Below, piece by piece: positions 1-64,000 of a DNA stretch of 64,000 nucleotides. The number at the start of each line of letters is the position of its first letter. The stretch's first letter is position 1. The DNA is from Peristeroidobacter agariperforans (lineage in GTDB: Bacteria; Pseudomonadota; Gammaproteobacteria; Steroidobacterales; Steroidobacteraceae): contig NZ_RYFW01000002.1 in NCBI RefSeq assembly GCF_004138335.1, forward strand, positions 167,501 to 231,500, given 5' to 3'. A program made the translations under genes and the position numbers. The notes below the pieces were generated by a model that saw only the letters and a list, made by a program, of their open reading frames with translations, was not told the origin of the DNA and searched no databases.

Positions 1-2554
<2,554 letters not shown>

Positions 2555-2707
2555 ATAACACCCAATCAGCTTGGGTCCCTGTATGGAAACTTGTTGATAC
2601 TCAATGTGACATCGATTCTTTGAATCTGTCGCTGAGTCGAAATGTTGTCAAAACAACTCCGAATTCACTGTGGCCGATAGCAATGTCGACCACGACGTGA
2701 GCCAGTT

Positions 2708-2827
2708 TGCCTGGCGGCAATAGCAAGCAGGAACCACCCGATCCCATATCGAACTCGGAAGTGAAAATGCTGTGCGCCGATGGTAGTGTGCCCTGCGGGC
2801 ATGCAAGAGTAGGTCACTGCCAGGCTC
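2708..2827 (+). rRNA. rrf: 5S ribosomal RNA
   Basis: A sequence of about 120 bases has closing ends TGCCTGGCGGC and CTGCCAGGCTC that pair. The internal landmarks GAACTCGGAAGTGAAA and CGCCGATGGTAGTGTG are typical of gammaproteobacterial 5S. It follows the 23S gene by about 150 bases, and no tRNA lies between them. Confidence 0.96.
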
Positions 2828-2840
2828 TTAAATAAGCGGA

Positions 2841-2873
2841 AGCCCCGCCGGATGATTCCGGCGGGGCTTTTTG
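2841..2873 (+). terminator. Rho-independent terminator of the rRNA operon
   Basis: A perfect 12-bp stem (AGCCCCGCCGGA, loop TGAT, TCCGGCGGGGCT) is followed by a run of five T. It starts 14 bases after the 5S gene, which is the expected place for the end of an rrn transcript. Confidence 0.93.
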
Positions 2874-2943
2874 CTCTTGAGCTTGTCGCCTTTGTAATCG
2901 CTACAACCAACCAATTGCTGCTCAGTAATCAGGGGTTGAGTCA

Positions 2944-3108
2944 ATGAATCCACTGGAACGCCGTCGGCTCGTCAAAGCCCAGGTCGTCGATGTGAAGGTC
3001 GCCAAGGCCGCCGTGAACGCCTCCAGGCGTCAACGAGCCGAGGCCGCGAAAGTCCTTCGCAAGGACATGGCCGCTCAGCACTTCAATCAGCTGCGCGCTG
3101 CCAGCTAA
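2944..3108 (+). CDS. small basic hypothetical protein (54 aa)
   Basis: This is a short ORF beginning MNPLERRRLVKAQ and ending QLRAAS. It is rich in Lys, Arg and Ala and would form one long charged helix without a signal peptide or membrane segment. A purine-rich GGGG stretch lies about 8 bases before the ATG. It sits between the rRNA terminator and the tail of dnaE2 on the other strand, so it is transcribed on its own. I do not recognise the family. The codon use looks native (G/C at most third positions), which supports coding, but its small size leaves doubt. Confidence 0.5.
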   Translation: MNPLERRRLVKAQVVDVKVAKAAVNASRRQRAEAAKVLRKDMAAQHFNQLRAAS

Positions 3109-3173
3109 TCCCCAATTTGCCGTCTTGTTGAGTTTTACAGTCGTGCTGCGCGCGGCTGTCCTGCAATGTTAGA

Positions 3174-6100
3174 TCAGTGGAAGTCGCGCGACTTGCGCGG
3201 CAACGTTCTCACCCAGTGGGAATAGTCCTCCACATCGGTCGCCACTACGTGCACGACCGACTCCACGCTCTGCAATTCCCCGGTTACGACCATGAAGTTC
3301 GACTGCAGGATGCGCTGTCGATAAAGCTCGAAGATCGCTGGCCAGAAAATGATGTTGTTGATGCCGGTCTCGTCTTCCAGCGAGGCGAAGATCACCCCGT
3401 TCGCCGTCTGCGGGTGCTGCAGATGAGTCACCAGTCCTCCCACGCGCACCGTTCGTCCGTGACGCATAGAGTCGAGCTCGCGGCGAGTCGAAATTCCTGA
3501 AGCGCGCAGCTTCGACCGCAACACCGCCATCGGATGCCGGCCCGTGCTCAGTCCCATCTGTCGATAGTCGCGCTGAATCTCCTCCCACTCGGTTGGGATC
3601 GGCAATTGCGGAGAATTTTCTTTAGCGGCATTTCCGGCCAATGCGCCGGGCAGGCTCTCGATCCCCAGCGCGCTCCACAAGGCTTGATTCCGATGCTCGC
3701 TCAAACTGCGGAACGCACCGCTGGTCGCGAGCGCCTTTGCCGCGCGCGACTTCAGTCCCGCGCGATAAGCCACATCTTCTACTGAGGTGAAAGGCGCGAC
3801 AGCGCGCGCGGCGACCACATTCAACGCGTCGTCCTTGCGCAGGCCTTTGATCAGTCGCATGCCCAAGCGAATCGCAAACCAGAGCCCCTTGCTCCCATCG
3901 GGAAGCATGCGCGTGCCATCCAGTTCGAGCGTGCAGTCATAATCGCTCACGGTCACATCGACAGGCAGGACCTTCACCTGCTGCCGCTTCGCCTGCTCGA
4001 GCAACTGCGCCGGCTGGTAGAAACCCATCGGCTGACTGTTGATGAGCCCCGCGATGAATGCCGCGGGTCGATGGCACTTCAGCCAGCTCGAAAAATACGT
4101 CAGCAGCGCGAACGACGCCGAGTGCGATTCGGGGAAGCCATATTCGCCGAAGCCTTCGATCTGCTTGTAGATCTGCTCGGCGAATTCCTTGGTGTAGCCC
4201 CTGGCCAGCATGCCGCTCATGAGCTTGTCGCGATACATGCTCATCTTGCCGCTTCGCTGCCAGGCGCCCATCGCGCGACGCAATTGATCGGCTTCGCCAG
4301 GCGTAAAGCTGGCGGCGACGATAGCGATCTGCATCACCTGCTCCTGGAAGATCGGTACGCCGCGCGTCTTCGCCAGCACGGGACGCAGGTCTTCGCTGGC
4401 ATAGGGAATGTCTTCGTCCTTCATGGAGCGGCGCTGCAGATAGGGATGCACCATGCCGCCCTTGATCGGGCCGGGGCGCACGATGGCGATCTCGATCACC
4501 AGGTCGTAGTAGGTCCTCGGCTTCAGTCGCGGCAGCATGCTCATCTGCGCGCGGGACTCGATCTGGAACACGCCGACGGTATCCGCACGACAAATCATGT
4601 CGTACGTCGGTTCATCGCCGCGCTCGATCTGATCCATCGCTGTGGGGCCTGCTCCGGCCGTCTGCAGGAGCTCGAACGTCTTGCGCATGGCCGTCAGCAT
4701 GCCGAGCGCCAGCACATCGACTTTCAACAGGCCCAGCTCCTCGAGATCGTTCTTGTCCCACTGAATGATGGTGCGCTCGGGCATGGCGGCGTTCTCGATG
4801 GGCACCAGCTCGCTGATCGGCTCTTCGGCGATCACGAAGCCGCCGACGTGTTGCGACAGGTGCCGAGGGAACGTCACCAATTCCTTCACCAGGATGCACA
4901 AACGACGCATGACGATTTCGTCCAGGTGCATGCCCATGGCTTTGATATTGGCGAACAGCCGTTCCCAGTTGTCCCACCAGGCATGCGACTTTGCGAGCCG
5001 GCCGACGACGTCTTCCGTCAGCCCCAATGCCTTGCCGACATCGCGAATGGCGCTGCGCGTTTGATAGGTAATGACAGTGGCAGCGATCGCTGCGCGCGTC
5101 CGGCCATACTTTCTGAAAACATGCTGGATGACTTCCTCGCGGCGTTCGTGCTCGAAGTCCACGTCGATGTCGGGCGGCTCGTCGCGCTCGTCGCTGAGAA
5201 AGCGCTCGAACAGCACGCTGATGTCTTCCGGGTTGACCTCGGTGATGCCCAGCGCATAGCAGACGACGGAGTTCGCCGCCGAGCCGCGTCCCTGGCACAG
5301 GATCGGTTTTTTCTTCGTGCCGTCATCGGCCAGGTCCGAGCGTGCCCACTCGGTGATTTCGTGAACCGTGAGGAAGAAATGCTCGTATCGCTTGCGGTGA
5401 ATCAGCGCGAGCTCTTTCTCGATGATGGCGCGTACCGAGGCCGGTTCGCCCCGAAGCCAGCGTCGCTGAATGCCCAGCTCGGTGAGATTGCGCAGGTGCT
5501 GCGTGGCTGTCATGCCGGCTGGCACGATTTCGTTGGGATAGTTGTATTGCAGGCTACGCAGCGAGAATTCGCAGCGATCGGCAATCCTCAGTGTCTCCTC
5601 GAGCAGATCCGCGGGATACAGATCTGCCAGCACTTCGCGCGGACGCAGATGGCGTTCGGCATTGGGGAACAAGCGATGCCCGGCAGCCGCGATCGTGCAG
5701 CCATGCCGGATGGCGGTCATCGTGTCTTGCAGGGCTCGCCGCGATTCGACATGCATGTGAACATCGCCGCTGGCCACCAACGGCAATCCAAACGACTCGC
5801 CCAATCGGCGCATGGCGGCCAGGTGTTGCCGGTCATCCGGTCGACGCAGCATCTCGACCGCAATCCAGCCGCGGTCGGGAAAGAATTCACATAACCAGCG
5901 CGCCTCGGAAGGCCGGGCATTGCGAGGCGCGATCCACAACGCCAGGCATTCGCTCAGGTCCTTCTCGAAGTGGCTGCGCGTCAGGTCATAAGTGCCCTTG
6001 GTCGATTCGATTCGGCCTTTGGTGATGAGTCCGCAGATCTGCGCATAAGCACGCTGGGACGGCGCGAGCAGCACCAGGTGCAGATCGTTGTGGCAACGAA

Positions 6101-6302
6101 ACTCGGCGCCGATGATGAGCTTCAACTTGCAGTCTTCGGCGGCTTCCAGTGCGCGCACCACGCCGGCCATCGAGCACTCATCCGTAATCGCCAGCGCCGC
6201 ATAGCCGAGATTGTGCGCTTGATAAACCAGCTCACCCGGATGCGAGGCCCCCCGCAGGAACGAGAAGTTGCTGACGCAGTGAAGCTCGGCGTACGAGCTC
6301 AT
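3174..6302 (-). CDS. dnaE2: error-prone DNA polymerase DnaE2 (ImuC)
   Basis: The 1042-aa product is a C-family polymerase of the DnaE2/ImuC type, which copies damaged DNA as part of the SOS mutasome. The N-terminal PHP domain begins with ELHCVSNFSFLRGAS (residues 6-20). The polymerase catalytic carboxylates are visible in PPDIDVDF (376-383; D380 and D382) and in LLKVDVLALG (D529). The length fits the family. The start is the ATG that overlaps the imuB stop (ATGA), giving translational coupling; an in-frame upstream extension runs into imuB and is unlikely. It is the last gene of lexA-imuA-imuB-dnaE2. Known family members act with ImuA and ImuB and cause damage-induced mutation. Confidence 0.97.
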   Translation of the reverse strand: MSSYAELHCVSNFSFLRGASHPGELVYQAHNLGYAALAITDECSMAGVVRALEAAEDCKLKLIIGAEFRCHNDLHLVLLAPSQRAYAQICGLITKGRIESTKGTYDLTRSHFEKDLSECLALWIAPRNARPSEARWLCEFFPDRGWIAVEMLRRPDDRQHLAAMRRLGESFGLPLVASGDVHMHVESRRALQDTMTAIRHGCTIAAAGHRLFPNAERHLRPREVLADLYPADLLEETLRIADRCEFSLRSLQYNYPNEIVPAGMTATQHLRNLTELGIQRRWLRGEPASVRAIIEKELALIHRKRYEHFFLTVHEITEWARSDLADDGTKKKPILCQGRGSAANSVVCYALGITEVNPEDISVLFERFLSDERDEPPDIDVDFEHERREEVIQHVFRKYGRTRAAIAATVITYQTRSAIRDVGKALGLTEDVVGRLAKSHAWWDNWERLFANIKAMGMHLDEIVMRRLCILVKELVTFPRHLSQHVGGFVIAEEPISELVPIENAAMPERTIIQWDKNDLEELGLLKVDVLALGMLTAMRKTFELLQTAGAGPTAMDQIERGDEPTYDMICRADTVGVFQIESRAQMSMLPRLKPRTYYDLVIEIAIVRPGPIKGGMVHPYLQRRSMKDEDIPYASEDLRPVLAKTRGVPIFQEQVMQIAIVAASFTPGEADQLRRAMGAWQRSGKMSMYRDKLMSGMLARGYTKEFAEQIYKQIEGFGEYGFPESHSASFALLTYFSSWLKCHRPAAFIAGLINSQPMGFYQPAQLLEQAKRQQVKVLPVDVTVSDYDCTLELDGTRMLPDGSKGLWFAIRLGMRLIKGLRKDDALNVVAARAVAPFTSVEDVAYRAGLKSRAAKALATSGAFRSLSEHRNQALWSALGIESLPGALAGNAAKENSPQLPIPTEWEEIQRDYRQMGLSTGRHPMAVLRSKLRASGISTRRELDSMRHGRTVRVGGLVTHLQHPQTANGVIFASLEDETGINNIIFWPAIFELYRQRILQSNFMVVTGELQSVESVVHVVATDVEDYSHWVRTLPRKSRDFH

Positions 6303-7732
6303 GACCAGAACCCGTGCAAGTGCCAGCTGCCGTCGCGCAGATCCTTGAAGATCCACAGCGCAGCGCCTTGCTGTGTGCGTGCGATGAAGTAATCGCGCCG
6401 GACATCGCCGCCATCCCACCAGCCGCTTTCGATGCGTTCTGCGCCGGTCAGTGCGGGCATGCCACTGAGCTGCAAAGGCTTCGGCTCGGGCAGCAGCCAC
6501 AAGGGCCGGTCTGGAAAATCCAGCGGTTGACGCTTGGCCTCCGCAGACGCCGTTGCCCAGCTGTGCTCCGGGCGATGCTCGGCAACCGCCATCACGCTGT
6601 GAACCTGGTTTTCTCCCAGGCGCGCGACGATGCGATCGATGGTGTAACCGAGCTCTTCGCTTTGTTCAGTCGCGCCGCTGAGCATGTCCACATTGAGTCC
6701 GGTGGGCATGGCGAACTCGTCGGCCGACAGCTCCAATGCCACCGAGCCCGAAGGCAGCACCGTATGCTCGAGCCGCTCCCGGCCCAAGGTGAGGAAACGT
6801 TCGCTGCTCCGGTCGGGCATCGACAGGCCGACATTGATGACGGTTGCGACGGCATCGCGATGAATGAAACGCAGCGTGAACTTCTGCACTCCCGTATCGC
6901 GAGCCCTCAAAAAGCCGACGAACTCACGCAACATGCGCCGTAAAGGAAACAGCAGCGCTTCGGTGCTGTGAATCTCCGCTTCGAATTCGAAGCGCGCGTG
7001 ATATTGGGGCGGCAGCCGGTAAGTGGGACGTGGATCGGGCGCGGCGCCGGTGAGACGGTCGAGGTAGTTACACACCTCGGGCCCGAAACGTTTCGCCACT
7101 CCGTCGCGAGGCAAAGCCACCAGCAATCCGACGGAGCGGACTCCGACCGTCTGTAATTGTTGAGGAATCCAGGGATCCAGATTCAACCAATCGACGGACA
7201 CGTTTTCGATGCGTGCACGGAGGGCCGCGACCGTTGTGATAGCGACGCGCACGCCGGTACGAGCCAGCAGCGCCGCGCCTTCCAACGTCGGCGCGACGCC
7301 CAGCTGATAGCTATAGGACAACTTACTCAGCTCGGCTTCCAGGTGCTCGATGAGTTTGCGAAAGCCGCCGAACAACCGCAGGCTCGCGCCGATTTCCAAC
7401 CACAACGCTGTGGTTCGCGCGCGCTGCACGTCCGCGAAGACTTCTCCGAGAATCACCGTGCCGCTGAATTGATAAGCCCATGTTGCCAGTCGTTCCAACG
7501 CTGCCTGCTCGGCGGTGAGCCGGCGTTCCATGGCGATCACTTCGGGCAGGATTGCCAGCGCAGTGGTGAAGTTCATCGCCGGTTTCAGCCCGACACGCTC
7601 GGCGGCGGGATTGCAGCAGACGACGGAGCGCACGCTGCCTTCCAATACCGTGACTACGGTGGGCCGCTCGCTCTGCTCACATTGCAAAGCCTCGAGAGGC
7701 AACTGGGGTAGGGTGATACAAAGCCAGAGCAT
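6299..7732 (-). CDS. imuB: Y-family polymerase-like protein ImuB
   Basis: The 477-aa product matches ImuB, a Y-family polymerase relative that has lost catalysis. It serves as the adaptor linking DnaE2, ImuA and the beta clamp. The N-terminus (MLWLCITLPQLPLEAL) replaces the usual DxD start of active Y-family enzymes, as expected for ImuB. The stretch GEVFADVQRARTTALWLEIG and the glycine-rich LRLFGGF are typical of the palm and fingers region. It starts 12 bases after imuA and overlaps dnaE2 by 4 bases. Function is by family knowledge; the lack of catalytic acidic residues at the N-terminus is visible in the sequence. Confidence 0.94.
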   Translation of the reverse strand: MLWLCITLPQLPLEALQCEQSERPTVVTVLEGSVRSVVCCNPAAERVGLKPAMNFTTALAILPEVIAMERRLTAEQAALERLATWAYQFSGTVILGEVFADVQRARTTALWLEIGASLRLFGGFRKLIEHLEAELSKLSYSYQLGVAPTLEGAALLARTGVRVAITTVAALRARIENVSVDWLNLDPWIPQQLQTVGVRSVGLLVALPRDGVAKRFGPEVCNYLDRLTGAAPDPRPTYRLPPQYHARFEFEAEIHSTEALLFPLRRMLREFVGFLRARDTGVQKFTLRFIHRDAVATVINVGLSMPDRSSERFLTLGRERLEHTVLPSGSVALELSADEFAMPTGLNVDMLSGATEQSEELGYTIDRIVARLGENQVHSVMAVAEHRPEHSWATASAEAKRQPLDFPDRPLWLLPEPKPLQLSGMPALTGAERIESGWWDGGDVRRDYFIARTQQGAALWIFKDLRDGSWHLHGFWS

Positions 7733-7744
7733 GGGAAGTCACGC

Positions 7745-8377
7745 TCAAGCACTGGCCAGCGCAGGGGCGATGTCGATGGACATGCCGGCTCGCGCGCCCC
7801 GGCATTTGACCACATCGATGCTCAATTGCCCCGTGACATCGGCCTGCAAGCGCAGCCGGACGGCGGCGGGTGAAGACTCACGAGCCGCACTCGGTTGCCG
7901 ATAAACAAAGCCGATGCTGCTGCCGGCTTCTGCCGCTAGCTGTAGCCGCCGCACTTCACGATCGCGAATCGCGGACGGCCACGCCAGCACCGCGCCAAAA
8001 GATTTACAGCGCAATGTTTGTTCGGCAGACCACAGGATGTCGGCGGCGTTCTGGGCGCGAATGATCCAAAAATGCTCCAGCCGCAGCCCATGGCGAAGCA
8101 GGGCTGGAGCGAACGGAATGTAAGGCGGCGCGATCATGGCGACGTGGCGCTCGCCCTGGGTGATCTTCGCCAGGGCCGGCATCAGCAAGCGCAACTCGCC
8201 GATGCCATCGCTCAGCGGCATCAACTCGACGATGGTTCCCGATTGCCAGCCGCCGCCGGGCAGCACCGCATCGAGACTGGCCGAGCCGCTCGGCTCGACG
8301 CGCGGCGGCGGGCCTTCGCGGCCGCTGCGGCAAAGGCGAGCCAGTTGCTCTAATGTTTCGGCACGAGACGTGCTCAT
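7745..8377 (-). CDS. imuA: mutasome accessory protein ImuA
   Basis: The 210-aa product resembles the RecA-fold protein ImuA. It contains the family pattern SLDAVLPGGGWQSGTIVELM near residues 33-52. The RecA Walker A lysine is absent: GDGIGEL-type residues (SDGIGELRLL) stand where GxxGxGKT would be, which is normal for ImuA. ImuA homologues bind ImuB and RecA and modulate translesion synthesis. It lies 39 bases downstream of lexA and 12 bases upstream of imuB, so the four genes look like one transcript. Confidence 0.9.
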   Translation of the reverse strand: MSTSRAETLEQLARLCRSGREGPPPRVEPSGSASLDAVLPGGGWQSGTIVELMPLSDGIGELRLLMPALAKITQGERHVAMIAPPYIPFAPALLRHGLRLEHFWIIRAQNAADILWSAEQTLRCKSFGAVLAWPSAIRDREVRRLQLAAEAGSSIGFVYRQPSAARESSPAAVRLRLQADVTGQLSIDVVKCRGARAGMSIDIAPALASA

Positions 8378-8416
8378 GGCGAGTGGTGCGAAATATCCAT
8401 CTTTCGCTCCTGCAAA

Positions 8417-9070
8417 TCATCGAACACGGGACAGCGAGGTGCGAATCACTCCGACTGCCAGTCCTTCAATGGACAACTCCTGTTCACGCAAATCGATCTC
8501 GATGGGCCGGTATGCCGCGTTCGCGGGTTCCAGACGCACGATATGACCTTGGCGTTGGTAGTACTTCACCGTCGCCTCGTCCTCATCGACCAGGCGGGCA
8601 ACCACGATCTCGCCGCTGCGGACTTGCGATGTTTGATGAACCGCAAGCAGATCGTGATCGAGGATGTCGGCGTCCTTCATGCTGTCGCCACGAACCCGCA
8701 GTAAGAAATCGGCGTGCGGCTTGAACAGCGAAGCATCGACGGTGACATGCTCTTCTATATGAGAGGTCGCCAGGATCGGCGCGCCGGCGGCGATGCGACC
8801 GAGCAGCGGCAAGCTCAACGCCGACGCTCGGGCGGCGCCAGCAGGCTCGGCGACGAATTCCTCCCGCAGCCGGATGCCCCGTGAAATGCCGGGGACCAGC
8901 TCGATGGCGCCTTTGCTCGCCAGGGCGCGCAGATGCTGGTCGATGCCCTGGCGATTCTTGAGCCCCAGGCCGTCGGCGATTTCTCCACGGGTCGGCGGCA
9001 ACCCGTCGCTATCCATGAAGCGACGGATAAAAGCCAATACTTCCAATTGTTTGCGAGTGAGGTCGGACAT
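8417..9070 (-). CDS. lexA: SOS repressor LexA
   Basis: The 217-aa product has an N-terminal winged helix-turn-helix (TRKQLEVLAFIRRF, then GEIADGLGLKNRQGIDQHL) and a C-terminal S24 peptidase domain. The self-cleavage site is A95-G96 in GRIAAGAP. The catalytic serine is S130 in RVRGDSMKDA and the lysine is K169 in ATVKYY. The start is ATG at 9070; a longer in-frame extension lacks LexA similarity. It is the first gene of the mutasome operon, as with LexA2 of pseudomonads, so the repressor should control itself and the polymerase genes. Whether the genome has a second LexA elsewhere cannot be seen here. Confidence 0.96.
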   Translation of the reverse strand: MSDLTRKQLEVLAFIRRFMDSDGLPPTRGEIADGLGLKNRQGIDQHLRALASKGAIELVPGISRGIRLREEFVAEPAGAARASALSLPLLGRIAAGAPILATSHIEEHVTVDASLFKPHADFLLRVRGDSMKDADILDHDLLAVHQTSQVRSGEIVVARLVDEDEATVKYYQRQGHIVRLEPANAAYRPIEIDLREQELSIEGLAVGVIRTSLSRVR

Positions 9071-9404
9071 GGCGGTCGGCGGTGGAGCCCTGGCCAGGGC
9101 GGTACCAGACAAACGTCTGGTAAGCAGTCTAGGATCCTTTCCGCGGCACCACAAGCACAAATGACACGCCTCGAAACTGAATGCGCGACGCCAGAACGTG
9201 ATCGAGTTGGCGTACGCAAATGCCACTGAATCCCAACGGACCCGTGCTCGCGAATAAGCCGTTGCGAGTATCCCTTAACCTCTTCTTAACGGCTGGCGAA
9301 CTGAAGTGACAGTCTCCGCTATACTTCCGGCTCCCTACACTTCGCTAATCGCACTGACCAACGACGATGCGACGCGAACCACAACAACTCAGAGCCGCCC
9401 GAGA
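9071..9404. other. intergenic region between lexA and the ECF sigma gene
   Basis: This divergent promoter region is 334 bases long. It contains the 20-bp dyad at 9103-9122, paired CTTAAC repeats near 9276-9290 and a TATACT hexamer at 9320-9325 without a clear -35 partner. A GTG at 9306 is in frame with the sigma factor and could add 33 residues, but they are not sigma-like. No other gene was recognised. Confidence 0.5.
9103..9122. promoter_or_regulatory. perfect inverted repeat, candidate LexA operator
   Basis: The arms TACCAGAC and GTCTGGTA are exact inverted repeats separated by AAAC. The repeat lies 33 bases upstream of the lexA ATG. No E. coli-type CTG-N10-CAG box or GTTC-type box was seen in the same interval. 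An autoregulated lexA needs an operator here, so this dyad is the best candidate. Assignment is inference. Confidence 0.55.
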
Positions 9405-9962
9405 ATGACGGACTCAGTACTCGCTCGAGTCGCACAAGGAGATGCGCGTGCCGTGCACGAGTGCATCGATCAGTTCGGCAGTCTCATCTGGTCCATCGCC
9501 CGACGCTTGACGCGCACGCGCGCCGATGCAGAAGACGCCGTGCAGGAAATCTTCACGGATGTCTGGCGCAGCGCTGGCCGCTTCGACCCCAACCAAGGCT
9601 CGGAGAAAGTATTCGTTGCCACCATCGCGCGGCGACGTTTGATCGATCGCATGCGCCGGGCCGCGCATCAGGCGCGCACCGAATCCACTGACGATATTGA
9701 TTCGCTGGGCTGGGCCGATCCGGGCAACAGCGCCGAAGTGTGCGCCGAGGCGTCGGCGGCTGCCCGCGCAGTGATGCAATTACGACCCGAACAACGGCAG
9801 GTGCTGGAGCTTGGAATCCTGCAAGGATTGAGTCATTCGGAAATTGCCGATGTGCTGCAAATGCCGCTCGGTACAGTAAAAACCATGATGCGGCGAGGAT
9901 TGATTCAGGTGCGTGAGTTGATGGGTATTCAGAACGCTGCCTCCGATGGGGTGCGCTCATGA
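9405..9962 (+). CDS. ECF-family RNA polymerase sigma factor
   Basis: The 185-aa product is a two-domain ECF sigma factor. Region 2 is visible as FGSLIWSIARRLTRTRADAED with the downstream VQEIFTDVWRSAGRFDP. Region 4 is PEQRQVLELGILQGLSHSEIADVLQMPLG, containing the DNA-reading helix. The ATG at 9405 gives the standard length; a GTG at 9306 is less likely. Its stop overlaps the next gene's ATG (ATGA), and that gene is an RskA-like anti-sigma factor. The pair is therefore a typical membrane-signal-controlled switch. The target promoters and the inducing signal are not visible. It is near the EPS locus but there is no direct evidence that it controls it. Confidence 0.93.
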   Translation: MTDSVLARVAQGDARAVHECIDQFGSLIWSIARRLTRTRADAEDAVQEIFTDVWRSAGRFDPNQGSEKVFVATIARRRLIDRMRRAAHQARTESTDDIDSLGWADPGNSAEVCAEASAAARAVMQLRPEQRQVLELGILQGLSHSEIADVLQMPLGTVKTMMRRGLIQVRELMGIQNAASDGVRS

Positions 9963-10870
9963 GCAACTCAGTCATGCAGAACCCGAGGCTGGTGGAGTTG
10001 CTGGTGCAGCGGGCCGTGGACGGCTTGAACTCTTCCGAGCGCGCCGAGCTGAAACAGCTGCTCTCCGAAGAGAAATATGTGGACGCCGGTCGTTTCGAAT
10101 ACACCGCCGCCTCCTTACTGCTCGCGGGCGATGTGGAGAACAACACGCCCGAAGAAATGCCATACAGCTTGCGCGAGCGATTGATGGCGCAGGCGGATAA
10201 CGTCGCCGCTTCGATGCCGGCAGCGCCGTCTCGCCAGAACACTTCGCAGCCGCGAGTCATCAGCATCGCGGGTCGTTCACGTTCGACCACTGCAGCGCCA
10301 GTCGCCAGTGCGCTGCCGGCAGCGAAGGCGCCGGCTGCACGCAAGCCGGCTTCATTCGGTGGCAAGGTCGGTTGGTTTGCCGCTGCCGCGAGCGTACTGA
10401 TCGCTCTCGCTGGCTGGTGGCCGCGCTTGCAGAGCGGCGATCCGATGGTCGAGGCGCCGGTGGCCAGCACGCTGGAACAGCAACGACAGGAGCTGCTCGC
10501 CCAACAAGGCGTGCTGCAGCGAACCTGGCAGACCACGCCGGATCCGGCGGCGAGCGGTGTTACCGGCGATGTGGTGTGGGATCAGCGGACTCAGAATGGA
10601 TATCTTCGTTTCCGCGGCCTGCAAGCCAACAACACGGACGAGATGACTTATCAGCTGTGGATCTTCGACGGCACGCGCGATGAGCGCTATCCGATCGACG
10701 GCGGCATCTTCGATATTCCGCCCGGGCAGAGCGAGGTGATCATTCCCATCACCGCCAAACTGCAGGTTCGCAATCCGGCCGCCTTCGCCGTCACCATCGA
10801 GAAGCCCGGCGGCTCCGTCGTCTCCAGCCGCGACCGCATCGTCGTGCTCGCACCCGTCGCCGCGGGTTGA
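9959..10870 (+). CDS. RskA-like membrane anti-sigma factor
   Basis: The 303-aa product has a cytoplasmic N-terminal part (residues 1-130) rich in Ala and Pro after residue 80. One membrane helix follows at about 134-154 (VGWFAAAASVLIALAGWW). The periplasmic C-terminal domain carries the anti-sigma-K pattern LWIFDGTRDERYPIDGG and ends IVVLAPV. RskA-family proteins hold their partner sigma factor at the membrane until released. Translational coupling to the sigma gene by a 4-base overlap supports partnership. No canonical zinc-binding HxxxCxxC motif is present, which is usual for RskA types. Confidence 0.87.
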   Translation: MSNSVMQNPRLVELLVQRAVDGLNSSERAELKQLLSEEKYVDAGRFEYTAASLLLAGDVENNTPEEMPYSLRERLMAQADNVAASMPAAPSRQNTSQPRVISIAGRSRSTTAAPVASALPAAKAPAARKPASFGGKVGWFAAAASVLIALAGWWPRLQSGDPMVEAPVASTLEQQRQELLAQQGVLQRTWQTTPDPAASGVTGDVVWDQRTQNGYLRFRGLQANNTDEMTYQLWIFDGTRDERYPIDGGIFDIPPGQSEVIIPITAKLQVRNPAAFAVTIEKPGGSVVSSRDRIVVLAPVAAG

Positions 10871-10891
10871 TCGCACCGACCCCACCAAAGA

Positions 10892-10919
10892 CATCGGCCC
10901 TCTGCTAGGAGGGCCGATG
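10892..10919. terminator. hairpin between converging genes
   Basis: An 11-bp perfect stem (CATCGGCCCTC / GAGGGCCGATG) with a 6-base loop lies between the anti-sigma gene and the converging sigma-54 activator. Flanking CCCACC and GGTGGG can extend it past a small bulge. There is no T-run on either side, so it may be a weak or bidirectional terminator. Confidence 0.55.
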
Positions 10920-10969
10920 GTGGGTCGACAGCCAGGTGGGGATCTGGCGCTGGTCTCAACTCGAAACGA

Positions 10970-12013
10970 TCAACCTGCCAGCGGCACGCTGGCGCCGACG
11001 GCGGGAAGGTGGCGGCCGAGAGGCTGTTCGCTCTCGGCGCGTTCCCGCGCGTAGCTGTTCAACTTGTTGTAAAGGGTCTTGAGGCTGCAGCCGAGCACGG
11101 CGGCGGCGCGGCGCTTGTCGCCTTCGCAATAATCCAATGTGACTTCGATCAGTGAGCGCTCGGCCTCATCCAGACGAGAGCCGAGCGGCACGTGCACGCC
11201 TGCAGGGCGCGCGGCTTCCACCGGCTCCGGCGTGTGCGTCGGCATCGTGACCGACAGATCAACGTCCAGCACCTCGTCGGCGAGAATGAAGCTGCGCTCG
11301 ACCGCGTTCTTCAGCTCACGCACGTTGCCTGCCCAGCGGCGCGAGCCGAGTGCTTCCAGGAACGTGGGTGAAAAGCGTTTGGTCACATCGCTGCCGCGAT
11401 TGAGCGTGGCCAGGAACTGTTGAGCCAGCAACGGCACATCGCCAGGACGCTCGCGCAGCGGCGGGATGTGCAGCGGGAACACTGCGAGTCGATACATCAA
11501 ATCTTCGCGCAGCTGGCGATTGGCGACCGCTTCGGTGACGTTGCGGTTCGTGGCCGCGACGACGCGGATGTCGGTCTTGATCTCCTGCGTGCCGCCGACG
11601 CGATAGAAGCGCCCGGTCTCCAGCACGCGTAGCAGGCGGGTCTGCATGTCCAGCGGCATCTCGGTGACTTCATCGAGGAACAACGTGCCGCCGGTGGCGC
11701 GCTCGAACACGCCAGCGTGCGAGCGAGAGGCGCCGGTGAAGCTGCCCTTCTCGTAACCGAACAATTCGGCCTCGATCAACGAGCCGGGAATGGAGCCGCA
11801 GTTGATCGCCACCAGCGGGCCCTGGGCGCGATTGCTCAAGTTGTGAATGCATTCGGCGACAAGCTCTTTGCCGACGCCGCTTTCACCCATGATCATGACC
11901 GTGGCTTCGGTGGGCGCCACGCGTTTGATCAAGCCGAACACCTGATGCATGGCAGGCGAGCGCCCGAGGAGGTTGCCGAGGCCGTTCTCGTGCAGCGTGA
12001 TCGGTGCGTCCAC
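10970..12013 (-). CDS. sigma-54-dependent transcription activator without receiver domain
   Basis: The product (347 aa from the chosen GTG) is almost only an AAA+ activator domain plus a C-terminal Fis-type helix-turn-helix. Visible motifs are Walker A GESGVGKE (43-50), the sigma-54 contact loop GSFTGA (90-95), Walker B GGTLFLDE (108-115), the arginine-finger region and the HTH near DKRRAAAVLGCSLKTLYNKL. I chose GTG at 12013 because GGGGAGAG lies 8 bases before it; a TTG at 12031 would add six residues. Only about 15 residues precede the AAA+ domain, so no sensor is attached. It is divergent from the AlgD-like gene, whose promoter has a good -24/-12 element. It is the likely master activator of the EPS locus (inference). 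Confidence 0.92.
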   Translation of the reverse strand: MDAPITLHENGLGNLLGRSPAMHQVFGLIKRVAPTEATVMIMGESGVGKELVAECIHNLSNRAQGPLVAINCGSIPGSLIEAELFGYEKGSFTGASRSHAGVFERATGGTLFLDEVTEMPLDMQTRLLRVLETGRFYRVGGTQEIKTDIRVVAATNRNVTEAVANRQLREDLMYRLAVFPLHIPPLRERPGDVPLLAQQFLATLNRGSDVTKRFSPTFLEALGSRRWAGNVRELKNAVERSFILADEVLDVDLSVTMPTHTPEPVEAARPAGVHVPLGSRLDEAERSLIEVTLDYCEGDKRRAAAVLGCSLKTLYNKLNSYARERAESEQPLGRHLPAVGASVPLAG

Positions 12014-12327
12014 TGTGTAATCTCTCCCCAATTAAACTCGTAAAGAGTTGTGATCGCTTAGGTGAGATGCAAATTCTTCAAGCGCTGCCTGAGTTCCTTT
12101 GTAATAAAGTTTTTTCGGCGCGACAAAAGTAGGAAATTCTTGGTGTCGAATTCGTTGACGCAGCATGTGCCGTAAAACGCAGGGATTTCCGTGTCCGGGG
12201 CGTGTTGCGGCGAGTCGTCGGAAATTCTCACTGCGATGCAGGGAACGGCGGCACAGAACTTGCCATTCTCTTCAGGGAACCGGGCGACTTCGCTGAGCGT
12301 CGGTCGGTACTTTCAACACGGAGACGA
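12014..12327. other. divergent control region of the EPS locus
   Basis: This interval is 314 bases long and markedly more AT-rich than its neighbours. It holds the sigma-54 element at 12250-12263. GGAAATTCT occurs twice, near 12131 and 12220, and a related GGGATTTCC lies near 12183. These copies are spaced upstream of the promoter as enhancer sites could be. An A/T-rich stretch with GTAATAAAGTTTTTTC lies at 12101-12116. No gene was recognised. Confidence 0.5.
12250..12263 (+). promoter_or_regulatory. sigma-54 promoter (-24/-12)
   Basis: The sequence CGGCACAGAACTTGCC has GG and GC separated by exactly 10 bases. It matches the consensus TGGCACG-N4-TTGC at the GGCAC and TTGC cores. The predicted start is near 12275, about 50 bases before the ATG of the dehydrogenase gene. 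The divergent neighbour encodes a sigma-54 activator. Confidence 0.8.
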
Positions 12328-13746
12328 ATGATGGCGTTGCAGATCGATAGCGTGAGCGCAGAAGCGCGTGCTCGCCGTGGGTGGCTGCGGGAGAGCGCTG
12401 AGGATGAAGACATTGCACCCGGCTCGCCGCGTCGAATCAGTATTTTCGGCTTGGGTTACGTCGGTGCGGTCTCGCTCGCCTGCCTGGCGCGCGACGGTCA
12501 TGAGATGTTTGGCGTCGACATCGATCCTGGCAAGCTCGAGCTATTACGTCGCGGTCAGGCGCCCATCGTCGAAACCGGGATCCAGGAGCTGACCCGCGCC
12601 GTCATGCGTGGCGGCACAGTGAGCGTGACCGATTCGGTGCGCGATGCAATTCTCGCCACCGACATTTCATTCGTCTGCGTCGGTACGCCGGCGCGTCAGA
12701 ACGGCAATCAGGATCTCGGCGCCATCACACGCATCGCCGAGCAGATCGGCGGAGTGCTGTCGGAGAAATCCACACGCCACGTCATCGTGATCCGGTCGAC
12801 GGTCAAGCCGGGCACACTCGATGAAGTGATCAAGCCCGCCATCGAAGCCGCCTCGGGGCTGCAGGCAGGTCGCGATTTCAGCCTGTGCTTCCAGCCCGAG
12901 TTCCTGCGCGAAGGCACGTCGATCAACGACTATGACAATCCGCCGTTGACGGTCGTCGGTGCGGACGATCCGTACGCCGTCGAAGCGTTGCGCGGCATCT
13001 TCGGCCACTTGCCTTGCGAGTTCATGCACACCAGCGTGCGCACGGCGGAGATGCTGAAGTACGCCTGCAATGCCTTTCACGCGTTGAAGGTGACCTTCGC
13101 CAACGAGATTGGCCGCGTCTCGCAGGCGACCGGTGTCGATCCGCACGAGGTGATGAAGTTGCTGTGCATGGACCGGCAGCTCAACATTTCCTCCGCCTAT
13201 CTGCGGCCGGGCTTTGCCTTTGGCGGCTCGTGCCTGCCGAAGGACCTGAAGGCGCTGCTGTATCTGGCGAAGAGCAACGACGTCGAGCTGCCGATGTTGA
13301 ACAGCTTGCTGCCAAGTAATGCCGCGCACATCGATCACGCGGTGGATCGGGTGCTGGCGAGCGGGCGCCGCTCGGTCGGCATGATCGGGCTGAGCTTCAA
13401 GTCCGGCACCGACGATCTGCGCGAGAGTCCCCTGGTGGTCATGGCCGAACGCTTCATCGGCAAGGGCCTGCCGTTGTGCATTTTCGATCCGGAAGTCAAC
13501 GTCGCGCGGCTGATCGGCGCGAACCGGCGCTTCATCGAAGAGAGCATTCCGCACATCGCCTCGCTGATGACCACGGACCTCGACGCGCTGGTGCGCGACT
13601 CGGATGTGCTAGTCGTGGCGATGAAAACGCCAGAAGTGCTGGCGGCGCTGCGGGCCCACACCCGGCCCGATCAGCTGTTGCTGGATATCGCCGTGCTGCC
13701 CGATCGCGAGAGCTATCAGGCGGCGTATCAGGGCGTGTGCTGGTAG
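12328..13746 (+). CDS. nucleotide-sugar 6-dehydrogenase, AlgD-like
   Basis: The 472-aa product belongs to the UDP-glucose/GDP-mannose dehydrogenase family, which oxidises a sugar nucleotide to the uronic acid with two NAD+. The Rossmann motif is IFGLGYVGAVSLACLARDG. The catalytic cysteine is in GFAFGGSCLPKDLKAL. The C-terminal domain has GLSFKSGTDDLRESPLV, which is closer to GDP-mannose dehydrogenase (AlgD) than to Ugd, but substrate is inferred. A GGAGA lies just before adjacent ATGs at 12328 and 12331, and either could be used. It starts the forward EPS segment under the sigma-54 element and implies a uronic acid in the polymer. Confidence 0.9.
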   Translation: MMALQIDSVSAEARARRGWLRESAEDEDIAPGSPRRISIFGLGYVGAVSLACLARDGHEMFGVDIDPGKLELLRRGQAPIVETGIQELTRAVMRGGTVSVTDSVRDAILATDISFVCVGTPARQNGNQDLGAITRIAEQIGGVLSEKSTRHVIVIRSTVKPGTLDEVIKPAIEAASGLQAGRDFSLCFQPEFLREGTSINDYDNPPLTVVGADDPYAVEALRGIFGHLPCEFMHTSVRTAEMLKYACNAFHALKVTFANEIGRVSQATGVDPHEVMKLLCMDRQLNISSAYLRPGFAFGGSCLPKDLKALLYLAKSNDVELPMLNSLLPSNAAHIDHAVDRVLASGRRSVGMIGLSFKSGTDDLRESPLVVMAERFIGKGLPLCIFDPEVNVARLIGANRRFIEESIPHIASLMTTDLDALVRDSDVLVVAMKTPEVLAALRAHTRPDQLLLDIAVLPDRESYQAAYQGVCW

Positions 13747-13752
13747 CGGGTC

Positions 13753-14988
13753 ATGTCGAATGCGGAAGAACAGACCCGGGTCATGAGCGCCGACGTCGCC
13801 GTTGCCCGTCGCCGCCGTGTGCTGATCATCGTCGAGAACCTGCCGCTGCCGTTCGACCGGCGCGTATGGCAGGAAGCGCGTACGTTGCACGCAAACGGCT
13901 ACCAGGTGTCGATCATCTGCCCCAAGGGCAAGGGCTACGAGAAGAGCTTCGAGGAGCTCGAGGGCATCGCGATTCATCGCCATTCGATGCCGTTCGAGGC
14001 CGACGGTGCGCTCGGTTATGCGCTCGAGTACAGCTGGGCGTTGGCCGCCGAATTCCTGTTGTCGCTGAAGATTTGTTTCGGCCGGGGCTTCGATGTGATC
14101 CATGGCTGCAATCCGCCGGACATGATTTTCCTGATCGGCGGCTTCTACAAGCTGTTCGGCAAGAAGTTCCTGTTCGATCACCACGACATCAATCCGGAGC
14201 TGTACGAAGCGAAGTTTCAGCGCCGCGACGTCTTCTATCGGCTGATGCTGGCGCTGGAGCGCTGGACGTTTCGCACCGCCGACGTGTGCGTGGCCACCAA
14301 CGAGTCGTACAAGAGAATCGCGATCGAGCGTGGCGGCCAGCAGCCGAACAAAGTGTTCGTGGTGCGCAGCGGCCCGGACCTGCGGCGCTTGAAAGTCTTG
14401 CCGCCGCAGCCGGAGCTGAAGCGCGGGCGCAAATATCTGGTTGGTTATGTCGGCGTGATGGGACGCCAGGAAGGCATCGATGGCTTGCTGACCGCGGTTC
14501 AGCACATCGTGCACGGAATGGGGCGCACCGACATTCATTTCGGCCTGGTCGGCGGCGGCACCGAGCTGGACGCGATGCGCAAGCTCGCACAGGAGCTGCG
14601 TGTCGCCGATTACGTGACCTTCACCGGCCGCGTGCCCGATGCGGAACTGCTCGCCATGCTCAACACGGCGGACGTGTGCGTGAATCCCGATGTCGCCAAC
14701 GAGATGAACGACAAGTCCACCATGAACAAGATCATGGAGTACATGGCGCTGGGTAAACCCATCGTTCAGTACGACCTGACCGAGGGGCGCGTGTCGGCGC
14801 AGCAGGCGTCGCTGTACGCCCGGCGCAACGATCCCATCGACATGGCGCAACAGATCGTGACGTTGCTGGATGACGAGCCCCGACGGAAGCAGATGGGAGA
14901 GTGGGGCCGCGAGCGGGTGAAGAATTCGCTGGCTTGGGAGCACGAGGTGCCGCGGCTGCTGGCGGCCTATGAAACGCTGTTTACTTGA
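13753..14988 (+). CDS. GT4-family glycosyltransferase
   Basis: The 411-aa product has a GT-B fold. The N-terminal domain includes LPFDRRVWQEARTLHANGY, a signature of EPS-cluster GT4 enzymes, and HHDINPELYEAKF. The C-terminal domain carries GYVGVMGRQEGIDGLL and the donor-binding region NEMNDKSTMNKIMEYMALG. It would add a sugar from a nucleotide donor to the lipid-linked repeat at the inner membrane face. It begins 6 bases after the dehydrogenase and its stop overlaps the next gene (TTGA), so the three genes form one operon. Donor and acceptor cannot be read from the sequence. Confidence 0.88.
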   Translation: MSNAEEQTRVMSADVAVARRRRVLIIVENLPLPFDRRVWQEARTLHANGYQVSIICPKGKGYEKSFEELEGIAIHRHSMPFEADGALGYALEYSWALAAEFLLSLKICFGRGFDVIHGCNPPDMIFLIGGFYKLFGKKFLFDHHDINPELYEAKFQRRDVFYRLMLALERWTFRTADVCVATNESYKRIAIERGGQQPNKVFVVRSGPDLRRLKVLPPQPELKRGRKYLVGYVGVMGRQEGIDGLLTAVQHIVHGMGRTDIHFGLVGGGTELDAMRKLAQELRVADYVTFTGRVPDAELLAMLNTADVCVNPDVANEMNDKSTMNKIMEYMALGKPIVQYDLTEGRVSAQQASLYARRNDPIDMAQQIVTLLDDEPRRKQMGEWGRERVKNSLAWEHEVPRLLAAYETLFT

Positions 14989-16400
14989 GGGCGAGGACAA
15001 TTCGATACGTGGTGCTAGCCGCTGGCTTTGATGGAACGCTGGCTCGCGATGGGCGTTGCGACGAGCGTTGTATCGAGGTATTGCGTGAGTTGTCGGCGAC
15101 CGGCCGCAAATTGATTCTGGTGACCGGGCGCGAATTGCGACGGCTGCTGGAGATATTCCCCGAAGCACGTCTGTTCGATTACATCGTCGCCGAGAACGGC
15201 GCGGTGCTGCATCGGACGGCGACCCGACAATCCGAAATTCTCGGCCAGGCGCCGCCGGAGATCCTGCTGCAGGAGCTGCGGCGCCGGCAGGTCACGCCGC
15301 TGCGGGTGGGCAGCTCGATCATCAGCACGGCTGCGAAATATTTCGAGGTGGCGCGCGAGGCGTTGCGCAAGCTCAAGCTGCACATGGATTACGAGCTGGT
15401 GACCAACGACGACACGTTGCTCATCCTGCCACCGGGCATCGACAAAGCATCGGGCATGAACGAGGCGCTGCGTGAACTCGGTGTCTCGCGTCATAACCTG
15501 GTTGCCATCGGCAACGCCGAGAACGATCTGCCGTTGCTGGCATCTGCCGAGCACGCCGTGGTCGTGAACAATGCCGCCGAGTCCATCAAGGAAGCGGCGG
15601 ATCGGGTCACGCAAGGCGAGTACTGCGAGGGCTTCCTCGAGCTGGCGCGCGATCTGATCGCGACCGATCTCGCAGCCTCGGTCCCCAGGCGCCGTGTGGT
15701 GCTGGGCAAAGGCGAGGATCAACGCGAGATCCTGTTGTCGCCGTGCCAGGACTCGGTGCTGGTCAGCGGGCCGGATGAAGCGGCCCGGAGCTTGATCTGC
15801 AATCGTCTGCTCGATCAGTTGATGCAGCAGGATTATCAGTGCTGTGTCATCGGCGCCGACCGGAACGTTCCGTTCGCGGCGTCGCGCTCCAGCTTCGCGG
15901 ACATGAGCAGTTGGGGCGATGCCCACGATGCGCCAAGGCTGACCGACGTGCTGACGGCGCTCGAACCGCCCACTCACAGCATCGAGATCAATCTGGCCGC
16001 CTTGCCGCCAGAGACGCGGCCGGTGTTCGTCGACGCGTTGTTGTTACAGCTGCAGGCGCTGCACGATCGCGCCGGCCGTCCGCATTGCATTCTGATTCAT
16101 CATGCGCACCACTTCCTGACCGGCAGCCAGGCGGCGAACGCCATCCGGCGCCTGTCTGAAGTGACCATGATTTATTCGACGGCCGAAGCCAGTCAGTTGC
16201 CCTCGGCGGTGTTGAACGATGTGAAGCTCACCATCGCCACCGGACAGCCGGGCGTCGACGCGCCGGACGTTGCCGGCGCGTCGACCGAGGCTCAAGCCGT
16301 CATTGCTGGCGGCTCGGTGTGCCGGATCTCTCTGTTGCGGCCGTCGCCCGGCTCGACATCGGTGACTTCGACCGAGGAAGTCACCGTGCCGGGATTCTGA
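14985..16400 (+). CDS. HAD-like/P-loop-like two-domain protein with replaced catalytic residues
   Basis: The 471-aa product has an N-terminal HAD-IIB phosphatase-like domain (about 1-225) and a C-terminal region resembling a P-loop ATPase (about 240-400). The HAD motif I reads AAGFDGTLA, so the nucleophile Asp of DxDGT is Gly14. Motif II (LVTGRE, T47) and motif III (K154) remain. Motif IV is GNAENDLPLL with Asn177 where Asp is usual. In the second domain the Walker A position reads VSGPDEAARSL with no GKS/T, and Walker B reads ILIHHAHHF where an acidic residue would stand. Start is a TTG overlapping the upstream stop. It is likely a binding or regulatory pseudoenzyme. Its 3' end overlaps the converging GT2 gene by 109 bases. 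Confidence 0.8.
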   Translation: MRARTIRYVVLAAGFDGTLARDGRCDERCIEVLRELSATGRKLILVTGRELRRLLEIFPEARLFDYIVAENGAVLHRTATRQSEILGQAPPEILLQELRRRQVTPLRVGSSIISTAAKYFEVAREALRKLKLHMDYELVTNDDTLLILPPGIDKASGMNEALRELGVSRHNLVAIGNAENDLPLLASAEHAVVVNNAAESIKEAADRVTQGEYCEGFLELARDLIATDLAASVPRRRVVLGKGEDQREILLSPCQDSVLVSGPDEAARSLICNRLLDQLMQQDYQCCVIGADRNVPFAASRSSFADMSSWGDAHDAPRLTDVLTALEPPTHSIEINLAALPPETRPVFVDALLLQLQALHDRAGRPHCILIHHAHHFLTGSQAANAIRRLSEVTMIYSTAEASQLPSAVLNDVKLTIATGQPGVDAPDVAGASTEAQAVIAGGSVCRISLLRPSPGSTSVTSTEEVTVPGF

Positions 16401-17362
16401 TCGGGATACTGAATCACTTCCTGCACCCGATAGTCCTTCATGCCGCGCGCATGAGTGAAGATGATCAGCTCGCCCAACAGGCCGAGCGCGAACACTTGCA
16501 TGCCCAGCACCACCAGCAGCGCGCCTAGCAGCAGCGCCGGCCGATCGGCGAGCTTCTCGTCGAAGAGCAGTCGCTGCACGCTGAGGAACGCGATGATGGC
16601 CGCGCCGATGCCGAAGGTCGCAGCGCCCAACATGCCGAAGAACCGCAACGGCCGCTTGGTGAAGCGCACCAGGAAGAAGATGCTGAACAGGTCGAGCACA
16701 TGGTGTGCGTATTGCTTCGGCCGATACGCCCGCTGCAGGCGATCGAGCGGCGACTGGCGCATGGCGACTTCGCTGACGCGGAAGCCCAGGCGCGTGGCGA
16801 GGATGGCCATGAAGCGATGCTGGTCGCCGTACAGGTCCATCTCTTCGAACACCTGGCGGCGCATCGCACGGGCGCCGCAGCCGAGGTCCTGCAGTCGGGC
16901 GCCGGTGACGAAATTCACCAGCCCGTGGAAGGCGCTGCGACGCATGCGATCGAACATGTTGCCGTAGCGGGGCGAGCGATAGCCGATCGCCATGTCCGAG
17001 GAGCTCAGCGCCGCGACCAGCTTCGGAATGTCCTGCGCCTCGATCTGGTGATAGGCCGGCAAGGTGACGATCACGCTGCCCTGGGCGCGCTCGAAGCCAG
17101 CCATCAACGCAGCAGCCTCGCCGAAGCTGCGTGTCAGACTGATGACGGTGATGTCTTCGCCATCGTTCAACAGCTCCTCCAGCGCGCGGCTGGCATCGGT
17201 GCGATCGCCGTCGAGGACGAAGATGAACTCGAAGGGCAGGCCGACGGCTGCGATGCCGGCCTTGTATTGCGCATACAGAGGCCGCAGCTCCGAGCGTCGC
17301 CCGCACACGGGCACGATGACGGAGATCGACGGCAGTGAAGGTGTCAGAGGCTGAGTGCTCAT
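16292..17362 (-). CDS. GT2-family membrane glycosyltransferase, DxD motif absent
   Basis: The 356-aa product looks like a dolichol-phosphate-mannose-synthase-type GT2. It has a soluble N-terminal GT-A domain and two C-terminal membrane helices (near FFGMLGAATFGIGAAIIAFL and LLLGALLVVLGMQVFALGLL). The first nucleotide-binding carboxylates survive as FVLDGDRTDAS. The metal-binding DxD that should follow IVT is replaced by LPAYHQ (residues 101-106). The neighbouring GT2 keeps MDGDLQ at the same place. It overlaps that neighbour by 4 bases (ATGA) and is translated after it. It may be a specialised clade with altered chemistry or a non-catalytic partner. Confidence 0.85.
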   Translation of the reverse strand: MSTQPLTPSLPSISVIVPVCGRRSELRPLYAQYKAGIAAVGLPFEFIFVLDGDRTDASRALEELLNDGEDITVISLTRSFGEAAALMAGFERAQGSVIVTLPAYHQIEAQDIPKLVAALSSSDMAIGYRSPRYGNMFDRMRRSAFHGLVNFVTGARLQDLGCGARAMRRQVFEEMDLYGDQHRFMAILATRLGFRVSEVAMRQSPLDRLQRAYRPKQYAHHVLDLFSIFFLVRFTKRPLRFFGMLGAATFGIGAAIIAFLSVQRLLFDEKLADRPALLLGALLVVLGMQVFALGLLGELIIFTHARGMKDYRVQEVIQYPDQNPGTVTSSVEVTDVEPGDGRNREIRHTEPPAMTA

Positions 17363-18411
17363 GAGGTTGTCGTCACTGGTTGCGAGGGCGGCGCCTTGGG
17401 ACTATCGCCACGACGGCGCCGTATGGTTTGTGTCAGTCGGAAGAACTCGTTGTCACGAATGTCGCCGCGCGAATAGATCAGCTCAGCTAACGCGCCACTG
17501 CACAAAAGGATCGTGCCCGACGCCAAAAAAATAATTCCGGTGCCTGCCAGCGGCAGCGATAGTTGCGCCCGATCGGTGATCAGCGTCACGAACGTGTGCG
17601 CGAGCATGCCGAACGCGCCCAGGAACAGCGGCACCGCCAGCAGCGCGAACCAACGCAACGGCCGCGACGCGAAGGTAGTCACGGTCTTGATGACCATCAG
17701 ATCCAGCAAGACCTTGTAGATGCGCGACAGACCGTACTTGGACTGGCCGTAGCGACGCGCGTGATGGCGCACTCGAATCTGTGCGACGCGCGGCCCGGCG
17801 ATGGAGGCCATGGCTGGAATGAAACGGTGCATTTCCGAGTAGAGCGGAATGCTCTTGATCAGCTCGGCGCGGAATGCCTTGAGCGAACAGCCGTTGTCCC
17901 GAATGGGCACACCGGTGACCTTGCCGATCAGAACATTGGCGATGCGCGAGGGAATCTTGCGCGTCACCAGCTTGTCCTGACGGTTGTGACGCCACCCGAC
18001 CACGATGTCGTAGCCGGCTTCGATCTGCTCCAGCAAATGTTTGATGTCGGCCGGATCGTTCTGCAGGTCGCCGTCCATGGTGACCAGAATTTCGCCGCGC
18101 GCGTGCTCGATACCCGCGGCCATGGCCGGCGTCTGGCCATAATTGCGGCGGAATTTCACCAGTCGCAGACGCGAATCGAAACGGGCGATCTGGCGCGCGA
18201 TCTCGGCCGTGTCGTCGCGACTGCCGTCGTCGACGAACACCATTTCGAACGTGCAGCCGATATCGCCCAGCGCCTGCACTATGGCGGCGTAGAGCGGGCG
18301 AATGCTTTCCTGCTCGTTGTACAACGGCACGATGACTGAAAGCCGTGGCCGCGACGTCTCCGGCGCTTCCTGGACGGGCCCTGATTCAGTTGTAACTTTT
18401 GCACCAGTCAT
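17359..18411 (-). CDS. GT2-family membrane glycosyltransferase (DPM-synthase type)
   Basis: The 350-aa product carries the GT-A motifs VSVIVPLYNEQESI-like start (LSVIVPLYNEQES), FVDDGSRDDT and TMDGDLQNDP with the intact DxD. The region RRYGQSKYGLSRI precedes two C-terminal membrane helices (LRWFALLAVPLFLGAFGML and LAGTGIIFLASGTILLC). Such enzymes move a sugar from a nucleotide donor to polyprenyl phosphate at the inner membrane. It is the first gene of a two-gene minus-strand unit, divergent from the export operon across a 248-base control region. Confidence 0.9.
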   Translation of the reverse strand: MTGAKVTTESGPVQEAPETSRPRLSVIVPLYNEQESIRPLYAAIVQALGDIGCTFEMVFVDDGSRDDTAEIARQIARFDSRLRLVKFRRNYGQTPAMAAGIEHARGEILVTMDGDLQNDPADIKHLLEQIEAGYDIVVGWRHNRQDKLVTRKIPSRIANVLIGKVTGVPIRDNGCSLKAFRAELIKSIPLYSEMHRFIPAMASIAGPRVAQIRVRHHARRYGQSKYGLSRIYKVLLDLMVIKTVTTFASRPLRWFALLAVPLFLGAFGMLAHTFVTLITDRAQLSLPLAGTGIIFLASGTILLCSGALAELIYSRGDIRDNEFFRLTQTIRRRRGDSPKAPPSQPVTTTS

Positions 18412-18575
18412 CCTGTATTTCCCGACGTTCTTACAACCTTTCCCTGCGTCGGCGGTATTCGCCTTTTGCAGGAACTCTTCTCACACGCACGTCATTGCTT
18501 GGTCATAGTGACAACGCGGCGGCGAATCCTGGTGTCCCGTCGCGGTGCCGCTGACAAGCGACACGCTGTTTCGTT

Positions 18576-18589
18576 GGCACATGACGTGC
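18576..18589 (+). promoter_or_regulatory. sigma-54 promoter (-24/-12) of the export operon
   Basis: TTGGCACATGACGTGCA has a full TGGCAC core and GTGC, with GG and GC 10 bases apart. The predicted start is near 18601, giving a leader of about 60 bases before the export gene at 18660. The surrounding divergent region 18412-18659 shows no other clear promoter. Confidence 0.78.
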
Positions 18590-18659
18590 AAAGGACAGGC
18601 CAACGTAACAGGCAAATAACCAACGAACGTACGGTCAAGGTTCGACAGGAGCAGAATCG

Positions 18660-19217
18660 ATGGCGAGAATGCGAGGAATCTGGGCGCTGCTGGCGATGTG
18701 TGTACTGGGCCTGCAGGCCGCGCACGCGCAGCAGGCGTCATATATCGTCAAGCCGGGTGACACCCTGGAAATTTCGGTGTGGAAGGAGCCGGACCTGCAG
18801 CGTCAGGTGCTGGTGCGCCCGGATGGCGCTTTTTCATTTCCACTGGTAGGTGAGATCGATGCGCGCGGCAAGACCGTCGGCGATCTCAACAAGCTGGTGG
18901 CGGATCGCCTCGCCAAATACATCTCCGGCGCAGTGGTGACCGTGTCCGTGCAGGAGATCAAAGGCAACAAGATCTTCGTGCTCGGGCAGGTGAACAAGCC
19001 GGGCGAGTTCATCGTCAATCCGAGCGTCAACATCATGCAGGCGTTGAGCATGGCCGGCGGCATGACGCCATTCGCGGCCACCAACGACATCATCGTGCTG
19101 CGTGGCCAGGGCGAGAAACAAACCGCGATGGCATTTCGCTACCCCGAGGTAGTGCGCGGCAAGCGTCTGGAAACCAACATCGAGCTCATCGCAGGAGACA
19201 TCGTTGTTGTGCCGTAA
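18660..19217 (+). CDS. polysaccharide export protein (Wza/OPX type)
   Basis: The 185-aa product has a signal peptide (to about AHAQQ at residue 25). It then has the OPX export domain (YIVKPGDTLEISVWKEPDLQRQV, VRPDGAFSFPLVGEI) and an SLBB repeat (VLGQVNKPGEF to ALSMAGGM). Such proteins form or gate the outer-membrane passage for capsular or EPS chains. No lipobox cysteine follows the signal region, and the protein is short, so it lacks Wza's outer-membrane helix. The partner barrel gene downstream overlaps it by 14 bases. An AGGAG lies 8 bases before the ATG. It is the first gene of an operon running to 23014. Confidence 0.92.
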   Translation: MARMRGIWALLAMCVLGLQAAHAQQASYIVKPGDTLEISVWKEPDLQRQVLVRPDGAFSFPLVGEIDARGKTVGDLNKLVADRLAKYISGAVVTVSVQEIKGNKIFVLGQVNKPGEFIVNPSVNIMQALSMAGGMTPFAATNDIIVLRGQGEKQTAMAFRYPEVVRGKRLETNIELIAGDIVVVP

Positions 19218-20388
19218 TCGTTCGATCGGCCGCTGCTGGGCCAGCCTGCCGTTGGCGCTCGCTGCTTGCAGCGCCGGCGCGGCCAACTGGGAAGTCGCGC
19301 CTCGCGTGCAGGCGGGCTATCGTTACAACGACAACTATCACCTCGAACAGCCAGGCGGCGAAGTGGAAGTGTCGGGCGGCGAAGCGGAGGTGGGTGTGAC
19401 CTTCAGGACGGTCGATCCGCGCACCAACTTCGAGATCACGCCGCGCATCAACTCGACGTACTTCCCGGACGAACGAGACGAGGACTCGACCGACTACTAC
19501 CTCAATGCCGGCTTCTCCGACATCACACCGCGTCGGCGCATCAACGTGCCGTTTCTGTATTCGCAGGAAGACGTGGTGGACAGCGAACTGCCGGACACCA
19601 GCGACGGCGGCGGCTTGGGCGAGCCGGACCAGGGCGACTCGGGCCGCTTCCTGGCCCGCAATCGCCGCGACTTCTTCCGGATCGCGCCTTCGTTCGGCTA
19701 CGACCTCTCGCAACGCTATCGCCTGGAACTGGATGCGCACTACCTGCAGGCCGACTTCGACAATCAGCTGCCTGGGGCGCAACAGGATTTCAGCGAATTC
19801 GGCGCAGGCGCAGGCTTCGGCTTCCTGACATCGCAGCGCTCGACTTTGTTCGTACGTGCCTTGGGCTTCCAGTACGACACCACGACCACGACCGACGCCT
19901 TTGGCGGCGAATTTGAATGGAATACACAGTACTCGGAGAACTCGCGGGCCTACATCCGGCTCGGCGCCCAGCAGACCAAGCCGGAGGACGGCGCGAGCGA
20001 CACCAACATCATCGCCGGCGCCGGCGGCCAGTGGTCGACCCAGCGTAACCGGCTGTTCCTGGACCTGACCCGCAGCGTCGGGCCGGTTGCGGCGGGAACC
20101 GTGGTGGAGCGTTATCAGTTGCGTCTGAGGGTCGATCATGACGTATCGCAACGCTTTGCCTTGCGCGCCGGCGCCCGCCTGTCCCAGGACGAAGAGACTC
20201 AGGATGGCACTTATCCCACGCGCAAGTACGCCATTGGCGAGCTGGGTTTCGAGTGGCGCTGGCTGCGGCAGTGGTCGCTCATCGGCAGCTACAACTATCG
20301 GTGGCAGGAGTACGAAGACGAGCCTTCCGATGCCGACGCCAGCGCCTTCCTGATTGGAATCGTGTACGAACCGAAACGCGCCCAATAA
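19204..20388 (+). CDS. outer-membrane beta-barrel protein of the EPS system
   Basis: The 394-aa product starts with a signal sequence (LPLALAACSAGAANWEV) and consists mostly of alternating short strands ending in aromatic residues, typical of an outer-membrane barrel (VQAGYRYNDNYHLEQ; FFRIAPSFGYDLSQRYRLE). Barrels of this kind sit beside OPX proteins in exosortase-type EPS loci and probably form the exit pore. An LAAC in the signal sequence could be a lipobox, but a barrel is more consistent. The TTG start overlaps the upstream gene, implying coupling. The sequence gives no enzymatic motif. Confidence 0.8.
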   Translation: MLCRNRSIGRCWASLPLALAACSAGAANWEVAPRVQAGYRYNDNYHLEQPGGEVEVSGGEAEVGVTFRTVDPRTNFEITPRINSTYFPDERDEDSTDYYLNAGFSDITPRRRINVPFLYSQEDVVDSELPDTSDGGGLGEPDQGDSGRFLARNRRDFFRIAPSFGYDLSQRYRLELDAHYLQADFDNQLPGAQQDFSEFGAGAGFGFLTSQRSTLFVRALGFQYDTTTTTDAFGGEFEWNTQYSENSRAYIRLGAQQTKPEDGASDTNIIAGAGGQWSTQRNRLFLDLTRSVGPVAAGTVVERYQLRLRVDHDVSQRFALRAGARLSQDEETQDGTYPTRKYAIGELGFEWRWLRQWSLIGSYNYRWQEYEDEPSDADASAFLIGIVYEPKRAQ

Positions 20389-20419
20389 GCCACGGCCACC
20401 TATTAGCCCAAAGCAGCGT

Positions 20420-22129
20420 ATGTCAGCCACCCCGAGTCAAATGCAAACGCCTCCGCCCCCTTATCCCGGCTATGAGCAGGAGAGTGCCGGTTTCAGCGAA
20501 TACCTCGGCATTCTGCGCAGACGGCGCAAGCTGCTGCTGGCGGTGGGGCTGCCCATCGTCGCCGTCGGTGCGACGCTCGCACTAGCCTTGCCCGACGTGT
20601 ATCGCTCCGAGGGCCAGATCGAGATCGAGGGCGCGCAGGCCGTCAAACAAAATCCCAACGCACTCGCGCAGGATCCGGAGGAATCGCCGTACGCCGATCA
20701 GTACGTGCGCAGCTTGAGCACGGTGGTGTTGAGCGATCGCAATCTCGCCAAGCTGCTGGCCGAGCATCAGCTCTACGACCACCAGGCCGACGATCCGGCA
20801 GGCGCGCTCAAAGATCTGCGTAGCGACATCAAAGTCGACATCGTGACCGTGCCGATTCTCGATCCGAACACCGGTCGCGAGCGCGACGTGGTGACGGCCT
20901 TCACTGTCGGCTACGACAACAAACAACCGCAGCGTGCACAGGAAGGCGCGGAGTGGCTGGTCAATGCGTTCCTCGCGGAGAATCGCAACGATCGTCAGCG
21001 CCAGGCGGGCGGCAGAGCGAAGTTCTTTGCAGGCGAAGCGGAGCGCATGCGCACGCATGTCGCACAGCTGGAAGGCAAGCTCGCGGCGTTCAAACAAAAG
21101 AACGCCGGCAAGTTGCCCGAGCTGAATGAAATGAACCTCAATGTGATGGATCGCACCGAGAACGACATCCAGAACGTCGAGTCGCAGATGCAGGCCCTGC
21201 GTCGTGAACGAGTGTACCTCGTGTCGCAACTCGCGCAGGCCCGTTCGGTGAGTCCGGAAGCGGGCAATCTGCGCGCGCTCGAGGATCAATATGCGCGCAT
21301 GAGCGTCCAATACGATCAGAGCCATCCCGATCTGATCATGCTGCGTCGTCAGATCGATCAGTTGAAAGCGGGCGGCTCGGGCGCCGGTCTGTCGCTGAAG
21401 GGGCAGCTGCAAACACAACGTTCCATCCTCGCCGAAGCTCGTCAGCGCTACAGCGAGAGTCATCCGGATGTCCAGCGCATCCAGCGCAATATCGAGGCAC
21501 TGGAAGCGCGCATCGCTTCAGGGGAGACCGCCGATGTCGGCACGGCGGTCGACTCGCCAATGGCCATGCAGCTGCAAACTCAGTTGAATGCTACGGACAC
21601 GCAGCTGGCGGCGTTGCAGGCCCGCGCGATGGAGTTGCGCACCAAGCTGACCGGCCTGGAAGGACGCATCGTCGCGGCGCCGGAAGTCGAGCGCGAATAT
21701 CAGGCGGTGACCCGCGATCTCGCGAGCGCACGCGCCAAGTACGACGAGCTGCTGAAGCGCCAGATGGATGCCGAAGTGAGCGAAGCCGCCATTGCCGGCG
21801 GCACCGCCGACAAGTTTCAGGTGAAGAGCTCGCCGAAGATTCCGGAAGAGCCGGCCAAGCCGGCACGCCTCGCCATCATGATCATTGCGCTGGTGCTGGG
21901 CGCGATTGCCTCGCTCACTGCTGTGATCCTGGCGCAGTTGATGGATGCGACGGTGCGTGGCGCGCGCGATATTCAAGACATTCTGGGCGTCACGCCGCTG
22001 ACCTCGGTGCCGGTCATCAAACATTCCGGCGCCAAGAAGCCCAAGCGAGGCGCGCCGGCGTATGCTGCTACAGCTGCCGCGGCCGTCGCGATTCTCGCGT
22101 TAGCGGTCGTTGTTAGATTCGTTGCCTGA
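20420..22129 (+). CDS. chain-length determinant protein (Wzz/GumC type)
   Basis: The 569-aa product has a Pro-rich N-terminus, a first membrane helix near residues 40-60 (LLLAVGLPIVAVGATLALAL) and a long periplasmic part with coiled coil (about 180-440, for example HPDVQRIQRNIEALEARIA). A second helix follows near LAIMIIALVLGAIASLTAVIL. A third hydrophobic stretch ends the chain, where Wzc would have its kinase. The kinase is instead the separate next gene. It regulates polymer length and couples polymerisation to export. The start at 20420 gives the usual N-terminus; a longer reading into the barrel gene is unlikely. Confidence 0.9.
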   Translation: MSATPSQMQTPPPPYPGYEQESAGFSEYLGILRRRRKLLLAVGLPIVAVGATLALALPDVYRSEGQIEIEGAQAVKQNPNALAQDPEESPYADQYVRSLSTVVLSDRNLAKLLAEHQLYDHQADDPAGALKDLRSDIKVDIVTVPILDPNTGRERDVVTAFTVGYDNKQPQRAQEGAEWLVNAFLAENRNDRQRQAGGRAKFFAGEAERMRTHVAQLEGKLAAFKQKNAGKLPELNEMNLNVMDRTENDIQNVESQMQALRRERVYLVSQLAQARSVSPEAGNLRALEDQYARMSVQYDQSHPDLIMLRRQIDQLKAGGSGAGLSLKGQLQTQRSILAEARQRYSESHPDVQRIQRNIEALEARIASGETADVGTAVDSPMAMQLQTQLNATDTQLAALQARAMELRTKLTGLEGRIVAAPEVEREYQAVTRDLASARAKYDELLKRQMDAEVSEAAIAGGTADKFQVKSSPKIPEEPAKPARLAIMIIALVLGAIASLTAVILAQLMDATVRGARDIQDILGVTPLTSVPVIKHSGAKKPKRGAPAYAATAAAAVAILALAVVVRFVA

Positions 22130-22168
22130 CCCGAGCAGGGTCCATCTGAAAGTTACGAGAGCACGCAA

Positions 22169-23014
22169 ATGAGCATTATCGAAGAGGCAGTGCGCAAGAC
22201 CGCGGAACGCTATCAACGCTCTGCGCCGCCGCCCGAGCAGGGGGCCGCTCGTCCCCGGCTGCGGCGCGTGCCGCCTCCTGCCACGGAGACGGCGAATGTA
22301 CGGCGCTTTCAGCCGGTCACGCTGGATCGCGCCCTGCTGGACGACAACAACATCATTTCCGGGATGAGCGATCCGGGCGCGCTGCGTGCCTACAAGATTC
22401 TGCGCACCCGGTTGTTACGCAGGCTCGAAGCCAATCAGTGGCGTTCGTTCGCCGTGACCGGCGCGACTCCCGGTGAAGGCAAGACATTGACCTCGATCAA
22501 TCTGGCCATGGCGCTGGCGCAGGACTCGAACACCTGGGTGTTCCTGGTCGATCTGGATCTGCAACGTCCCAAAGTCGCCAGCTACCTGGGACTCAACAAC
22601 AGCCTGGGCGAGCGCGGCCTGACCGATTTTCTGCTCGGCGATGCGACGTTCGAGCAGATCGTCTACTCGCCCACCGGCATGGATCGTCTCGCCGTCGTGC
22701 CGAATTTCCAGACGGTCGCGAACGCGTCGGAGCTGCTCACCTCGCCGCGCATGGACGAGCTGGTGCAGGGGCTCGAGGCGGAGATGCCACGGCGGATCGT
22801 GATATTCGACATGCCGCCGGTGCTGGCGTCCGACGACGTGCTGGCATTCTCGCCGCAGGTCGATGGCATGTTGATGGTGGTCGGCGAAGGCTACACCAGT
22901 CGCGACGCTCTCAAGAGCGCCAAGGCGCTGCTGCAGGAAATGAATTTGCTGGGCGTGGTGTTGAATCGATCCGAGTCGCAGGACCAGGGGGCGTATTACT
23001 CATACGCCCGCTGA
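22169..23014 (+). CDS. BY-kinase-like tyrosine autokinase
   Basis: The 281-aa product has the bacterial tyrosine kinase P-loop motifs: Walker A GATPGEGKT (98-106), Walker A' VDLDLQRP (127-134) and Walker B VIFDMPP (211-217). The C-terminus GAYYSYAR offers three tyrosines (276, 277, 279) for autophosphorylation. It lies 39 bases after the Wzz-like gene and probably acts with its C-terminal helix, as in split CpsC/CpsD systems. Cycles of phosphorylation control polymer assembly. Its last 15 bases overlap the 3' end of the converging acetyltransferase gene. Confidence 0.9.
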   Translation: MSIIEEAVRKTAERYQRSAPPPEQGAARPRLRRVPPPATETANVRRFQPVTLDRALLDDNNIISGMSDPGALRAYKILRTRLLRRLEANQWRSFAVTGATPGEGKTLTSINLAMALAQDSNTWVFLVDLDLQRPKVASYLGLNNSLGERGLTDFLLGDATFEQIVYSPTGMDRLAVVPNFQTVANASELLTSPRMDELVQGLEAEMPRRIVIFDMPPVLASDDVLAFSPQVDGMLMVVGEGYTSRDALKSAKALLQEMNLLGVVLNRSESQDQGAYYSYAR

Positions 23015-23623
23015 TTCGTCTTCGTTCGTCGGCCGGTTGCCCGCATAAGAAATGATCTTGAAGCCCGGGTCCAGCACGGCAATCGCGTTGTCCGGCAGAT
23101 CCTTGTGGATCACGGCATTCGCGCCGACCTTGACGTTGTTGCCGATGGCGATCTTGCCGAACAGGCGGGCGCCTGGCGCGATATAAACATTGTCGCCGAT
23201 CGTCGGCGCGCCGCGTTTTGCTCCACTGCCGGAGACGCCGATCGTGATCCCCTGAGACAGGTTGCAGTCGCGGCCGATCACCGCGATCGGCGACACGGTG
23301 ATGCCGCCGTAATGGCCGATATAAAGACCCGGCCCGATCTGAGCGGTGCGCGGAATCTCGATCCCCCACAAAGCTTGCACGAAAAAATCCAGGATCACGT
23401 AGAGCGGATCGAGCAGGATGCGCAGCGCTTTGGGCCGACTGCGGCTCCATTGCCCGAACCGCAACACCAGCACCGCGTGCACGCCGGGAGAGCGAATGCA
23501 GCTGAGCAGGCGTTGCAACGTGCTGCCTGAGGTCATTGCATAACGACGCCGCAAATCGGCGCGCAATGGACTTTCCGCCCGCCGCGAACGCTTGGCGGGC
23601 AATACCGAGCTGGGTGAATTCAT
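23000..23623 (-). CDS. serine-acetyltransferase-like (hexapeptide repeat) acyltransferase
   Basis: The 207-aa product has the left-handed beta-helix of hexapeptide acyltransferases. The CysE-type segment is visible as IGPGLYIGHYGGITVSP, LSQGITIGVSGSG, GDNVYIAPGARLFG and IGNNVKVGANAVI. It is too different from CysE at the N-terminus to claim serine as substrate. In EPS loci these proteins commonly acetylate a sugar. It is the last gene of a minus-strand operon and overlaps the upstream gene by 4 bases. Confidence 0.85.
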   Translation of the reverse strand: MNSPSSVLPAKRSRRAESPLRADLRRRYAMTSGSTLQRLLSCIRSPGVHAVLVLRFGQWSRSRPKALRILLDPLYVILDFFVQALWGIEIPRTAQIGPGLYIGHYGGITVSPIAVIGRDCNLSQGITIGVSGSGAKRGAPTIGDNVYIAPGARLFGKIAIGNNVKVGANAVIHKDLPDNAIAVLDPGFKIISYAGNRPTNEDESAGV

Positions 23624-24624
23624 GTCGATGTTCTGATGTTCGTAGATTCAGATACTGCAGCCACCGGTTCGACCGGCGGACGCACCCCCGTGCGGGCCGC
23701 AAGCATCAACCACCAAGGGAACCATACAACTATCTGCAAGGCGCGTGCCGCCAGCGAAACCGCGAGCGCGTCCGCCGGTTTCACACCTCCCAGGGCCATG
23801 ATCGCGATGAAGATGCCTTCGTAGACACCGATGCCATCCAGCGAAACAGGCAAGCGCGAGACCAGGATGGCCAGCGGTACGGCAGCGAATATGAATGCGG
23901 GACTGAACGGGACTTCCAGCGCCCGCGCGACCAAGCCGTAACAAATGATCACGAGGATGTGCTCGGCCAGCGTCAGCGCCGAGAATGCAGCGATCCGGGG
24001 TCGATCCGACGCCAGCGAAACGTAGGCTTCGTGCAGGCGTTCGAGCAGGCGCACCGCTTTGCTGTCCCTGAAGCGGGCAGGCACCAGCCGCAGCACCGAG
24101 CTCAGCGCATGATCGCTGAATGAAAACACCAGGATGGTGATTGCTCCGAGCAGGCCGGCCACGCCGAGCGCGAGCGCATAGTCGTAGGCCCTGTCATGCG
24201 GCAGCATCGCTCGCAGCAGGATCAAACTGGCCACGGCAGTCAGCAGCGCGATGATGAAGCCGATGCCACGCTCCACGAGAATCGTCGCCAGCGTGTCGTC
24301 GACGCGCACACCGAAACGACGCACGAGCATGACGCGAATGCCATCGGCGCCGACCGTGCTCGGCAGCGCCAGGCCCCACATCATGGCGCTACAGTAGACC
24401 ATCAACTTGTGGGCAAGCGAGATGCTGTAGCCCCGTATCGCCAGCAGCAAGCCCCATTTGTAGCTCATCAGCACGCGATCCAGCAGAAAGGCCAGCAGCG
24501 CGATGCCGGCCCACAAAGGATCGCAGTTGCCCAAGGTCGCGAGCACCGAGCTTACATCCACCACATAGATCAACAGCAGCGCGCACAACAGCAGCGTGAC
24601 AGTGATCCGCAGCCACGTTTTCAT
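23620..24624 (-). CDS. lysylphosphatidylglycerol-synthase-type integral membrane protein
   Basis: The 334-aa product has about eight membrane helices and the family motifs PSTVGADGIRVMLVRRFG and VSLDGIGVYEGIF, characteristic of the AglD/MprF-N-terminal (formerly UPF0104) family. Members are proposed to flip or transfer lipid-linked groups. In EPS loci the exact job is unknown. It lies 12 bases downstream of the asparagine-synthase-like gene and overlaps the acetyltransferase (ATGA), so the operon order is GT4, amidotransferase, membrane protein, acetyltransferase. Confidence 0.8.
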   Translation of the reverse strand: MKTWLRITVTLLLCALLLIYVVDVSSVLATLGNCDPLWAGIALLAFLLDRVLMSYKWGLLLAIRGYSISLAHKLMVYCSAMMWGLALPSTVGADGIRVMLVRRFGVRVDDTLATILVERGIGFIIALLTAVASLILLRAMLPHDRAYDYALALGVAGLLGAITILVFSFSDHALSSVLRLVPARFRDSKAVRLLERLHEAYVSLASDRPRIAAFSALTLAEHILVIICYGLVARALEVPFSPAFIFAAVPLAILVSRLPVSLDGIGVYEGIFIAIMALGGVKPADALAVSLAARALQIVVWFPWWLMLAARTGVRPPVEPVAAVSESTNIRTST

Positions 24625-24636
24625 CTTATGAGCGGC

Positions 24637-26583
24637 TCAGCTGGCGCGGCGCGCGCCGTGTTCGTCGGCCGCCAGCTCGCGACGCAAGTCTTCCTTGGAC
24701 TGGCCCAGGATGGACATGCGATACCAGACTTCCGCGTTGATCAGCAGCCACAGCCGGTTGCCGTGATCCGCGCGCTTGGCGAGATGTTCGTCGACGAGTT
24801 GCGCAATAGCCTGACGATCGAGCACGCGGTCCTGTACCAGCTGCGATTGCCTCAGGCAGGACTGGTACAGACGCGTGTATTCGGTTTGCAGCAGATAGGG
24901 CAGGGCGGAGGAGAACCCCTGCTTGGGACGATCCAGAATCTCTGGAGGCAGGTAGCGCGCTGCGAGTTTGCGTTGGATATAACGCAAAGTGCCGCCGCGC
25001 ACTTTCATGGACGCTGGCAGTCGTGCCGCGAAGCTCGCCAGCTCGTGATCCATGAACGGGCTGCGCGCCTCCAGCCCGTGCGCCATGCAGATCCGGTCGG
25101 TGATCATCACCGGATGATTGGGCAGCCGCACCAGGCTGTCGGCGTAGAGCATGCGATCCAGCTCGCCGCCTTCGGACTCTTCGTACGGGCGGCGGATGGC
25201 GGCTTCCGCATCCAGCTCCGACCAGCGGTGCTGGACATCGCGTGCATACAGCTGACGCCGCCGCTCCGGATCGAAATAGAAATAGTTGAGGCTTGCCGCG
25301 TAGCGCGCACTGCCGGAATGAAACGAAAGATGGTGCAGCCAGCGCAGCTGATGGCCCAGGCTCTTGTACCAACCGGCCTCCGGGATCATCGCCATCGCGG
25401 GCGCCAGCACCTTGCGACGCAGGCCTTCCGGCAAGCGGCCGTAGCGGGCGGCGTAGAGGTTGCCGTAATAGCGATCGTAGCCGCCGAACAACTCATCGCC
25501 GCCATCGCCGCCGATGACGACCTTCACGTGCTGTCGGGTGAACTTCGCGAGCAGCCACGTACACAGTGACAGCGGATCCGAGGGCTCATCGAGTGCCCAC
25601 ACCAGATCCGGCAGATGCGCGGCGATCTCGGGTAGCACGCGCTCTTCGTGATGTTCGGTGGCGAACAGATTCGCCACGGCGCGGGCAGCGGGCGCTTCAT
25701 CGAAGCGCTGATAGCGCAGGCCCATAGTGAAGGTCGGCAGCTTCGTTACCTTCAGATCGCGCGACAACATTGCCACCAGCAAGCTCGAATCCATGCCGCC
25801 GCTCAGGAACGCGCCGACCGGCACATCGCTCTCCATGTGCAGTCGAAGGGTCTCCTGCAGTTTGGCTTGCAACTCATCGAGCAGATGCTCTTCGTTGCCC
25901 GCGAGCTTCGGACTCTGCTGGAGGCGCCAGTAGCGGCGGATCTGTGGGGCGCCCCCTGGTTGGATCGTGAGCAGGTGACCCGGCGGCAGCTTGTGAATGC
26001 CCTGATACATGGTCAGCGGCGCATCGATGAGGCGCAGCGCCAGATATTGATCGAGCGCGGCCAGATTCATCCGCTGACGGCGCCGGTCCAGTGCCCGCAG
26101 TGCCTTGATCTCGGACGCGAACGCGAAGCCTTGCTCGCCGGCGCAATAGAACAGCGGCTTCTGTCCCAGGTGATCGCGGGCAGCCAGCAGGCGTTTGCGT
26201 TTGGTATCCCACAAGGCGAACGAGAACATGCCGCGCAGGTGATCGAGCAGTTGGTCGCCGTGACGTTCATACAGGCCGAGAATGACTTCGCAGTCGCTGT
26301 TCGTAAGAAAGCGATGGCCGTCCTGTTCGAGGCGGGCACGCAGCTCGCGATAGTTGTAGATCTCGCCATTGCAAACGAGGACCAGCGAGCGGTCCTCGTT
26401 GTACAAAGGTTGCCGCCCGCCGGCCAGATCGATGATGGACAGCCGGCGATGCCCCAGCGTCACATACGCGTCGTGATGAATTCCTTCGCCATCCGGCCCC
26501 CGATGCTCGAGCGCGCCGAGCATTCGCTTGAGCGGCTGCTCGCGTTGCGGGTCGGGACTGATGATGCCGGCTATGCCACACAT
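24637..26583 (-). CDS. asnB: asparagine-synthase-like amidotransferase
   Basis: The 648-aa product has an N-terminal class II glutaminase domain starting MCGIAGI with nucleophile Cys2 and the conserved EHRGPDGEG. The synthetase domain has the PP-loop AFLSGGMDSSLL and GGDGGDELFGGYDRYYG. It matches glutamine-hydrolysing asparagine synthase. Divergent members found in EPS loci are thought to amidate a sugar carboxyl rather than make asparagine, which would fit the uronic acid predicted from the dehydrogenase (inference). It follows a GT4 gene by 22 bases and precedes a membrane protein by 12. Confidence 0.92.
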   Translation of the reverse strand: MCGIAGIISPDPQREQPLKRMLGALEHRGPDGEGIHHDAYVTLGHRRLSIIDLAGGRQPLYNEDRSLVLVCNGEIYNYRELRARLEQDGHRFLTNSDCEVILGLYERHGDQLLDHLRGMFSFALWDTKRKRLLAARDHLGQKPLFYCAGEQGFAFASEIKALRALDRRRQRMNLAALDQYLALRLIDAPLTMYQGIHKLPPGHLLTIQPGGAPQIRRYWRLQQSPKLAGNEEHLLDELQAKLQETLRLHMESDVPVGAFLSGGMDSSLLVAMLSRDLKVTKLPTFTMGLRYQRFDEAPAARAVANLFATEHHEERVLPEIAAHLPDLVWALDEPSDPLSLCTWLLAKFTRQHVKVVIGGDGGDELFGGYDRYYGNLYAARYGRLPEGLRRKVLAPAMAMIPEAGWYKSLGHQLRWLHHLSFHSGSARYAASLNYFYFDPERRRQLYARDVQHRWSELDAEAAIRRPYEESEGGELDRMLYADSLVRLPNHPVMITDRICMAHGLEARSPFMDHELASFAARLPASMKVRGGTLRYIQRKLAARYLPPEILDRPKQGFSSALPYLLQTEYTRLYQSCLRQSQLVQDRVLDRQAIAQLVDEHLAKRADHGNRLWLLINAEVWYRMSILGQSKEDLRRELAADEHGARRAS

Positions 26584-26605
26584 GTTCTGGAAGTGGGTCT
26601 ACGAA

Positions 26606-27793
26606 TTAGGAAGACGGCGACGTGAGGCCCTTCGGCGTTCCGGCGCGACGTTCGATGGCAGCCTCGAAGATGGACTCATACCGGGCAGCGCAGGTATCGA
26701 TGAAATAGTTCTCGACCAGTTGCCTGTTGTGGCGGCCCTGGCGCTCACGCGCTTCATGATCCCGGTGCAGCTCGATGAGCGCGCGTACGAACGCTTCCTG
26801 ATCGTTGAGCTTTACCACGTGACCGGTCTCGCCGGTCACCAGGAAATCTGTCTGCCCGCCGCGGTCGTAACAGAGCACGGGCAATCCGAAAGCCATTGCC
26901 TCCAGGAACACCAGGCCGAAGCCCTCGTGCTGACTTGCCGTCACGAACGCATCGGCGACCGACAGCGCGGCATATTTCTCCGCATCCGACACTTGCCCGA
27001 GCATGTGCACTCGATTGCGCACGCCCAGTTCGGTCGCGCGCTGTTCGACAGCCGGCGCATCCGGGCCGTCGCCGACGATGACGAGGTGCGCATTGGCAAT
27101 ATCGCTGGCGGCGAAATTATCGATCAGCTGTACCGTCGCTTTGCGCGCCACGAGCCGACCGATGGTGATCATTACAAAGGCGTCGGGCGGCAGGCCGAGG
27201 TCTTGGCGTGAGGCGGCGCTCACCGAGGGCGGCCGATCGATCCCGAGCGGAATCAGCTCGACCGGCCGGCGTACGCCATAGAGCTCGGTCACGTGACGCA
27301 CGGTGTCGCGCGATTGACCGACCACATCGTCAGCGGCGCGCAGCATCCAACGCACGGCAGCTCGTAGCGGCGCGTGCAGGTGTGGCGAACTGCCCTTGCT
27401 GGGATCGAACAAGTCGCCACCGTGCACGGACAAAACATTGGGCACGTCGTGCCAGCGCGCCAGGGCATGGCCGAGCGGACCGGTCGGAACGACGAAGTGG
27501 GTATTGATCACGTCGAAGTCATTCCTGTTGAAGCGCAGGCCGCGGAGAAATCCCGTCGGCAGATAAGCAGCCATGGACGGGAAATTCGCCACTGCCAGCT
27601 CGCGACGAAAGAACACGGGAACTCGCAACACGCGTACGCCGCCGTCGCGATCGTCGGAGAGTAGTCCTCCAGCGCGCGAAGTGAGTACTGTCACTTCGTG
27701 ACGACGGGCGAGCTGCCGCGCGAGCGCGGCCATGACCACTCCGCCGCCGCCGCCCAGCGGCGGATATTCGTAATTGCAAAAAAGGATGCGCAT
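26606..27793 (-). CDS. GT4-family glycosyltransferase
   Basis: The 395-aa product begins with a typical acceptor-domain motif, CNYEYPPLGGGGGVV. It has the donor-binding region of GT4 enzymes: SQHEGFGLVFLEAMAFGLPVL (EX7E pattern). The segment TIGRLVARKATVQLI lies at the domain junction. It is first in the minus-strand operon with asnB. A GG-N10-GC element on this strand (27822-27809) would give a leader of only four bases and so is doubtful. Substrates are unknown. Confidence 0.9.
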   Translation of the reverse strand: MRILFCNYEYPPLGGGGGVVMAALARQLARRHEVTVLTSRAGGLLSDDRDGGVRVLRVPVFFRRELAVANFPSMAAYLPTGFLRGLRFNRNDFDVINTHFVVPTGPLGHALARWHDVPNVLSVHGGDLFDPSKGSSPHLHAPLRAAVRWMLRAADDVVGQSRDTVRHVTELYGVRRPVELIPLGIDRPPSVSAASRQDLGLPPDAFVMITIGRLVARKATVQLIDNFAASDIANAHLVIVGDGPDAPAVEQRATELGVRNRVHMLGQVSDAEKYAALSVADAFVTASQHEGFGLVFLEAMAFGLPVLCYDRGGQTDFLVTGETGHVVKLNDQEAFVRALIELHRDHEARERQGRHNRQLVENYFIDTCAARYESIFEAAIERRAGTPKGLTSPSS

Positions 27794-27926
27794 GGTTCGA
27801 ACAGAGGAGCAAGTTCCATGCCGCTGTCGCAGCGTGCAATTCCGTCAATTCGCGCGGAACTAATCGCGTGGGCGCCGTATTTAGCCGAATGACCTCACGG
27901 TCAGAATTTTCTGGGGATCTCGGATC

Positions 27927-28688
27927 ATGAGTGCTCAGCCCATCGTTACCGAACGCGCGGTGTCGCAACGTCGTGTCATGGCGGCGCGCCTGGAGCCATT
28001 CGACTCCTACTGGCAGGCGCCTGCCAATATCGAAGCCGGTTACAGCTCGTTCGCGGCCTATTACCGCGCCAATTACCTGCCGCACCTGCCGGCGGACAAG
28101 TCCGCAAAAATTCTGGTTGTGAGCTGCGGGCCGGGCTATCTAGTCAATGTGTTAGCGCAATCGGGCTACCAGAACGTGATCGGCATCGATTCCGACCCGG
28201 CCAAGGTCGAGCATGCGCGCCGTCGCAACCTGCCGTGCGAAGCGGCGGAAGCCTTTCCCTATCTCGAGAAGTGCCGCGGCGAGTTCGACGTAATCATTCC
28301 GGAGCAGGAGCTGAATCATCTGACTCACGAGGAGACGATCGAATTCCTGCAGTTGTGTCACGCCGCCCTGCGGCCGGGTGGTCGCACGATCGTCTATGCG
28401 ATGAACGGCGCCAATCCGTTCGTCGGCGCTGAAAACCTTGCGCACAACATTGACCATTTTTACATCGTCACGGAATACAGCCTGGGCCAGCTGTTGCAGC
28501 TCGGCGGCTTCAAGGACATCAAGCCGTTCGCGCTGAAGCTGTATGTGTTCTGGAAGAATCCGTTGAACTATGTCGGGCTGGCCGTGACCGGCGTGCTGGA
28601 GCTCGGCATGAAGATTCTGTTCCGGATGTACGGCAAGAAGGTGAGCGTGCTGAGCAAGAAAGTCGCTGCGGTCGCGATCCGCAGCTGA
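27927..28688 (+). CDS. class I SAM-dependent methyltransferase
   Basis: The 253-aa product has the SAM-binding motif I ILVVSCGPGYLVNVLAQSG, motif II IDSDPAKVEHAR and a motif IV region FDVIIPEQELNHL. The chain ends with a basic hydrophobic tail (NPLNYVGLAVTGVLELGMKIL, then KKVSVLSKK) that could bind the membrane. It may methylate a sugar or lipid intermediate of the EPS pathway. It is a single gene, divergent from the GT4 at 27793 and converging on the kinase gene with 8 bases between stops. Confidence 0.82.
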   Translation: MSAQPIVTERAVSQRRVMAARLEPFDSYWQAPANIEAGYSSFAAYYRANYLPHLPADKSAKILVVSCGPGYLVNVLAQSGYQNVIGIDSDPAKVEHARRRNLPCEAAEAFPYLEKCRGEFDVIIPEQELNHLTHEETIEFLQLCHAALRPGGRTIVYAMNGANPFVGAENLAHNIDHFYIVTEYSLGQLLQLGGFKDIKPFALKLYVFWKNPLNYVGLAVTGVLELGMKILFRMYGKKVSVLSKKVAAVAIRS

Positions 28689-28696
28689 GCGGACAA

Positions 28697-30715
28697 TCAA
28701 TCGTCGTCGCGAATGATCGCTTCGGCGCGGTCGGTCTTGCCGATGCGGGCCGACTTGGGCGAAACCAGCTCCACGTAGAACGATTCGTCGTCTTCCTTGC
28801 GCAGATCGTTGCGTAACGGCACATAGATCGCGCGTTGCGCCTGGCCGTCCGCGAACGACACGGTGCCCGTTGCATCCGAGGCGAAATCGATGCCCGCATC
28901 CGCCGTGCCGCTGATCGTTTTCCAGCTGACACTCACGCGACCTGACAAAGGTTGCGAGCGTTTGATCAGGAAGACGGCCGCCACCGAGCTCTCGCTGGTA
29001 ACGACGCTCGAGGATTCGAATGAGATCTCGCTCATCGGCGCCGCTGCCGGCCTCGGTTTGTTGGCGACAGCGGGAGCTGCGACGCTCGGAGCGGCGGCGG
29101 TCGTTGCAGCAGTCTCATCCTTTGACTCGGCGGCCGCAGCCGGAGCGGATGTCGCTGCTTCGACCTCAGGCTGCTTGGCCACGTCTGGAAGTGGCGCAGC
29201 CGGTAACGACGTCGTCGCGGGCAGGAGTGACGGCGCCGGCTTGTCGTCGGTTCCGTTGTGGCGCTGGAACGCGAAGTACGTGACCAGCAACGCGCAAGCG
29301 ACGAAGGCGAAGAAACCCCAACTGCGTTGCTTTGGCATCAAATCGGCGGGTAAATCGGCGGGCACGAGTTCCTCTGGATCGGCGTGGACGGGCATCGGTG
29401 CAGAATCGACCGGCTGCTCCGGATTCAATCGCGTCAGCAGATCCTCCACGCTGGTGGGGCGCGCTTCGCGCTTCCAAGACAGAGCTGAGAGCAATGAGAG
29501 CCATTGCGAGGTCGAGAGGTTCCATGCGCGCGGAGGAATCTTGCCTTCTTCACGAGCCTGCAACGAAGACTGCCGCCCGAACGGGTGCTGGCCGGTAAGG
29601 AGCTCGTACGCCACGCAAGCAAAACTGAACACGTCATCGCGTCGATCGGGCGTGCTGCCGCCGAGCACCTCGGGGCTCGCATAAGTCGGCGTGCCCGCCG
29701 GAATACGCGAGTCGTTGGCGGTCGGGCCGGCGGCGGTGCCGAAGTCCACGATGCGCACGCCTTCCTCCGGCGTGATGAAAACGTTGCCGGGCTTGAAGTC
29801 GCCATGCACGACGTTCTGGCTGTGTGCATAACTGAGGGCTGCGGCGGACTTGCGCAGGATCTTGTAGGCAAGCGACACGGGCACCATGGTCCAATCGCGC
29901 AGCAGCTCCGAGAGCAGCTTGCCCTGGACCAATTCCATGGTCATGAAGCAATGGCCTTCGTCCTCGTGTAAATCGAACACGCGCACGATGCTCGGATGAG
30001 ACAGCAGCCTGGCGTGCTCGAACTCATGTTTGAGGCGCTTTGCCGCGCGCTCCGGATCGCCGAGCTCGGGGCGCGGCGTTTTGACCGCGACTTGCACGTT
30101 GGGCGCCGTGCCTTTGCCGGACAGCATGTCGCGCGCACGGAAGACGATGGCGGTGCCGCCGCAGCCGATGACTTGCTCGAGCAGGTAGCGATCGCAGAGC
30201 ACCTTGCCCGGGGCCAGCGCCGGCCGCCGTGGCTCGCTCGCTTTCGGCGCCTCGATCTTGCGAGGCGCGGCGGTTACCGCTGTCTTCGCAGTCTGCTGAA
30301 ACACATCGTCCGTCACATCGGCGGGGCGGGGCGAGGGTTTGCTCTGGACGACCGGGGCCGTGGCTCGCACCGGCACGTCGACGGTGATCGGTCTCGGAGC
30401 CATGGCTCGCACCGGCACGTCGACGGTAATCGGGCTCGAAGCCGGTGGCGCCGACACAAATGGCTCTCGACGCCCCTTTGGGAGGGGCGCGGGATCTTCG
30501 ACTTTGGGCGCGACTGTCGGCGCTGGGGTCGCCACGATCGGGGCCTGCGCATCGTCGCGAACGATGTCAGCGGTGGCAGGCTCCAGATCCGCCGTAAATT
30601 CTTCGTGCACGTCGGCGGTCGTGTCGCCATCGGCGCCCGGTGGCCGCTGAAAAGCTCGCCGGTGGCGCAGACGACGCGAATGCAATGAGTGAAAGTTCGC
30701 TGACATAGTGCTCAA
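28697..30715 (-). CDS. membrane Ser/Thr protein kinase with a C-terminal Calx-beta domain
   Basis: The 672-aa product has a disordered N-terminal part (1-170), a Hanks-type kinase domain (about 177-430), one membrane helix (466-483) and a C-terminal Calx-beta domain (about 568-672). Kinase motifs are the Gly loop IGCGGTAIVF, Lys212 in VAVK, HGDFKPGN (Asp306, Lys308, Asn311) and DFG (Asp324). The usual HRD arginine is Gly, so activation may not need loop phosphorylation. Calx-beta domains bind calcium and would lie in the periplasm here. It is the last gene of a three-gene operon with glpD-like and epimerase genes and is coupled by ATGA. It may regulate EPS synthesis from an external signal (inference). 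Confidence 0.87.
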   Translation of the reverse strand: MSTMSANFHSLHSRRLRHRRAFQRPPGADGDTTADVHEEFTADLEPATADIVRDDAQAPIVATPAPTVAPKVEDPAPLPKGRREPFVSAPPASSPITVDVPVRAMAPRPITVDVPVRATAPVVQSKPSPRPADVTDDVFQQTAKTAVTAAPRKIEAPKASEPRRPALAPGKVLCDRYLLEQVIGCGGTAIVFRARDMLSGKGTAPNVQVAVKTPRPELGDPERAAKRLKHEFEHARLLSHPSIVRVFDLHEDEGHCFMTMELVQGKLLSELLRDWTMVPVSLAYKILRKSAAALSYAHSQNVVHGDFKPGNVFITPEEGVRIVDFGTAAGPTANDSRIPAGTPTYASPEVLGGSTPDRRDDVFSFACVAYELLTGQHPFGRQSSLQAREEGKIPPRAWNLSTSQWLSLLSALSWKREARPTSVEDLLTRLNPEQPVDSAPMPVHADPEELVPADLPADLMPKQRSWGFFAFVACALLVTYFAFQRHNGTDDKPAPSLLPATTSLPAAPLPDVAKQPEVEAATSAPAAAAESKDETAATTAAAPSVAAPAVANKPRPAAAPMSEISFESSSVVTSESSVAAVFLIKRSQPLSGRVSVSWKTISGTADAGIDFASDATGTVSFADGQAQRAIYVPLRNDLRKEDDESFYVELVSPKSARIGKTDRAEAIIRDDD
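30361..30432 (-). repeat. tandem 42-bp repeat in the kinase linker
   Basis: A 30-base sequence beginning TGGCTCGCACCGGCACGTCG at 30361 recurs at 30403 with one change. The period of 42 bp encodes 14 residues, seen in the protein as ITVDVPVRAMAPRP and ITVDVPVRATAP. It lies in the disordered region before the kinase domain and could vary in copy number. Confidence 0.85.
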
Positions 30716-31770
30716 GCCGATTGTCTATCGGCGACCTCCGTGACGGCGGGGCGCGGCAACAAGCCACGCGCCCGGTACCAGTTGACGGTGTCGGCCGCTC
30801 CAGTGCGGAAATCGATTGCCGGTTGGAAACCAAGCAATGACTGTGCCCGGGTCGTGGAAAATACGAAAGACTTGCGAAAGAAATCCAGTCGTCGACTGTG
30901 CAGCGGTGGCGCAATGTGCAGTGGCGGCAACGTGGTCTCCATCACGCCAGCCGCGGCGACGAACGGCCACATCGGCACTTTGAGCCGCGGCGGCTTGCGC
31001 TCCAGCACGCCGGCGATCTGTCGCACCATCTCGTGCGTGGTCATGATTTCTTTGCCAGCGAACACGAACTTCTCGCCGACCGCTTTCGCATCCCTCGCGG
31101 CCAACAGCAGGCCGCGCGTCAGATCGTCGACGTGAATGCACTGCCGCCGGTTGTTGCCGCTGCCGATCATGACGAAGTGACCGCGCGCGATGCTTCGGAA
31201 CAGCTTGAGCAGCCGTCGATCGCCGGGGCCGTAGGTCTCGGCGATGCGGACGATGCAGGTTTCGAAATGCTCGCCAAACGATTGCACGATGCCTTCGGCC
31301 TCGGCTTTGGTGATCGAGTAGACATTCGCCGGACGCAACGGACTGTCTTCGTCCAGCAACGATTCGCTTGCCTCGCCGTAAACGCCTATGGTGCTGCCAT
31401 AGACGAAGCGGCGGACGCCATGGGCGCGACAAGCGCCCAACAACGTCTGCACGGCATCCACGTTGACGGCGCGAAAATAGCTCTCGGGCATCTCCGCCTC
31501 GTGTTGAGCGGCGGCCAGGTGAATCACTGTATCGCGCCCTTGCAGCAGCCGATCGACCAATGCCCGGTCCTGCAGCACACCGGCTTCGACGCGGACGCCG
31601 GCGGCACGCAACTCGAGCAGCCGCTCGCTCTCTATATGTAGCTCGGCACGGCCAGTGGCCAGGACATCGAGGCCGAGTTGATGGGCGCGTAACGCGAGTC
31701 GCGAGCCGATGAAACCCGTGGCTCCTGTTACGAGCAGTTTCTGGGGAGATGAAGTCGGGAATGAAGTCAT
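30712..31770 (-). CDS. NAD-dependent epimerase/dehydratase
   Basis: The 352-aa product is an extended short-chain dehydrogenase. The Rossmann motif is VTGATGFIGSRLALRA. The catalytic tyrosine and lysine are in YSITKAEAEG, and the serine-bearing segment is VYGSTIGVYGE. Such proteins epimerise, dehydrate or reduce nucleotide sugars or related substrates. The start ATG overlaps the glpD-like stop and its own stop overlaps the kinase start, both as ATGA, giving a tight operon. A longer reading upstream lies inside the glpD-like gene and is rejected. Confidence 0.88.
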   Translation of the reverse strand: MTSFPTSSPQKLLVTGATGFIGSRLALRAHQLGLDVLATGRAELHIESERLLELRAAGVRVEAGVLQDRALVDRLLQGRDTVIHLAAAQHEAEMPESYFRAVNVDAVQTLLGACRAHGVRRFVYGSTIGVYGEASESLLDEDSPLRPANVYSITKAEAEGIVQSFGEHFETCIVRIAETYGPGDRRLLKLFRSIARGHFVMIGSGNNRRQCIHVDDLTRGLLLAARDAKAVGEKFVFAGKEIMTTHEMVRQIAGVLERKPPRLKVPMWPFVAAAGVMETTLPPLHIAPPLHSRRLDFFRKSFVFSTTRAQSLLGFQPAIDFRTGAADTVNWYRARGLLPRPAVTEVADRQSA

Positions 31771-33554
31771 GCAGTCGCTCTTACCGTGGTTTCTGCAAGC
31801 ATCGCGCCACGACTCGGTGATGCCGCACTGGCGTCGCCAGTCGCTCGAGGCGCCGTTGGATCTGATGCAGCCGTCGAGCTGGAATCGTGCGCTAAATGCC
31901 GTTGCAGAGTGTGTTCCGTCGTGGCGATCTCCCGATGCAAACGCTCGGCTGACCACGACAACAGCCGGCCCATCTCAGCCGCGGTGGCGTGCAATGCTGC
32001 CGGGCCTGGGTGCGAGCCGGCGCCAAGATCTGTACGGCGCATAACGACGTCGTCCAGGTGCACGGCCATTTCATGGCTCACCGCGTAACGGACTTCGGCG
32101 GTGAGCGTGCTGGCGCCAGGGATGTTCACGACCGCGGCGCTGCTGCCTTCGTCGAGCACAGCGCGATACTGCGTGCCGTGATTGCGCACCAGCCCTTGCA
32201 TGCTCTCCATGGCGACGCCCGGCGGCAATGAGCCACAGGCATCGCTTTCGAAGCGGGCGAAATTTTCGATCTCACCGCCCGGCAGCGGAATCCGATCGCT
32301 GGCCGGGGCAGGGGGCGCGTGTTCCGCTTGTTTCAACAGCAGATCCAGCGCCCGCGCCGCATCGACTCGAGCCATCGTGAAGCGGATGCCGACCAGGCTC
32401 ACGAGCCCTTGGACTTTATGAGTATGGCGGTGATCGACCAGTCGCGACTCCTTGCCGAAGCTCAGCTCGGTGGCCGTCGCGGTTTCGCCGAAAGGTACCA
32501 GCCCACAATGCGCGAAGCTCACTTCGTCAGGCCTCAATTGCAGCGTCGGATACACCGAGTTGATCTCCGCCATCCATTCCTCGATCTCTTCCGGCTGTAC
32601 GCAGGCGAGATCCGGAGACTCGGGAAATAACTTGTGCCAGACGCCGATCAGAGTCTTGTCGCGCCAGGGCGCGGCGAACAGATGACGGGTCTGACGGCCG
32701 AGCAACGCGTCCTTGTCGCGGCTCAAGCCTTGGATAGCGATACCGTGCGAGGATGTGGGGGCGCGCTTCACGATGAAATAAGCATCGCGGGAAAACGGCA
32801 GCCGCCGCGGCGCGCCGAAATGCTCGGCATCGTTTTGCAGGTAGTCGGCCCAGGGGCCTGCAGCGTTCAACGTCAGGCGGGCGCGCACGTCGAACTCATC
32901 GCCGGTGAGCTGGTCGCGAACCCTGACGCCCCGCACAGTGTTGCCAGACCACAGAAAGCGAGTGGCCTCGGCGTAATTGCAAACATCCGCGCCTGCCGCG
33001 TGCGCGCCTTTGACGAAGGCGAGCACCAGCCGCGCCGCGTTATACATCTGGCCGTCTTCGAACACGACCGCCCCGCTCAGCTCCGGCGTTTGCAAATGAG
33101 GAAACATCTGCAAGATCTCATTGCGCGACATCAGCCGGGTATTGCCGATCATACGCGTGGGATCGCGAATCTCGCGATTGCGGTCGAACGTGAGCGCGTC
33201 GTATACGCGGGCTCCGGTTCCCAGAAAAGCCTTGCCGCTGCGACCGTGCCCATAAGTGGGAATGGCGATGGGCAGGGGGCTCACCAGATGCGGAGCGATT
33301 CGCAACAGCGCCGATCTCTCCCGGCACGAAGCTCGCAGGCGAGGAATGTCTGCGTGCTGCAAGTAGCGAATCCCGCCGTGGACCATCTTGAAACATTCGG
33401 CCGAGGCGCCGGCGCCGAAATCATTGCGCTCCAACAGCACGGTTCGAAGTCCGCGCAAGGCGGCATCGCGCGCGGCGGCAGCACCGAAGGCGCCGCCACC
33501 GATGATCAGCAAGTCATATTCCCGTTCTGCCAGGGCCGCTGTTGTACGTTGCAT
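31767..33554 (-). CDS. glpD: FAD-dependent glycerol-3-phosphate dehydrogenase-like protein
   Basis: The 595-aa product has an FAD-binding N-terminus (YDLLIIGGGAFGAAAARDAA), the GlpD signature GASAECFKMVHGGIRYLQ and a C-terminal helical domain with the conserved EVRYAVSHEMAVHLDDVVMRRTDLG. GlpD oxidises glycerol-3-phosphate to dihydroxyacetone phosphate and passes electrons to quinone. Its place at the head of an operon with an epimerase and a receptor-like kinase inside an EPS locus is unusual, so a different phosphorylated substrate is possible. I chose ATG at 33554 (MQRTTAALAEREYD), because upstream sequence is not GlpD-like. Confidence 0.85.
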   Translation of the reverse strand: MQRTTAALAEREYDLLIIGGGAFGAAAARDAALRGLRTVLLERNDFGAGASAECFKMVHGGIRYLQHADIPRLRASCRERSALLRIAPHLVSPLPIAIPTYGHGRSGKAFLGTGARVYDALTFDRNREIRDPTRMIGNTRLMSRNEILQMFPHLQTPELSGAVVFEDGQMYNAARLVLAFVKGAHAAGADVCNYAEATRFLWSGNTVRGVRVRDQLTGDEFDVRARLTLNAAGPWADYLQNDAEHFGAPRRLPFSRDAYFIVKRAPTSSHGIAIQGLSRDKDALLGRQTRHLFAAPWRDKTLIGVWHKLFPESPDLACVQPEEIEEWMAEINSVYPTLQLRPDEVSFAHCGLVPFGETATATELSFGKESRLVDHRHTHKVQGLVSLVGIRFTMARVDAARALDLLLKQAEHAPPAPASDRIPLPGGEIENFARFESDACGSLPPGVAMESMQGLVRNHGTQYRAVLDEGSSAAVVNIPGASTLTAEVRYAVSHEMAVHLDDVVMRRTDLGAGSHPGPAALHATAAEMGRLLSWSAERLHREIATTEHTLQRHLAHDSSSTAASDPTAPRATGDASAASPSRGAMLAETTVRATA

Positions 33555-33900
33555 TCGCCGTCTACTCGAGGTGTTCAAGCCCAACGCTTCCAATGCACTT
33601 TCAGTGCCCGGCCCGCAGGGAATTTTTGGGCAGACCGCGGCGCCCGTTGCGGATGTGGCGTAAGGCCCGCTTGCGAGGGCGGCTACTGTCGGCGATCCGC
33701 CGCAGGGAATCGGCCTACGGTAGCCCAAGACAACTGGGCCGGGCTTCAGGGGTTTGCCGATGTAATGGTTGCAACGGGCCTTGTAACTTTTCTCCCGAGT
33801 TGCAAAGCGGCTCGTCCTTTTCATGTGCAAGAAATGCTTGGTGGCAGGCGGGGTTGACCCGGGCACGGCCGCTGAAACTCTTAATGGAGTAACGACGTTA
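33555..33900. other. intergenic region with a possible structured leader
   Basis: This divergent region is 346 bases long and carries the promoters of the glpD-like operon and the lyase gene. Bases 33785-33870 can fold: CAAG/CTTG with loop AAATG at 33829-33841, and GGT/ACC pairs around GCAGGCGGGGT. The elements GCAAAGC (33804) and GGCGGGGTTGACC (33849) look superficially like parts of a class I cyclic-di-GMP riboswitch. The 5' half does not match convincingly. No further gene was seen. Confidence 0.3.
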
Positions 33901-35286
33901 ATGACTGCGAAGAATCCCGTCATGAAGCCACTGATTCGCCGACTCGCCGCCGCCGTGGCGCTCGCCTGCGGTTTGGCGCCGCTTGCCAATGCTGTGCCGG
34001 TGCTGCCTGGCGCCATCGGTCACGGCATCACCACGCCCGCCGGTCGCGGCGGGAAGGTCATTCGTGTGACCAACACGAACGCCGACGGCTCAGGTTCGCT
34101 GAAGGCCTGCGTCGACGCCAGCGGCCCGCGCGTCTGCGTGTTCGAGGTCTCCGGCACGATTACCTTGCCGGACGATCTCACTTTCCGTAATCGCTATATC
34201 ACCGTTGCCGGTCAGACGGCGCCGTCGCCGGGCATCACCCTGCGTGGCGCGGGGGTGCTGGTCAAGACTTCCGATGTGCTGATCCAGCACATTCGCGTGC
34301 GCCCGGGCGATTCCGCCAGCGGCGAGCCGCCGACCAATCGCGACGCATTGAAGATCGAAGCCCCCTCGACCGCGCCGATCAGCAACGTGGTGATCGATCA
34401 CTGCACCTTCACCTGGTCGGTGGATGAGATCGCCAGCGCCTGGCAGTACTGGAACAACATCAGCCTGCTCAACAACATTTTTGCCGAGCCGCTGCACGAC
34501 TCGATTCACCCCGAGGGCAAGCACGGCTTCGGCGTGCTGATCGGACCGGTCGATGGCAATGCCACGCTGGCGGGCAACCTGTTTGCGAACATGCAGTCGC
34601 GTAATCCGATGACTGCCGCCGGGCGTGTGGCGATCGTGAACAACCTGGTTTACAACTGGGGTAACACCGCCATCGATCTGCAAAGCCGCGGTCTGGTCAC
34701 GCAGAACTCGGTCGTCGGCAACGCGTTCGTTCGCGGGCCGGATACGACCGGCAGCTACGCTCCGATCGGTCTGCGCGCCGATTCGACCACGCTCCGGCCG
34801 GGCGCCAAAGTGTTCCTGTCCGATAACACCGGTGCGGGCGCTACCTCGGATGCCTGGTCACTGGCCGGATCCATTTACGGCACGCTGACGCTGGCGAACT
34901 TCAAATCCAGCTCGCCGCTCGCCTGGCCGGCCAGCATGACGACGCTGCCGACTTCGCAGAACGTCGTGCGTGAGCACGTGCTGAAGTATTCAGGCGCTCG
35001 TCCGGCCGATCGCGATGCTGTCGATGCACGCATTATTTCTCAGACGCGTGCCGGCACTGGCCGAATCATCAATTGTGTCGCTGCGAACGGCACTGCGCGC
35101 TGCGAGCGCAATGGTGGCGGTTACCCGAGTCTGGCCGTGAACCGTCGGGCACTGTCGTTGCCGGCAAATCCGAACGAGGTCACTGCGAGCGGCTATACGA
35201 ATCTCGAGCTGTGGCTGCACCGCATGGCAGCGCAGGTCGAGGGGCGCGCACCCAGCGCTCCGGAAGCGCCGATGTTGAATCGGTAA
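33901..35286 (+). CDS. secreted pectate-lyase-like beta-helix protein
   Basis: The 461-aa product has a signal peptide (about residues 8-32, ending ANAVP). It then has a right-handed beta-helix typical of pectate lyase family proteins: GHGITTPAGRGGKVIRVTN, VFEVSGTITLPDDL, VIDHCTFTWSVDE and NNLVYNWGN. Asp and Asn residues in VIDHC and SVDE fit the calcium region of polysaccharide lyases of the PL1 type. It is exported and could trim or release the EPS or help turnover. The start is ATG at 33901, with ATG at 33922 as an alternative. A hairpin follows its stop. Confidence 0.82.
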   Translation: MTAKNPVMKPLIRRLAAAVALACGLAPLANAVPVLPGAIGHGITTPAGRGGKVIRVTNTNADGSGSLKACVDASGPRVCVFEVSGTITLPDDLTFRNRYITVAGQTAPSPGITLRGAGVLVKTSDVLIQHIRVRPGDSASGEPPTNRDALKIEAPSTAPISNVVIDHCTFTWSVDEIASAWQYWNNISLLNNIFAEPLHDSIHPEGKHGFGVLIGPVDGNATLAGNLFANMQSRNPMTAAGRVAIVNNLVYNWGNTAIDLQSRGLVTQNSVVGNAFVRGPDTTGSYAPIGLRADSTTLRPGAKVFLSDNTGAGATSDAWSLAGSIYGTLTLANFKSSSPLAWPASMTTLPTSQNVVREHVLKYSGARPADRDAVDARIISQTRAGTGRIINCVAANGTARCERNGGGYPSLAVNRRALSLPANPNEVTASGYTNLELWLHRMAAQVEGRAPSAPEAPMLNR

Positions 35287-35318
35287 CTTCTACAACCATA
35301 AGTTTGTAATTTCGGTGA

Positions 35319-35339
35319 GCCCACTGGATCGCAGTGGGC
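35319..35339 (+). terminator. hairpin after the lyase gene
   Basis: A 7-bp stem (GCCCACT / AGTGGGC) with a 7-base loop lies 33 bases after the stop codon. No T-run follows, so termination strength is doubtful. Confidence 0.4.
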
Positions 35340-35403
35340 GCTGCGGATAGCTCGGCTCAGCAACGACGCGGGGTTGGCTCGAATTCCGCATCCGCGCATT
35401 CGT

Positions 35404-35417
35404 GGTACGTATCTTGC
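35404..35417 (+). promoter_or_regulatory. sigma-54 promoter (-24/-12) of the main EPS operon
   Basis: GTGGTACGTATCTTGCTAT matches the consensus TGGCACG-N4-TTGCW with one difference (C to T) in the -24 core. GG and GC are 10 bases apart. The predicted start is near 35429, some 50 bases before the ATG at 35481. A weaker GG-N10-GC (TGGCTCG-AATT-CCGC) lies just upstream, near 35375. Confidence 0.78.
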
Positions 35418-35480
35418 TATTACATATCGATAGGTCCAACCGACCCGTCGATTGTTCTCAAGAGTTCGTGGATCCATTGA

Positions 35481-37013
35481 ATGAGCGCAGTTCCCGACAG
35501 CGCGGTCCGAAGCACAGTAAAGCTGACGGGCGCGCCGCAGCCGCGGCTGTCACAAGTAAAGCTTCCCGACACTTCCGTCCCTCAGCAGATCGCGGCCTAC
35601 GACATCACGCCGCCGCTGCTGTTCAAGCGTCAGTCGGCACTGGCGGCCATTTATTTCTCGCTGCGCGCGACCGCGCCAGCGGCCGTATCGATTCTCACCT
35701 TGTACGTGCTGGCCGAGTTGACCGGCACCGCATCCACTAACTCTTTCGATGCGGTGACGATCATCGTCACCATTCTTTCCATCACGTTGCTGCAATCGCC
35801 GCGCACGCCGGCTGCAGAGTTGATCGCGCCCCGCATGGTGGTGTCGCGCGGTTTGCTGATCCGGTGGTCGGTGTTGCTCCTGGCATTGCTGGCGATCGGT
35901 TTGATCATCGGTTACCCGCGCGCGTATTCGACGCCCGCCATACTGATATGGGCAGTGGCGACGCCCGCACTACTGATTCCCAGCATGTTGTTGCTGGACG
36001 AAATCGCACGGCGCGTGCTGTGCCGGCCGAGCAACGGGCGCAAGGCGGTGTTCGTTGGCTATAACAACACCAGTCAGCAACTGGCCCAACGTTTCTCTCA
36101 ACACGCCGAGCTGTGCATGCGCGTGCAGGGCTTCTTCGATGACCGCAGCGCGCAGCGGCTCGAGGCGACGGATGGTCACAAGCTGCTCGGCCCGTTGTCG
36201 CAACTGCCCGAGTACATCAAGAAGAACGACATCGACGTAATCTTCATCTCGTTACCGCTGCGTCACATCCGGCGCGTGCAGGATTTGCTGGACAAGCTCG
36301 GCGACACGACCGCTTCGCTTTATTACTTGCCCGATGTGCTGGTGTCCGATCAATTCCAGGCCCGCACCGGCGAAATCCTGGGGGTGCCGGTCATCGCCAT
36401 GCGCGAAAGCCCGTTCTATGGCTATCGTGGCGCGGCCAAGCGATTGATGGATCTGTGCATCGCCTCGACGGTGCTGATCGCCATTGCGCCGTTTCTGCTG
36501 GCGATCGCCGCCGCGATCAAGCTGACCAGCAAGGGCCCGGTACTGTTCCGGCAACGCCGCTACGGCTTGGACGGCCGCGAAATCGTGATCTACAAGTTTC
36601 GCACCATGACCGTCACCGAGGATACCGGCTGGCTGGATCAAGCCAGTCGCGACGACGAGCGCGTCACCGCGCTCGGGCGCTTCCTGCGCCGTGGCTCGAT
36701 CGACGAACTGCCGCAGCTCATCAACGTAATACAGGGCCGGATGAGTCTGGTGGGCCCGCGCCCGCACGCTGTCGGACACAACGAGGAATATCGACGGCTG
36801 ATCAAGGGCTATATGGTGCGGCACAAAGTGCCGCCGGGCATCACCGGGCTGGCGCAAATCAGCGGCTTCCGAGGCCCGACGCCACGCCTGCAGGACATGC
36901 AAGGCCGAGTGCATTGCGACCTGGAGTACCTGCGCAACTGGTCGCTGTGGCTGGATTTGAAGATCCTGGTGCTCACCGTGCCGAAACTATTCAAGACCGA
37001 CAAGGCTTACTAG
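35481..37013 (+). CDS. undecaprenyl-phosphate sugar phosphotransferase (WcaJ/WbaP type)
   Basis: The 510-aa product starts EPS assembly by moving a sugar-1-phosphate, often glucose, to undecaprenyl phosphate. It has N-terminal membrane helices (residues about 55-170) and a middle nucleotide-binding-like domain (AVFVGYNNTSQQLA). The C-terminal PGT catalytic domain has KRLMDLCIASTVLIAIAP, VLFRQRRYGLDGREIVIYKF, GSIDELPQLINV and MSLVGPRPHAVGHNEEY. The DE pair (SIDELPQ) is the expected catalytic site. It begins a forward run of about 15 kb of assembly genes under a sigma-54 element. Confidence 0.93.
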   Translation: MSAVPDSAVRSTVKLTGAPQPRLSQVKLPDTSVPQQIAAYDITPPLLFKRQSALAAIYFSLRATAPAAVSILTLYVLAELTGTASTNSFDAVTIIVTILSITLLQSPRTPAAELIAPRMVVSRGLLIRWSVLLLALLAIGLIIGYPRAYSTPAILIWAVATPALLIPSMLLLDEIARRVLCRPSNGRKAVFVGYNNTSQQLAQRFSQHAELCMRVQGFFDDRSAQRLEATDGHKLLGPLSQLPEYIKKNDIDVIFISLPLRHIRRVQDLLDKLGDTTASLYYLPDVLVSDQFQARTGEILGVPVIAMRESPFYGYRGAAKRLMDLCIASTVLIAIAPFLLAIAAAIKLTSKGPVLFRQRRYGLDGREIVIYKFRTMTVTEDTGWLDQASRDDERVTALGRFLRRGSIDELPQLINVIQGRMSLVGPRPHAVGHNEEYRRLIKGYMVRHKVPPGITGLAQISGFRGPTPRLQDMQGRVHCDLEYLRNWSLWLDLKILVLTVPKLFKTDKAY

Positions 37014-37039
37014 GACAATTACTAAACAAGGGGTCGTGC

Positions 37040-39070
37040 ATGCTCTCAGATGCGGCCAATCGCGGGTTATTGCCAGTGAGTCCGACGTTGGCGGATCAGG
37101 TGAGCGGGTTCATGCGCTCACTGTCCGGATTGTTTCGTATCACTGCGCCGCTGGAGCGCGATCAGCTCGCGCACCGGGTCATGTTGCTGGTCATCGTCAG
37201 CGTCGGTGCGTGGGTGCGCTTCTGGGGGCTCGGCAATGTCGGCCTGCACGGCGACGAAGAGACCATGGCCATGGCCGTGATGAGCATCCTGCGCGAGGGT
37301 GCGCCGATCCTTCCCAGTGGATTGTTTTATCCGCGCGGAATGACGGAGCTGTATCTCATGGCGGGCTCGGTGCAACTGTTCGGCGAATCCGAGTGGGCCT
37401 TCCGATTCCCTTCGGCGCTGTGCGGCGTGCTGACCATCTGGTGGGCGTGGCTCGCAGGCCGTCGTTTCCTGCGACCGTATTGGAATCTCGCGTTCGCGGC
37501 CAGCATCGCGTTGCTGCCGTCGATGATCGTGTATTCGCAGACGGCGCGAATGTACATCTTCCTGCTGGCGGCGGTGGCTGGCTGCATGGTGTGCGTGTTC
37601 GCCTGGGAGCGCAGCGGGCGCATCGGCTGGCTGATCGGTGGCGTCGTCGCACTGATAGTCGGCATCGAGCTGCACGCGCTCGCTGTCACGACGGTTCTGT
37701 TGTTCCTGATGCCGGGCATCCTGCAAGGCGATCTTCGCAAGCTGCTCTACGGCAGCATCGCCGCCGCGCTGGTGATGGTGTCGTACGTGCTGATCAATGG
37801 CTGGGTAAATTCGCAGTATCCGGTGCCGCCGCCGGAATATGCAGCGGATCTCGGCGCGCCGTTGTGGGATCGCAGTCGCGCCCCGGCAGACTTTGCGCTG
37901 ACCTTCGAAGTGGCTCTATGGATCGCGGGTCTGGCGATCGCGTTCTTCGCGATTCATCTGTCTCGCGTGATTCCCCAACGGTTCGCCGCTATTAGCGTTG
38001 CGACGCTGTTGCTGGCCGGCTTGCTGATGCAATTGCGGCTTTATTATCACCTTGCCTTTTTGCTGCTGGTTGCGGCCGCGGTGGTGGCGCGACGTTTCGG
38101 TGGGCCGCGCGTCTGGCGCAGGTTTCGGATTTTCGCTCTGGGCAGCGCTCTGCTCGCGCTGATCCATTTCAGCCTGTTGGCATCGACCCCCGGCTCGTTG
38201 AAAAAGGTGATCGGCGCGCTGGTTGGGCAGCCGAGCATCTGGCCCTACTATCGCATCCTCCAGTATTCGGAAGTGGCAGGCGTGCTGGCGCTGGCGGCCG
38301 TCGTGTGGGGATTGTGGCGTTTGATGAAGCGGCGCCAGGTCACGGACTATGTACTGCTGGCGATGCTCGCGGTCTGGATCCCGATGTTCACGATCGGCTT
38401 CTATGTCTGGAACCTGCCGCCGCGTTACACGGTTGCATCCGTGTTGCCGATGATGTTGTGCGGGTTTGCCTTCGCGCAGAAGGGTATCGACTGGCTGCAG
38501 GCTTGGGCGGCACAGAGGAACATGCGGTTGCTCGCCGGCCAGCCGCTGCAGGCGGGCGTTGCAGTCATTACGGCCGCCCTGGTGGTCAACCCAGTGCAAG
38601 TGGTTGCGTCGGTGAACTCGGGATACGAGTCGCACCCCGATCACAAAGGTGCGGCGGAATTCATGAAGGCGCAGCACATCGTGGATGCCGATGTGATCAT
38701 CGCCGAAGACCACTTGCAGCAGACCTACTACTTGGGCCGGGTCGACTACTGGCTGATGAGCCGCAATCACGCGCGCCGTTACGTGGAGCTGAAGAACGGC
38801 CGGATCCAGGATTTCTACACCGGCGCCGCTGTCATCAGCAGCGCCGCCATGCTGGAGCAGTTGCTGAGCAACGAACGCCGCAATCGAATATTCGTCATCG
38901 GCAGCGGCGAGAATCAGAGCGACAAACGCAAGGGCATGCGCGGCGACATGGATCCCGTATTGCACTCGAACCAGTTCGAGGTCGTTTACGTGGGCCGGGA
39001 TGGCCTGACAAAGGTCTGGCGCGCCACCGGCGCACCGCCGGCGTCTAGCGTCGTTCTTCCGCAGGAGTAG
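37040..39070 (+). CDS. GT39-like membrane glycosyltransferase
   Basis: The 676-aa product has about eleven membrane helices after a short N-terminus. It has the early loop VGLHGDEETMAMAV, where the Asp-Glu pair fits the catalytic acid of GT-C enzymes such as protein mannosyltransferases and ArnT. The C-terminal part (about 530-676) is soluble and lies outside the membrane. GT-C enzymes use polyprenyl-linked sugars. The ATG at 37040 has AAGGGG 7 bases upstream; the longer reading enters the previous gene. Its role here may be a side-branch sugar addition in the periplasm (inference). Confidence 0.8.
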   Translation: MLSDAANRGLLPVSPTLADQVSGFMRSLSGLFRITAPLERDQLAHRVMLLVIVSVGAWVRFWGLGNVGLHGDEETMAMAVMSILREGAPILPSGLFYPRGMTELYLMAGSVQLFGESEWAFRFPSALCGVLTIWWAWLAGRRFLRPYWNLAFAASIALLPSMIVYSQTARMYIFLLAAVAGCMVCVFAWERSGRIGWLIGGVVALIVGIELHALAVTTVLLFLMPGILQGDLRKLLYGSIAAALVMVSYVLINGWVNSQYPVPPPEYAADLGAPLWDRSRAPADFALTFEVALWIAGLAIAFFAIHLSRVIPQRFAAISVATLLLAGLLMQLRLYYHLAFLLLVAAAVVARRFGGPRVWRRFRIFALGSALLALIHFSLLASTPGSLKKVIGALVGQPSIWPYYRILQYSEVAGVLALAAVVWGLWRLMKRRQVTDYVLLAMLAVWIPMFTIGFYVWNLPPRYTVASVLPMMLCGFAFAQKGIDWLQAWAAQRNMRLLAGQPLQAGVAVITAALVVNPVQVVASVNSGYESHPDHKGAAEFMKAQHIVDADVIIAEDHLQQTYYLGRVDYWLMSRNHARRYVELKNGRIQDFYTGAAVISSAAMLEQLLSNERRNRIFVIGSGENQSDKRKGMRGDMDPVLHSNQFEVVYVGRDGLTKVWRATGAPPASSVVLPQE

Positions 39071-39122
39071 AGTCATCGCCGGGTTAGTCAGTCGGACCGC
39101 GATCATTTCGATCACGCGGTTC

Positions 39123-40526
39123 ATGAATCAGGGACTGGTGGTCATCAGTCCCATCCTGCTGGTACGGCTGCTGACGGTCGAGGAGTTCGGCCGTTATCGC
39201 GAGTTCCTGCTGTACGCCGGCCTGCTGACGACCATCTGCGCTTTCGGCATCAACAACAGCCTGCTGTATTTCATTCCCTCGCACCCGAACTGTGTGCGGC
39301 AGATGGTGCGGCAGGCGGTGACCATGACCTTCGGCACCAGTGTGACGGTCGTGGGCGGCACGCTGCTGGCCGATTACTTGTCGAACGGCGCCATCCTCGC
39401 CGGCCTGCAACTGCCGGTTGCGATCTATGTGCTGCTGTTCGTGAACCTGGATTTCTGGGAGTTCTACTGGCTGTCGCAGAAGCGGCCCGTGCCCGTGTTC
39501 GCTTATACGACCGGTCGTTTGATCGCACGCATTCTGGTGGTAGTGACGGCCGCGACGATCTGGCGGGATGTGATGCCTATCGTCTGGTGTCTGATTGCGC
39601 TCGAAGCGCTGCGCATCTCCGGCTCATGGATCGCGTGGCGGCGCGCCAGTCGCAACATCGATCAAAGCAGCGAAGAATCGTGCTGGAGCGAGCAGTTTCG
39701 CTATTGCTGGCCGGTCGGACTGGCGCTGATCCTGGTGACGCTCAACAAGTCGTTGGGCAATTTGTTCGTGACCAAGACGCTCGGCGTGGTCGCGCTGGCG
39801 CACTACGCGATCGGCACTCACATCCAGCCGGTAATCGGCGTACTGCGCAACTCGGTGTCGGATGCGGTGTTGCCCGAGCTTGCCGCGCTGAAGAGCGCGA
39901 AAGGCGAGGGCGCCCTGGCGCTGTGGCGACGCTCGACGGTGGTGTCGATGATCTTGCTGACCGCGGCCGGTGTGGTGCTGTTCGAATTTGCACACACGTT
40001 CGTGGTCACGTTGTTCTCCGCCAGCTACGAGCCCGCAGTAGTGATTTTCCAGATCTATCTGCTGGTGCTGGTGCGTGAGGTGTTCGACTTCGGCGTGGCG
40101 CTACGCGCCGTGAACAAGACTGCTCCGATCGTTACGAGCAGCTTGTTCGCGATTCTGCTGAACCTGTTGCTGCTCGTGACGGTGATGCCGATTTTCGGAT
40201 TGCCGGCCGCGGCGCTGGCGTTCGTCATTTCGCGCTGGACCGAGGGTCTGGTGCTCAGTCGCAGCACCATGCGCGCTTATAACATCGGCTTGAAGGATCT
40301 CGCGCGTTGGGGCGATCTCGGTAAAGTCGCGCTCGCCGCGGCGTTGGCCTCGACAATCTTCTATGGCTCGTTCTGGACCGATTACTTCGGTCTGAGCGGC
40401 GTGGTGCTCGGCTCAGCGGTGTTCATGGCGCTGTTCCTGGCGCTGTTGCTGATGTTCCGCGTGCCCGAGCTCACGGCCATGCTGGGCCGACTGCGTAAAA
40501 CAGAGGCAGCGCCCGCCAAGTCCTGA
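39123..40526 (+). CDS. Wzx-like polysaccharide flippase (MOP superfamily), start unclear
   Basis: The product (467 aa from the ATG at 39123) has some 12 membrane helices and the family pattern ILLVRLLTVEEFGRYRE. It would flip the lipid-linked repeat unit across the inner membrane. Translation in frame upstream gives VIAGLVSRTAIISITRF, a natural start of the first membrane helix. No ATG, GTG, TTG or CTG lies in that frame back to the stop at 39006. An AGGAG at 39063-39067 stands 7 bases before an in-frame ATC at 39075, and an ATT is at 39105. Either a rare start is used or the N-terminus begins at 39123 with a shortened first helix. Confidence 0.82.
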   Translation: MNQGLVVISPILLVRLLTVEEFGRYREFLLYAGLLTTICAFGINNSLLYFIPSHPNCVRQMVRQAVTMTFGTSVTVVGGTLLADYLSNGAILAGLQLPVAIYVLLFVNLDFWEFYWLSQKRPVPVFAYTTGRLIARILVVVTAATIWRDVMPIVWCLIALEALRISGSWIAWRRASRNIDQSSEESCWSEQFRYCWPVGLALILVTLNKSLGNLFVTKTLGVVALAHYAIGTHIQPVIGVLRNSVSDAVLPELAALKSAKGEGALALWRRSTVVSMILLTAAGVVLFEFAHTFVVTLFSASYEPAVVIFQIYLLVLVREVFDFGVALRAVNKTAPIVTSSLFAILLNLLLLVTVMPIFGLPAAALAFVISRWTEGLVLSRSTMRAYNIGLKDLARWGDLGKVALAAALASTIFYGSFWTDYFGLSGVVLGSAVFMALFLALLLMFRVPELTAMLGRLRKTEAAPAKS

Positions 40527-40634
40527 GTAACTGTCGCCGATCTGCAACCCTTAGTTGATGAACTTTGGGCGCGGACGATGCATTGCGTCCCAGTGGTTAC
40601 AACCCGGTCACTGGGCCGTAACGAGATAGTTACT

Positions 40635-41663
40635 ATGACATTGGAGAGATATTCCGGACACGCCGATCCGGTTGCCGAAACTACAGTGGATGAGTGGGAA
40701 GGTCCCTTGTTCATTGTGGGCATGCCACGGTCGGGTACGAAACTCTTGCGTGGTCTGTTGACTAAACATCCGCGCATCCGCAGCCTCGCGGCCGAGACCG
40801 ACTTCCTGCCCTTCATCGATCAATGGGTCGCGCAGCACGGCGAGCCAGCGACCACCGCAGCGTTCGAGCAGCTGGCGAATGCGATGAGCGGCGCGAACTA
40901 TTTCAACTTTCGTCCCGAAGTACGCGGCCCCTTTCGTTGGCAGGAATGGCGCGATGCCTGCAACGGCCGCTTCGATGTGAGTGGCTTGTTCGAAGGCTTC
41001 GCGCGCTACGAGCTCGATGCCGAGCGCGGCTCGGGTGTGATCTGGGTCGACAAGTCGCCGGCTTATATCCGACACATTCCGCTGATCCTGCGCCATTTCC
41101 CCGGCGGTCGAATCCTGCACATCGTGCGCGACGTGCGCGATCACTGCGTTTCCATGCGCAATGCCTGGGGCAAGGATATTCGCCGTGCCGCGTGGCGCTG
41201 GGGGCAGGAAGTGATGGTCGCGCACCGCCAGTGTCTGATCGTGCCCGAGCGCTGTCTCGAGGTGAGATTCGAACAGTTGTTACAGAACACCGAGACGCAG
41301 ATGCGCCGCATCTGTCAGTTCCTCGATCTGCCCTTCAGCGCCGATCTCACGCAGCTGTCGCAATCGGTGGAGCAACGAGGTTACGCAGCGGGCCGCACCG
41401 AAATCATGCATGACAACTACCGCAAGTTCGAAACCCGCCTGACGCCGCCCGAAATCGAGTCGATCGAATCGCTGGCGTGGAACTGCATGCGGGCGATGGA
41501 TTACACGCCGATTCGAGCCAGACAGCAGCGCACGATGCCGGCGCTCACTCAATACGTGTTGAAGCTGAAAGACGGCGCGCACCTGGTCGCGAGCGGCATG
41601 TCTCATCGTGGCGTCGCGGCGGCACTGCGCTTTCATGTGACTCACCACCGGATGGCGCGATGA
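40635..41663 (+). CDS. sulfotransferase family protein
   Basis: The 342-aa product has the PAPS 5'-phosphosulfate loop FIVGMPRSGTKLLRGLL (residues about 25-41) and the 3'-phosphate region HIVRDVRDHCVSMRNAWG with the conserved Arg and Ser. A further segment LEVRFEQLLQNTETQMRRIC is typical of the family. It transfers sulfate from PAPS to a hydroxyl or amino group. In this locus the likely acceptor is the EPS repeat or a lipid-linked precursor. The ATG at 40635 was chosen over a start 57 bases upstream, because family similarity begins with MTLERYSG. Confidence 0.85.
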   Translation: MTLERYSGHADPVAETTVDEWEGPLFIVGMPRSGTKLLRGLLTKHPRIRSLAAETDFLPFIDQWVAQHGEPATTAAFEQLANAMSGANYFNFRPEVRGPFRWQEWRDACNGRFDVSGLFEGFARYELDAERGSGVIWVDKSPAYIRHIPLILRHFPGGRILHIVRDVRDHCVSMRNAWGKDIRRAAWRWGQEVMVAHRQCLIVPERCLEVRFEQLLQNTETQMRRICQFLDLPFSADLTQLSQSVEQRGYAAGRTEIMHDNYRKFETRLTPPEIESIESLAWNCMRAMDYTPIRARQQRTMPALTQYVLKLKDGAHLVASGMSHRGVAAALRFHVTHHRMAR

Positions 41664-41785
41664 AAAGCGCGCGGTGAGATGCCTCAATGTAAGTACTGAA
41701 GCGACGCTTGCAATAATTACAACTAAAGTGACTCTGGATCGGGATGGAGCCGCGCAATGATGCGCCCCCGTTGGCGATCCTTGCT

Positions 41786-41799
41786 GGTATGCAACTTGC
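41786..41799 (+). promoter_or_regulatory. weaker sigma-54-like element upstream of the ligase
   Basis: CTGGTATGCAACTTGCTCT has GG and GC at the correct 10-base spacing, with an intact TTGCT. The -24 part differs from TGGCAC at two bases. The predicted start near 41811 would give a leader of about 110 bases before the ATG at 41920. The rest of 41664-41919 shows no gene. Confidence 0.5.
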
Positions 41800-41919
41800 T
41801 CTACTCACGGTGATAGCGGAATCCACCGAGGCAGACGTGTACGTCCGAGTTAGCCGGCGCATTCATACCCATCGAGTCGTGGCCAATCGAGCCATCGCTC
41901 AGCCAGGAGGGCACCGCTG

Positions 41920-43227
41920 ATGCGTTACGTGCTGGCGGCCCTGACACTGTTTCTTACGCTCAGCAGCGTGTTCAACTGGGACCCGGGTCCCGCGCCCGGC
42001 GTCAAGATCAAGAACTTCCTGCTGTACATGCTGGTGATGGGCCTGGTGTTCAGCTACGCCAACGGCCACAAGTTCAAGATCCAGCTGCCGGCGATGAACG
42101 TCGCGTTCATCGCGCTGGTCGGCTATTCCATTTTTACGTACCTCGCGATCGTCCTGTTCATCGACTATCCGCGCTACGACATGCTCACCAGCGCCTTCGA
42201 CCTGAAGAATCGCGCGGTCGACTACATGCTGTTCTTCCTGGTGTTCTTCTATGGCACGCGCACGGAGAAAGATGCGACGTTCGTGTTGAAGTGCCTGCTG
42301 CTGTCGTGGGTCGTGTCGCATTTCGTCGCGGTGCTGGATGCTTTCGGCTACGTGCAGATTGGCGACATCGAGCGTCGCGGTGACGGCCGGGTGCAGGGCG
42401 CGGTAGGCGAGTCGAATCAATATGGCGCCTTCGTTGCGCTGACATTGCCGGCTGCGGTCGCGATGGCCGTGGCCTCGAAAGGCTGGCGTCGCTGGTTCTG
42501 GATGGCGGCGGCTGCGCTCACTGCCGGCACACTGTTGATGACGGTATCGCGCGGCGCCTTCGTAGCGACTTTCGTCGCCACGATGACTGGCGCCTATTTG
42601 TTCCGGCGCTATCTGTCGCTGGGCAAGATTTTCAGCTGGGGCTTGATGGCCGGTGCCGCGATGCTGGTCATTCTGCTCATTGTCAGCCTGAGCTTCGGCG
42701 ACCTGTTATATGAGCGCGTGGTCTCCGGGTTCAGCACCAAGGACCTGGGCGGCACCTCGTCGGGCCGCACCGAGATCTGGAGCACGGCGATCGCGATGAT
42801 GTTTCAGCATCCGCAGACGCTGCTCACCGGTTTCGGCTGGAATGCCTATTGGGTGATGCCGTTCCGATATTCGCCGCACAACTATTACCTGGCGCAATGG
42901 TTCAACCTGGGCTTGCCGGGGCTGATTTGCAGCGTGCTATTGCTGGTAATTCCGGTGCGCACGGCGCTGCGCTCGTTCGCGGTAGCGCCAGTACGTCTGC
43001 GCTTCCCGCTGGCCGGCTTCGTGGTCGCGACCGTCGCGTATGCGGCTGCCACCTTCTTTGTGGATCTTTATACCCCCTGGATCTATTTCTGGGCATATGC
43101 CGGCGTCAGCATGCGCCTCGCCATGATCGCCCGGGAGACCGCGCTGGAACCTGTGACCGTCAAACAACCGGCGTCGGCGCCGCAACGAGGGGACCCGTAT
43201 GGCTGGATCGGCGCCGTTCGCCACTAA
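41920..43227 (+). CDS. O-antigen ligase/polymerase-like protein
   Basis: The 435-aa product has about ten membrane helices. The Wzy/WaaL family region is RGAFVATFVATMTGAYL followed by the periplasmic loop SPHNYYLAQWFNLGLPG, whose His-Asn pair is typical of these enzymes. It either polymerises the repeat units or ligates chains to an acceptor; sequence alone does not separate the two. AGGAGG lies 9 bases before the ATG. It heads a run of three GT4 genes. Confidence 0.86.
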   Translation: MRYVLAALTLFLTLSSVFNWDPGPAPGVKIKNFLLYMLVMGLVFSYANGHKFKIQLPAMNVAFIALVGYSIFTYLAIVLFIDYPRYDMLTSAFDLKNRAVDYMLFFLVFFYGTRTEKDATFVLKCLLLSWVVSHFVAVLDAFGYVQIGDIERRGDGRVQGAVGESNQYGAFVALTLPAAVAMAVASKGWRRWFWMAAAALTAGTLLMTVSRGAFVATFVATMTGAYLFRRYLSLGKIFSWGLMAGAAMLVILLIVSLSFGDLLYERVVSGFSTKDLGGTSSGRTEIWSTAIAMMFQHPQTLLTGFGWNAYWVMPFRYSPHNYYLAQWFNLGLPGLICSVLLLVIPVRTALRSFAVAPVRLRFPLAGFVVATVAYAAATFFVDLYTPWIYFWAYAGVSMRLAMIARETALEPVTVKQPASAPQRGDPYGWIGAVRH

Positions 43228-43341
43228 AAACAGCGACTCGGGCATGCTGCCGCTCGCGCTGTGCTCGCCGCCTGCGCCGGCGGGCACATCCCTGTGCCTG
43301 GGTAGCATGTGTACAGTTGAACTAGCTATTTTGGATCGCCG

Positions 43342-44478
43342 ATGAAGATTTGCATTGTCGGGCTCGATGACTATCCACAACTGGCGAAGCTGAAGACAGC
43401 GAAATATGTGGGCGGCGAATCCGTGCAGCACGTATTGCTGGCGCGGGCCTGGCGCGATCTCGGCCACGACGTATCGATGATCGTGCACGATCACGGTCAA
43501 GGCCGGCTCACGAATGTCGACGGGATTCGCGCTGTCGCGCCTTACGCGCGCGATGAAGGCATTCCAGTGTTGCGCTTCGCTCATCCGCGGCTGACCGGCA
43601 TGATCGGCGCGATGCGCGAGATCGATGCCGATATCTACTATCAATCGCCAGCAGGCGCGGCGACCGGCATCACCGCGTGGTTTTGTCGTCGGCACGGTAA
43701 ACGCTTCATCTCGCGCATTGCCTCGGACCTGGCGTGCATTCCCGGCAAGCAACTGATCCGCTACTGGCGCGATCGCAAGATTTACGAGTACGGATTGCGT
43801 AATGCAGACCTGATCGTCGCGCAGAGCGAGCAGCAGCGCACTTTGTTACAGCAAAACTACGGGCTGAAGAGCGAAGTGCTGGATATGGCCGTGGAAACGC
43901 CGATTGGCCCGCAGCCGGAGAAAGACATCGACGTGCTGTGGGTTGCGAATCTCAGGCCGGTGAAGCGGCCGGAGATTGTTCTGGACCTGGCGCGGCGGAT
44001 GCCGAACGTGCGCTTCACGCTGGCCGGCGGCGCGCTGCCCGGGGCGGAGGATTATTACCGGACCGTGACCGAAGCGGCGCGCTCGATACCGAATCTGACC
44101 TGTCCGGGCGCAGTGCCCTATACCGATGTGGGCACGATGTTCAGCCGGGCAAAAATATTCCTGAACACCTCGCAGATCGAAGGCTTCCCGAACACGTTCC
44201 TGCAGGCGTGGGTGCGAGGCGTGCCGGTGGTCGCATTCTTCGATCCGGATTCCCTGATCAAGCAGCGTCAGCTCGGGCACACCGCGACGGATCTCGAAGA
44301 TATGGAGCACGCCATCGTGCGGTTGCTCGCAGATCACGACGAGCGCGACCGCATCGGCGAGCGTGCGCGTAGCTATGCAATCGCTCAGTTCGGACCGAAA
44401 CACATTGCCAGCCGCTATCTGGAGATGCTGGGGACGCAGGTCCCCTCGCAGGTCCTGCGTTACGGCACCAGTGGTTGA
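43342..44478 (+). CDS. GT4-family glycosyltransferase
   Basis: The 378-aa product has a GT-B fold. An acceptor-side segment VGGESVQHVLLARAWRDLGHDV is followed by the domain-linker VLWVANLRPVKRPEIVLDLA. The donor-binding stretch is TSQIEGFPNTFLQAWVRGVPVV, in which the second acid of the EX7E pattern is replaced by Gln-Ala-Trp residues, a common variant. It is separated from the ligase gene by 114 bases and may have its own promoter. Donor and acceptor are unknown. Confidence 0.87.
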   Translation: MKICIVGLDDYPQLAKLKTAKYVGGESVQHVLLARAWRDLGHDVSMIVHDHGQGRLTNVDGIRAVAPYARDEGIPVLRFAHPRLTGMIGAMREIDADIYYQSPAGAATGITAWFCRRHGKRFISRIASDLACIPGKQLIRYWRDRKIYEYGLRNADLIVAQSEQQRTLLQQNYGLKSEVLDMAVETPIGPQPEKDIDVLWVANLRPVKRPEIVLDLARRMPNVRFTLAGGALPGAEDYYRTVTEAARSIPNLTCPGAVPYTDVGTMFSRAKIFLNTSQIEGFPNTFLQAWVRGVPVVAFFDPDSLIKQRQLGHTATDLEDMEHAIVRLLADHDERDRIGERARSYAIAQFGPKHIASRYLEMLGTQVPSQVLRYGTSG

Positions 44479-44480
44479 AC

Positions 44481-45668
44481 ATGTCGAGCGTAGAAGCAAA
44501 GTTGGCTCGCGAAGTCGCCTCGCTCCGGCCCGCCGGCGGTAATGAGATGGATGTTTTGTTCGTTCTGAACAATCTCGGCGTCGGCGGCTCGGAGAAGAAA
44601 GTCGTCCGTTTGGCCAATGCGCTGAGCACGCGGGACATGCGCGTCGGTGTTGCCTACTTGAACGAACCCACGACCTTGTTGCAGGAGATCGATGAGAACG
44701 TGGCGACGTTCTTTCTGTCACGGCAGGGGCGGTTCTCGCTCAAGGCCCATGCGGCGCTGACAGACCTCATCGACGAGCAGTGCCCCCGCAACCTGGTGTC
44801 TGTGAATCTCTATCCCGCGTTGTATGTCGTCACGGCTACACGCGGGGCGAGGCATCGCCCGCGCACCATCGGATTGATGAATACGACCGAGATGCGCCGG
44901 GGTGCGGCCTGGAAGCGCAGCTTCTATATGCGAGTGCTCCGATATCTCGATTGGACCGTCTACGGCTGCGAGTTGCAGCGGGATGCCTGGCTGACCGCGG
45001 ACAGCCCGATGCGTCCACAGTCCAGTGTGATCTACAACGGCGTCGATCTGAACAGATTTGCCCATGCACGGGTGGGCGCCGCCGGGCAGCGAGCCCAATA
45101 CGGCATCAATGAGAATGCGTTTGTCGTGGGCAGCGTCGGGCGGCTGGTAGCCGAGAAGAATCAGATGCCACTGGTCGATACGGTTGCAGACCTGCGAGCT
45201 ACGGGCGCCGACGTGCACCTGATGCTGGTGGGCGACGGGCCGCTGCGGCCGGCGTTGGAACAGCGGGCCGCCGAGCGAGGCATCTCGGCAGCAGTTACGT
45301 TCACTGGCGCGTTGCCCGATGTGCGTGCGGCTCTGAAAACTTTCGATGTGTTCGTGCTGCCGTCGCTGTCCGAGACCTTCTCGAACGCGGCGCTCGAAGC
45401 GATGGCCATGCAATTGCCCGTGATCCTGACGCGCACCGGTGGCGCATCGGAAATGATCGAGCACGGCAAGGAAGGTTACATCGTCGATGTGGCCGATCTG
45501 CCGCAACAATTGCCGGAGCTGCTGGATCGATTGCGCCTCGACAACGTGCTACGCACTCGCATGGCCACGGCGGCATCCCTGCGGGCGCAGCGTGACTTCT
45601 CATGGGATGCCATGGTGGCGTCCTATCAAAGCATGTTCGGCACGCGTGAATCGGTGAGCCATGCGTGA
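44481..45668 (+). CDS. GT4-family glycosyltransferase
   Basis: The 395-aa product has the GT4 start NNLGVGGSEKKVVRLANAL and the C-terminal donor site LPSLSETFSNAALEAMAMQLPVI with a full EX7E pattern. The linker FVVGSVGRLVAEKNQMPLV is characteristic. A TTG at 44475 overlaps the preceding stop and an ATG lies at 44481; I use the ATG. It is the middle of three GT4 genes and overlaps the next by 8 bases. It probably adds an inner sugar of the repeat. Confidence 0.88.
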   Translation: MSSVEAKLAREVASLRPAGGNEMDVLFVLNNLGVGGSEKKVVRLANALSTRDMRVGVAYLNEPTTLLQEIDENVATFFLSRQGRFSLKAHAALTDLIDEQCPRNLVSVNLYPALYVVTATRGARHRPRTIGLMNTTEMRRGAAWKRSFYMRVLRYLDWTVYGCELQRDAWLTADSPMRPQSSVIYNGVDLNRFAHARVGAAGQRAQYGINENAFVVGSVGRLVAEKNQMPLVDTVADLRATGADVHLMLVGDGPLRPALEQRAAERGISAAVTFTGALPDVRAALKTFDVFVLPSLSETFSNAALEAMAMQLPVILTRTGGASEMIEHGKEGYIVDVADLPQQLPELLDRLRLDNVLRTRMATAASLRAQRDFSWDAMVASYQSMFGTRESVSHA

Positions 45669-46746
45669 ATCATCCAACGTGTTGATGCTCGGTCCGGGTT
45701 TGAACGTCCGCGGCGGCGTTTCGGGCGTGGAGCGGCTGCTGCTGAGCGCCTTGCCCGAGAACGTCCACGCCACTCACATTGCGACCATGGTCGACGGCGG
45801 CAAGTGGACCAAGGCTGTAACTTTCGCGCAGTCCGTGGCCAAGCTGACCCTGCAGCTGAATCGGCATCCCGATGTGGTCCACATTCATTTCGCCAGCGGC
45901 GCCAGCAACATCCGCAAGATCATTCTGGCCCGCGTTGCCCTGGCGCGCGGCGCTAGCGTCATCATGCACGCACATGGCGGCGGCTATCAGAAACATTGGG
46001 CAACCATGTCGCCGGCCACGCGCGCGATCACGCTCAGCACATTGCAGAGCGTGCAGCGCCTGGTCGTGCTCGGCGAAGGATGGAAAGCGTTCTTCGAATC
46101 CATCGGCGTGCCCAAGCATCGCATCGTCGTGTTGCCGAACCCTGTGGTGCTGCCGGAAAGCGTGCCAGTGCGCGGGCTCGGCGGCAAAGTCAGTTTTGTC
46201 TATTTCGGGCTGATCTCCCGGCGCAAGGGCGTGTTCGACCTGACGGAGTCTGTGGCCAGGCTGTCGCCGGAATGTCGCGCCCGCGTGGAGTTCGTGCTCG
46301 CTGGCCATGGCGATGTTGCTCAGCTGCGCGAGCACGCCAACAAGCTCGGCGTGCAGGACGTAGTCCAGATTCGTGAATGGGTCGATCCGGCGGAGCGCGA
46401 CAGGCTGCTGGCAGCGGCGCACGCCTTCGTACTGCCGTCGCACACCGAAGGGTTGCCGATGTCGCTGCTGGAAGCGATGGCTTGGGGATTGCCGCCCATC
46501 TGCACGCCCGTCGGCAGCATTCCGGAATATGTGGTGAATGGCGCGAACGGATTGCTGATTGCACCCGGCGATGTGTCGCAGCTGGCCGCGGCTATCGAGA
46601 AGCTGGTGCTGCAAGAAGAGGATCGGGTGCAGATGGGCCGCCTCGCTCGCGCGACGGTGGAACCGTTGTGCGTCAAACAGTATTCAGATCGCATGTGCGC
46701 CGTGTATCGCGCCGTGGCCAACGGCAACGGTCGACGGGCGGGTTGA
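45661..46746 (+). CDS. GT4-family glycosyltransferase
   Basis: The 361-aa product starts MLGPGLNVRGGVSGVERLLL, an acceptor-domain signature. It has FVYFGLISRRKGVFDLTESVA at the linker and the donor motif LPSHTEGLPMSLLEAMAWGLPPI (EX7E). A short first helix suggests a soluble enzyme that docks on the membrane. It overlaps the upstream GT4 gene by 8 bases and is 16 bases from the adenylate-forming gene, so co-translation is likely. Confidence 0.88.
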   Translation: MRESSNVLMLGPGLNVRGGVSGVERLLLSALPENVHATHIATMVDGGKWTKAVTFAQSVAKLTLQLNRHPDVVHIHFASGASNIRKIILARVALARGASVIMHAHGGGYQKHWATMSPATRAITLSTLQSVQRLVVLGEGWKAFFESIGVPKHRIVVLPNPVVLPESVPVRGLGGKVSFVYFGLISRRKGVFDLTESVARLSPECRARVEFVLAGHGDVAQLREHANKLGVQDVVQIREWVDPAERDRLLAAAHAFVLPSHTEGLPMSLLEAMAWGLPPICTPVGSIPEYVVNGANGLLIAPGDVSQLAAAIEKLVLQEEDRVQMGRLARATVEPLCVKQYSDRMCAVYRAVANGNGRRAG

Positions 46747-46762
46747 ACGAGCGGTCACAGGC

Positions 46763-48121
46763 ATGCAAACGCTGGTCAAAAAACTCAAGCTGCTTCAGGT
46801 CGGCGATACCGCCGTTCGTCGTAACCCGTTGTTCTACGCCGATGCGCAACGCGAGTTGGAGCGCCTCGAGCGGGTCGGGTTCAACGAGCGTCGCCAATGG
46901 ACGCGAGATCGGCTCAAGGAAGTGCTCTGGCCGGCGAGCCGTGGTGGCTATGGAAGGGCCGTGCGCGGCGGCCGCGATATCGCAAGCTGGCCGCTGCTGA
47001 CGAAAGCCCAAGTGCGCTCGGCGCCGAGGGCATTCGCGGTCGGGTCGCAGCTACTCACGATCAAAGCAAATACGGGCGGCACGTCCGGCGCTCCCCTCGA
47101 CCTGGTCCGCTCGCTGCGTTCCGTCGTGGTCGAGCAGGTGTGCATCGATCGCATGATGCAAAAGGTCGGCGTGGAGGCGCGCTCCGCCAGGTGCGCCGTT
47201 CTGCGGACCGAAAGCATCAAGGACCCCAACGATTTCAAGCCGCCGTATTGGATTCATGCGGGCGGCGGCAATCGACTGGTGTTGTCGTCCACGCATCTGA
47301 ATGCCGCGACGATCGAGCATTACGCGCGCGCCATCGATGAGTTCGCGCCGGAATGTTTGCTCGGCTATCCGACATCGCTCGAAGCGTTGTGCTTTCTGCT
47401 GAAGCGAGCCGGCCGAAGAGTGCGCATCCCGGCAGTGTTGTGTTCGTCGGAAGTTCTGCATCCCCGTGTGTGGCCGGCGGCACGAGAGACGCTCGGCTGC
47501 AGGCTGCTCGACTATTACGGTCAGGCCGAGCGCGTGGCCTTCGCCTACGCGACCGCGCAGAGCGAATATCGATTCCTGCCGGGCTATGCCCATGTGCAAT
47601 TCGAGCCGGCCGGGGTGGAAGGGGAATATCGGTTATACGAGATCGTCGGCACACCGCTGTGGAATCGCTCCATGGCGTTGATCCGCTATCGCACCGGCGA
47701 CCTGATCCGCTTGCCGGCGGCCTGGGGCGAGCACGAATTGGAGGAGCTGGCGCTAGGCTTGAGGACGTTCACCGGCGTGTTGGGTCGTGACAGCGACATC
47801 CTGATCACGCCGGAGGGCGTGCAGGTCACGGGCATCAGTCACTTCCAGCGCGATGTGGCCAACATCGTGCGCATCCAGGTGATCCAGGAGAGCGCAGCGA
47901 AAGTTGCGATCCTGGTGCTGCCGACGGAGAAGTACAGCGAGCGCGATCGTGACCGCCTGATGCACAACGCTCGCGAGAAGCTGCCAAAGAGTATGACCGT
48001 CGAGATCCGCAGCGTGACCGCGCTGGAGCGCACGGCACGCGGCAAGACGCCTTTCGTCATTCATCGGCCGCCGGTGAAGGAGCTCCTGGACAATACGCGT
48101 GCCCACGGAAACATGGCGTGA
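46763..48121 (+). CDS. CapK/phenylacetate-CoA-ligase-like adenylate-forming protein
   Basis: The 452-aa product has the ANL-superfamily phosphate-binding motif IKANTGGTSGAPLDLVRS (near residue 95), a later DYYGQAERVAFAYA (adenosine site) and IRYRTGDLIRLP. The C-terminal swinging domain is present. Such CapK-type proteins in EPS loci are presumed to activate an acyl group for attachment to a sugar; no specific substrate is known. The ATG at 46763 lies 16 bases after the GT4 gene, and a longer reading would overlap it. Confidence 0.8.
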   Translation: MQTLVKKLKLLQVGDTAVRRNPLFYADAQRELERLERVGFNERRQWTRDRLKEVLWPASRGGYGRAVRGGRDIASWPLLTKAQVRSAPRAFAVGSQLLTIKANTGGTSGAPLDLVRSLRSVVVEQVCIDRMMQKVGVEARSARCAVLRTESIKDPNDFKPPYWIHAGGGNRLVLSSTHLNAATIEHYARAIDEFAPECLLGYPTSLEALCFLLKRAGRRVRIPAVLCSSEVLHPRVWPAARETLGCRLLDYYGQAERVAFAYATAQSEYRFLPGYAHVQFEPAGVEGEYRLYEIVGTPLWNRSMALIRYRTGDLIRLPAAWGEHELEELALGLRTFTGVLGRDSDILITPEGVQVTGISHFQRDVANIVRIQVIQESAAKVAILVLPTEKYSERDRDRLMHNAREKLPKSMTVEIRSVTALERTARGKTPFVIHRPPVKELLDNTRAHGNMA

Positions 48122-48131
48122 GGCTCGAGCC

Positions 48132-50132
48132 ATGAGTCTGAAGTGGAAGCTGCACCGTCTGTCGGCGATGAGCGGCTGGGAAGTCGGTTACCGGGTCAAG
48201 CAACGTGTCCAGGCCAGCGTCGAGCAGTTCGGCCTGCATACCGCCGCGCCTCCGCCGCCCGCGCCGGAAAGGATGGGCGCACCCTGGGTTGCGACGTTGC
48301 CGACGGCATTCAACGTCGACAAGTATCGACGCGCGGCCGATGACATTCTCGATGGCCGCTTTCCTGTCTTCGCGATGTCGGCCGCTGCGCTGGGGTTTCC
48401 GCCGCAGTGGAATCGCGATCCGAAGACCGGCAAGCAGGCGCCGCTACAGTTCGGCAAGACCCTGAACTATCGCGACGAGAAGCTGGTCGGCGATATCAAA
48501 TATCTGTGGGAGCCCAGCCGTCACGCGCAGCTGGTGACGCTGGCGCAGGCCTGGCACCTGGCGCGCGAGGCTAAATATGCCGAGGGCTGCCGCACGCTGC
48601 TCGCATCGTGGTTCGATCAATGCCCGTATCCTTCGGGCGTGCATTGGACCAGCAGCCTGGAGCATTCGATTCGCCTGGTGAACTGGTCGTTCGCGTGGCA
48701 CCTGCTCGGCGGCGATGGCTCGCCGATCTTCCAAGGCCCGGATGGCGAGGCATTCAAGCAGCGCTGGCTGACCAGCGTGTATCAGCATTGCCATTTCATC
48801 GCCGGCCATTTCTCGCGCTACTCCTCGGCGAACAATCATCTGCTCGGCGAACTGATGGGGCTGTTCGTCGCCTCGCTGACGTGGCCGCTCTGGAAGCGCA
48901 GCCGGCGCTGGAAGAATCTGGCGCAGCGCGAGCTCGAAAAGGAGATGCTGCTGCAGAACGCCGAGGATGGCGTCAATCGCGAGCAGGCGAACTGGTATCA
49001 CCACGAAGTTGCGGACATGATGATTGTCAGCGGCCTGATCGCGCGCGCCAATGGCTGCGATTTCAGCACGGCTTACTGGCATCGCCTGCGAGGGATGCTC
49101 CAGTACATTGCGAGCATCATGGATACCGGCGGATCCGTGCCGAACTTTGGCGATGCCGACGACGCCATCATCGCCAGGCTCGATCCTGAGGTGGGCGATG
49201 TCTATCGGTCGCTGCTCGCGACCGGGGCGGTGTTGTTCGATTCGGCGGAGTTCAAATTCAAGGCAAACGCCGGTCGGGCCAGCCAGGAGGTCGACGACAA
49301 GACGCGCTGGCTGCTGGGCGACGCGGCAGCGGCCCGATTCCAAGCCATCGACATGGCGCGCGTGTCGCTGCCCATTCGCAAGGACTTCCCCAACGCCGGC
49401 TATTACATTCTCGGCGACCGTTTCGAAACGAATCGCGAGGTCCGCATCGTCGCCGATGCCGGCCCGCTAGGATATTTATCTATTGCCGCGCACGGTCACG
49501 CGGACGCCTTGTCATTCACGCTGAGCGTCGGCGGCAAGGAGATATTGATCGATCCGGGCACTTACGCCTATCACACGCAAAGAGTGTGGCGCGATTACTT
49601 CAAGGGCACCTCGGCGCACAACACCTTGCGGGTCGACGGCGTCGATCAATCGGTCAGCGGCGGCAATTTTCTCTGGATCAAGCACGCGCAGACGCAGTTG
49701 ATCGCCATCGAGCGCACGCCACTGATCGATCGCTGGGTCGCAAGTCACGATGGCTACGGGCGGCTCAAACATCCGGTCACTCATCGACGCGAGGTGCAAT
49801 TCGAGAAGCAGCAATCGCGACTGCAAGTCACCGACGAGTTGCTGGGCAGCGGCCCTCATCAGATCGAGATGTTCTGGCACTTCGCCGAACAGTGCGCGGT
49901 CGTGGCGAACGGGCGGGACGTGCGAGTGTCCTGCGGCGACGTGTTGATATCGATGACGCTGCCCGAAGAGCTGCGCTGCAATGTTCATCGCGGCGTCGAA
50001 CGGCCGGAGCCTACGGGTTGGATATCCCGCAGTTTCGACGTCAAGGCGCCGACGACCACGCTGATCGCGAGCGGTCAGGTCGAGGGCGCAGCCCGGCTGG
50101 TCACCCGATTCAATATCGACTTCAAGAGCTGA
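48132..50132 (+). CDS. heparinase II/III-like (PL12 type) polysaccharide lyase
   Basis: The 666-aa product has an N-terminal alpha/alpha toroid domain with LEHSIRLVNWSFAWHLL and NNHLLGELMGLF. A C-terminal beta-sandwich domain has YLSIAAHGHADALSFTL and EILIDPGTYAYHTQRVWRDYF. The HGHAD histidines and the tyrosines are the catalytic residues expected in heparinase II/III lyases. I see no clear signal peptide at the N-terminus. It cleaves uronic-acid-containing chains, consistent with the predicted uronic acid. It is the last gene of the EPS locus. Confidence 0.85.
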   Translation: MSLKWKLHRLSAMSGWEVGYRVKQRVQASVEQFGLHTAAPPPPAPERMGAPWVATLPTAFNVDKYRRAADDILDGRFPVFAMSAAALGFPPQWNRDPKTGKQAPLQFGKTLNYRDEKLVGDIKYLWEPSRHAQLVTLAQAWHLAREAKYAEGCRTLLASWFDQCPYPSGVHWTSSLEHSIRLVNWSFAWHLLGGDGSPIFQGPDGEAFKQRWLTSVYQHCHFIAGHFSRYSSANNHLLGELMGLFVASLTWPLWKRSRRWKNLAQRELEKEMLLQNAEDGVNREQANWYHHEVADMMIVSGLIARANGCDFSTAYWHRLRGMLQYIASIMDTGGSVPNFGDADDAIIARLDPEVGDVYRSLLATGAVLFDSAEFKFKANAGRASQEVDDKTRWLLGDAAAARFQAIDMARVSLPIRKDFPNAGYYILGDRFETNREVRIVADAGPLGYLSIAAHGHADALSFTLSVGGKEILIDPGTYAYHTQRVWRDYFKGTSAHNTLRVDGVDQSVSGGNFLWIKHAQTQLIAIERTPLIDRWVASHDGYGRLKHPVTHRREVQFEKQQSRLQVTDELLGSGPHQIEMFWHFAEQCAVVANGRDVRVSCGDVLISMTLPEELRCNVHRGVERPEPTGWISRSFDVKAPTTTLIASGQVEGAARLVTRFNIDFKS

Positions 50133-50137
50133 GGCGC

Positions 50138-50166
50138 GATAATGCTGCCCTGACGAAGGGGGCAGT
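50138..50166 (+). promoter_or_regulatory. possible promoter and SD-occluding hairpin before ctlX-like gene
   Basis: GATAAT at 50138 has a 4-of-6 -35 match (TCGACT) 16 bases upstream. CTGCCC (50145-50150) can pair with GGGCAG (50160-50165), which includes the Shine-Dalgarno purines AAGGGGG. The hairpin could lower translation. Both are weak predictions. Confidence 0.3.
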
Positions 50167-51147
50167 ATGGGCCTGGCTGACCGACAACTCACTGATCGAC
50201 GCTATTTCGATAAGCAAGGCGCGGCCGATGTCATGATGATCCGGCCGGTGGCCTTCGCCGGTAATCCTCAGACCCGCGCGTCCAACGCCTTCCAACAGGT
50301 CGATTCGGGCAGCGAAGATGCGGCCAATCAGGCCGCGGCGTTGCGCGAGTTCGATGGTCTTGCGGCCGCGCTCGAACGGGCAGGGGTGACCGTTCACAGG
50401 TTCGAGGACACGCCGGAGCCGCACACGCCGGACTCGATCTTTCCCAACAACTGGGTGAGCTTTCACGCCGACGGCACGGTCGTGCTGTACCCGATGCTGG
50501 CCGAGAACCGCCGGCTCGAACGACGGCTCGATTTGATCGAGGCGTTGAGCACGAAGCACGGTTTTCACGCCTCCCGGCTCATCGACCTGACCCGGCACGA
50601 ACACACGGGCCGCTATCTCGAGGGAACGGGCAGCCTGGTGCTCGATCGCCTTCATCGCGTCGCCTATGCCTGCGTTTCCCCGCGCACCGATCTGGATGTG
50701 CTCGGCGATTTCGCGCAACAGCTCGATTACGACATCGTCGCGTTCGAGGCGCACGATGCCAACGGCAAGGCCATCTATCACACCAATGTGCTGATGTCGG
50801 TCGGGGAGCGGTTCGCCGCCGTCTGTCTGGATGCCATTCGCGAAGACGAACGCGATGGCGTGCTGAGTCAGTTGCGCGGCACCGGGCGAGCCGTCGTGGA
50901 GCTGTCGCTCGAACAAATGAACGCCTTCGCCGGCAACATGCTGGAACTGGGCTCCTCGCTCACCGGCAGCGTGGTCGCCATGTCCCAGCAGGCGTTCGAT
51001 GCCTTGACTGCCGAGCAGCGAGCCACCTTGGAATCGAGCGCCGGCCCGATTGTGGCCGCCGCCATCCCCACCATCGAGAAGCTGGGCGGCGGCAGCGTCC
51101 GCTGCATGCTGGCCGAACTGCATCTGCCCAAGAAGAAACGACTATAA
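50167..51147 (+). CDS. ctlX: citrulline/dimethylarginine hydrolase-like protein (CtlX family)
   Basis: The 326-aa product is an amidinotransferase-fold hydrolase. Motifs are TPDSIFPNNWVSFHADG, HTGRYLEGTGSLVLD, AIYHTNVLMSVGERF (active-site His) and GGSVRCMLAE (nucleophile Cys near the C-terminus). This family hydrolyses citrulline or a related ureido or guanidino compound to release ammonia; the exact substrate is uncertain. An AAGGGGG lies 6-7 bases before the ATG. It begins a run of housekeeping genes beyond the EPS locus. Confidence 0.82.
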   Translation: MGLADRQLTDRRYFDKQGAADVMMIRPVAFAGNPQTRASNAFQQVDSGSEDAANQAAALREFDGLAAALERAGVTVHRFEDTPEPHTPDSIFPNNWVSFHADGTVVLYPMLAENRRLERRLDLIEALSTKHGFHASRLIDLTRHEHTGRYLEGTGSLVLDRLHRVAYACVSPRTDLDVLGDFAQQLDYDIVAFEAHDANGKAIYHTNVLMSVGERFAAVCLDAIREDERDGVLSQLRGTGRAVVELSLEQMNAFAGNMLELGSSLTGSVVAMSQQAFDALTAEQRATLESSAGPIVAAAIPTIEKLGGGSVRCMLAELHLPKKKRL

Positions 51148-51156
51148 TTTGTCCAG

Positions 51157-51801
51157 ATGTTGGAACTTGGCGTCAAAATCCTGCTGGCCTACCTGCTGGG
51201 CTCGCTGATCGGCAGCTTGCTGGTCGGCCAGCTGCGCGGCGGTGTGGACATTCGTAAGCTCGGCAGCGGCAATGCCGGCGGCACCAATGCTCTGCGCACG
51301 CAGGGCTGGTCGTTCGCGCTGTGGGTCATGATCATCGATGTCGGCAAGGGCTGGCTCGCGGCCGGTTTGCTGGCGCCGATGAATCTGCCCGGCGTCGGCA
51401 TCGATCCGCAGGTCGAGCGCGACTGGCTGGCAGTGGCCTGCGCGGCGGCGGTGGTCGTCGGCCACGTTTATCCGGTCTGGTACGGATTCCGCGGCGGCAA
51501 AGGGGCGGCGACTTTGATCGGTGTGCTCATCGGACTGAAGCCCGTCGCCATTCTGCCGGTGTTCGGGGTATGGCTCGCAGCCGTGATGCTGACTGGATTC
51601 GTCGGTCTCGGCACCATGCTTGCGGTCGCGTCCTTTCCGATCTATGTGGCGCTCGCCGAGGCCGAGCCGTCGACCGCTGTGCTGGTGTTCGGCGCCGTGA
51701 TGACAGTGTTCGTTTGTTATACCCATCGCGGCAACATCGAGCGCATGCGTGCCGGCACCGAGAATCGGGCCCGGCGCCTGTGGCTGCTGCGCCCCCGCTG
51801 A
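51157..51801 (+). CDS. plsY: acyl-phosphate glycerol-3-phosphate acyltransferase
   Basis: The 214-aa product is an integral membrane enzyme of phospholipid synthesis that acylates glycerol-3-phosphate using acyl phosphate. Family motifs are GSLIGSLLVGQLRG, LGSGNAGGTNALR and WYGFRGGKGAAT. Five hydrophobic helices are visible. It starts 9 bases after the ctlX-like gene and precedes birA by 8. The length and motif order fit PlsY well. Confidence 0.95.
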   Translation: MLELGVKILLAYLLGSLIGSLLVGQLRGGVDIRKLGSGNAGGTNALRTQGWSFALWVMIIDVGKGWLAAGLLAPMNLPGVGIDPQVERDWLAVACAAAVVVGHVYPVWYGFRGGKGAATLIGVLIGLKPVAILPVFGVWLAAVMLTGFVGLGTMLAVASFPIYVALAEAEPSTAVLVFGAVMTVFVCYTHRGNIERMRAGTENRARRLWLLRPR

Positions 51802-51809
51802 CCGCAACG

Positions 51810-52847
51810 ATGCCCACCAGCAGCAAGGCCCAGATTCCCAAGACTCAAGCCCAAGCACGCCGGCAGCGGCTGCTCGCCATGCTGGCCGAGGGCTCGTTCT
51901 ATTCCGGCGAACAGCTGGCGAAGAAGCTGAAGATTTCGCGCGGCGGCGTCTGGAAGCTGATGAACTCGCTCAAGGCGCTGGGCGTCGATATCGAATCGGT
52001 GGCCCGCCAGGGCTATCGATTGCCGCGCGCAGTCGATCTGCTCGACAAAGAAGCCATCGTTGCTTCGTTACCGGCCGCAACTCGCGCCCAGCTCGAGCGG
52101 GCGGACGTGCTGCTGACGGTCGATTCGACGAATCGGTTCGTCACCGATCTCTCACCGCCAACAGCCGGCCACTTTCAGCTGTGTACCACCGAGGTGCAGA
52201 ACGCTGGCCGCGGCCGGCGCGGACGCAGCTGGGTCGCGCCATTCGGCAGTGGCATCTGCATGTCTTTGGGCTGGCAATTCACCGAGGCGCCGCCGACGTT
52301 TTCGGCGCTCAGCCTCGCGGTCGGAGTGGCGGTGGTGAAGGCGTTCAGGCGCCTGGGCATCGAAGGCGTCGGTTTGAAGTGGCCCAACGATCTGCAATGG
52401 CAGGGCCGCAAGCTCGGCGGCATCCTCATCGAGATGCGCGGCGAATCGGCGGGCCCGGCGCAAGTCATCATCGGCATCGGCATCAACGTGCACATGCCGG
52501 CTGCGATTCGTATGCAGCTCGCGGAGCGCGAGGCGGCTTTGATCGCCGACATTCACGAGATCATGCGCGAGAAAACACCGACCCGGAACGTGTTGATCGG
52601 CGCGATCGCTACCGAGTTGTTGGCGATGTTGCAGACCTTCACGGTGAGCGGCTTCGCGCCGTTCAAAGATGAATGGCACGAGCTAGACACGCTGGCGAAC
52701 GCGCCGGTCAAGGTCATTAGCGGCGCGCAGACTACGATGGGGTTTGCGCGTGGTGTCGAAGCCGATGGCACATTGCTGCTCGACGTCGATGGCGAGCTGC
52801 GCAAGTTTGTTTCGGGTGAAGTCAGCTTGCGCGCGGTGAAGAGCTGA
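51810..52847 (+). CDS. birA: biotin--protein ligase / biotin operon repressor
   Basis: The 345-aa product has an N-terminal helix-turn-helix (LAKKLKISRGGVWKLMNSL) and the ligase core with STNRFVTDL, the GRGRRGRSW biotinyl-AMP loop and KWPNDLQWQGRKLGGILIEM. The C-terminal SH3-like domain ends EVSLRAVKS. It attaches biotin to carboxylases and can repress biotin genes through the HTH. The start at 51810 has 8 bases to plsY; a longer reading overlaps plsY and is rejected. coaX follows 5 bases later, as in many gammaproteobacteria. Confidence 0.95.
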   Translation: MPTSSKAQIPKTQAQARRQRLLAMLAEGSFYSGEQLAKKLKISRGGVWKLMNSLKALGVDIESVARQGYRLPRAVDLLDKEAIVASLPAATRAQLERADVLLTVDSTNRFVTDLSPPTAGHFQLCTTEVQNAGRGRRGRSWVAPFGSGICMSLGWQFTEAPPTFSALSLAVGVAVVKAFRRLGIEGVGLKWPNDLQWQGRKLGGILIEMRGESAGPAQVIIGIGINVHMPAAIRMQLAEREAALIADIHEIMREKTPTRNVLIGAIATELLAMLQTFTVSGFAPFKDEWHELDTLANAPVKVISGAQTTMGFARGVEADGTLLLDVDGELRKFVSGEVSLRAVKS

Positions 52848-52852
52848 TCGCG

Positions 52853-53617
52853 ATGCTGCTGCTCATCGACATCGGCAATACACGCATCAAGTGGGCGCGC
52901 TTCGATGAACGAGGCATGGGCCCGCAGTCCGCCGCCGTGCACTCGAACTGGACGCCCGATGATTTCGTTCAGCAAATTCTGAGCTCGGGTCCGCGGGCCG
53001 AGCGCGTGCTGATCGCCAATGTCGGCGGCAAGCGCATGGCTGAGCTGGCGCAGGCTGCAATCATGTCGACGTGGCGGATCGAGCCTCGATTCGTTCATTC
53101 ACCGGCTGCGCAGGCGGGCATTCGCAATTCATATCCGGAGCCGGCCAAGCTGGGCGTGGATCGATGGCTGTGCCTGTTGGGTGGGCGAGCGATCGAGCCG
53201 CGGCCGCTATGTGTGGTCAGTGTCGGCACGGCCATGACCATCGACGGACTCGACGCGGGCGGCCAGCATCTGGGCGGTGTCATCGTGCCCGGCCCGGAGC
53301 TGATGGTGTCCAGCCTGTTGAAGAACACCAGTGACATTGCCCAGCGCGCCGCCGGAGGTCAGGCTCGGGATGCACTGTTTGCCGACAACACCTTAGGTGC
53401 GATTCAGCAGGGCGCCATCCAGGCGCTTGCCGCCCTCACCGAGCGTGCGATGGAAACTCTCGAACAGCAGCTGGGCGAGCCGCCAGTGTTGCTGCTCACC
53501 GGTGGCGCCGCCGCCCGGCTGCAAGGGGCCATTCGTTCGCCCGGCAGAGAAATTCCCGACCTGGTGCTGCGAGGTCTGGCAGTCGTCGCTCAACTACCTG
53601 AAGCATCCGCGGCCTGA
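52853..53617 (+). CDS. coaX: type III pantothenate kinase
   Basis: The 254-aa product catalyses the first step of CoA synthesis. It shows LLIDIGNTRIKWARFD (phosphate-binding), KLGVDRWLCLLGG and VSVGTAMTIDGLDAGGQHLGG, the expected ASKHA-fold motifs. The birA-coaX arrangement is common in this group. It needs no activator and works in the cytoplasm as a dimer. Confidence 0.95.
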   Translation: MLLLIDIGNTRIKWARFDERGMGPQSAAVHSNWTPDDFVQQILSSGPRAERVLIANVGGKRMAELAQAAIMSTWRIEPRFVHSPAAQAGIRNSYPEPAKLGVDRWLCLLGGRAIEPRPLCVVSVGTAMTIDGLDAGGQHLGGVIVPGPELMVSSLLKNTSDIAQRAAGGQARDALFADNTLGAIQQGAIQALAALTERAMETLEQQLGEPPVLLLTGGAAARLQGAIRSPGREIPDLVLRGLAVVAQLPEASAA

Positions 53618-53696
53618 TCCCCCTCGGGCACGGCGATACCGGAGGTCGTGTATCATCCGGCTCGATCGACGCGGAGAGCAATTTGAGGACGCTGGG

Positions 53697-54002
53697 ATGG
53701 CCGAATCGAGATTCCGACGACTGACCGCGGCTTCGGCGCTGCTGGCGCTGGGCTGGTGGCCGCTGTCGGGGCTCGCGGCCGACGTGCAGGCCGGCAAGGC
53801 CGCCTCCCAGGCCAAGTGCATCGAATGCCACGAGGCCGACGACTGGGAAGGCGAAAGCGTGGCCTCGCTCGAAAGCCTGATCGGCGATATCGTCGCAGGC
53901 AAGGTGAAGCATCGCAAGCCGCTGCAATTGACCCCGGCCGAAGTGGCGGATATTGCCGCCTATTGGGGCCAGAGCAGCCAGAAGGGTAAGAAGCGGCGTT
54001 AG
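53697..54002 (+). CDS. small secreted c-type cytochrome
   Basis: The 101-aa product has a signal peptide (to about GLAADVQAG) and a single heme-binding CIECH at residues 41-45. The distal part KHRKPLQLTPAEVADIAAYWG holds no Met close to the usual axial position, so the sixth ligand may be His. Such cytochromes donate electrons in the periplasm. It lies between coaX and the SPOR gene without a close operon link (79 bases after coaX). Confidence 0.82.
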   Translation: MAESRFRRLTAASALLALGWWPLSGLAADVQAGKAASQAKCIECHEADDWEGESVASLESLIGDIVAGKVKHRKPLQLTPAEVADIAAYWGQSSQKGKKRR

Positions 54003-54022
54003 CCGCTCGATATAACTACTGC

Positions 54023-54781
54023 ATGCGCGCGTTCTGTCTGCTGTTGCTGCTGGTCAACGCCCTGTATTTCATCTGGTCCCAAGTGATCGATGTGCAGGTC
54101 AGCAGCCTCGATCGCGTGCCGATTCGCGTGGCTGCGCCGCCGCCTCGCATCGTGCTCGCAAAGGAAGCGCAGAACGCGCCGGCCGAGCAGCAACAACCCG
54201 AAGAAGAGGAAGAGCGGGTCGCCGATCTGCGCGACATCACGCCACCTCAAGTAGCGCCGCTCGAAGCGCCGACCACCGTGCAGCGGCCCCAAACTGCGCC
54301 TGAAGATTCGCTGACGTGTAGCAGCGTCGGCCCGTTCGCCGACCTGGGCCAGGCCTCGCAGGCTCAAGCTACTTTGCGCAGCCTGGGATTTTCGCCGCGC
54401 CAGCGGGTGGAGCAGGGCGAGCTGTGGACCGGCTATTGGGTCAGCGTTCGCGACCTCGCGACGCGCGAGGCCGCCGAGGATGCGCTGCAGATACTCAACA
54501 CCAATGGCATCACGGATGTTTATTTGATGCCGGGCTCGGATCCGCCGAACGTGCTGTCGCTGGGCGTGTTCTCCGATTATCAGCGCGCGCAGCGGCGCTC
54601 CGAAGAAGTGAAAGCGATCGGCTTGAATCCGCAGATCAGCGATCGCAAGCGCGCCGGCTCGGTGTTCTGGATCGATGTGGATCTGAAAGAGCCTGGCCAG
54701 ACCATCGATACCAGTGTGTTCCAGGTCGGCCAGAGCCGCATTCTGCGCCTGGAATTGCGCGGCTGCCCGCAGTCGGGCTAA
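54023..54781 (+). CDS. SPOR-domain membrane protein
   Basis: The 252-aa product has an N-terminal membrane helix (AFCLLLLLVNALYFIW), a Pro/Glu-rich linker and a C-terminal SPOR-type region (residues about 95-175: SVGPFADLGQASQAQATLRSL and YWVSVRDLATREAAEDALQ). A second such half follows (LSLGVFSDYQRAQRRSEEVKAIG). SPOR domains bind denuded glycan strands at the septum. SPOR genes beside coaX are frequent in gammaproteobacteria. Its stop overlaps the converging lipoprotein gene by 4 bases. Confidence 0.82.
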   Translation: MRAFCLLLLLVNALYFIWSQVIDVQVSSLDRVPIRVAAPPPRIVLAKEAQNAPAEQQQPEEEEERVADLRDITPPQVAPLEAPTTVQRPQTAPEDSLTCSSVGPFADLGQASQAQATLRSLGFSPRQRVEQGELWTGYWVSVRDLATREAAEDALQILNTNGITDVYLMPGSDPPNVLSLGVFSDYQRAQRRSEEVKAIGLNPQISDRKRAGSVFWIDVDLKEPGQTIDTSVFQVGQSRILRLELRGCPQSG

Positions 54782-55143
54782 TAGCCGCTCTGCTCGCAGC
54801 ACTCCGCGAGCTGGTCGTCGTCGCTGGCGGAGCGGGCACAAGCGATGCCGGCACGATCGGCGCGCCAGTCGCCCCATTCGGCGTCGCCTCCGCCGAGCAA
54901 ATCTTTTAATTCCTTGCCGGCGCCGGCCAGATACGCTTCGCTGCCGCTGCAAGAGCGGGCAATCAGGCCGCTGGCCAGGCAGTGCTGTCTCTTATCTGGT
55001 AAGTCCGACGGCACCTTCTCTTTCACGACCGCTTCCATACATCCGTAGGAGGATGTCGCCGGCCGCGGCGGGCGGTTGGGAACGGTTGCGCACGCCGCGA
55101 GAGCAAACAGCGCCAGTGCAAGAGAGGTCATGCGGATACTCAT
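54778..55143 (-). CDS. small predicted lipoprotein of unknown function
   Basis: The 121-aa product begins with a lipoprotein signal peptide (TSLALALFALAAC; Cys at about residue 18). The mature part has six further cysteines that could form disulfides (YGCMEAV, KRQHC, RSCSGS, GIACARS, AECCEQ). I do not recognise the family. The ATG at 55143 is chosen because the signal sequence begins there; another at 55131 is possible. It converges on the SPOR gene and follows the histidine kinase by 20 bases on the same strand. Confidence 0.65.
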   Translation of the reverse strand: MSIRMTSLALALFALAACATVPNRPPRPATSSYGCMEAVVKEKVPSDLPDKRQHCLASGLIARSCSGSEAYLAGAGKELKDLLGGGDAEWGDWRADRAGIACARSASDDDQLAECCEQSGY

Positions 55144-55163
55144 GATCCGAGTATCCGCAATCG

Positions 55164-57533
55164 TCAGCGGCCGAGAAAGCTCGCGAGCGTCGACTGTAGC
55201 AAGGCTCGATCGATGGGCTTGGACAAATAGCCGTCCATGCCCGCCGCCTTGCACTCATCGTCCGCGCCTTTCATGGCGTGCGCGGTGAGGGCAATGATGG
55301 GTGTGCGCTTGCCGTCGTTCTCGACCTTGCGGATCTCACGCGTGGCTTCGTAGCCATCGAGGTCGGGCATCTGGCAATCCATCAGGATCAAATCGTAGTT
55401 GCCCGATTGCCAGGCATTGAGGGCGGCCCGTCCCGTGTCGACGACGTCGACTCGGTAGTTGAGCTTTTCGAGCAGTCGCACCGCGACCTTCTGATTCACG
55501 ATGTTGTCGTCGGCCAGCAGGATGTGAGCTTGCTTGGCGTTGCCAGCTGCCTGCAGCCGTTCGCCGGTAATCATGGGCTGCGATCGCAAGTGCCACACCT
55601 CGGGCTGCTGAGCCAGCACGAGCTGCAATGTTTTGATCAGGTCCCGCTGCGTGACCGGCTTCAGCAAGTAGCCGGCGAAACCGAGCTCGGCAAAGTTGCG
55701 GCTGTCCTCGCGTTGTCCGGAAGAGGTCAGCAGGATCAGGCGAGTCGCTTTCAACTGCGCATCCGCGATGATCTTGCGGCCCAGTTCGGCGCCGTCGCAG
55801 CCGGGCATTTGATAGTCCAGCAAGGCAGCGTCGAACGCACGACCCTTGGCGTGCGCCTCGCGCATCCGCTTGATCGCTTCGTCAGCATTGCTCGCGACGT
55901 CCGGCTCGACTCCGCAGATCTCCAGCTGATTCGTCAGCACCTTGCGATTGGTGGCGTTGTCATCGACGATCAACACGCGCTTGCCGCGGATCGCAGTCGT
56001 CAGCACCGAGAATGCGCCGGTCACTGGATGGCCCTTCTTGAAGCGCGCGGTAAACCAGAATGTCGAGCCCACGCCTTCGCGGCTCGCAACACCGGCGTCG
56101 CCGCCCATCAGGTCGACCAGTCGCCGCACGATCGACAACCCCAGGCCCGTGCCGCCGAAGCGGCGGGTCATGGACGAGTCGACCTGCGTGAACGGCGAGA
56201 ACAGCGCCTTGATCCGATCGGCGGGAATGCCGATGCCGGTGTCGCGCACCTCGCAGCGAACGAACACGCCATGCGCATCGTTCGAGAGCACACTGAGCGC
56301 GAGCGAGACTTCGCCTCGTTCGGTGAACTTCACGGCATTGCCGCCGAGGTTCAACAGGATCTGCCGGACGCGGCCGGCGTCGCCCTGGACCGCCGCGGGC
56401 AGATCCGGATCGATCTGCAACGTGACTTCCAGGCCCTTGGCATGCGCTTGCACCGACAGCAGACGGGCCACGTCTTCGAGCGTGTCGCGCAGGTCCATGT
56501 CCGCGGCTTCCAATTCGAGCTTGCCGGCTTCGACTTTGGAGAAGTCCAGAATGTCGTTGATCACGGTCAGCAGCGCACTACCGCTGTCCTTGATGGTCTG
56601 CACGTAATCGCGCTGAACCGCATCGAGGCGCGTGTCGAGCAGCAGATCGGTCATGCCGAGCACGCCATTCATGGGCGTGCGGATTTCATGACTCATGTTG
56701 GCGAGGAATTCGCTTTTCGCTTTGTTGGCCGCGCTCGCGATGGCTGCCGACTCGGTGGCGCGCTTCGTGGCATCGGCCAGGCGGTTGTTGCTGGTTGCAA
56801 GCTCGTGCGTACGGGCAGCGACGCGTTGTTCCAATTCATCGCGTGCGCGCAGCAACTCGGCGTCGCGGCCTTCGATCTGCCCCAGCATGTCGTTGAAAGC
56901 GACGATCAGTCGGCCGATCTCGTCGTTGTTGTGAACGTGCACGCGCAGACTGTAATCGCGTGAGCGAGTGACGCATTCGGCCGCTCGCGACAAAGCGAGA
57001 ATAGGCTTGGAGATGAAGCGCTGCATGCGCAGGGCCGCCAGGCTGGCGAATCCCAGCGCGCCGACGATCACCACGGCTAGCAGCATGATGCGTTGGATCA
57101 TGCCTTTGTTCAGTTCGTCGCGATTGGCCCAGAGGTGGACCGAGCCGATGGTGCCGTCGAGCACGATGTCGGCTTGCACATGGACGAACTGCTCGCGGTC
57201 GGCGGCGCCGGTGAGATCGCGGCCGAAGCGGGCCAGTACCCCGCCGTGCGCGTAGTGAATTTCCGCCGCGACGATCGAGGAGTCGGCGCTCAGTGCGGAC
57301 AACGAACGAGTCGCGGCGTCACGATCGTCGAAGGCTACCGCCGCTTCACTGTCGCGTGCGGTGATATTCGCCTGCGTTTCCAGCCGGCGCCCCATCTCCT
57401 GCTGATCGGCGCGATAGTCGGCGATGGTCAGCACCAGACCTGCGAGCAGCAGCGCCATGCCGCTGACCAGGATGGCGAGCAGAGTTAGCTTGCCGCCGAT
57501 CGGCAGCCGTTCGAACCACTGCTTCACGCTCAT
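55164..57533 (-). CDS. hybrid sensor histidine kinase with two receiver domains
   Basis: The 789-aa product has helix 1 (15-37), a periplasmic CHASE8-like sensor (38-146), helix 2 (147-169), HAMP (170-222) and a linker coil. HisKA follows with His282 in [12 protein letters not shown], then an HATPase domain (385-505; N box GGNAVKFT, G1 DTGIGIP, G2 GTGLGLS). The first receiver (about 518-640) has Asp573 and the second (about 668-788) has Asp719. Both receivers keep the acidic pair (D524/D525, D675/D676). There is no HPt domain, so a separate phosphotransfer protein would be needed. It overlaps the YfiR-like gene by 4 bases, and the pair sits divergent from a TonB receptor. Confidence 0.93.
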
Positions 57534-58060
57534 CGCGGCCCCCGCTGCACGTCGGCGGCCAGTTTCAACAGATCGGAGCTGATGCGCAGGCCGGCTTGCT
57601 GGGCGCTCTGCACGTTGATGGCGAAGCGCAGCCGGTGATTTTCAGTGAACAAGCCGATCATTCCACCGCGGGTGGTGAAGTCCGCGGCGTCGCTGATAGT
57701 GAGCACCGCCTGTTTCAAAGGGAGCGGGTAGCCAGCGGCCAAAGAAGCTTCGATATAAAGCGCGTCACACGCATCCGCCGTCTGGCTCTCGTCCATCTTC
57801 AGCGCCGCCAACGCGCGCGCACCGACATGCTTGTTCGCGATGCCGGTGTTCAATGCTGTGTAGACACCCTCGCCGCCCACGAAGCAGATCGTCAGGGTAT
57901 CGGTGGCCTCAGTGCTGGGCCATGCGACGAACTTCACGAAATTGAACACGTAGGCGGCTTTGAACTGATCTTCCCGTTGCGTGGCTGCATCGGCGCGTGC
58001 GCTGGCGGCGGTGGCCACCGTAAGCGCAACGAGCATCGCGATGTGCAGAAAGCAATTCAT
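57530..58060 (-). CDS. YfiR-family periplasmic protein
   Basis: The 176-aa product has a signal peptide ([23 protein letters not shown]) and the family pattern [17 protein letters not shown] near the start, followed by LTICFVGG and [14 protein letters not shown], then [15 protein letters not shown]. YfiR-like proteins bind and hold the periplasmic part of a membrane sensor. The partner here is most likely the histidine kinase, which is coupled by an ATGA overlap. A reading 15 codons longer is possible but lacks a signal start. Confidence 0.87.
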
Positions 58061-58245
58061 GTGGATCGAAATTTTCGAGCGTTGGTTCGTGCGTCGCTGG
58101 CGCACTCAATTCAATTTTCGATGTCGGTCACTCATCAAGGCGCATTGTGCGTGAGTCATCGGCCGCGTGCGCGCGGCGGAGTGCTACTCGGCTCTCACTT
58201 TGCTGCATTTGCGAAGCGCCTGCGCGCTACTTAAGGAGAAGTCTT
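58061..58245. other. divergent region between the YfiR-like gene and the TonB-receptor leader
   Basis: A near-perfect dyad TCGAAA-T-TTTCGA is centred at 58072, directly upstream of the YfiR-like start. ATTTTCGA recurs at 58114. These could be operator half-sites. A strong AAGGAG lies just before the short leader ORF. No gene was recognised in the rest. Confidence 0.35.
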
Positions 58246-58344
58246 ATGAACAGCGCAGCCGGATGCGTCGAAGATCGTACTCATCGAAGCTGGCAAAGCG
58301 GTGACGTCGCTGTACTCGCAGTGATTCCGGGTGATGAGGATTAA
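58246..58344 (+). CDS. short leader ORF coupled to the TonB receptor gene
   Basis: The ORF codes for 32 residues (MNSAAGCVEDRTHRSW through PGDED). AAGGAGA stands 6-7 bases before its ATG, much stronger than any site before the receptor start. Its stop at 58342-58344 overlaps the receptor start codons (GTG 58331, ATG 58334), so translation of the receptor probably depends on it. The peptide has no recognised family. It may be only a coupling device rather than a functional peptide. Confidence 0.55.
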   Translation: MNSAAGCVEDRTHRSWQSGDVAVLAVIPGDED

Positions 58345-60367
58345 CTTAAGTTATTTCATGCGTGCGTTGCTGAGCGCCGGGGCGGCGACGCTGGCGTCCG
58401 CCGGCGCTGTTGCCGACGGCCGCGATCTCGATGCGCTCAGCCTCGAGCAGCTGATGGACATGAACGTTCACGTGGTCTACGGCGCTTCGAAGTACGAGCA
58501 GCGCGTGACGCAGGCGCCGTCGTCGATCAGCCTCGTGACCGCCGAGGACATTCGCCGTTTCGGCTACACGGATCTGGTCGACGTTCTGCGCAGCGTTCGG
58601 GGTTTGTACGTGACTGACGACCGCAATTACACCTATCTGGGTGTGCGCGGCTTCCTACGGCCCGGCGATTACAACACGCGCGTGCTGGTGCTGATCGATG
58701 GCCACCGCCTCAACGACAACGTCTATGACAGCGGCTCGGTGGGGCGCGACTCCATGCTGGATGTGGAGCTGATCGATCGGGTCGAAGTCATTCGCGGCCC
58801 GAGCTCATCGCTCTATGGCAGCAGCGCGTTCTTCGGCGTAATCAACGTCATCACCAAGCGTGGGCGCGGTGTCGATGGCGGCGAGCTCGAGGTCGACACA
58901 GCCAGCTATGACACCCAGCGGGCGCGCGCGACCTACGGTAAAACGTTCGATAGCGGCGTCGACTGGCTGGTGTCGATGTCGCACTACTCCAGCGATGGCC
59001 TGGACTTCTACTATCCCGAGTTCGACCAGCGCATCAGCGCCGATGCGCGGGCAGCAAAGAACGGACTCGCCGCCGGCCGCGACGACGAAAATGCTTCGAA
59101 GTTCTTCAGCAGCCTGCGCTATGGCAATTTCGCCGCCTCGCTGTACTTGAGCGATCGTCACAAGCAGATTCCGACCGCGTCGTTCGACACAATATTCGAC
59201 GATCCGCGCACTATGACGGACGACGCGCGCGGCTACCTGGAACTGAGCTACAACCGTGCGTTGAGCGAGCGCGCAAGTTTGAGTGTTCGTGCGTCGTACG
59301 ATTCATACCAGTACGAGGGCGACTTCCCAACGGACTACGCATTGCTCGGCGAGGGCGACTACGAAGCGATCGCGCGGGACGAAATGCGGGGTGAGTGGCT
59401 CAACAGCGAGGTGCAGCTCACTCTGCTGCCGACGGATCGTTACACCGTCATCATGGGCGCCGAGTATCGCACCAGCTTGCGCGAGTACCAGGCCGCGTAC
59501 GACGTTATCGAGCCGCGCGTCTACTATATCGACCGGGATGATACGAGCTCGGTGCTCGGCTTGTTCGGCCAGGTGGAAGCGAAGTTGCGCGATGATTTCA
59601 GCCTCACCGCAGGCTTGCGCTACGACCACTACGGCCAGACCTTCGGCGGCACTGCCAATCCACGTCTTGCTGCTGTCTACAATCCGTCGCCGAATTCGGC
59701 CATCAAGGCGCTGTACGGCGAAGCGTTCCGTGCGCCTAACCCATACGAGGCTCATTACAACCCGGAGCAGGCCAATCGCCCGCCGCTGCGCCCGGAAACG
59801 ATCGACACCTATGAGCTGGTGTACGAGCATTACTTCAACTCGACGTATCGGTTGAGCTTGTCAGGCTATCAATATCAAATCGACGGCTTGATCACGCTGG
59901 TCGAGACCGAGGACGGCGAGCCCTATTTCGATAACCTCGAGGATGTGCAGGCCCGCGGTGTAGAGCTGGAATTGGAAGGCTCTTATAGCAACGGCGCCGT
60001 CCTGCGCGGCAGCTGGTCGGTTCAGCGCGCCAAGGACACCGCCACGGGTCTCGAGCTGACGAATTCACCTCGCCAGCTGGGCAAGCTGAGTGCCTCTACA
60101 CCGATCTTGAACAGCAAGGTCTTTGCGAATCTGGAACTGCAATACAACAGCGAGACGGTGACGCTCGCGCGCACTCACAGCCCTTCCTACTGGATCACGA
60201 ACTTCACCTTGAACAGCCACGATCGCTGGTCGAAGATGGAGCTGACCGCGGGCATCTACAACGCCTTCGACGAGGAGCGTTTGTTCCCCGGTTCCGAAGA
60301 GCACGCGCAGACGCTGCTTCAGCAGCAGGGCCGCACTTACGGCGCGGAAGTCATCGTCAGATTCTGA
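58334..60367 (+). CDS. TonB-dependent outer-membrane receptor
   Basis: The 677-aa product (ATG at 58334; a GTG at 58331 is adjacent) has a signal peptide (LSAGAATLASAGAVADG) and the motif LDALSLEQLMDMNVHV common in receptors linked to YfiR systems. The plug domain spans residues about 50-175, with APSSISLVTAEDIRRFGYT and VEVIRGPSSSLYGSSAFFGVINV. A 22-strand barrel ends in VIVRF. The substrate is unknown. The gene is divergent from the YfiR/kinase pair, so it may form a receptor-sensor set. Its last 31 bases overlap the converging bluB gene. Confidence 0.92.
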   Translation: MRINLSYFMRALLSAGAATLASAGAVADGRDLDALSLEQLMDMNVHVVYGASKYEQRVTQAPSSISLVTAEDIRRFGYTDLVDVLRSVRGLYVTDDRNYTYLGVRGFLRPGDYNTRVLVLIDGHRLNDNVYDSGSVGRDSMLDVELIDRVEVIRGPSSSLYGSSAFFGVINVITKRGRGVDGGELEVDTASYDTQRARATYGKTFDSGVDWLVSMSHYSSDGLDFYYPEFDQRISADARAAKNGLAAGRDDENASKFFSSLRYGNFAASLYLSDRHKQIPTASFDTIFDDPRTMTDDARGYLELSYNRALSERASLSVRASYDSYQYEGDFPTDYALLGEGDYEAIARDEMRGEWLNSEVQLTLLPTDRYTVIMGAEYRTSLREYQAAYDVIEPRVYYIDRDDTSSVLGLFGQVEAKLRDDFSLTAGLRYDHYGQTFGGTANPRLAAVYNPSPNSAIKALYGEAFRAPNPYEAHYNPEQANRPPLRPETIDTYELVYEHYFNSTYRLSLSGYQYQIDGLITLVETEDGEPYFDNLEDVQARGVELELEGSYSNGAVLRGSWSVQRAKDTATGLELTNSPRQLGKLSASTPILNSKVFANLELQYNSETVTLARTHSPSYWITNFTLNSHDRWSKMELTAGIYNAFDEERLFPGSEEHAQTLLQQQGRTYGAEVIVRF

Positions 60368-61023
60368 TCGGCGCCGTTGTTCCAGCGGTCGACGAACATC
60401 AACTCGCTCAAGGGACGAACTTTGGCCCAGCCGGTCAACTCCAGCATCGGGCTGGGATAGAAAGCTTCGACATGACCGAGGCACAGCACGGCAATCGGCA
60501 AGCTGCCATCGGGCATGTGAAGCAGCCGTGCGAGCGCGAGCGGTTCGAATAGCGAGACCCAACCCATGCCGATGCCTTCGGCGCGCGCCGCCAGCCACAA
60601 GTTTTGAATGGCGCAGGACACCGAGGCCAGATCCATCTCCGGCAATGTGCGGCGGCCAAAGATATATTGCTCGCGTCCTTCGCAGAGCGCGGCAATCAGC
60701 AGCTCGCCGCACTCGAGCACGCCTTGCACCTTCAAGCGCATGAATTCGTCGTGTCGCGAACCGAGCGCCGCCGCGGTCCGATGCCGTTCCTCTTCGACCA
60801 AGCGATGAATCTGCTCGCGCAGAGCGCGCTCGGTAATGCGAATGAATCGCCAGGGTTGCATCAATCCGACGCTGGGAGCGCAGTGTGCGGCATTCATCAG
60901 CCGCTCCAGAGTTGCGGCATCGATAGCATCGGACTTGAAATGGCGCATGTCGCGCCGCTCGGCGATGGCGCGATAGACAGCGGCGCGCTCGGCATCGCTG
61001 AAGCGAAGGACGGACTCAGTCAC
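60337..61023 (-). CDS. bluB: 5,6-dimethylbenzimidazole synthase
   Basis: The 228-aa product is a flavin-fragmenting enzyme of the nitroreductase fold that makes the lower ligand of vitamin B12. Conserved BluB stretches are visible: AERRDMRHFKSD, HCAPSVGLMQPWRFIRI and GIGMGWVSLFEP. The length fits. It overlaps the AlkB-like gene by 4 bases, giving a coupled pair. No cobalamin riboswitch is visible upstream within the window. Confidence 0.9.
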   Translation of the reverse strand: MTESVLRFSDAERAAVYRAIAERRDMRHFKSDAIDAATLERLMNAAHCAPSVGLMQPWRFIRITERALREQIHRLVEEERHRTAAALGSRHDEFMRLKVQGVLECGELLIAALCEGREQYIFGRRTLPEMDLASVSCAIQNLWLAARAEGIGMGWVSLFEPLALARLLHMPDGSLPIAVLCLGHVEAFYPSPMLELTGWAKVRPLSELMFVDRWNNGADQNLTMTSAP

Positions 61024-61628
61024 GGGGCACGGGATCTCTGCTGACGGGATCCCGGAATCTTATCGCTTGCCGTGCGAAAGGTGATCGAATAACGCAATTC
61101 CTTGGTCGGCGGCACGTGGTGCTGCCAGCCCCAGCGGGCCTGATCGCGCAGGATGTACGCCGAGCGCGGCGCCAGTTCCAGCGCGAACACCTGCGATTTC
61201 TTCTCCGGCGACCAGGGATATGGACGAAAGCGCAGCCGGGCCGTGCCAGCGAGCGAGACGCCCACCACGACTTCGAAGTCCGGTACATCGCGATGCCACC
61301 CCAGCGGCGTGCCCGGTTCATATTCCGCAATCAATGCTTGCACGAAGTCTGCCGGGCGCACGCCGGCCCATCCGGCGGCGCGGGTGCGCAAAGGAGTCAG
61401 GAATTCCGGAATCGGCGGGGCAGGTCTCGACTGCAGATGAGTGAAGTCATACGAGAAGCCGTACTTCACGGTCCGCCGGCGGGCGGTGTATTGGCGATAC
61501 TGCGATTCTTTCAACGCGAGCCGTTGGATCTCGGACAGCAGCTGCTGCTCCTCATCGACCGTGATGAAGTCTTCCCGATAGGTCAGCCCGGGTGGCAACG
61601 CTGGCGGAAAGATCTCGGCTTGCTTCAT
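61020..61628 (-). CDS. AlkB-like 2-oxoglutarate/Fe(II) dioxygenase
   Basis: The 202-aa product has the Fe(II) motif GWHRDVPDFEV (HxD) with the distal His in WGWQHHVPP and the 2-oxoglutarate Arg in LRYSITFR. The residues NYEPG-like IAEYEPGTPLGWH fit AlkB homologues. Such enzymes remove alkyl groups from nucleic acid bases or proteins; this one is closer to ALKBH-type members than to E. coli AlkB. It is first in a pair with bluB and divergent from the small gene at 61735. Confidence 0.85.
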   Translation of the reverse strand: MKQAEIFPPALPPGLTYREDFITVDEEQQLLSEIQRLALKESQYRQYTARRRTVKYGFSYDFTHLQSRPAPPIPEFLTPLRTRAAGWAGVRPADFVQALIAEYEPGTPLGWHRDVPDFEVVVGVSLAGTARLRFRPYPWSPEKKSQVFALELAPRSAYILRDQARWGWQHHVPPTKELRYSITFRTASDKIPGSRQQRSRAP

Positions 61629-61734
61629 GCCGCCATAGTAGGGGCCGCGGCGGGAAAATAAACCACAGCAGGGGCCGGAACACTGTTACCGCAGTGGCGT
61701 TGCGCTACAGACAGCCAATGCAACGGAGCAACCC

Positions 61735-61917
61735 ATGAGTTCATCACGCATCACGTCCGTCGGCGGCAATCCGGGCAAGGCCGGACCCAAAGGCGCGTTG
61801 GGGTTGCCTGGCGCTCGTAAGAAGCGCGGCCGTAACGAGGACAAGAATGAGCAGCGCAATTTCGTTCAGTTGACCAAGGCGGAGCGCAAGAGAAGCCATC
61901 GCGAGGGCAGCAACTGA
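61735..61917 (+). CDS. small basic glycine/lysine-rich protein (60 aa)
   Basis: The product has a Gly-rich first half (GGNPGKAGPKGALGLPG) and a charged second half (RKKRGRNEDKNE, ERKRSHREGSN). It looks like an unstructured nucleic-acid-binding or stress peptide. GGAG lies about 7 bases before the ATG. Family not recognised. It stands alone, divergent from the dioxygenase gene and converging on the ferritin-like gene. Confidence 0.6.
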   Translation: MSSSRITSVGGNPGKAGPKGALGLPGARKKRGRNEDKNEQRNFVQLTKAERKRSHREGSN

Positions 61918-61941
61918 CCGTCGCGATGGCGCTCGCCAGCA

Positions 61942-62700
61942 TCACATCAGCTCGCTCATTTCCTTGCTGAGCTGCGTGTACCAACGCCTGACCTTGGTGA
62001 GGTGCTCGCGTTCCTCCTTCAAGGCTTGTTCAAAACGGCGGGCCATGTTTTCCTGACCCATGTCGCGGGCCAGGACGATCAGTCCATCCCAACCCTCATT
62101 GTCGATGAGCTCCGCCGCCAGCGCCGCGTGCAGTGATTGAGCGAGCGTGGTGCGTGGATCGCTCGCGGCCTGTAATAAGCCCATGGATTCGACGCCAGCC
62201 AGATCGGCACAAGGCGTCTGCGCTGTCGGATCCGCCCCCAATGTTTCCATACACTCCTTGACCATCAGCGCGTGGCGCGCCTCCGCATCACGGATCTCCA
62301 ACAATTCATCCACGTTGATCTTGTTCAGATCTCCGCTCGGTGCAATGGCTTTCGCGCAGACCGCATCGTAAAGACGTGCGCCGCCGCGCTCGAATGCGAG
62401 GCGTTCTGCGAGCTTGTCGATGAATACCTGCGATCGTCGTCCTGTAAGCATTTTTGCGGCGGTCTTCGCCGCCCCTTTGAGTGTTGCCGGCGCAGGTATC
62501 GATCCGAGTGGATCGGCAGCAGCGATGTATTCCTGCCGTGCGAGCGCCAGCGCCTGCTCGTCTCCGGGCGAGGATTGGGCGCCCGAGGACTCGTCGTCGA
62601 GTAGATCCTCCGTTTGCAGCATTTCCTTGGCGTGCTGGGGTGACATTTGCAGGCCGGTCCGATTGATTCCGAGCCGGGTGGCGTCAGTAGATTGTGGCAT
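61942..62700 (-). CDS. ferritin-like di-iron domain protein
   Basis: The 252-aa product has the helical bundle of the ferritin-like superfamily. Metal-ligand candidates are Glu/His in EIRDAEARHALMVKE and KEEREHLTKVRRWY, with a further Glu in LAFERGGARLYD. The N-terminus is polar and lacks a signal peptide. The chosen ATG at 62700 has GGAG 7 bases upstream; a GTG at 62745 would overlap the preceding stop as GTGA. It lies directly after another ferritin-like gene and probably shares its transcript. Confidence 0.75.
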   Translation of the reverse strand: MPQSTDATRLGINRTGLQMSPQHAKEMLQTEDLLDDESSGAQSSPGDEQALALARQEYIAAADPLGSIPAPATLKGAAKTAAKMLTGRRSQVFIDKLAERLAFERGGARLYDAVCAKAIAPSGDLNKINVDELLEIRDAEARHALMVKECMETLGADPTAQTPCADLAGVESMGLLQAASDPRTTLAQSLHAALAAELIDNEGWDGLIVLARDMGQENMARRFEQALKEEREHLTKVRRWYTQLSKEMSELM

Positions 62701-62741
62701 GGCGGTCTCCAGGTTCTTTGGCGGACAAGGCGCGATGGACG

Positions 62742-63917
62742 TCACGCGGCGCGAATGTGAGCTCGAGAGAGCACCTCGGTGCCGGGGCGCCAGACATAGC
62801 CGGCAGCAACCGTTTCCGAGGGCGAGCCCTGCGAGTTCATATGATTACGATAGTCGATGGATTCCTGCGGCTCTTCCTCGAGGCCGACGATGTCGGCGCC
62901 CTTGGCGCGCAGATCGACTTCGCTGGCAAGCGTCGCGCGCACGAACTCACGCTGGCTTTCGAACTTGATTGGCTCGGGTAGGCGCTCACCGACGATTTCC
63001 TGCGGGTCGCGGCGCTCGTGTTTCTGGAACAACCCGCTCACCAAGTGAAAATGTCCCAGCTCGTAATTGAGCATGCGCTCCCAGAGGGACTTCAGGCGCG
63101 GATTGGCTTCCTGTTGCAGGCAACTGTAGTAGGTGTACGCCTCCATCGCCTCGTGCATCAGCCAGTTCTCCAGCAGTGACTGGGAGGGATCGAGCAGCGA
63201 TTCGTACTGGGTTACGTGCTGTTCCTCGATCGATGCGATCTCCGCATAGAGTTGCCGCGCGACCGGGTCAGCGAACAGCGGACCGATGTTCATGTAGTAG
63301 TCGTGCGTCTGATGTTCGGCGGCGGTGAGCGTCAGCGCATTCAATTTCGTCAGGGGCGCCGCGGTGTTGCGATCGAACGGGCGGCGCAGGTCGTTTTCCG
63401 GGGAGCGATGCTCCACGACGGTCGGGCGGCCCGGCAGCACGTCGGTATAGCTCTGCAGGATGTTGTTCGAATCCTTGCCTTCGAGCCGATCGAGCAACGC
63501 GGAGTAACGGTACATATGATCGAAGTCTTCGAGCAGGCCGAATCGATAAACCTGCGCGAGATACGGATCGGGCTCGTTCTGCGCCAGTGCTGCCGTGACT
63601 TCGATGGCCACCTGCTCATAGCCGATGGTTGTTTCCAACGGCGAATGATCGGCGCCGAGCAGCCAGTTCACCATGGTTGCCTGGTGCTGTTCGACGCGCC
63701 GGATTTCCGCGAGCGGTCTGCGCAGCTCCAGGTTAAAGCGCGCCGCCGCGTGCGAGAAACGTAGCGCCTCGCTTTCGATGCCGTTCATCAGGATGACCCG
63801 GACGCGAGAAAATGCGTCGTCGTCGAGCTTACTGATCGGCTTGCCGGCGAGCTCGCGCCAGGTGAAGCGTTGCTGATTCAGCGGTGTACCGCGATCCTCG
63901 AACAGTGACAGGGTCAT
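62742..63917 (-). CDS. large ferritin-like domain protein
   Basis: The 391-aa product has two long helical segments with ExxH-type metal-ligand patterns: RRVEQHQATMVNW, ASIEEQHVTQYESLL, TAAEHQTHDYYMNI and NYELGHFHLVSGLF. This fits a ferritin-like or DUF-type di-iron family. The function is unknown; related proteins are often stress-induced. GGAGGAG lies 6 bases before the ATG at 63917. A longer reading upstream is less likely. It heads a two-gene unit with the gene at 61942. Confidence 0.75.
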   Translation of the reverse strand: MTLSLFEDRGTPLNQQRFTWRELAGKPISKLDDDAFSRVRVILMNGIESEALRFSHAAARFNLELRRPLAEIRRVEQHQATMVNWLLGADHSPLETTIGYEQVAIEVTAALAQNEPDPYLAQVYRFGLLEDFDHMYRYSALLDRLEGKDSNNILQSYTDVLPGRPTVVEHRSPENDLRRPFDRNTAAPLTKLNALTLTAAEHQTHDYYMNIGPLFADPVARQLYAEIASIEEQHVTQYESLLDPSQSLLENWLMHEAMEAYTYYSCLQQEANPRLKSLWERMLNYELGHFHLVSGLFQKHERRDPQEIVGERLPEPIKFESQREFVRATLASEVDLRAKGADIVGLEEEPQESIDYRNHMNSQGSPSETVAAGYVWRPGTEVLSRAHIRAA

Positions 63918-64000
63918 GATGGCTCCTCCGGCTAATGAGAATACGGAACCGCTGGCTGGCGGCCGGGTTCCAAGCAACATTCACTGAGCTCACGCGCGCA

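Follow-up and report, generated by a model that had tools for sequence, protein, structure and literature searches.

The 64,000-nucleotide stretch analysed here (the window, G000:C10:167501-231500) belongs to a 7.65-Mb genome with a single rpoN gene, whose nearest named relative, in a scan from which very near genomes may have been left out, is Steroidobacter gossypii (L062/G061), a culturable species that has the same locus and an activator 93% identical. The window carries an exopolysaccharide (EPS) locus, at the head of which a sigma-54 activator gene (P0001, 10970-12013, minus strand) stands divergent from a gene for an AlgD-like GDP-mannose/UDP-glucose dehydrogenase (12328-13746, plus strand). 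The activator has a likely GTG start at 12013 in a frame that stays open to a TTG at 12031; the preliminary description had the same divergent arrangement and set the gene boundary one base off, at 12014. An ECF sigma/anti-sigma pair (9306-10870, with the ECF sigma factor gene at 9306-9962) adjoins the activator. Domain matches and solved relatives identify the dehydrogenase, and the label 'AlgD-like', already given to it in that description, is a fair one because the top solved relative, the GDP-mannose 6-dehydrogenase 1mfz, scores 463 bits and the runner-up, a UDP-glucose dehydrogenase, 225 bits. Co-directional with this gene follow a GT4 glycosyltransferase (13753-14988) and a HAD-family protein (14985-16400), both on the plus strand. 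Further into the locus lie two GT2 glycosyltransferases (16292-18411, minus), an export unit (18660-23014, plus) comprising an XrtA-type, Wza-like export protein (18660-19217), an outer-membrane protein, a chain-length determinant and a tyrosine autokinase, and a minus-strand glycosyltransferase (26606-27793) followed by an XrtA-type amidotransferase. The locus also holds a kinase gene (28697-30715), a minus-strand epimerase gene whose true start probably lies near 31746, where the family match begins, a WcaJ-type initiating transferase (35481-37013) and a Wzy-like polymerase (41920-43227).

P0001 contains an AAA+ sigma-54 interaction domain (PF00158, 232 bits) with a Walker A motif GESGVGK and a GSFTGA loop at residue 96, which, like that of most relatives listed, has S in second place, and a Fis-type helix-turn-helix (HTH; PF02954, 34.8 bits). 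The AAA+ match starts at residue 22, and no receiver or sensor domain was found ahead of it; such an N-terminal domain is usual, though not obligatory, in NtrC-type enhancer-binding proteins. By its predicted domains P0001 is thus a receiver-less member of this class. In a tree of 101 AAA+-to-HTH regions it falls in a 14-row clade (support 100/97) that consists of short activators of this family and two related metagenome records, and that is nested in an 89-row clade (100/100) including longer forms; the short forms scanned for domains, P0001 and that of locus L073, are both without a receiver. PspF is likewise a receiver-less enhancer-binding protein encoded divergently from its sigma-54 target operon, psp, whereas the predicted target of P0001 is the EPS locus. 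Against the PspF model P0001 scores 279.8 bits, below the cut-off of 443.55, and the solved PspF domain appears among the P0001 comparisons.

The intergenic region contains the -24/-12 element CGGCACAGAACTTGCC at 12249-12264 on the plus strand (hereafter site 1), with GG at 12250-12251, ten intervening bases and GC at 12262-12263, the location given to it in the preliminary description. This spacing is that of a -24/-12 promoter, and a transcription start is therefore predicted near 12275, with a leader of ~53 nt. The ATG of the AlgD-like gene at 12328, or an alternative in-frame start at 12331, lies 78-81 bases past the first G, in agreement with the 78 bases reported earlier. The same description called the promoter strong, which its sequence does not bear out: against a -24/-12 consensus it scores 13.5 of 16, lower than each of the nine sites retained in the stricter scan described below, and genome-wide the plain core shows no enrichment (GGCAC-N5-TTGC, 84 matches versus 82 for the reversed pattern). 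Within the window the bare motif is uninformative (76 matches versus 72.9 expected), and site 1, with four mismatches to that pattern, is absent from those matches. A simple scan of 11900-12400 returned no sigma-70 promoter. The scan also flagged 12247-12264 as a weak stem resembling a terminator, at about the rate seen in shuffled sequences (1 versus 0.7).

What makes site 1 convincing is its conservation in the aligned sequences rather than its motif score. Across nine aligned intergenic regions its 16-mer averages 1.88 bits per column, compared with a mean of 0.77 (sd 0.43) for all 16-column windows, and it forms one of two conserved islands in an alignment whose remainder has diverged. A longer core, GGCAYRGAACTTGC, defined from a comparison of five loci, has only two exact copies in the 7.65 Mb, both in the EPS locus: one at 12250 (plus) and one at 27822-27809 (minus), the latter within GGCATGGAACTTGC (27808-27823), 15 nt before the ATG of the 26606-27793 glycosyltransferase. 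Across 14 genomes of the genus the core has 13 matches in nine genomes, as opposed to three for the reversed control, and those same nine genomes encode an activator ortholog (81-100% identical), whereas matches in the other five do not exceed 55%; this co-occurrence is partly trivial because the activator and the site are neighbours. The 13 matches divide into nine located divergently from the activator gene and four ahead of a glycosyltransferase of the 26606-27793 type; a fifth genome, G060, has this second site with one mismatch. Among the nine divergent-side matches, the contig of G063 stops just past the site, so that its downstream gene is out of view, and in G068 the gene downstream of the equivalent site is a glycosyltransferase and not an algD-like gene.

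Site 1 is one of several such elements in the locus. We scored all positions of the window against the 16-point consensus and counted a site as conserved when G060, G061 and G062 each had a score of at least 14 no more than 40 bp from the corresponding position. Nine sites were conserved at this threshold, compared with a mean of 0.53 and a maximum of 5 for 300 column-permuted motifs, and all nine fall at 18.5-41.8 kb, inside the EPS locus. Lowering the threshold to 13.2 gave fourteen conserved sites, site 1 included (permuted mean 2.98, maximum 21, with 2 of 300 motifs reaching fourteen), only one of which, at 56699, lies outside the locus. Six of the nine precede genes: TGGCACATGACGTGCA (18575-18590, plus) stands before the export gene, TGGCCTGTCCTTTGCA (18587-18602, minus) before the GT2 genes, the site at 27823 (minus) before the glycosyltransferase, TGGCGCGATGCTTGCA (31794-31809, minus) before the epimerase gene, TGGTACGTATCTTGCT (35403-35418, plus) before the WcaJ-type transferase and TGGTATGCAACTTGCT (41785-41800, plus) before the Wzy-like polymerase. 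Conserved sigma-54 sites thus precede several separate units of the EPS locus. At site 27823 the start would fall only ~5 nt ahead of the glycosyltransferase ATG. Another conserved site (30833-30848, minus) lies inside the epimerase coding region ahead of the kinase gene, and those at 23750 and 33322 are within coding sequence and may be nothing; conservation at all three places may be that of the coding sequence. A weaker site, GGGCACTGAAAGTGCA (33594-33609, minus; 13 of 16), precedes a glycerol-3-phosphate dehydrogenase-like gene. Since the list of genes was made after the candidate sites had been seen, we rely on the position-free window scan rather than on the gene-by-gene controls, which at the first threshold gave 23 of 25 upstream regions versus 21 for permuted motifs and, at a score of at least 13.2 in all four genomes, 7 of 25 (permuted mean 0.125; none of 1,000 reached 7). 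The conserved rows are not independent of one another, as the relatives share descent.

The second conserved island of the intergenic alignment adjoins the activator at 12068-12115 and is its best-kept stretch: it reads TGCAAATTCTTC(A/C)A, some eleven bases and then GTTCC...TTGTAA in most of the nine genomes, a TGCAA/TGTAA block 175-243 bp from the sigma-54 GG. Repeated TGTAA/TTACA half-sites likewise occur upstream of the conserved sigma-54 sites in the alignments, from which, by eye, we picked the motif TGYAA-N3-TTRCA. The pattern occurs at 24 places in the genome, versus 16 for the reversed pattern, and three of the 24 are in the EPS locus, whose 38 kb would by its share of the genome hold ~0.12; all three are unchanged in three relatives. 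These candidate enhancers are TGTAACTTTTGCA (18391-18403), 184 nt before the export-gene site, TGTAATGGTTGCA (33761-33773), 164 nt before the site at 33609, which scores only 13, and TGCAATAATTACA (41709-41721), 76 nt before the Wzy-gene site. A degenerate copy with two mismatches, GGTAACTTCTACA (35282-35294), lies upstream of WcaJ with identical letters in the four genomes compared. At site 1 the candidate is the first part of the island, TGCAAATTCTTCA (12068-12080, two mismatches here), which across the genomes appears in this form or as an A-to-C variant, at 2-3 mismatches to the motif, and could also be autoregulatory; the exact TGCAAATTCTTCAA occurs once in the genome. The second part of the block, GTTCCTTTGTAATAAAGTTTTTT (12093-12115), holds the half-site TGTAA at 12100-12104. 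No clear copy of the element was found within 260 bp upstream of sites 27823, 18602 and 31809. For enhancers, the preliminary description had pointed to GGAAATTCT-like elements, which do exist at 12132 and 12220; even the nearest genomes retain them no more than in part, and G003, G067, G068 and G063 lack them, and from these comparisons TGYAA-N3-TTRCA is likely the better candidate.

The element keeps company with sigma-54 sites within the genus. In the genus loci examined, an exact element appears in 12 rows, which stand for 11 different places because L062 and L238 show the same one, and in all 12 it lies 40-260 bp before a sigma-54 site of at least 13, compared with 0 of 7 exact-element rows in 41 distant loci. 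In a pair test that allowed one mismatch, required sites of at least 14 and used 59 control palindromes, 19 genus loci gave 10 element-site pairs (control mean 0.42, maximum 9) and the window alone two pairs, which 1 of the 59 controls equals; the window-only test of the element by itself is weak, with 2 of 59 control palindromes doing as well. In G003 a one-mismatch element stands 133 bp before the export-gene site. Elsewhere in the genome, 18 of the 21 elements outside the EPS locus are overlapped by an open frame of at least 150 aa, and at five of the 21 a sigma-54 score of at least 13 is reached 40-260 bp away, with L295 alone exceeding 14.

We propose that the EPS locus is a multi-promoter RpoN regulon driven by the divergent activator at its head, and that 12249-12264 really functions as an RpoN promoter for the algD-like gene; we put the probability of this joint reading at roughly 0.7. 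The product of the divergent gene would be the activator of the algD-like promoter: P0001 would bind TGYAA-N3-TTRCA elements ~65-245 bp upstream of RpoN promoters, including a putative site at 12068-12115 that would also be positioned for control of its own gene, and its GSFTGA-bearing AAA+ ring would open those promoters, from which transcription would require RpoN. Several promoters would be targeted in this way, namely those of the algD-like unit, the export/chain-length unit, the glycerol-3-phosphate dehydrogenase-like gene, WcaJ and Wzy. The earlier proposal that the activator switches on the whole EPS locus accordingly survives in part: a conserved sigma-54 promoter does face the activator, rpoN is present and the arrangement recurs in G011 and G020, but with genes on both strands the locus cannot be switched on as a whole from a single promoter. 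What the conserved sites suggest instead is that a single regulator, acting through several promoters, probably turns on a large part of the locus. RpoN promoters are silent without their activator, and an EPS locus wired in this manner would therefore form a tight on/off switch. For P0001 itself, which lacks a sensor, activity might depend on protein level, on a partner protein or on a ligand.

The serious rival to this reading accepts the sigma-54 promoters as real and assigns them to a long paralog of P0001 (L142 1688-3091, 467 aa), encoded just beyond the window, or has the two proteins share the sites, with the divergent gene as an auxiliary or antagonist. The paralog is 56% identical to P0001, has no receiver in Pfam and could share its sites or compete for them because the recognition helices are nearly identical (SVKTLYNKLNEY versus SLKTLYNKLNSY); moreover, two such activator genes in opposite directions are found in 31 of the 34 loci L067-L100, and in L073, the one such locus scanned, one of the two has a receiver domain. 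Against this stands G062, which keeps both sites and elements while its next P0001 match after the activator reaches only 227 bits, as compared with 326-352 bits for the paralog in G000, G060, G061 and G063, and which therefore points to P0001 rather than to the paralog. In addition, the exact site-1 core accompanies the short protein in nine of nine genomes, and G064, whose assembly is only 75% complete, has the long type and neither the short protein nor the site. On balance we regard the paralog as an unlikely, if credible, activator of these promoters.

A second alternative reads the conserved core as the -35 element of an ECF/AlgU-type promoter, recognized by an ECF sigma factor such as that encoded at 9306-9962. 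The algD promoter of Pseudomonas is of the AlgU type with a GAACTT -35, and here none of the nine genomes departs from GAACTT, the gene that follows is AlgD-like and the ECF pair is next to the activator. However, the nine sequences have no conserved -10 at 16-19 nt after GAACTT, conservation continues upstream through GGCAY and stops after TTGCC, most of the other conserved sites lack GAACTT and yet fit -24/-12, and the ECF pair is not beside the activator in L063 or G003, all of which makes this explanation very improbable. Least probable of all is that site 1 arose by chance between two divergent genes, as the plain core being no commoner than its reversed control might suggest. Its conservation speaks against this: it is kept in nine of nine genomes amid diverging surroundings, and G011 and G020 too have a -24/-12 site, there ahead of another gene.

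Control of EPS by RpoN and an enhancer-binding protein is already known, and what is newly proposed here is the enhancer code. In Burkholderia cenocepacia, BerB and RpoN control the Bep exopolysaccharide (PMC5552954, PMC9684580); according to these reports, BerB resembles P0001 in having no recognised sensor domain, in lying beside an EPS cluster and in its RpoN partnership, predicted in the case of P0001, but it activates berA, whose product in turn switches on bep, whereas here the sigma-54 sites stand directly before EPS genes. A BerB-like layout for P0001 was rejected on the position of the loop, which is reported as GAFTGA at residues 208-213 in BerB, as opposed to GSFTGA at 96. In the PrsK-PrsR system, PEP-CTERM genes carry sigma-54 boxes with a 17-nt activator motif that ends in TTTACA and lies ~63 nt before the -24/-12 site (PMC1569441, PMC9850573). 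PrsR is described there as an EPS-linked NtrC-type activator with many promoters under one regulator, as predicted for P0001; it differs in having a receiver and in a box that precedes PEP-CTERM genes, P0001 being receiver-less with sites before EPS genes. We rejected the identification of P0001 as PrsR (TIGR02915), to which it scores 301.7 bits against a cut-off of 502.6, matching profile positions 137-442 only and with no receiver. Furthermore, the genome's only exosortase gene sits away from the EPS locus, at C10:1559010, and the activator adjoining it (L309), a presumptive PrsR by its place only, does not group with P0001, as it falls outside the 89-row clade on a long branch. A PEP-CTERM motif TGTAA-N7-TTACA, which we guessed from the wording 'TTTACA' and '17 nucleotide' and which says nothing about the true motif, had no match in the window at up to one mismatch and none in the genome. 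In Vibrio vulnificus the enhancer-binding protein DctD2 is reported to activate EPS gene clusters, the role predicted here for P0001, and is described as phosphorylated (PMC9040800). A survey assigns to sigma-54 a central part in controlling the exterior of bacteria (PMC3162934). Our literature search returned no sigma-54 study for Steroidobacter, and the 10 titles listed, out of 46 papers that mention this genus together with exopolysaccharide, were those of community or plant studies. The proposed regulon would name, in concrete and testable form, the protein, the promoters and the enhancer sequence that govern polymer production in these soil bacteria, and it would give an activator clade with relatives in the Burkholderiales a candidate motif for binding.

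Outside the genus, the divergent gene differs in G011 and G020, which represent two other genera of the family, and a near-perfect -24/-12 site is still present (TGGCACAGGCCTTGCA and TGGCACGCGCGTTGCA, respectively); in G020 a one-mismatch element precedes the perfect site divergent from the activator. Because the site is kept in these sister genera before a different gene, the pairing of activator and promoter may predate its connection with EPS. By a reading of the frame, the gene divergent from the activator in both genomes is small and lipoprotein-like. A strict -24/-12 pattern was not found in the 650 bases searched per genome in L066, G027, G010, G048 and G031; a looser one gave weak matches in G010, G048 and G031. 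In the pair test, 34 loci of Burkholderiales and allies yielded 14 element-site pairs (control mean 1.32, maximum 13), seven family loci one pair, equalled by 5 of 59 controls, and the 41 distant loci one pair (control mean 1.53); loose patterns revealed no common upstream palindrome in the Burkholderiales loci. An idea to which we give even odds is that short sigma-54 activators without a receiver form a clade, as yet unnamed, that shares the enhancer code TGYAA-N3-TTRCA from Betaproteobacteria to Steroidobacter and has exchanged its targets, with lipoprotein-like genes in the sister genera, a PrkA-like gene in a betaproteobacterium and the whole EPS locus in Steroidobacter, where at least five RpoN promoters would be under one protein. 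In L067, TGTAATCCTTACA stands 118 bp before the perfect site TGGCACGCCAGTTGCT, and the gene that follows begins with residues that look PrkA-like. In L066 and G027 it is the activator gene itself that has TGTAA-N3-TTACA palindromes a short way upstream.

The second exact copy of the promoter core (window 27808-27823, minus strand) ends 15 nt before the ATG of the downstream glycosyltransferase gene, a spacing found in five genomes, so that a transcript initiated from this site would, as predicted from the sequence, be nearly leaderless. Outside the genus, an enhancer-like palindrome and a perfect sigma-54 site are present in locus L067 (12401-12622), ~1.5 kb away from a relative of the activator and upstream of a gene that, by our reading, presumably resembles PrkA.

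Two oppositely oriented activator genes, lying within ~2.5 kb, are found in 31 of the 34 comparison loci L067-L100, and these pairs mostly consist of a short and a long form. The long form in L073 includes a genuine receiver domain, and this locus has a GT20 (trehalose-phosphate-synthase-type) gene nearby. On the same contig as the window, a second activator paralog is encoded just beyond the window's end (L142 1688-3091, equivalent to window ~65190-66590); the protein is 467 aa long and 56% identical to the activator, and its N-terminal ~150 residues have no Pfam domain match.

Adjoining the activator gene are genes for an ECF sigma factor and an RskA-type anti-sigma factor (window 9306-10870), a pair that does not adjoin the activator in locus L063 or in the genus genome G003. 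The sole exosortase (EpsH) gene found (G000:C10:1559010-1559768, in the same genome) lies ~1.35 Mb from the XrtA-like EPS locus and neighbors a different sigma-54 activator gene. Among the EPS genes themselves, those for a sulfotransferase (window 40578-41663) and a heparinase II/III-like protein (window 48099-50132) suggest that the polymer may be sulfated or rich in uronate. The window also holds a hybrid histidine kinase gene adjoining one for a YfiR-like protein (55164-58105, both on the minus strand).
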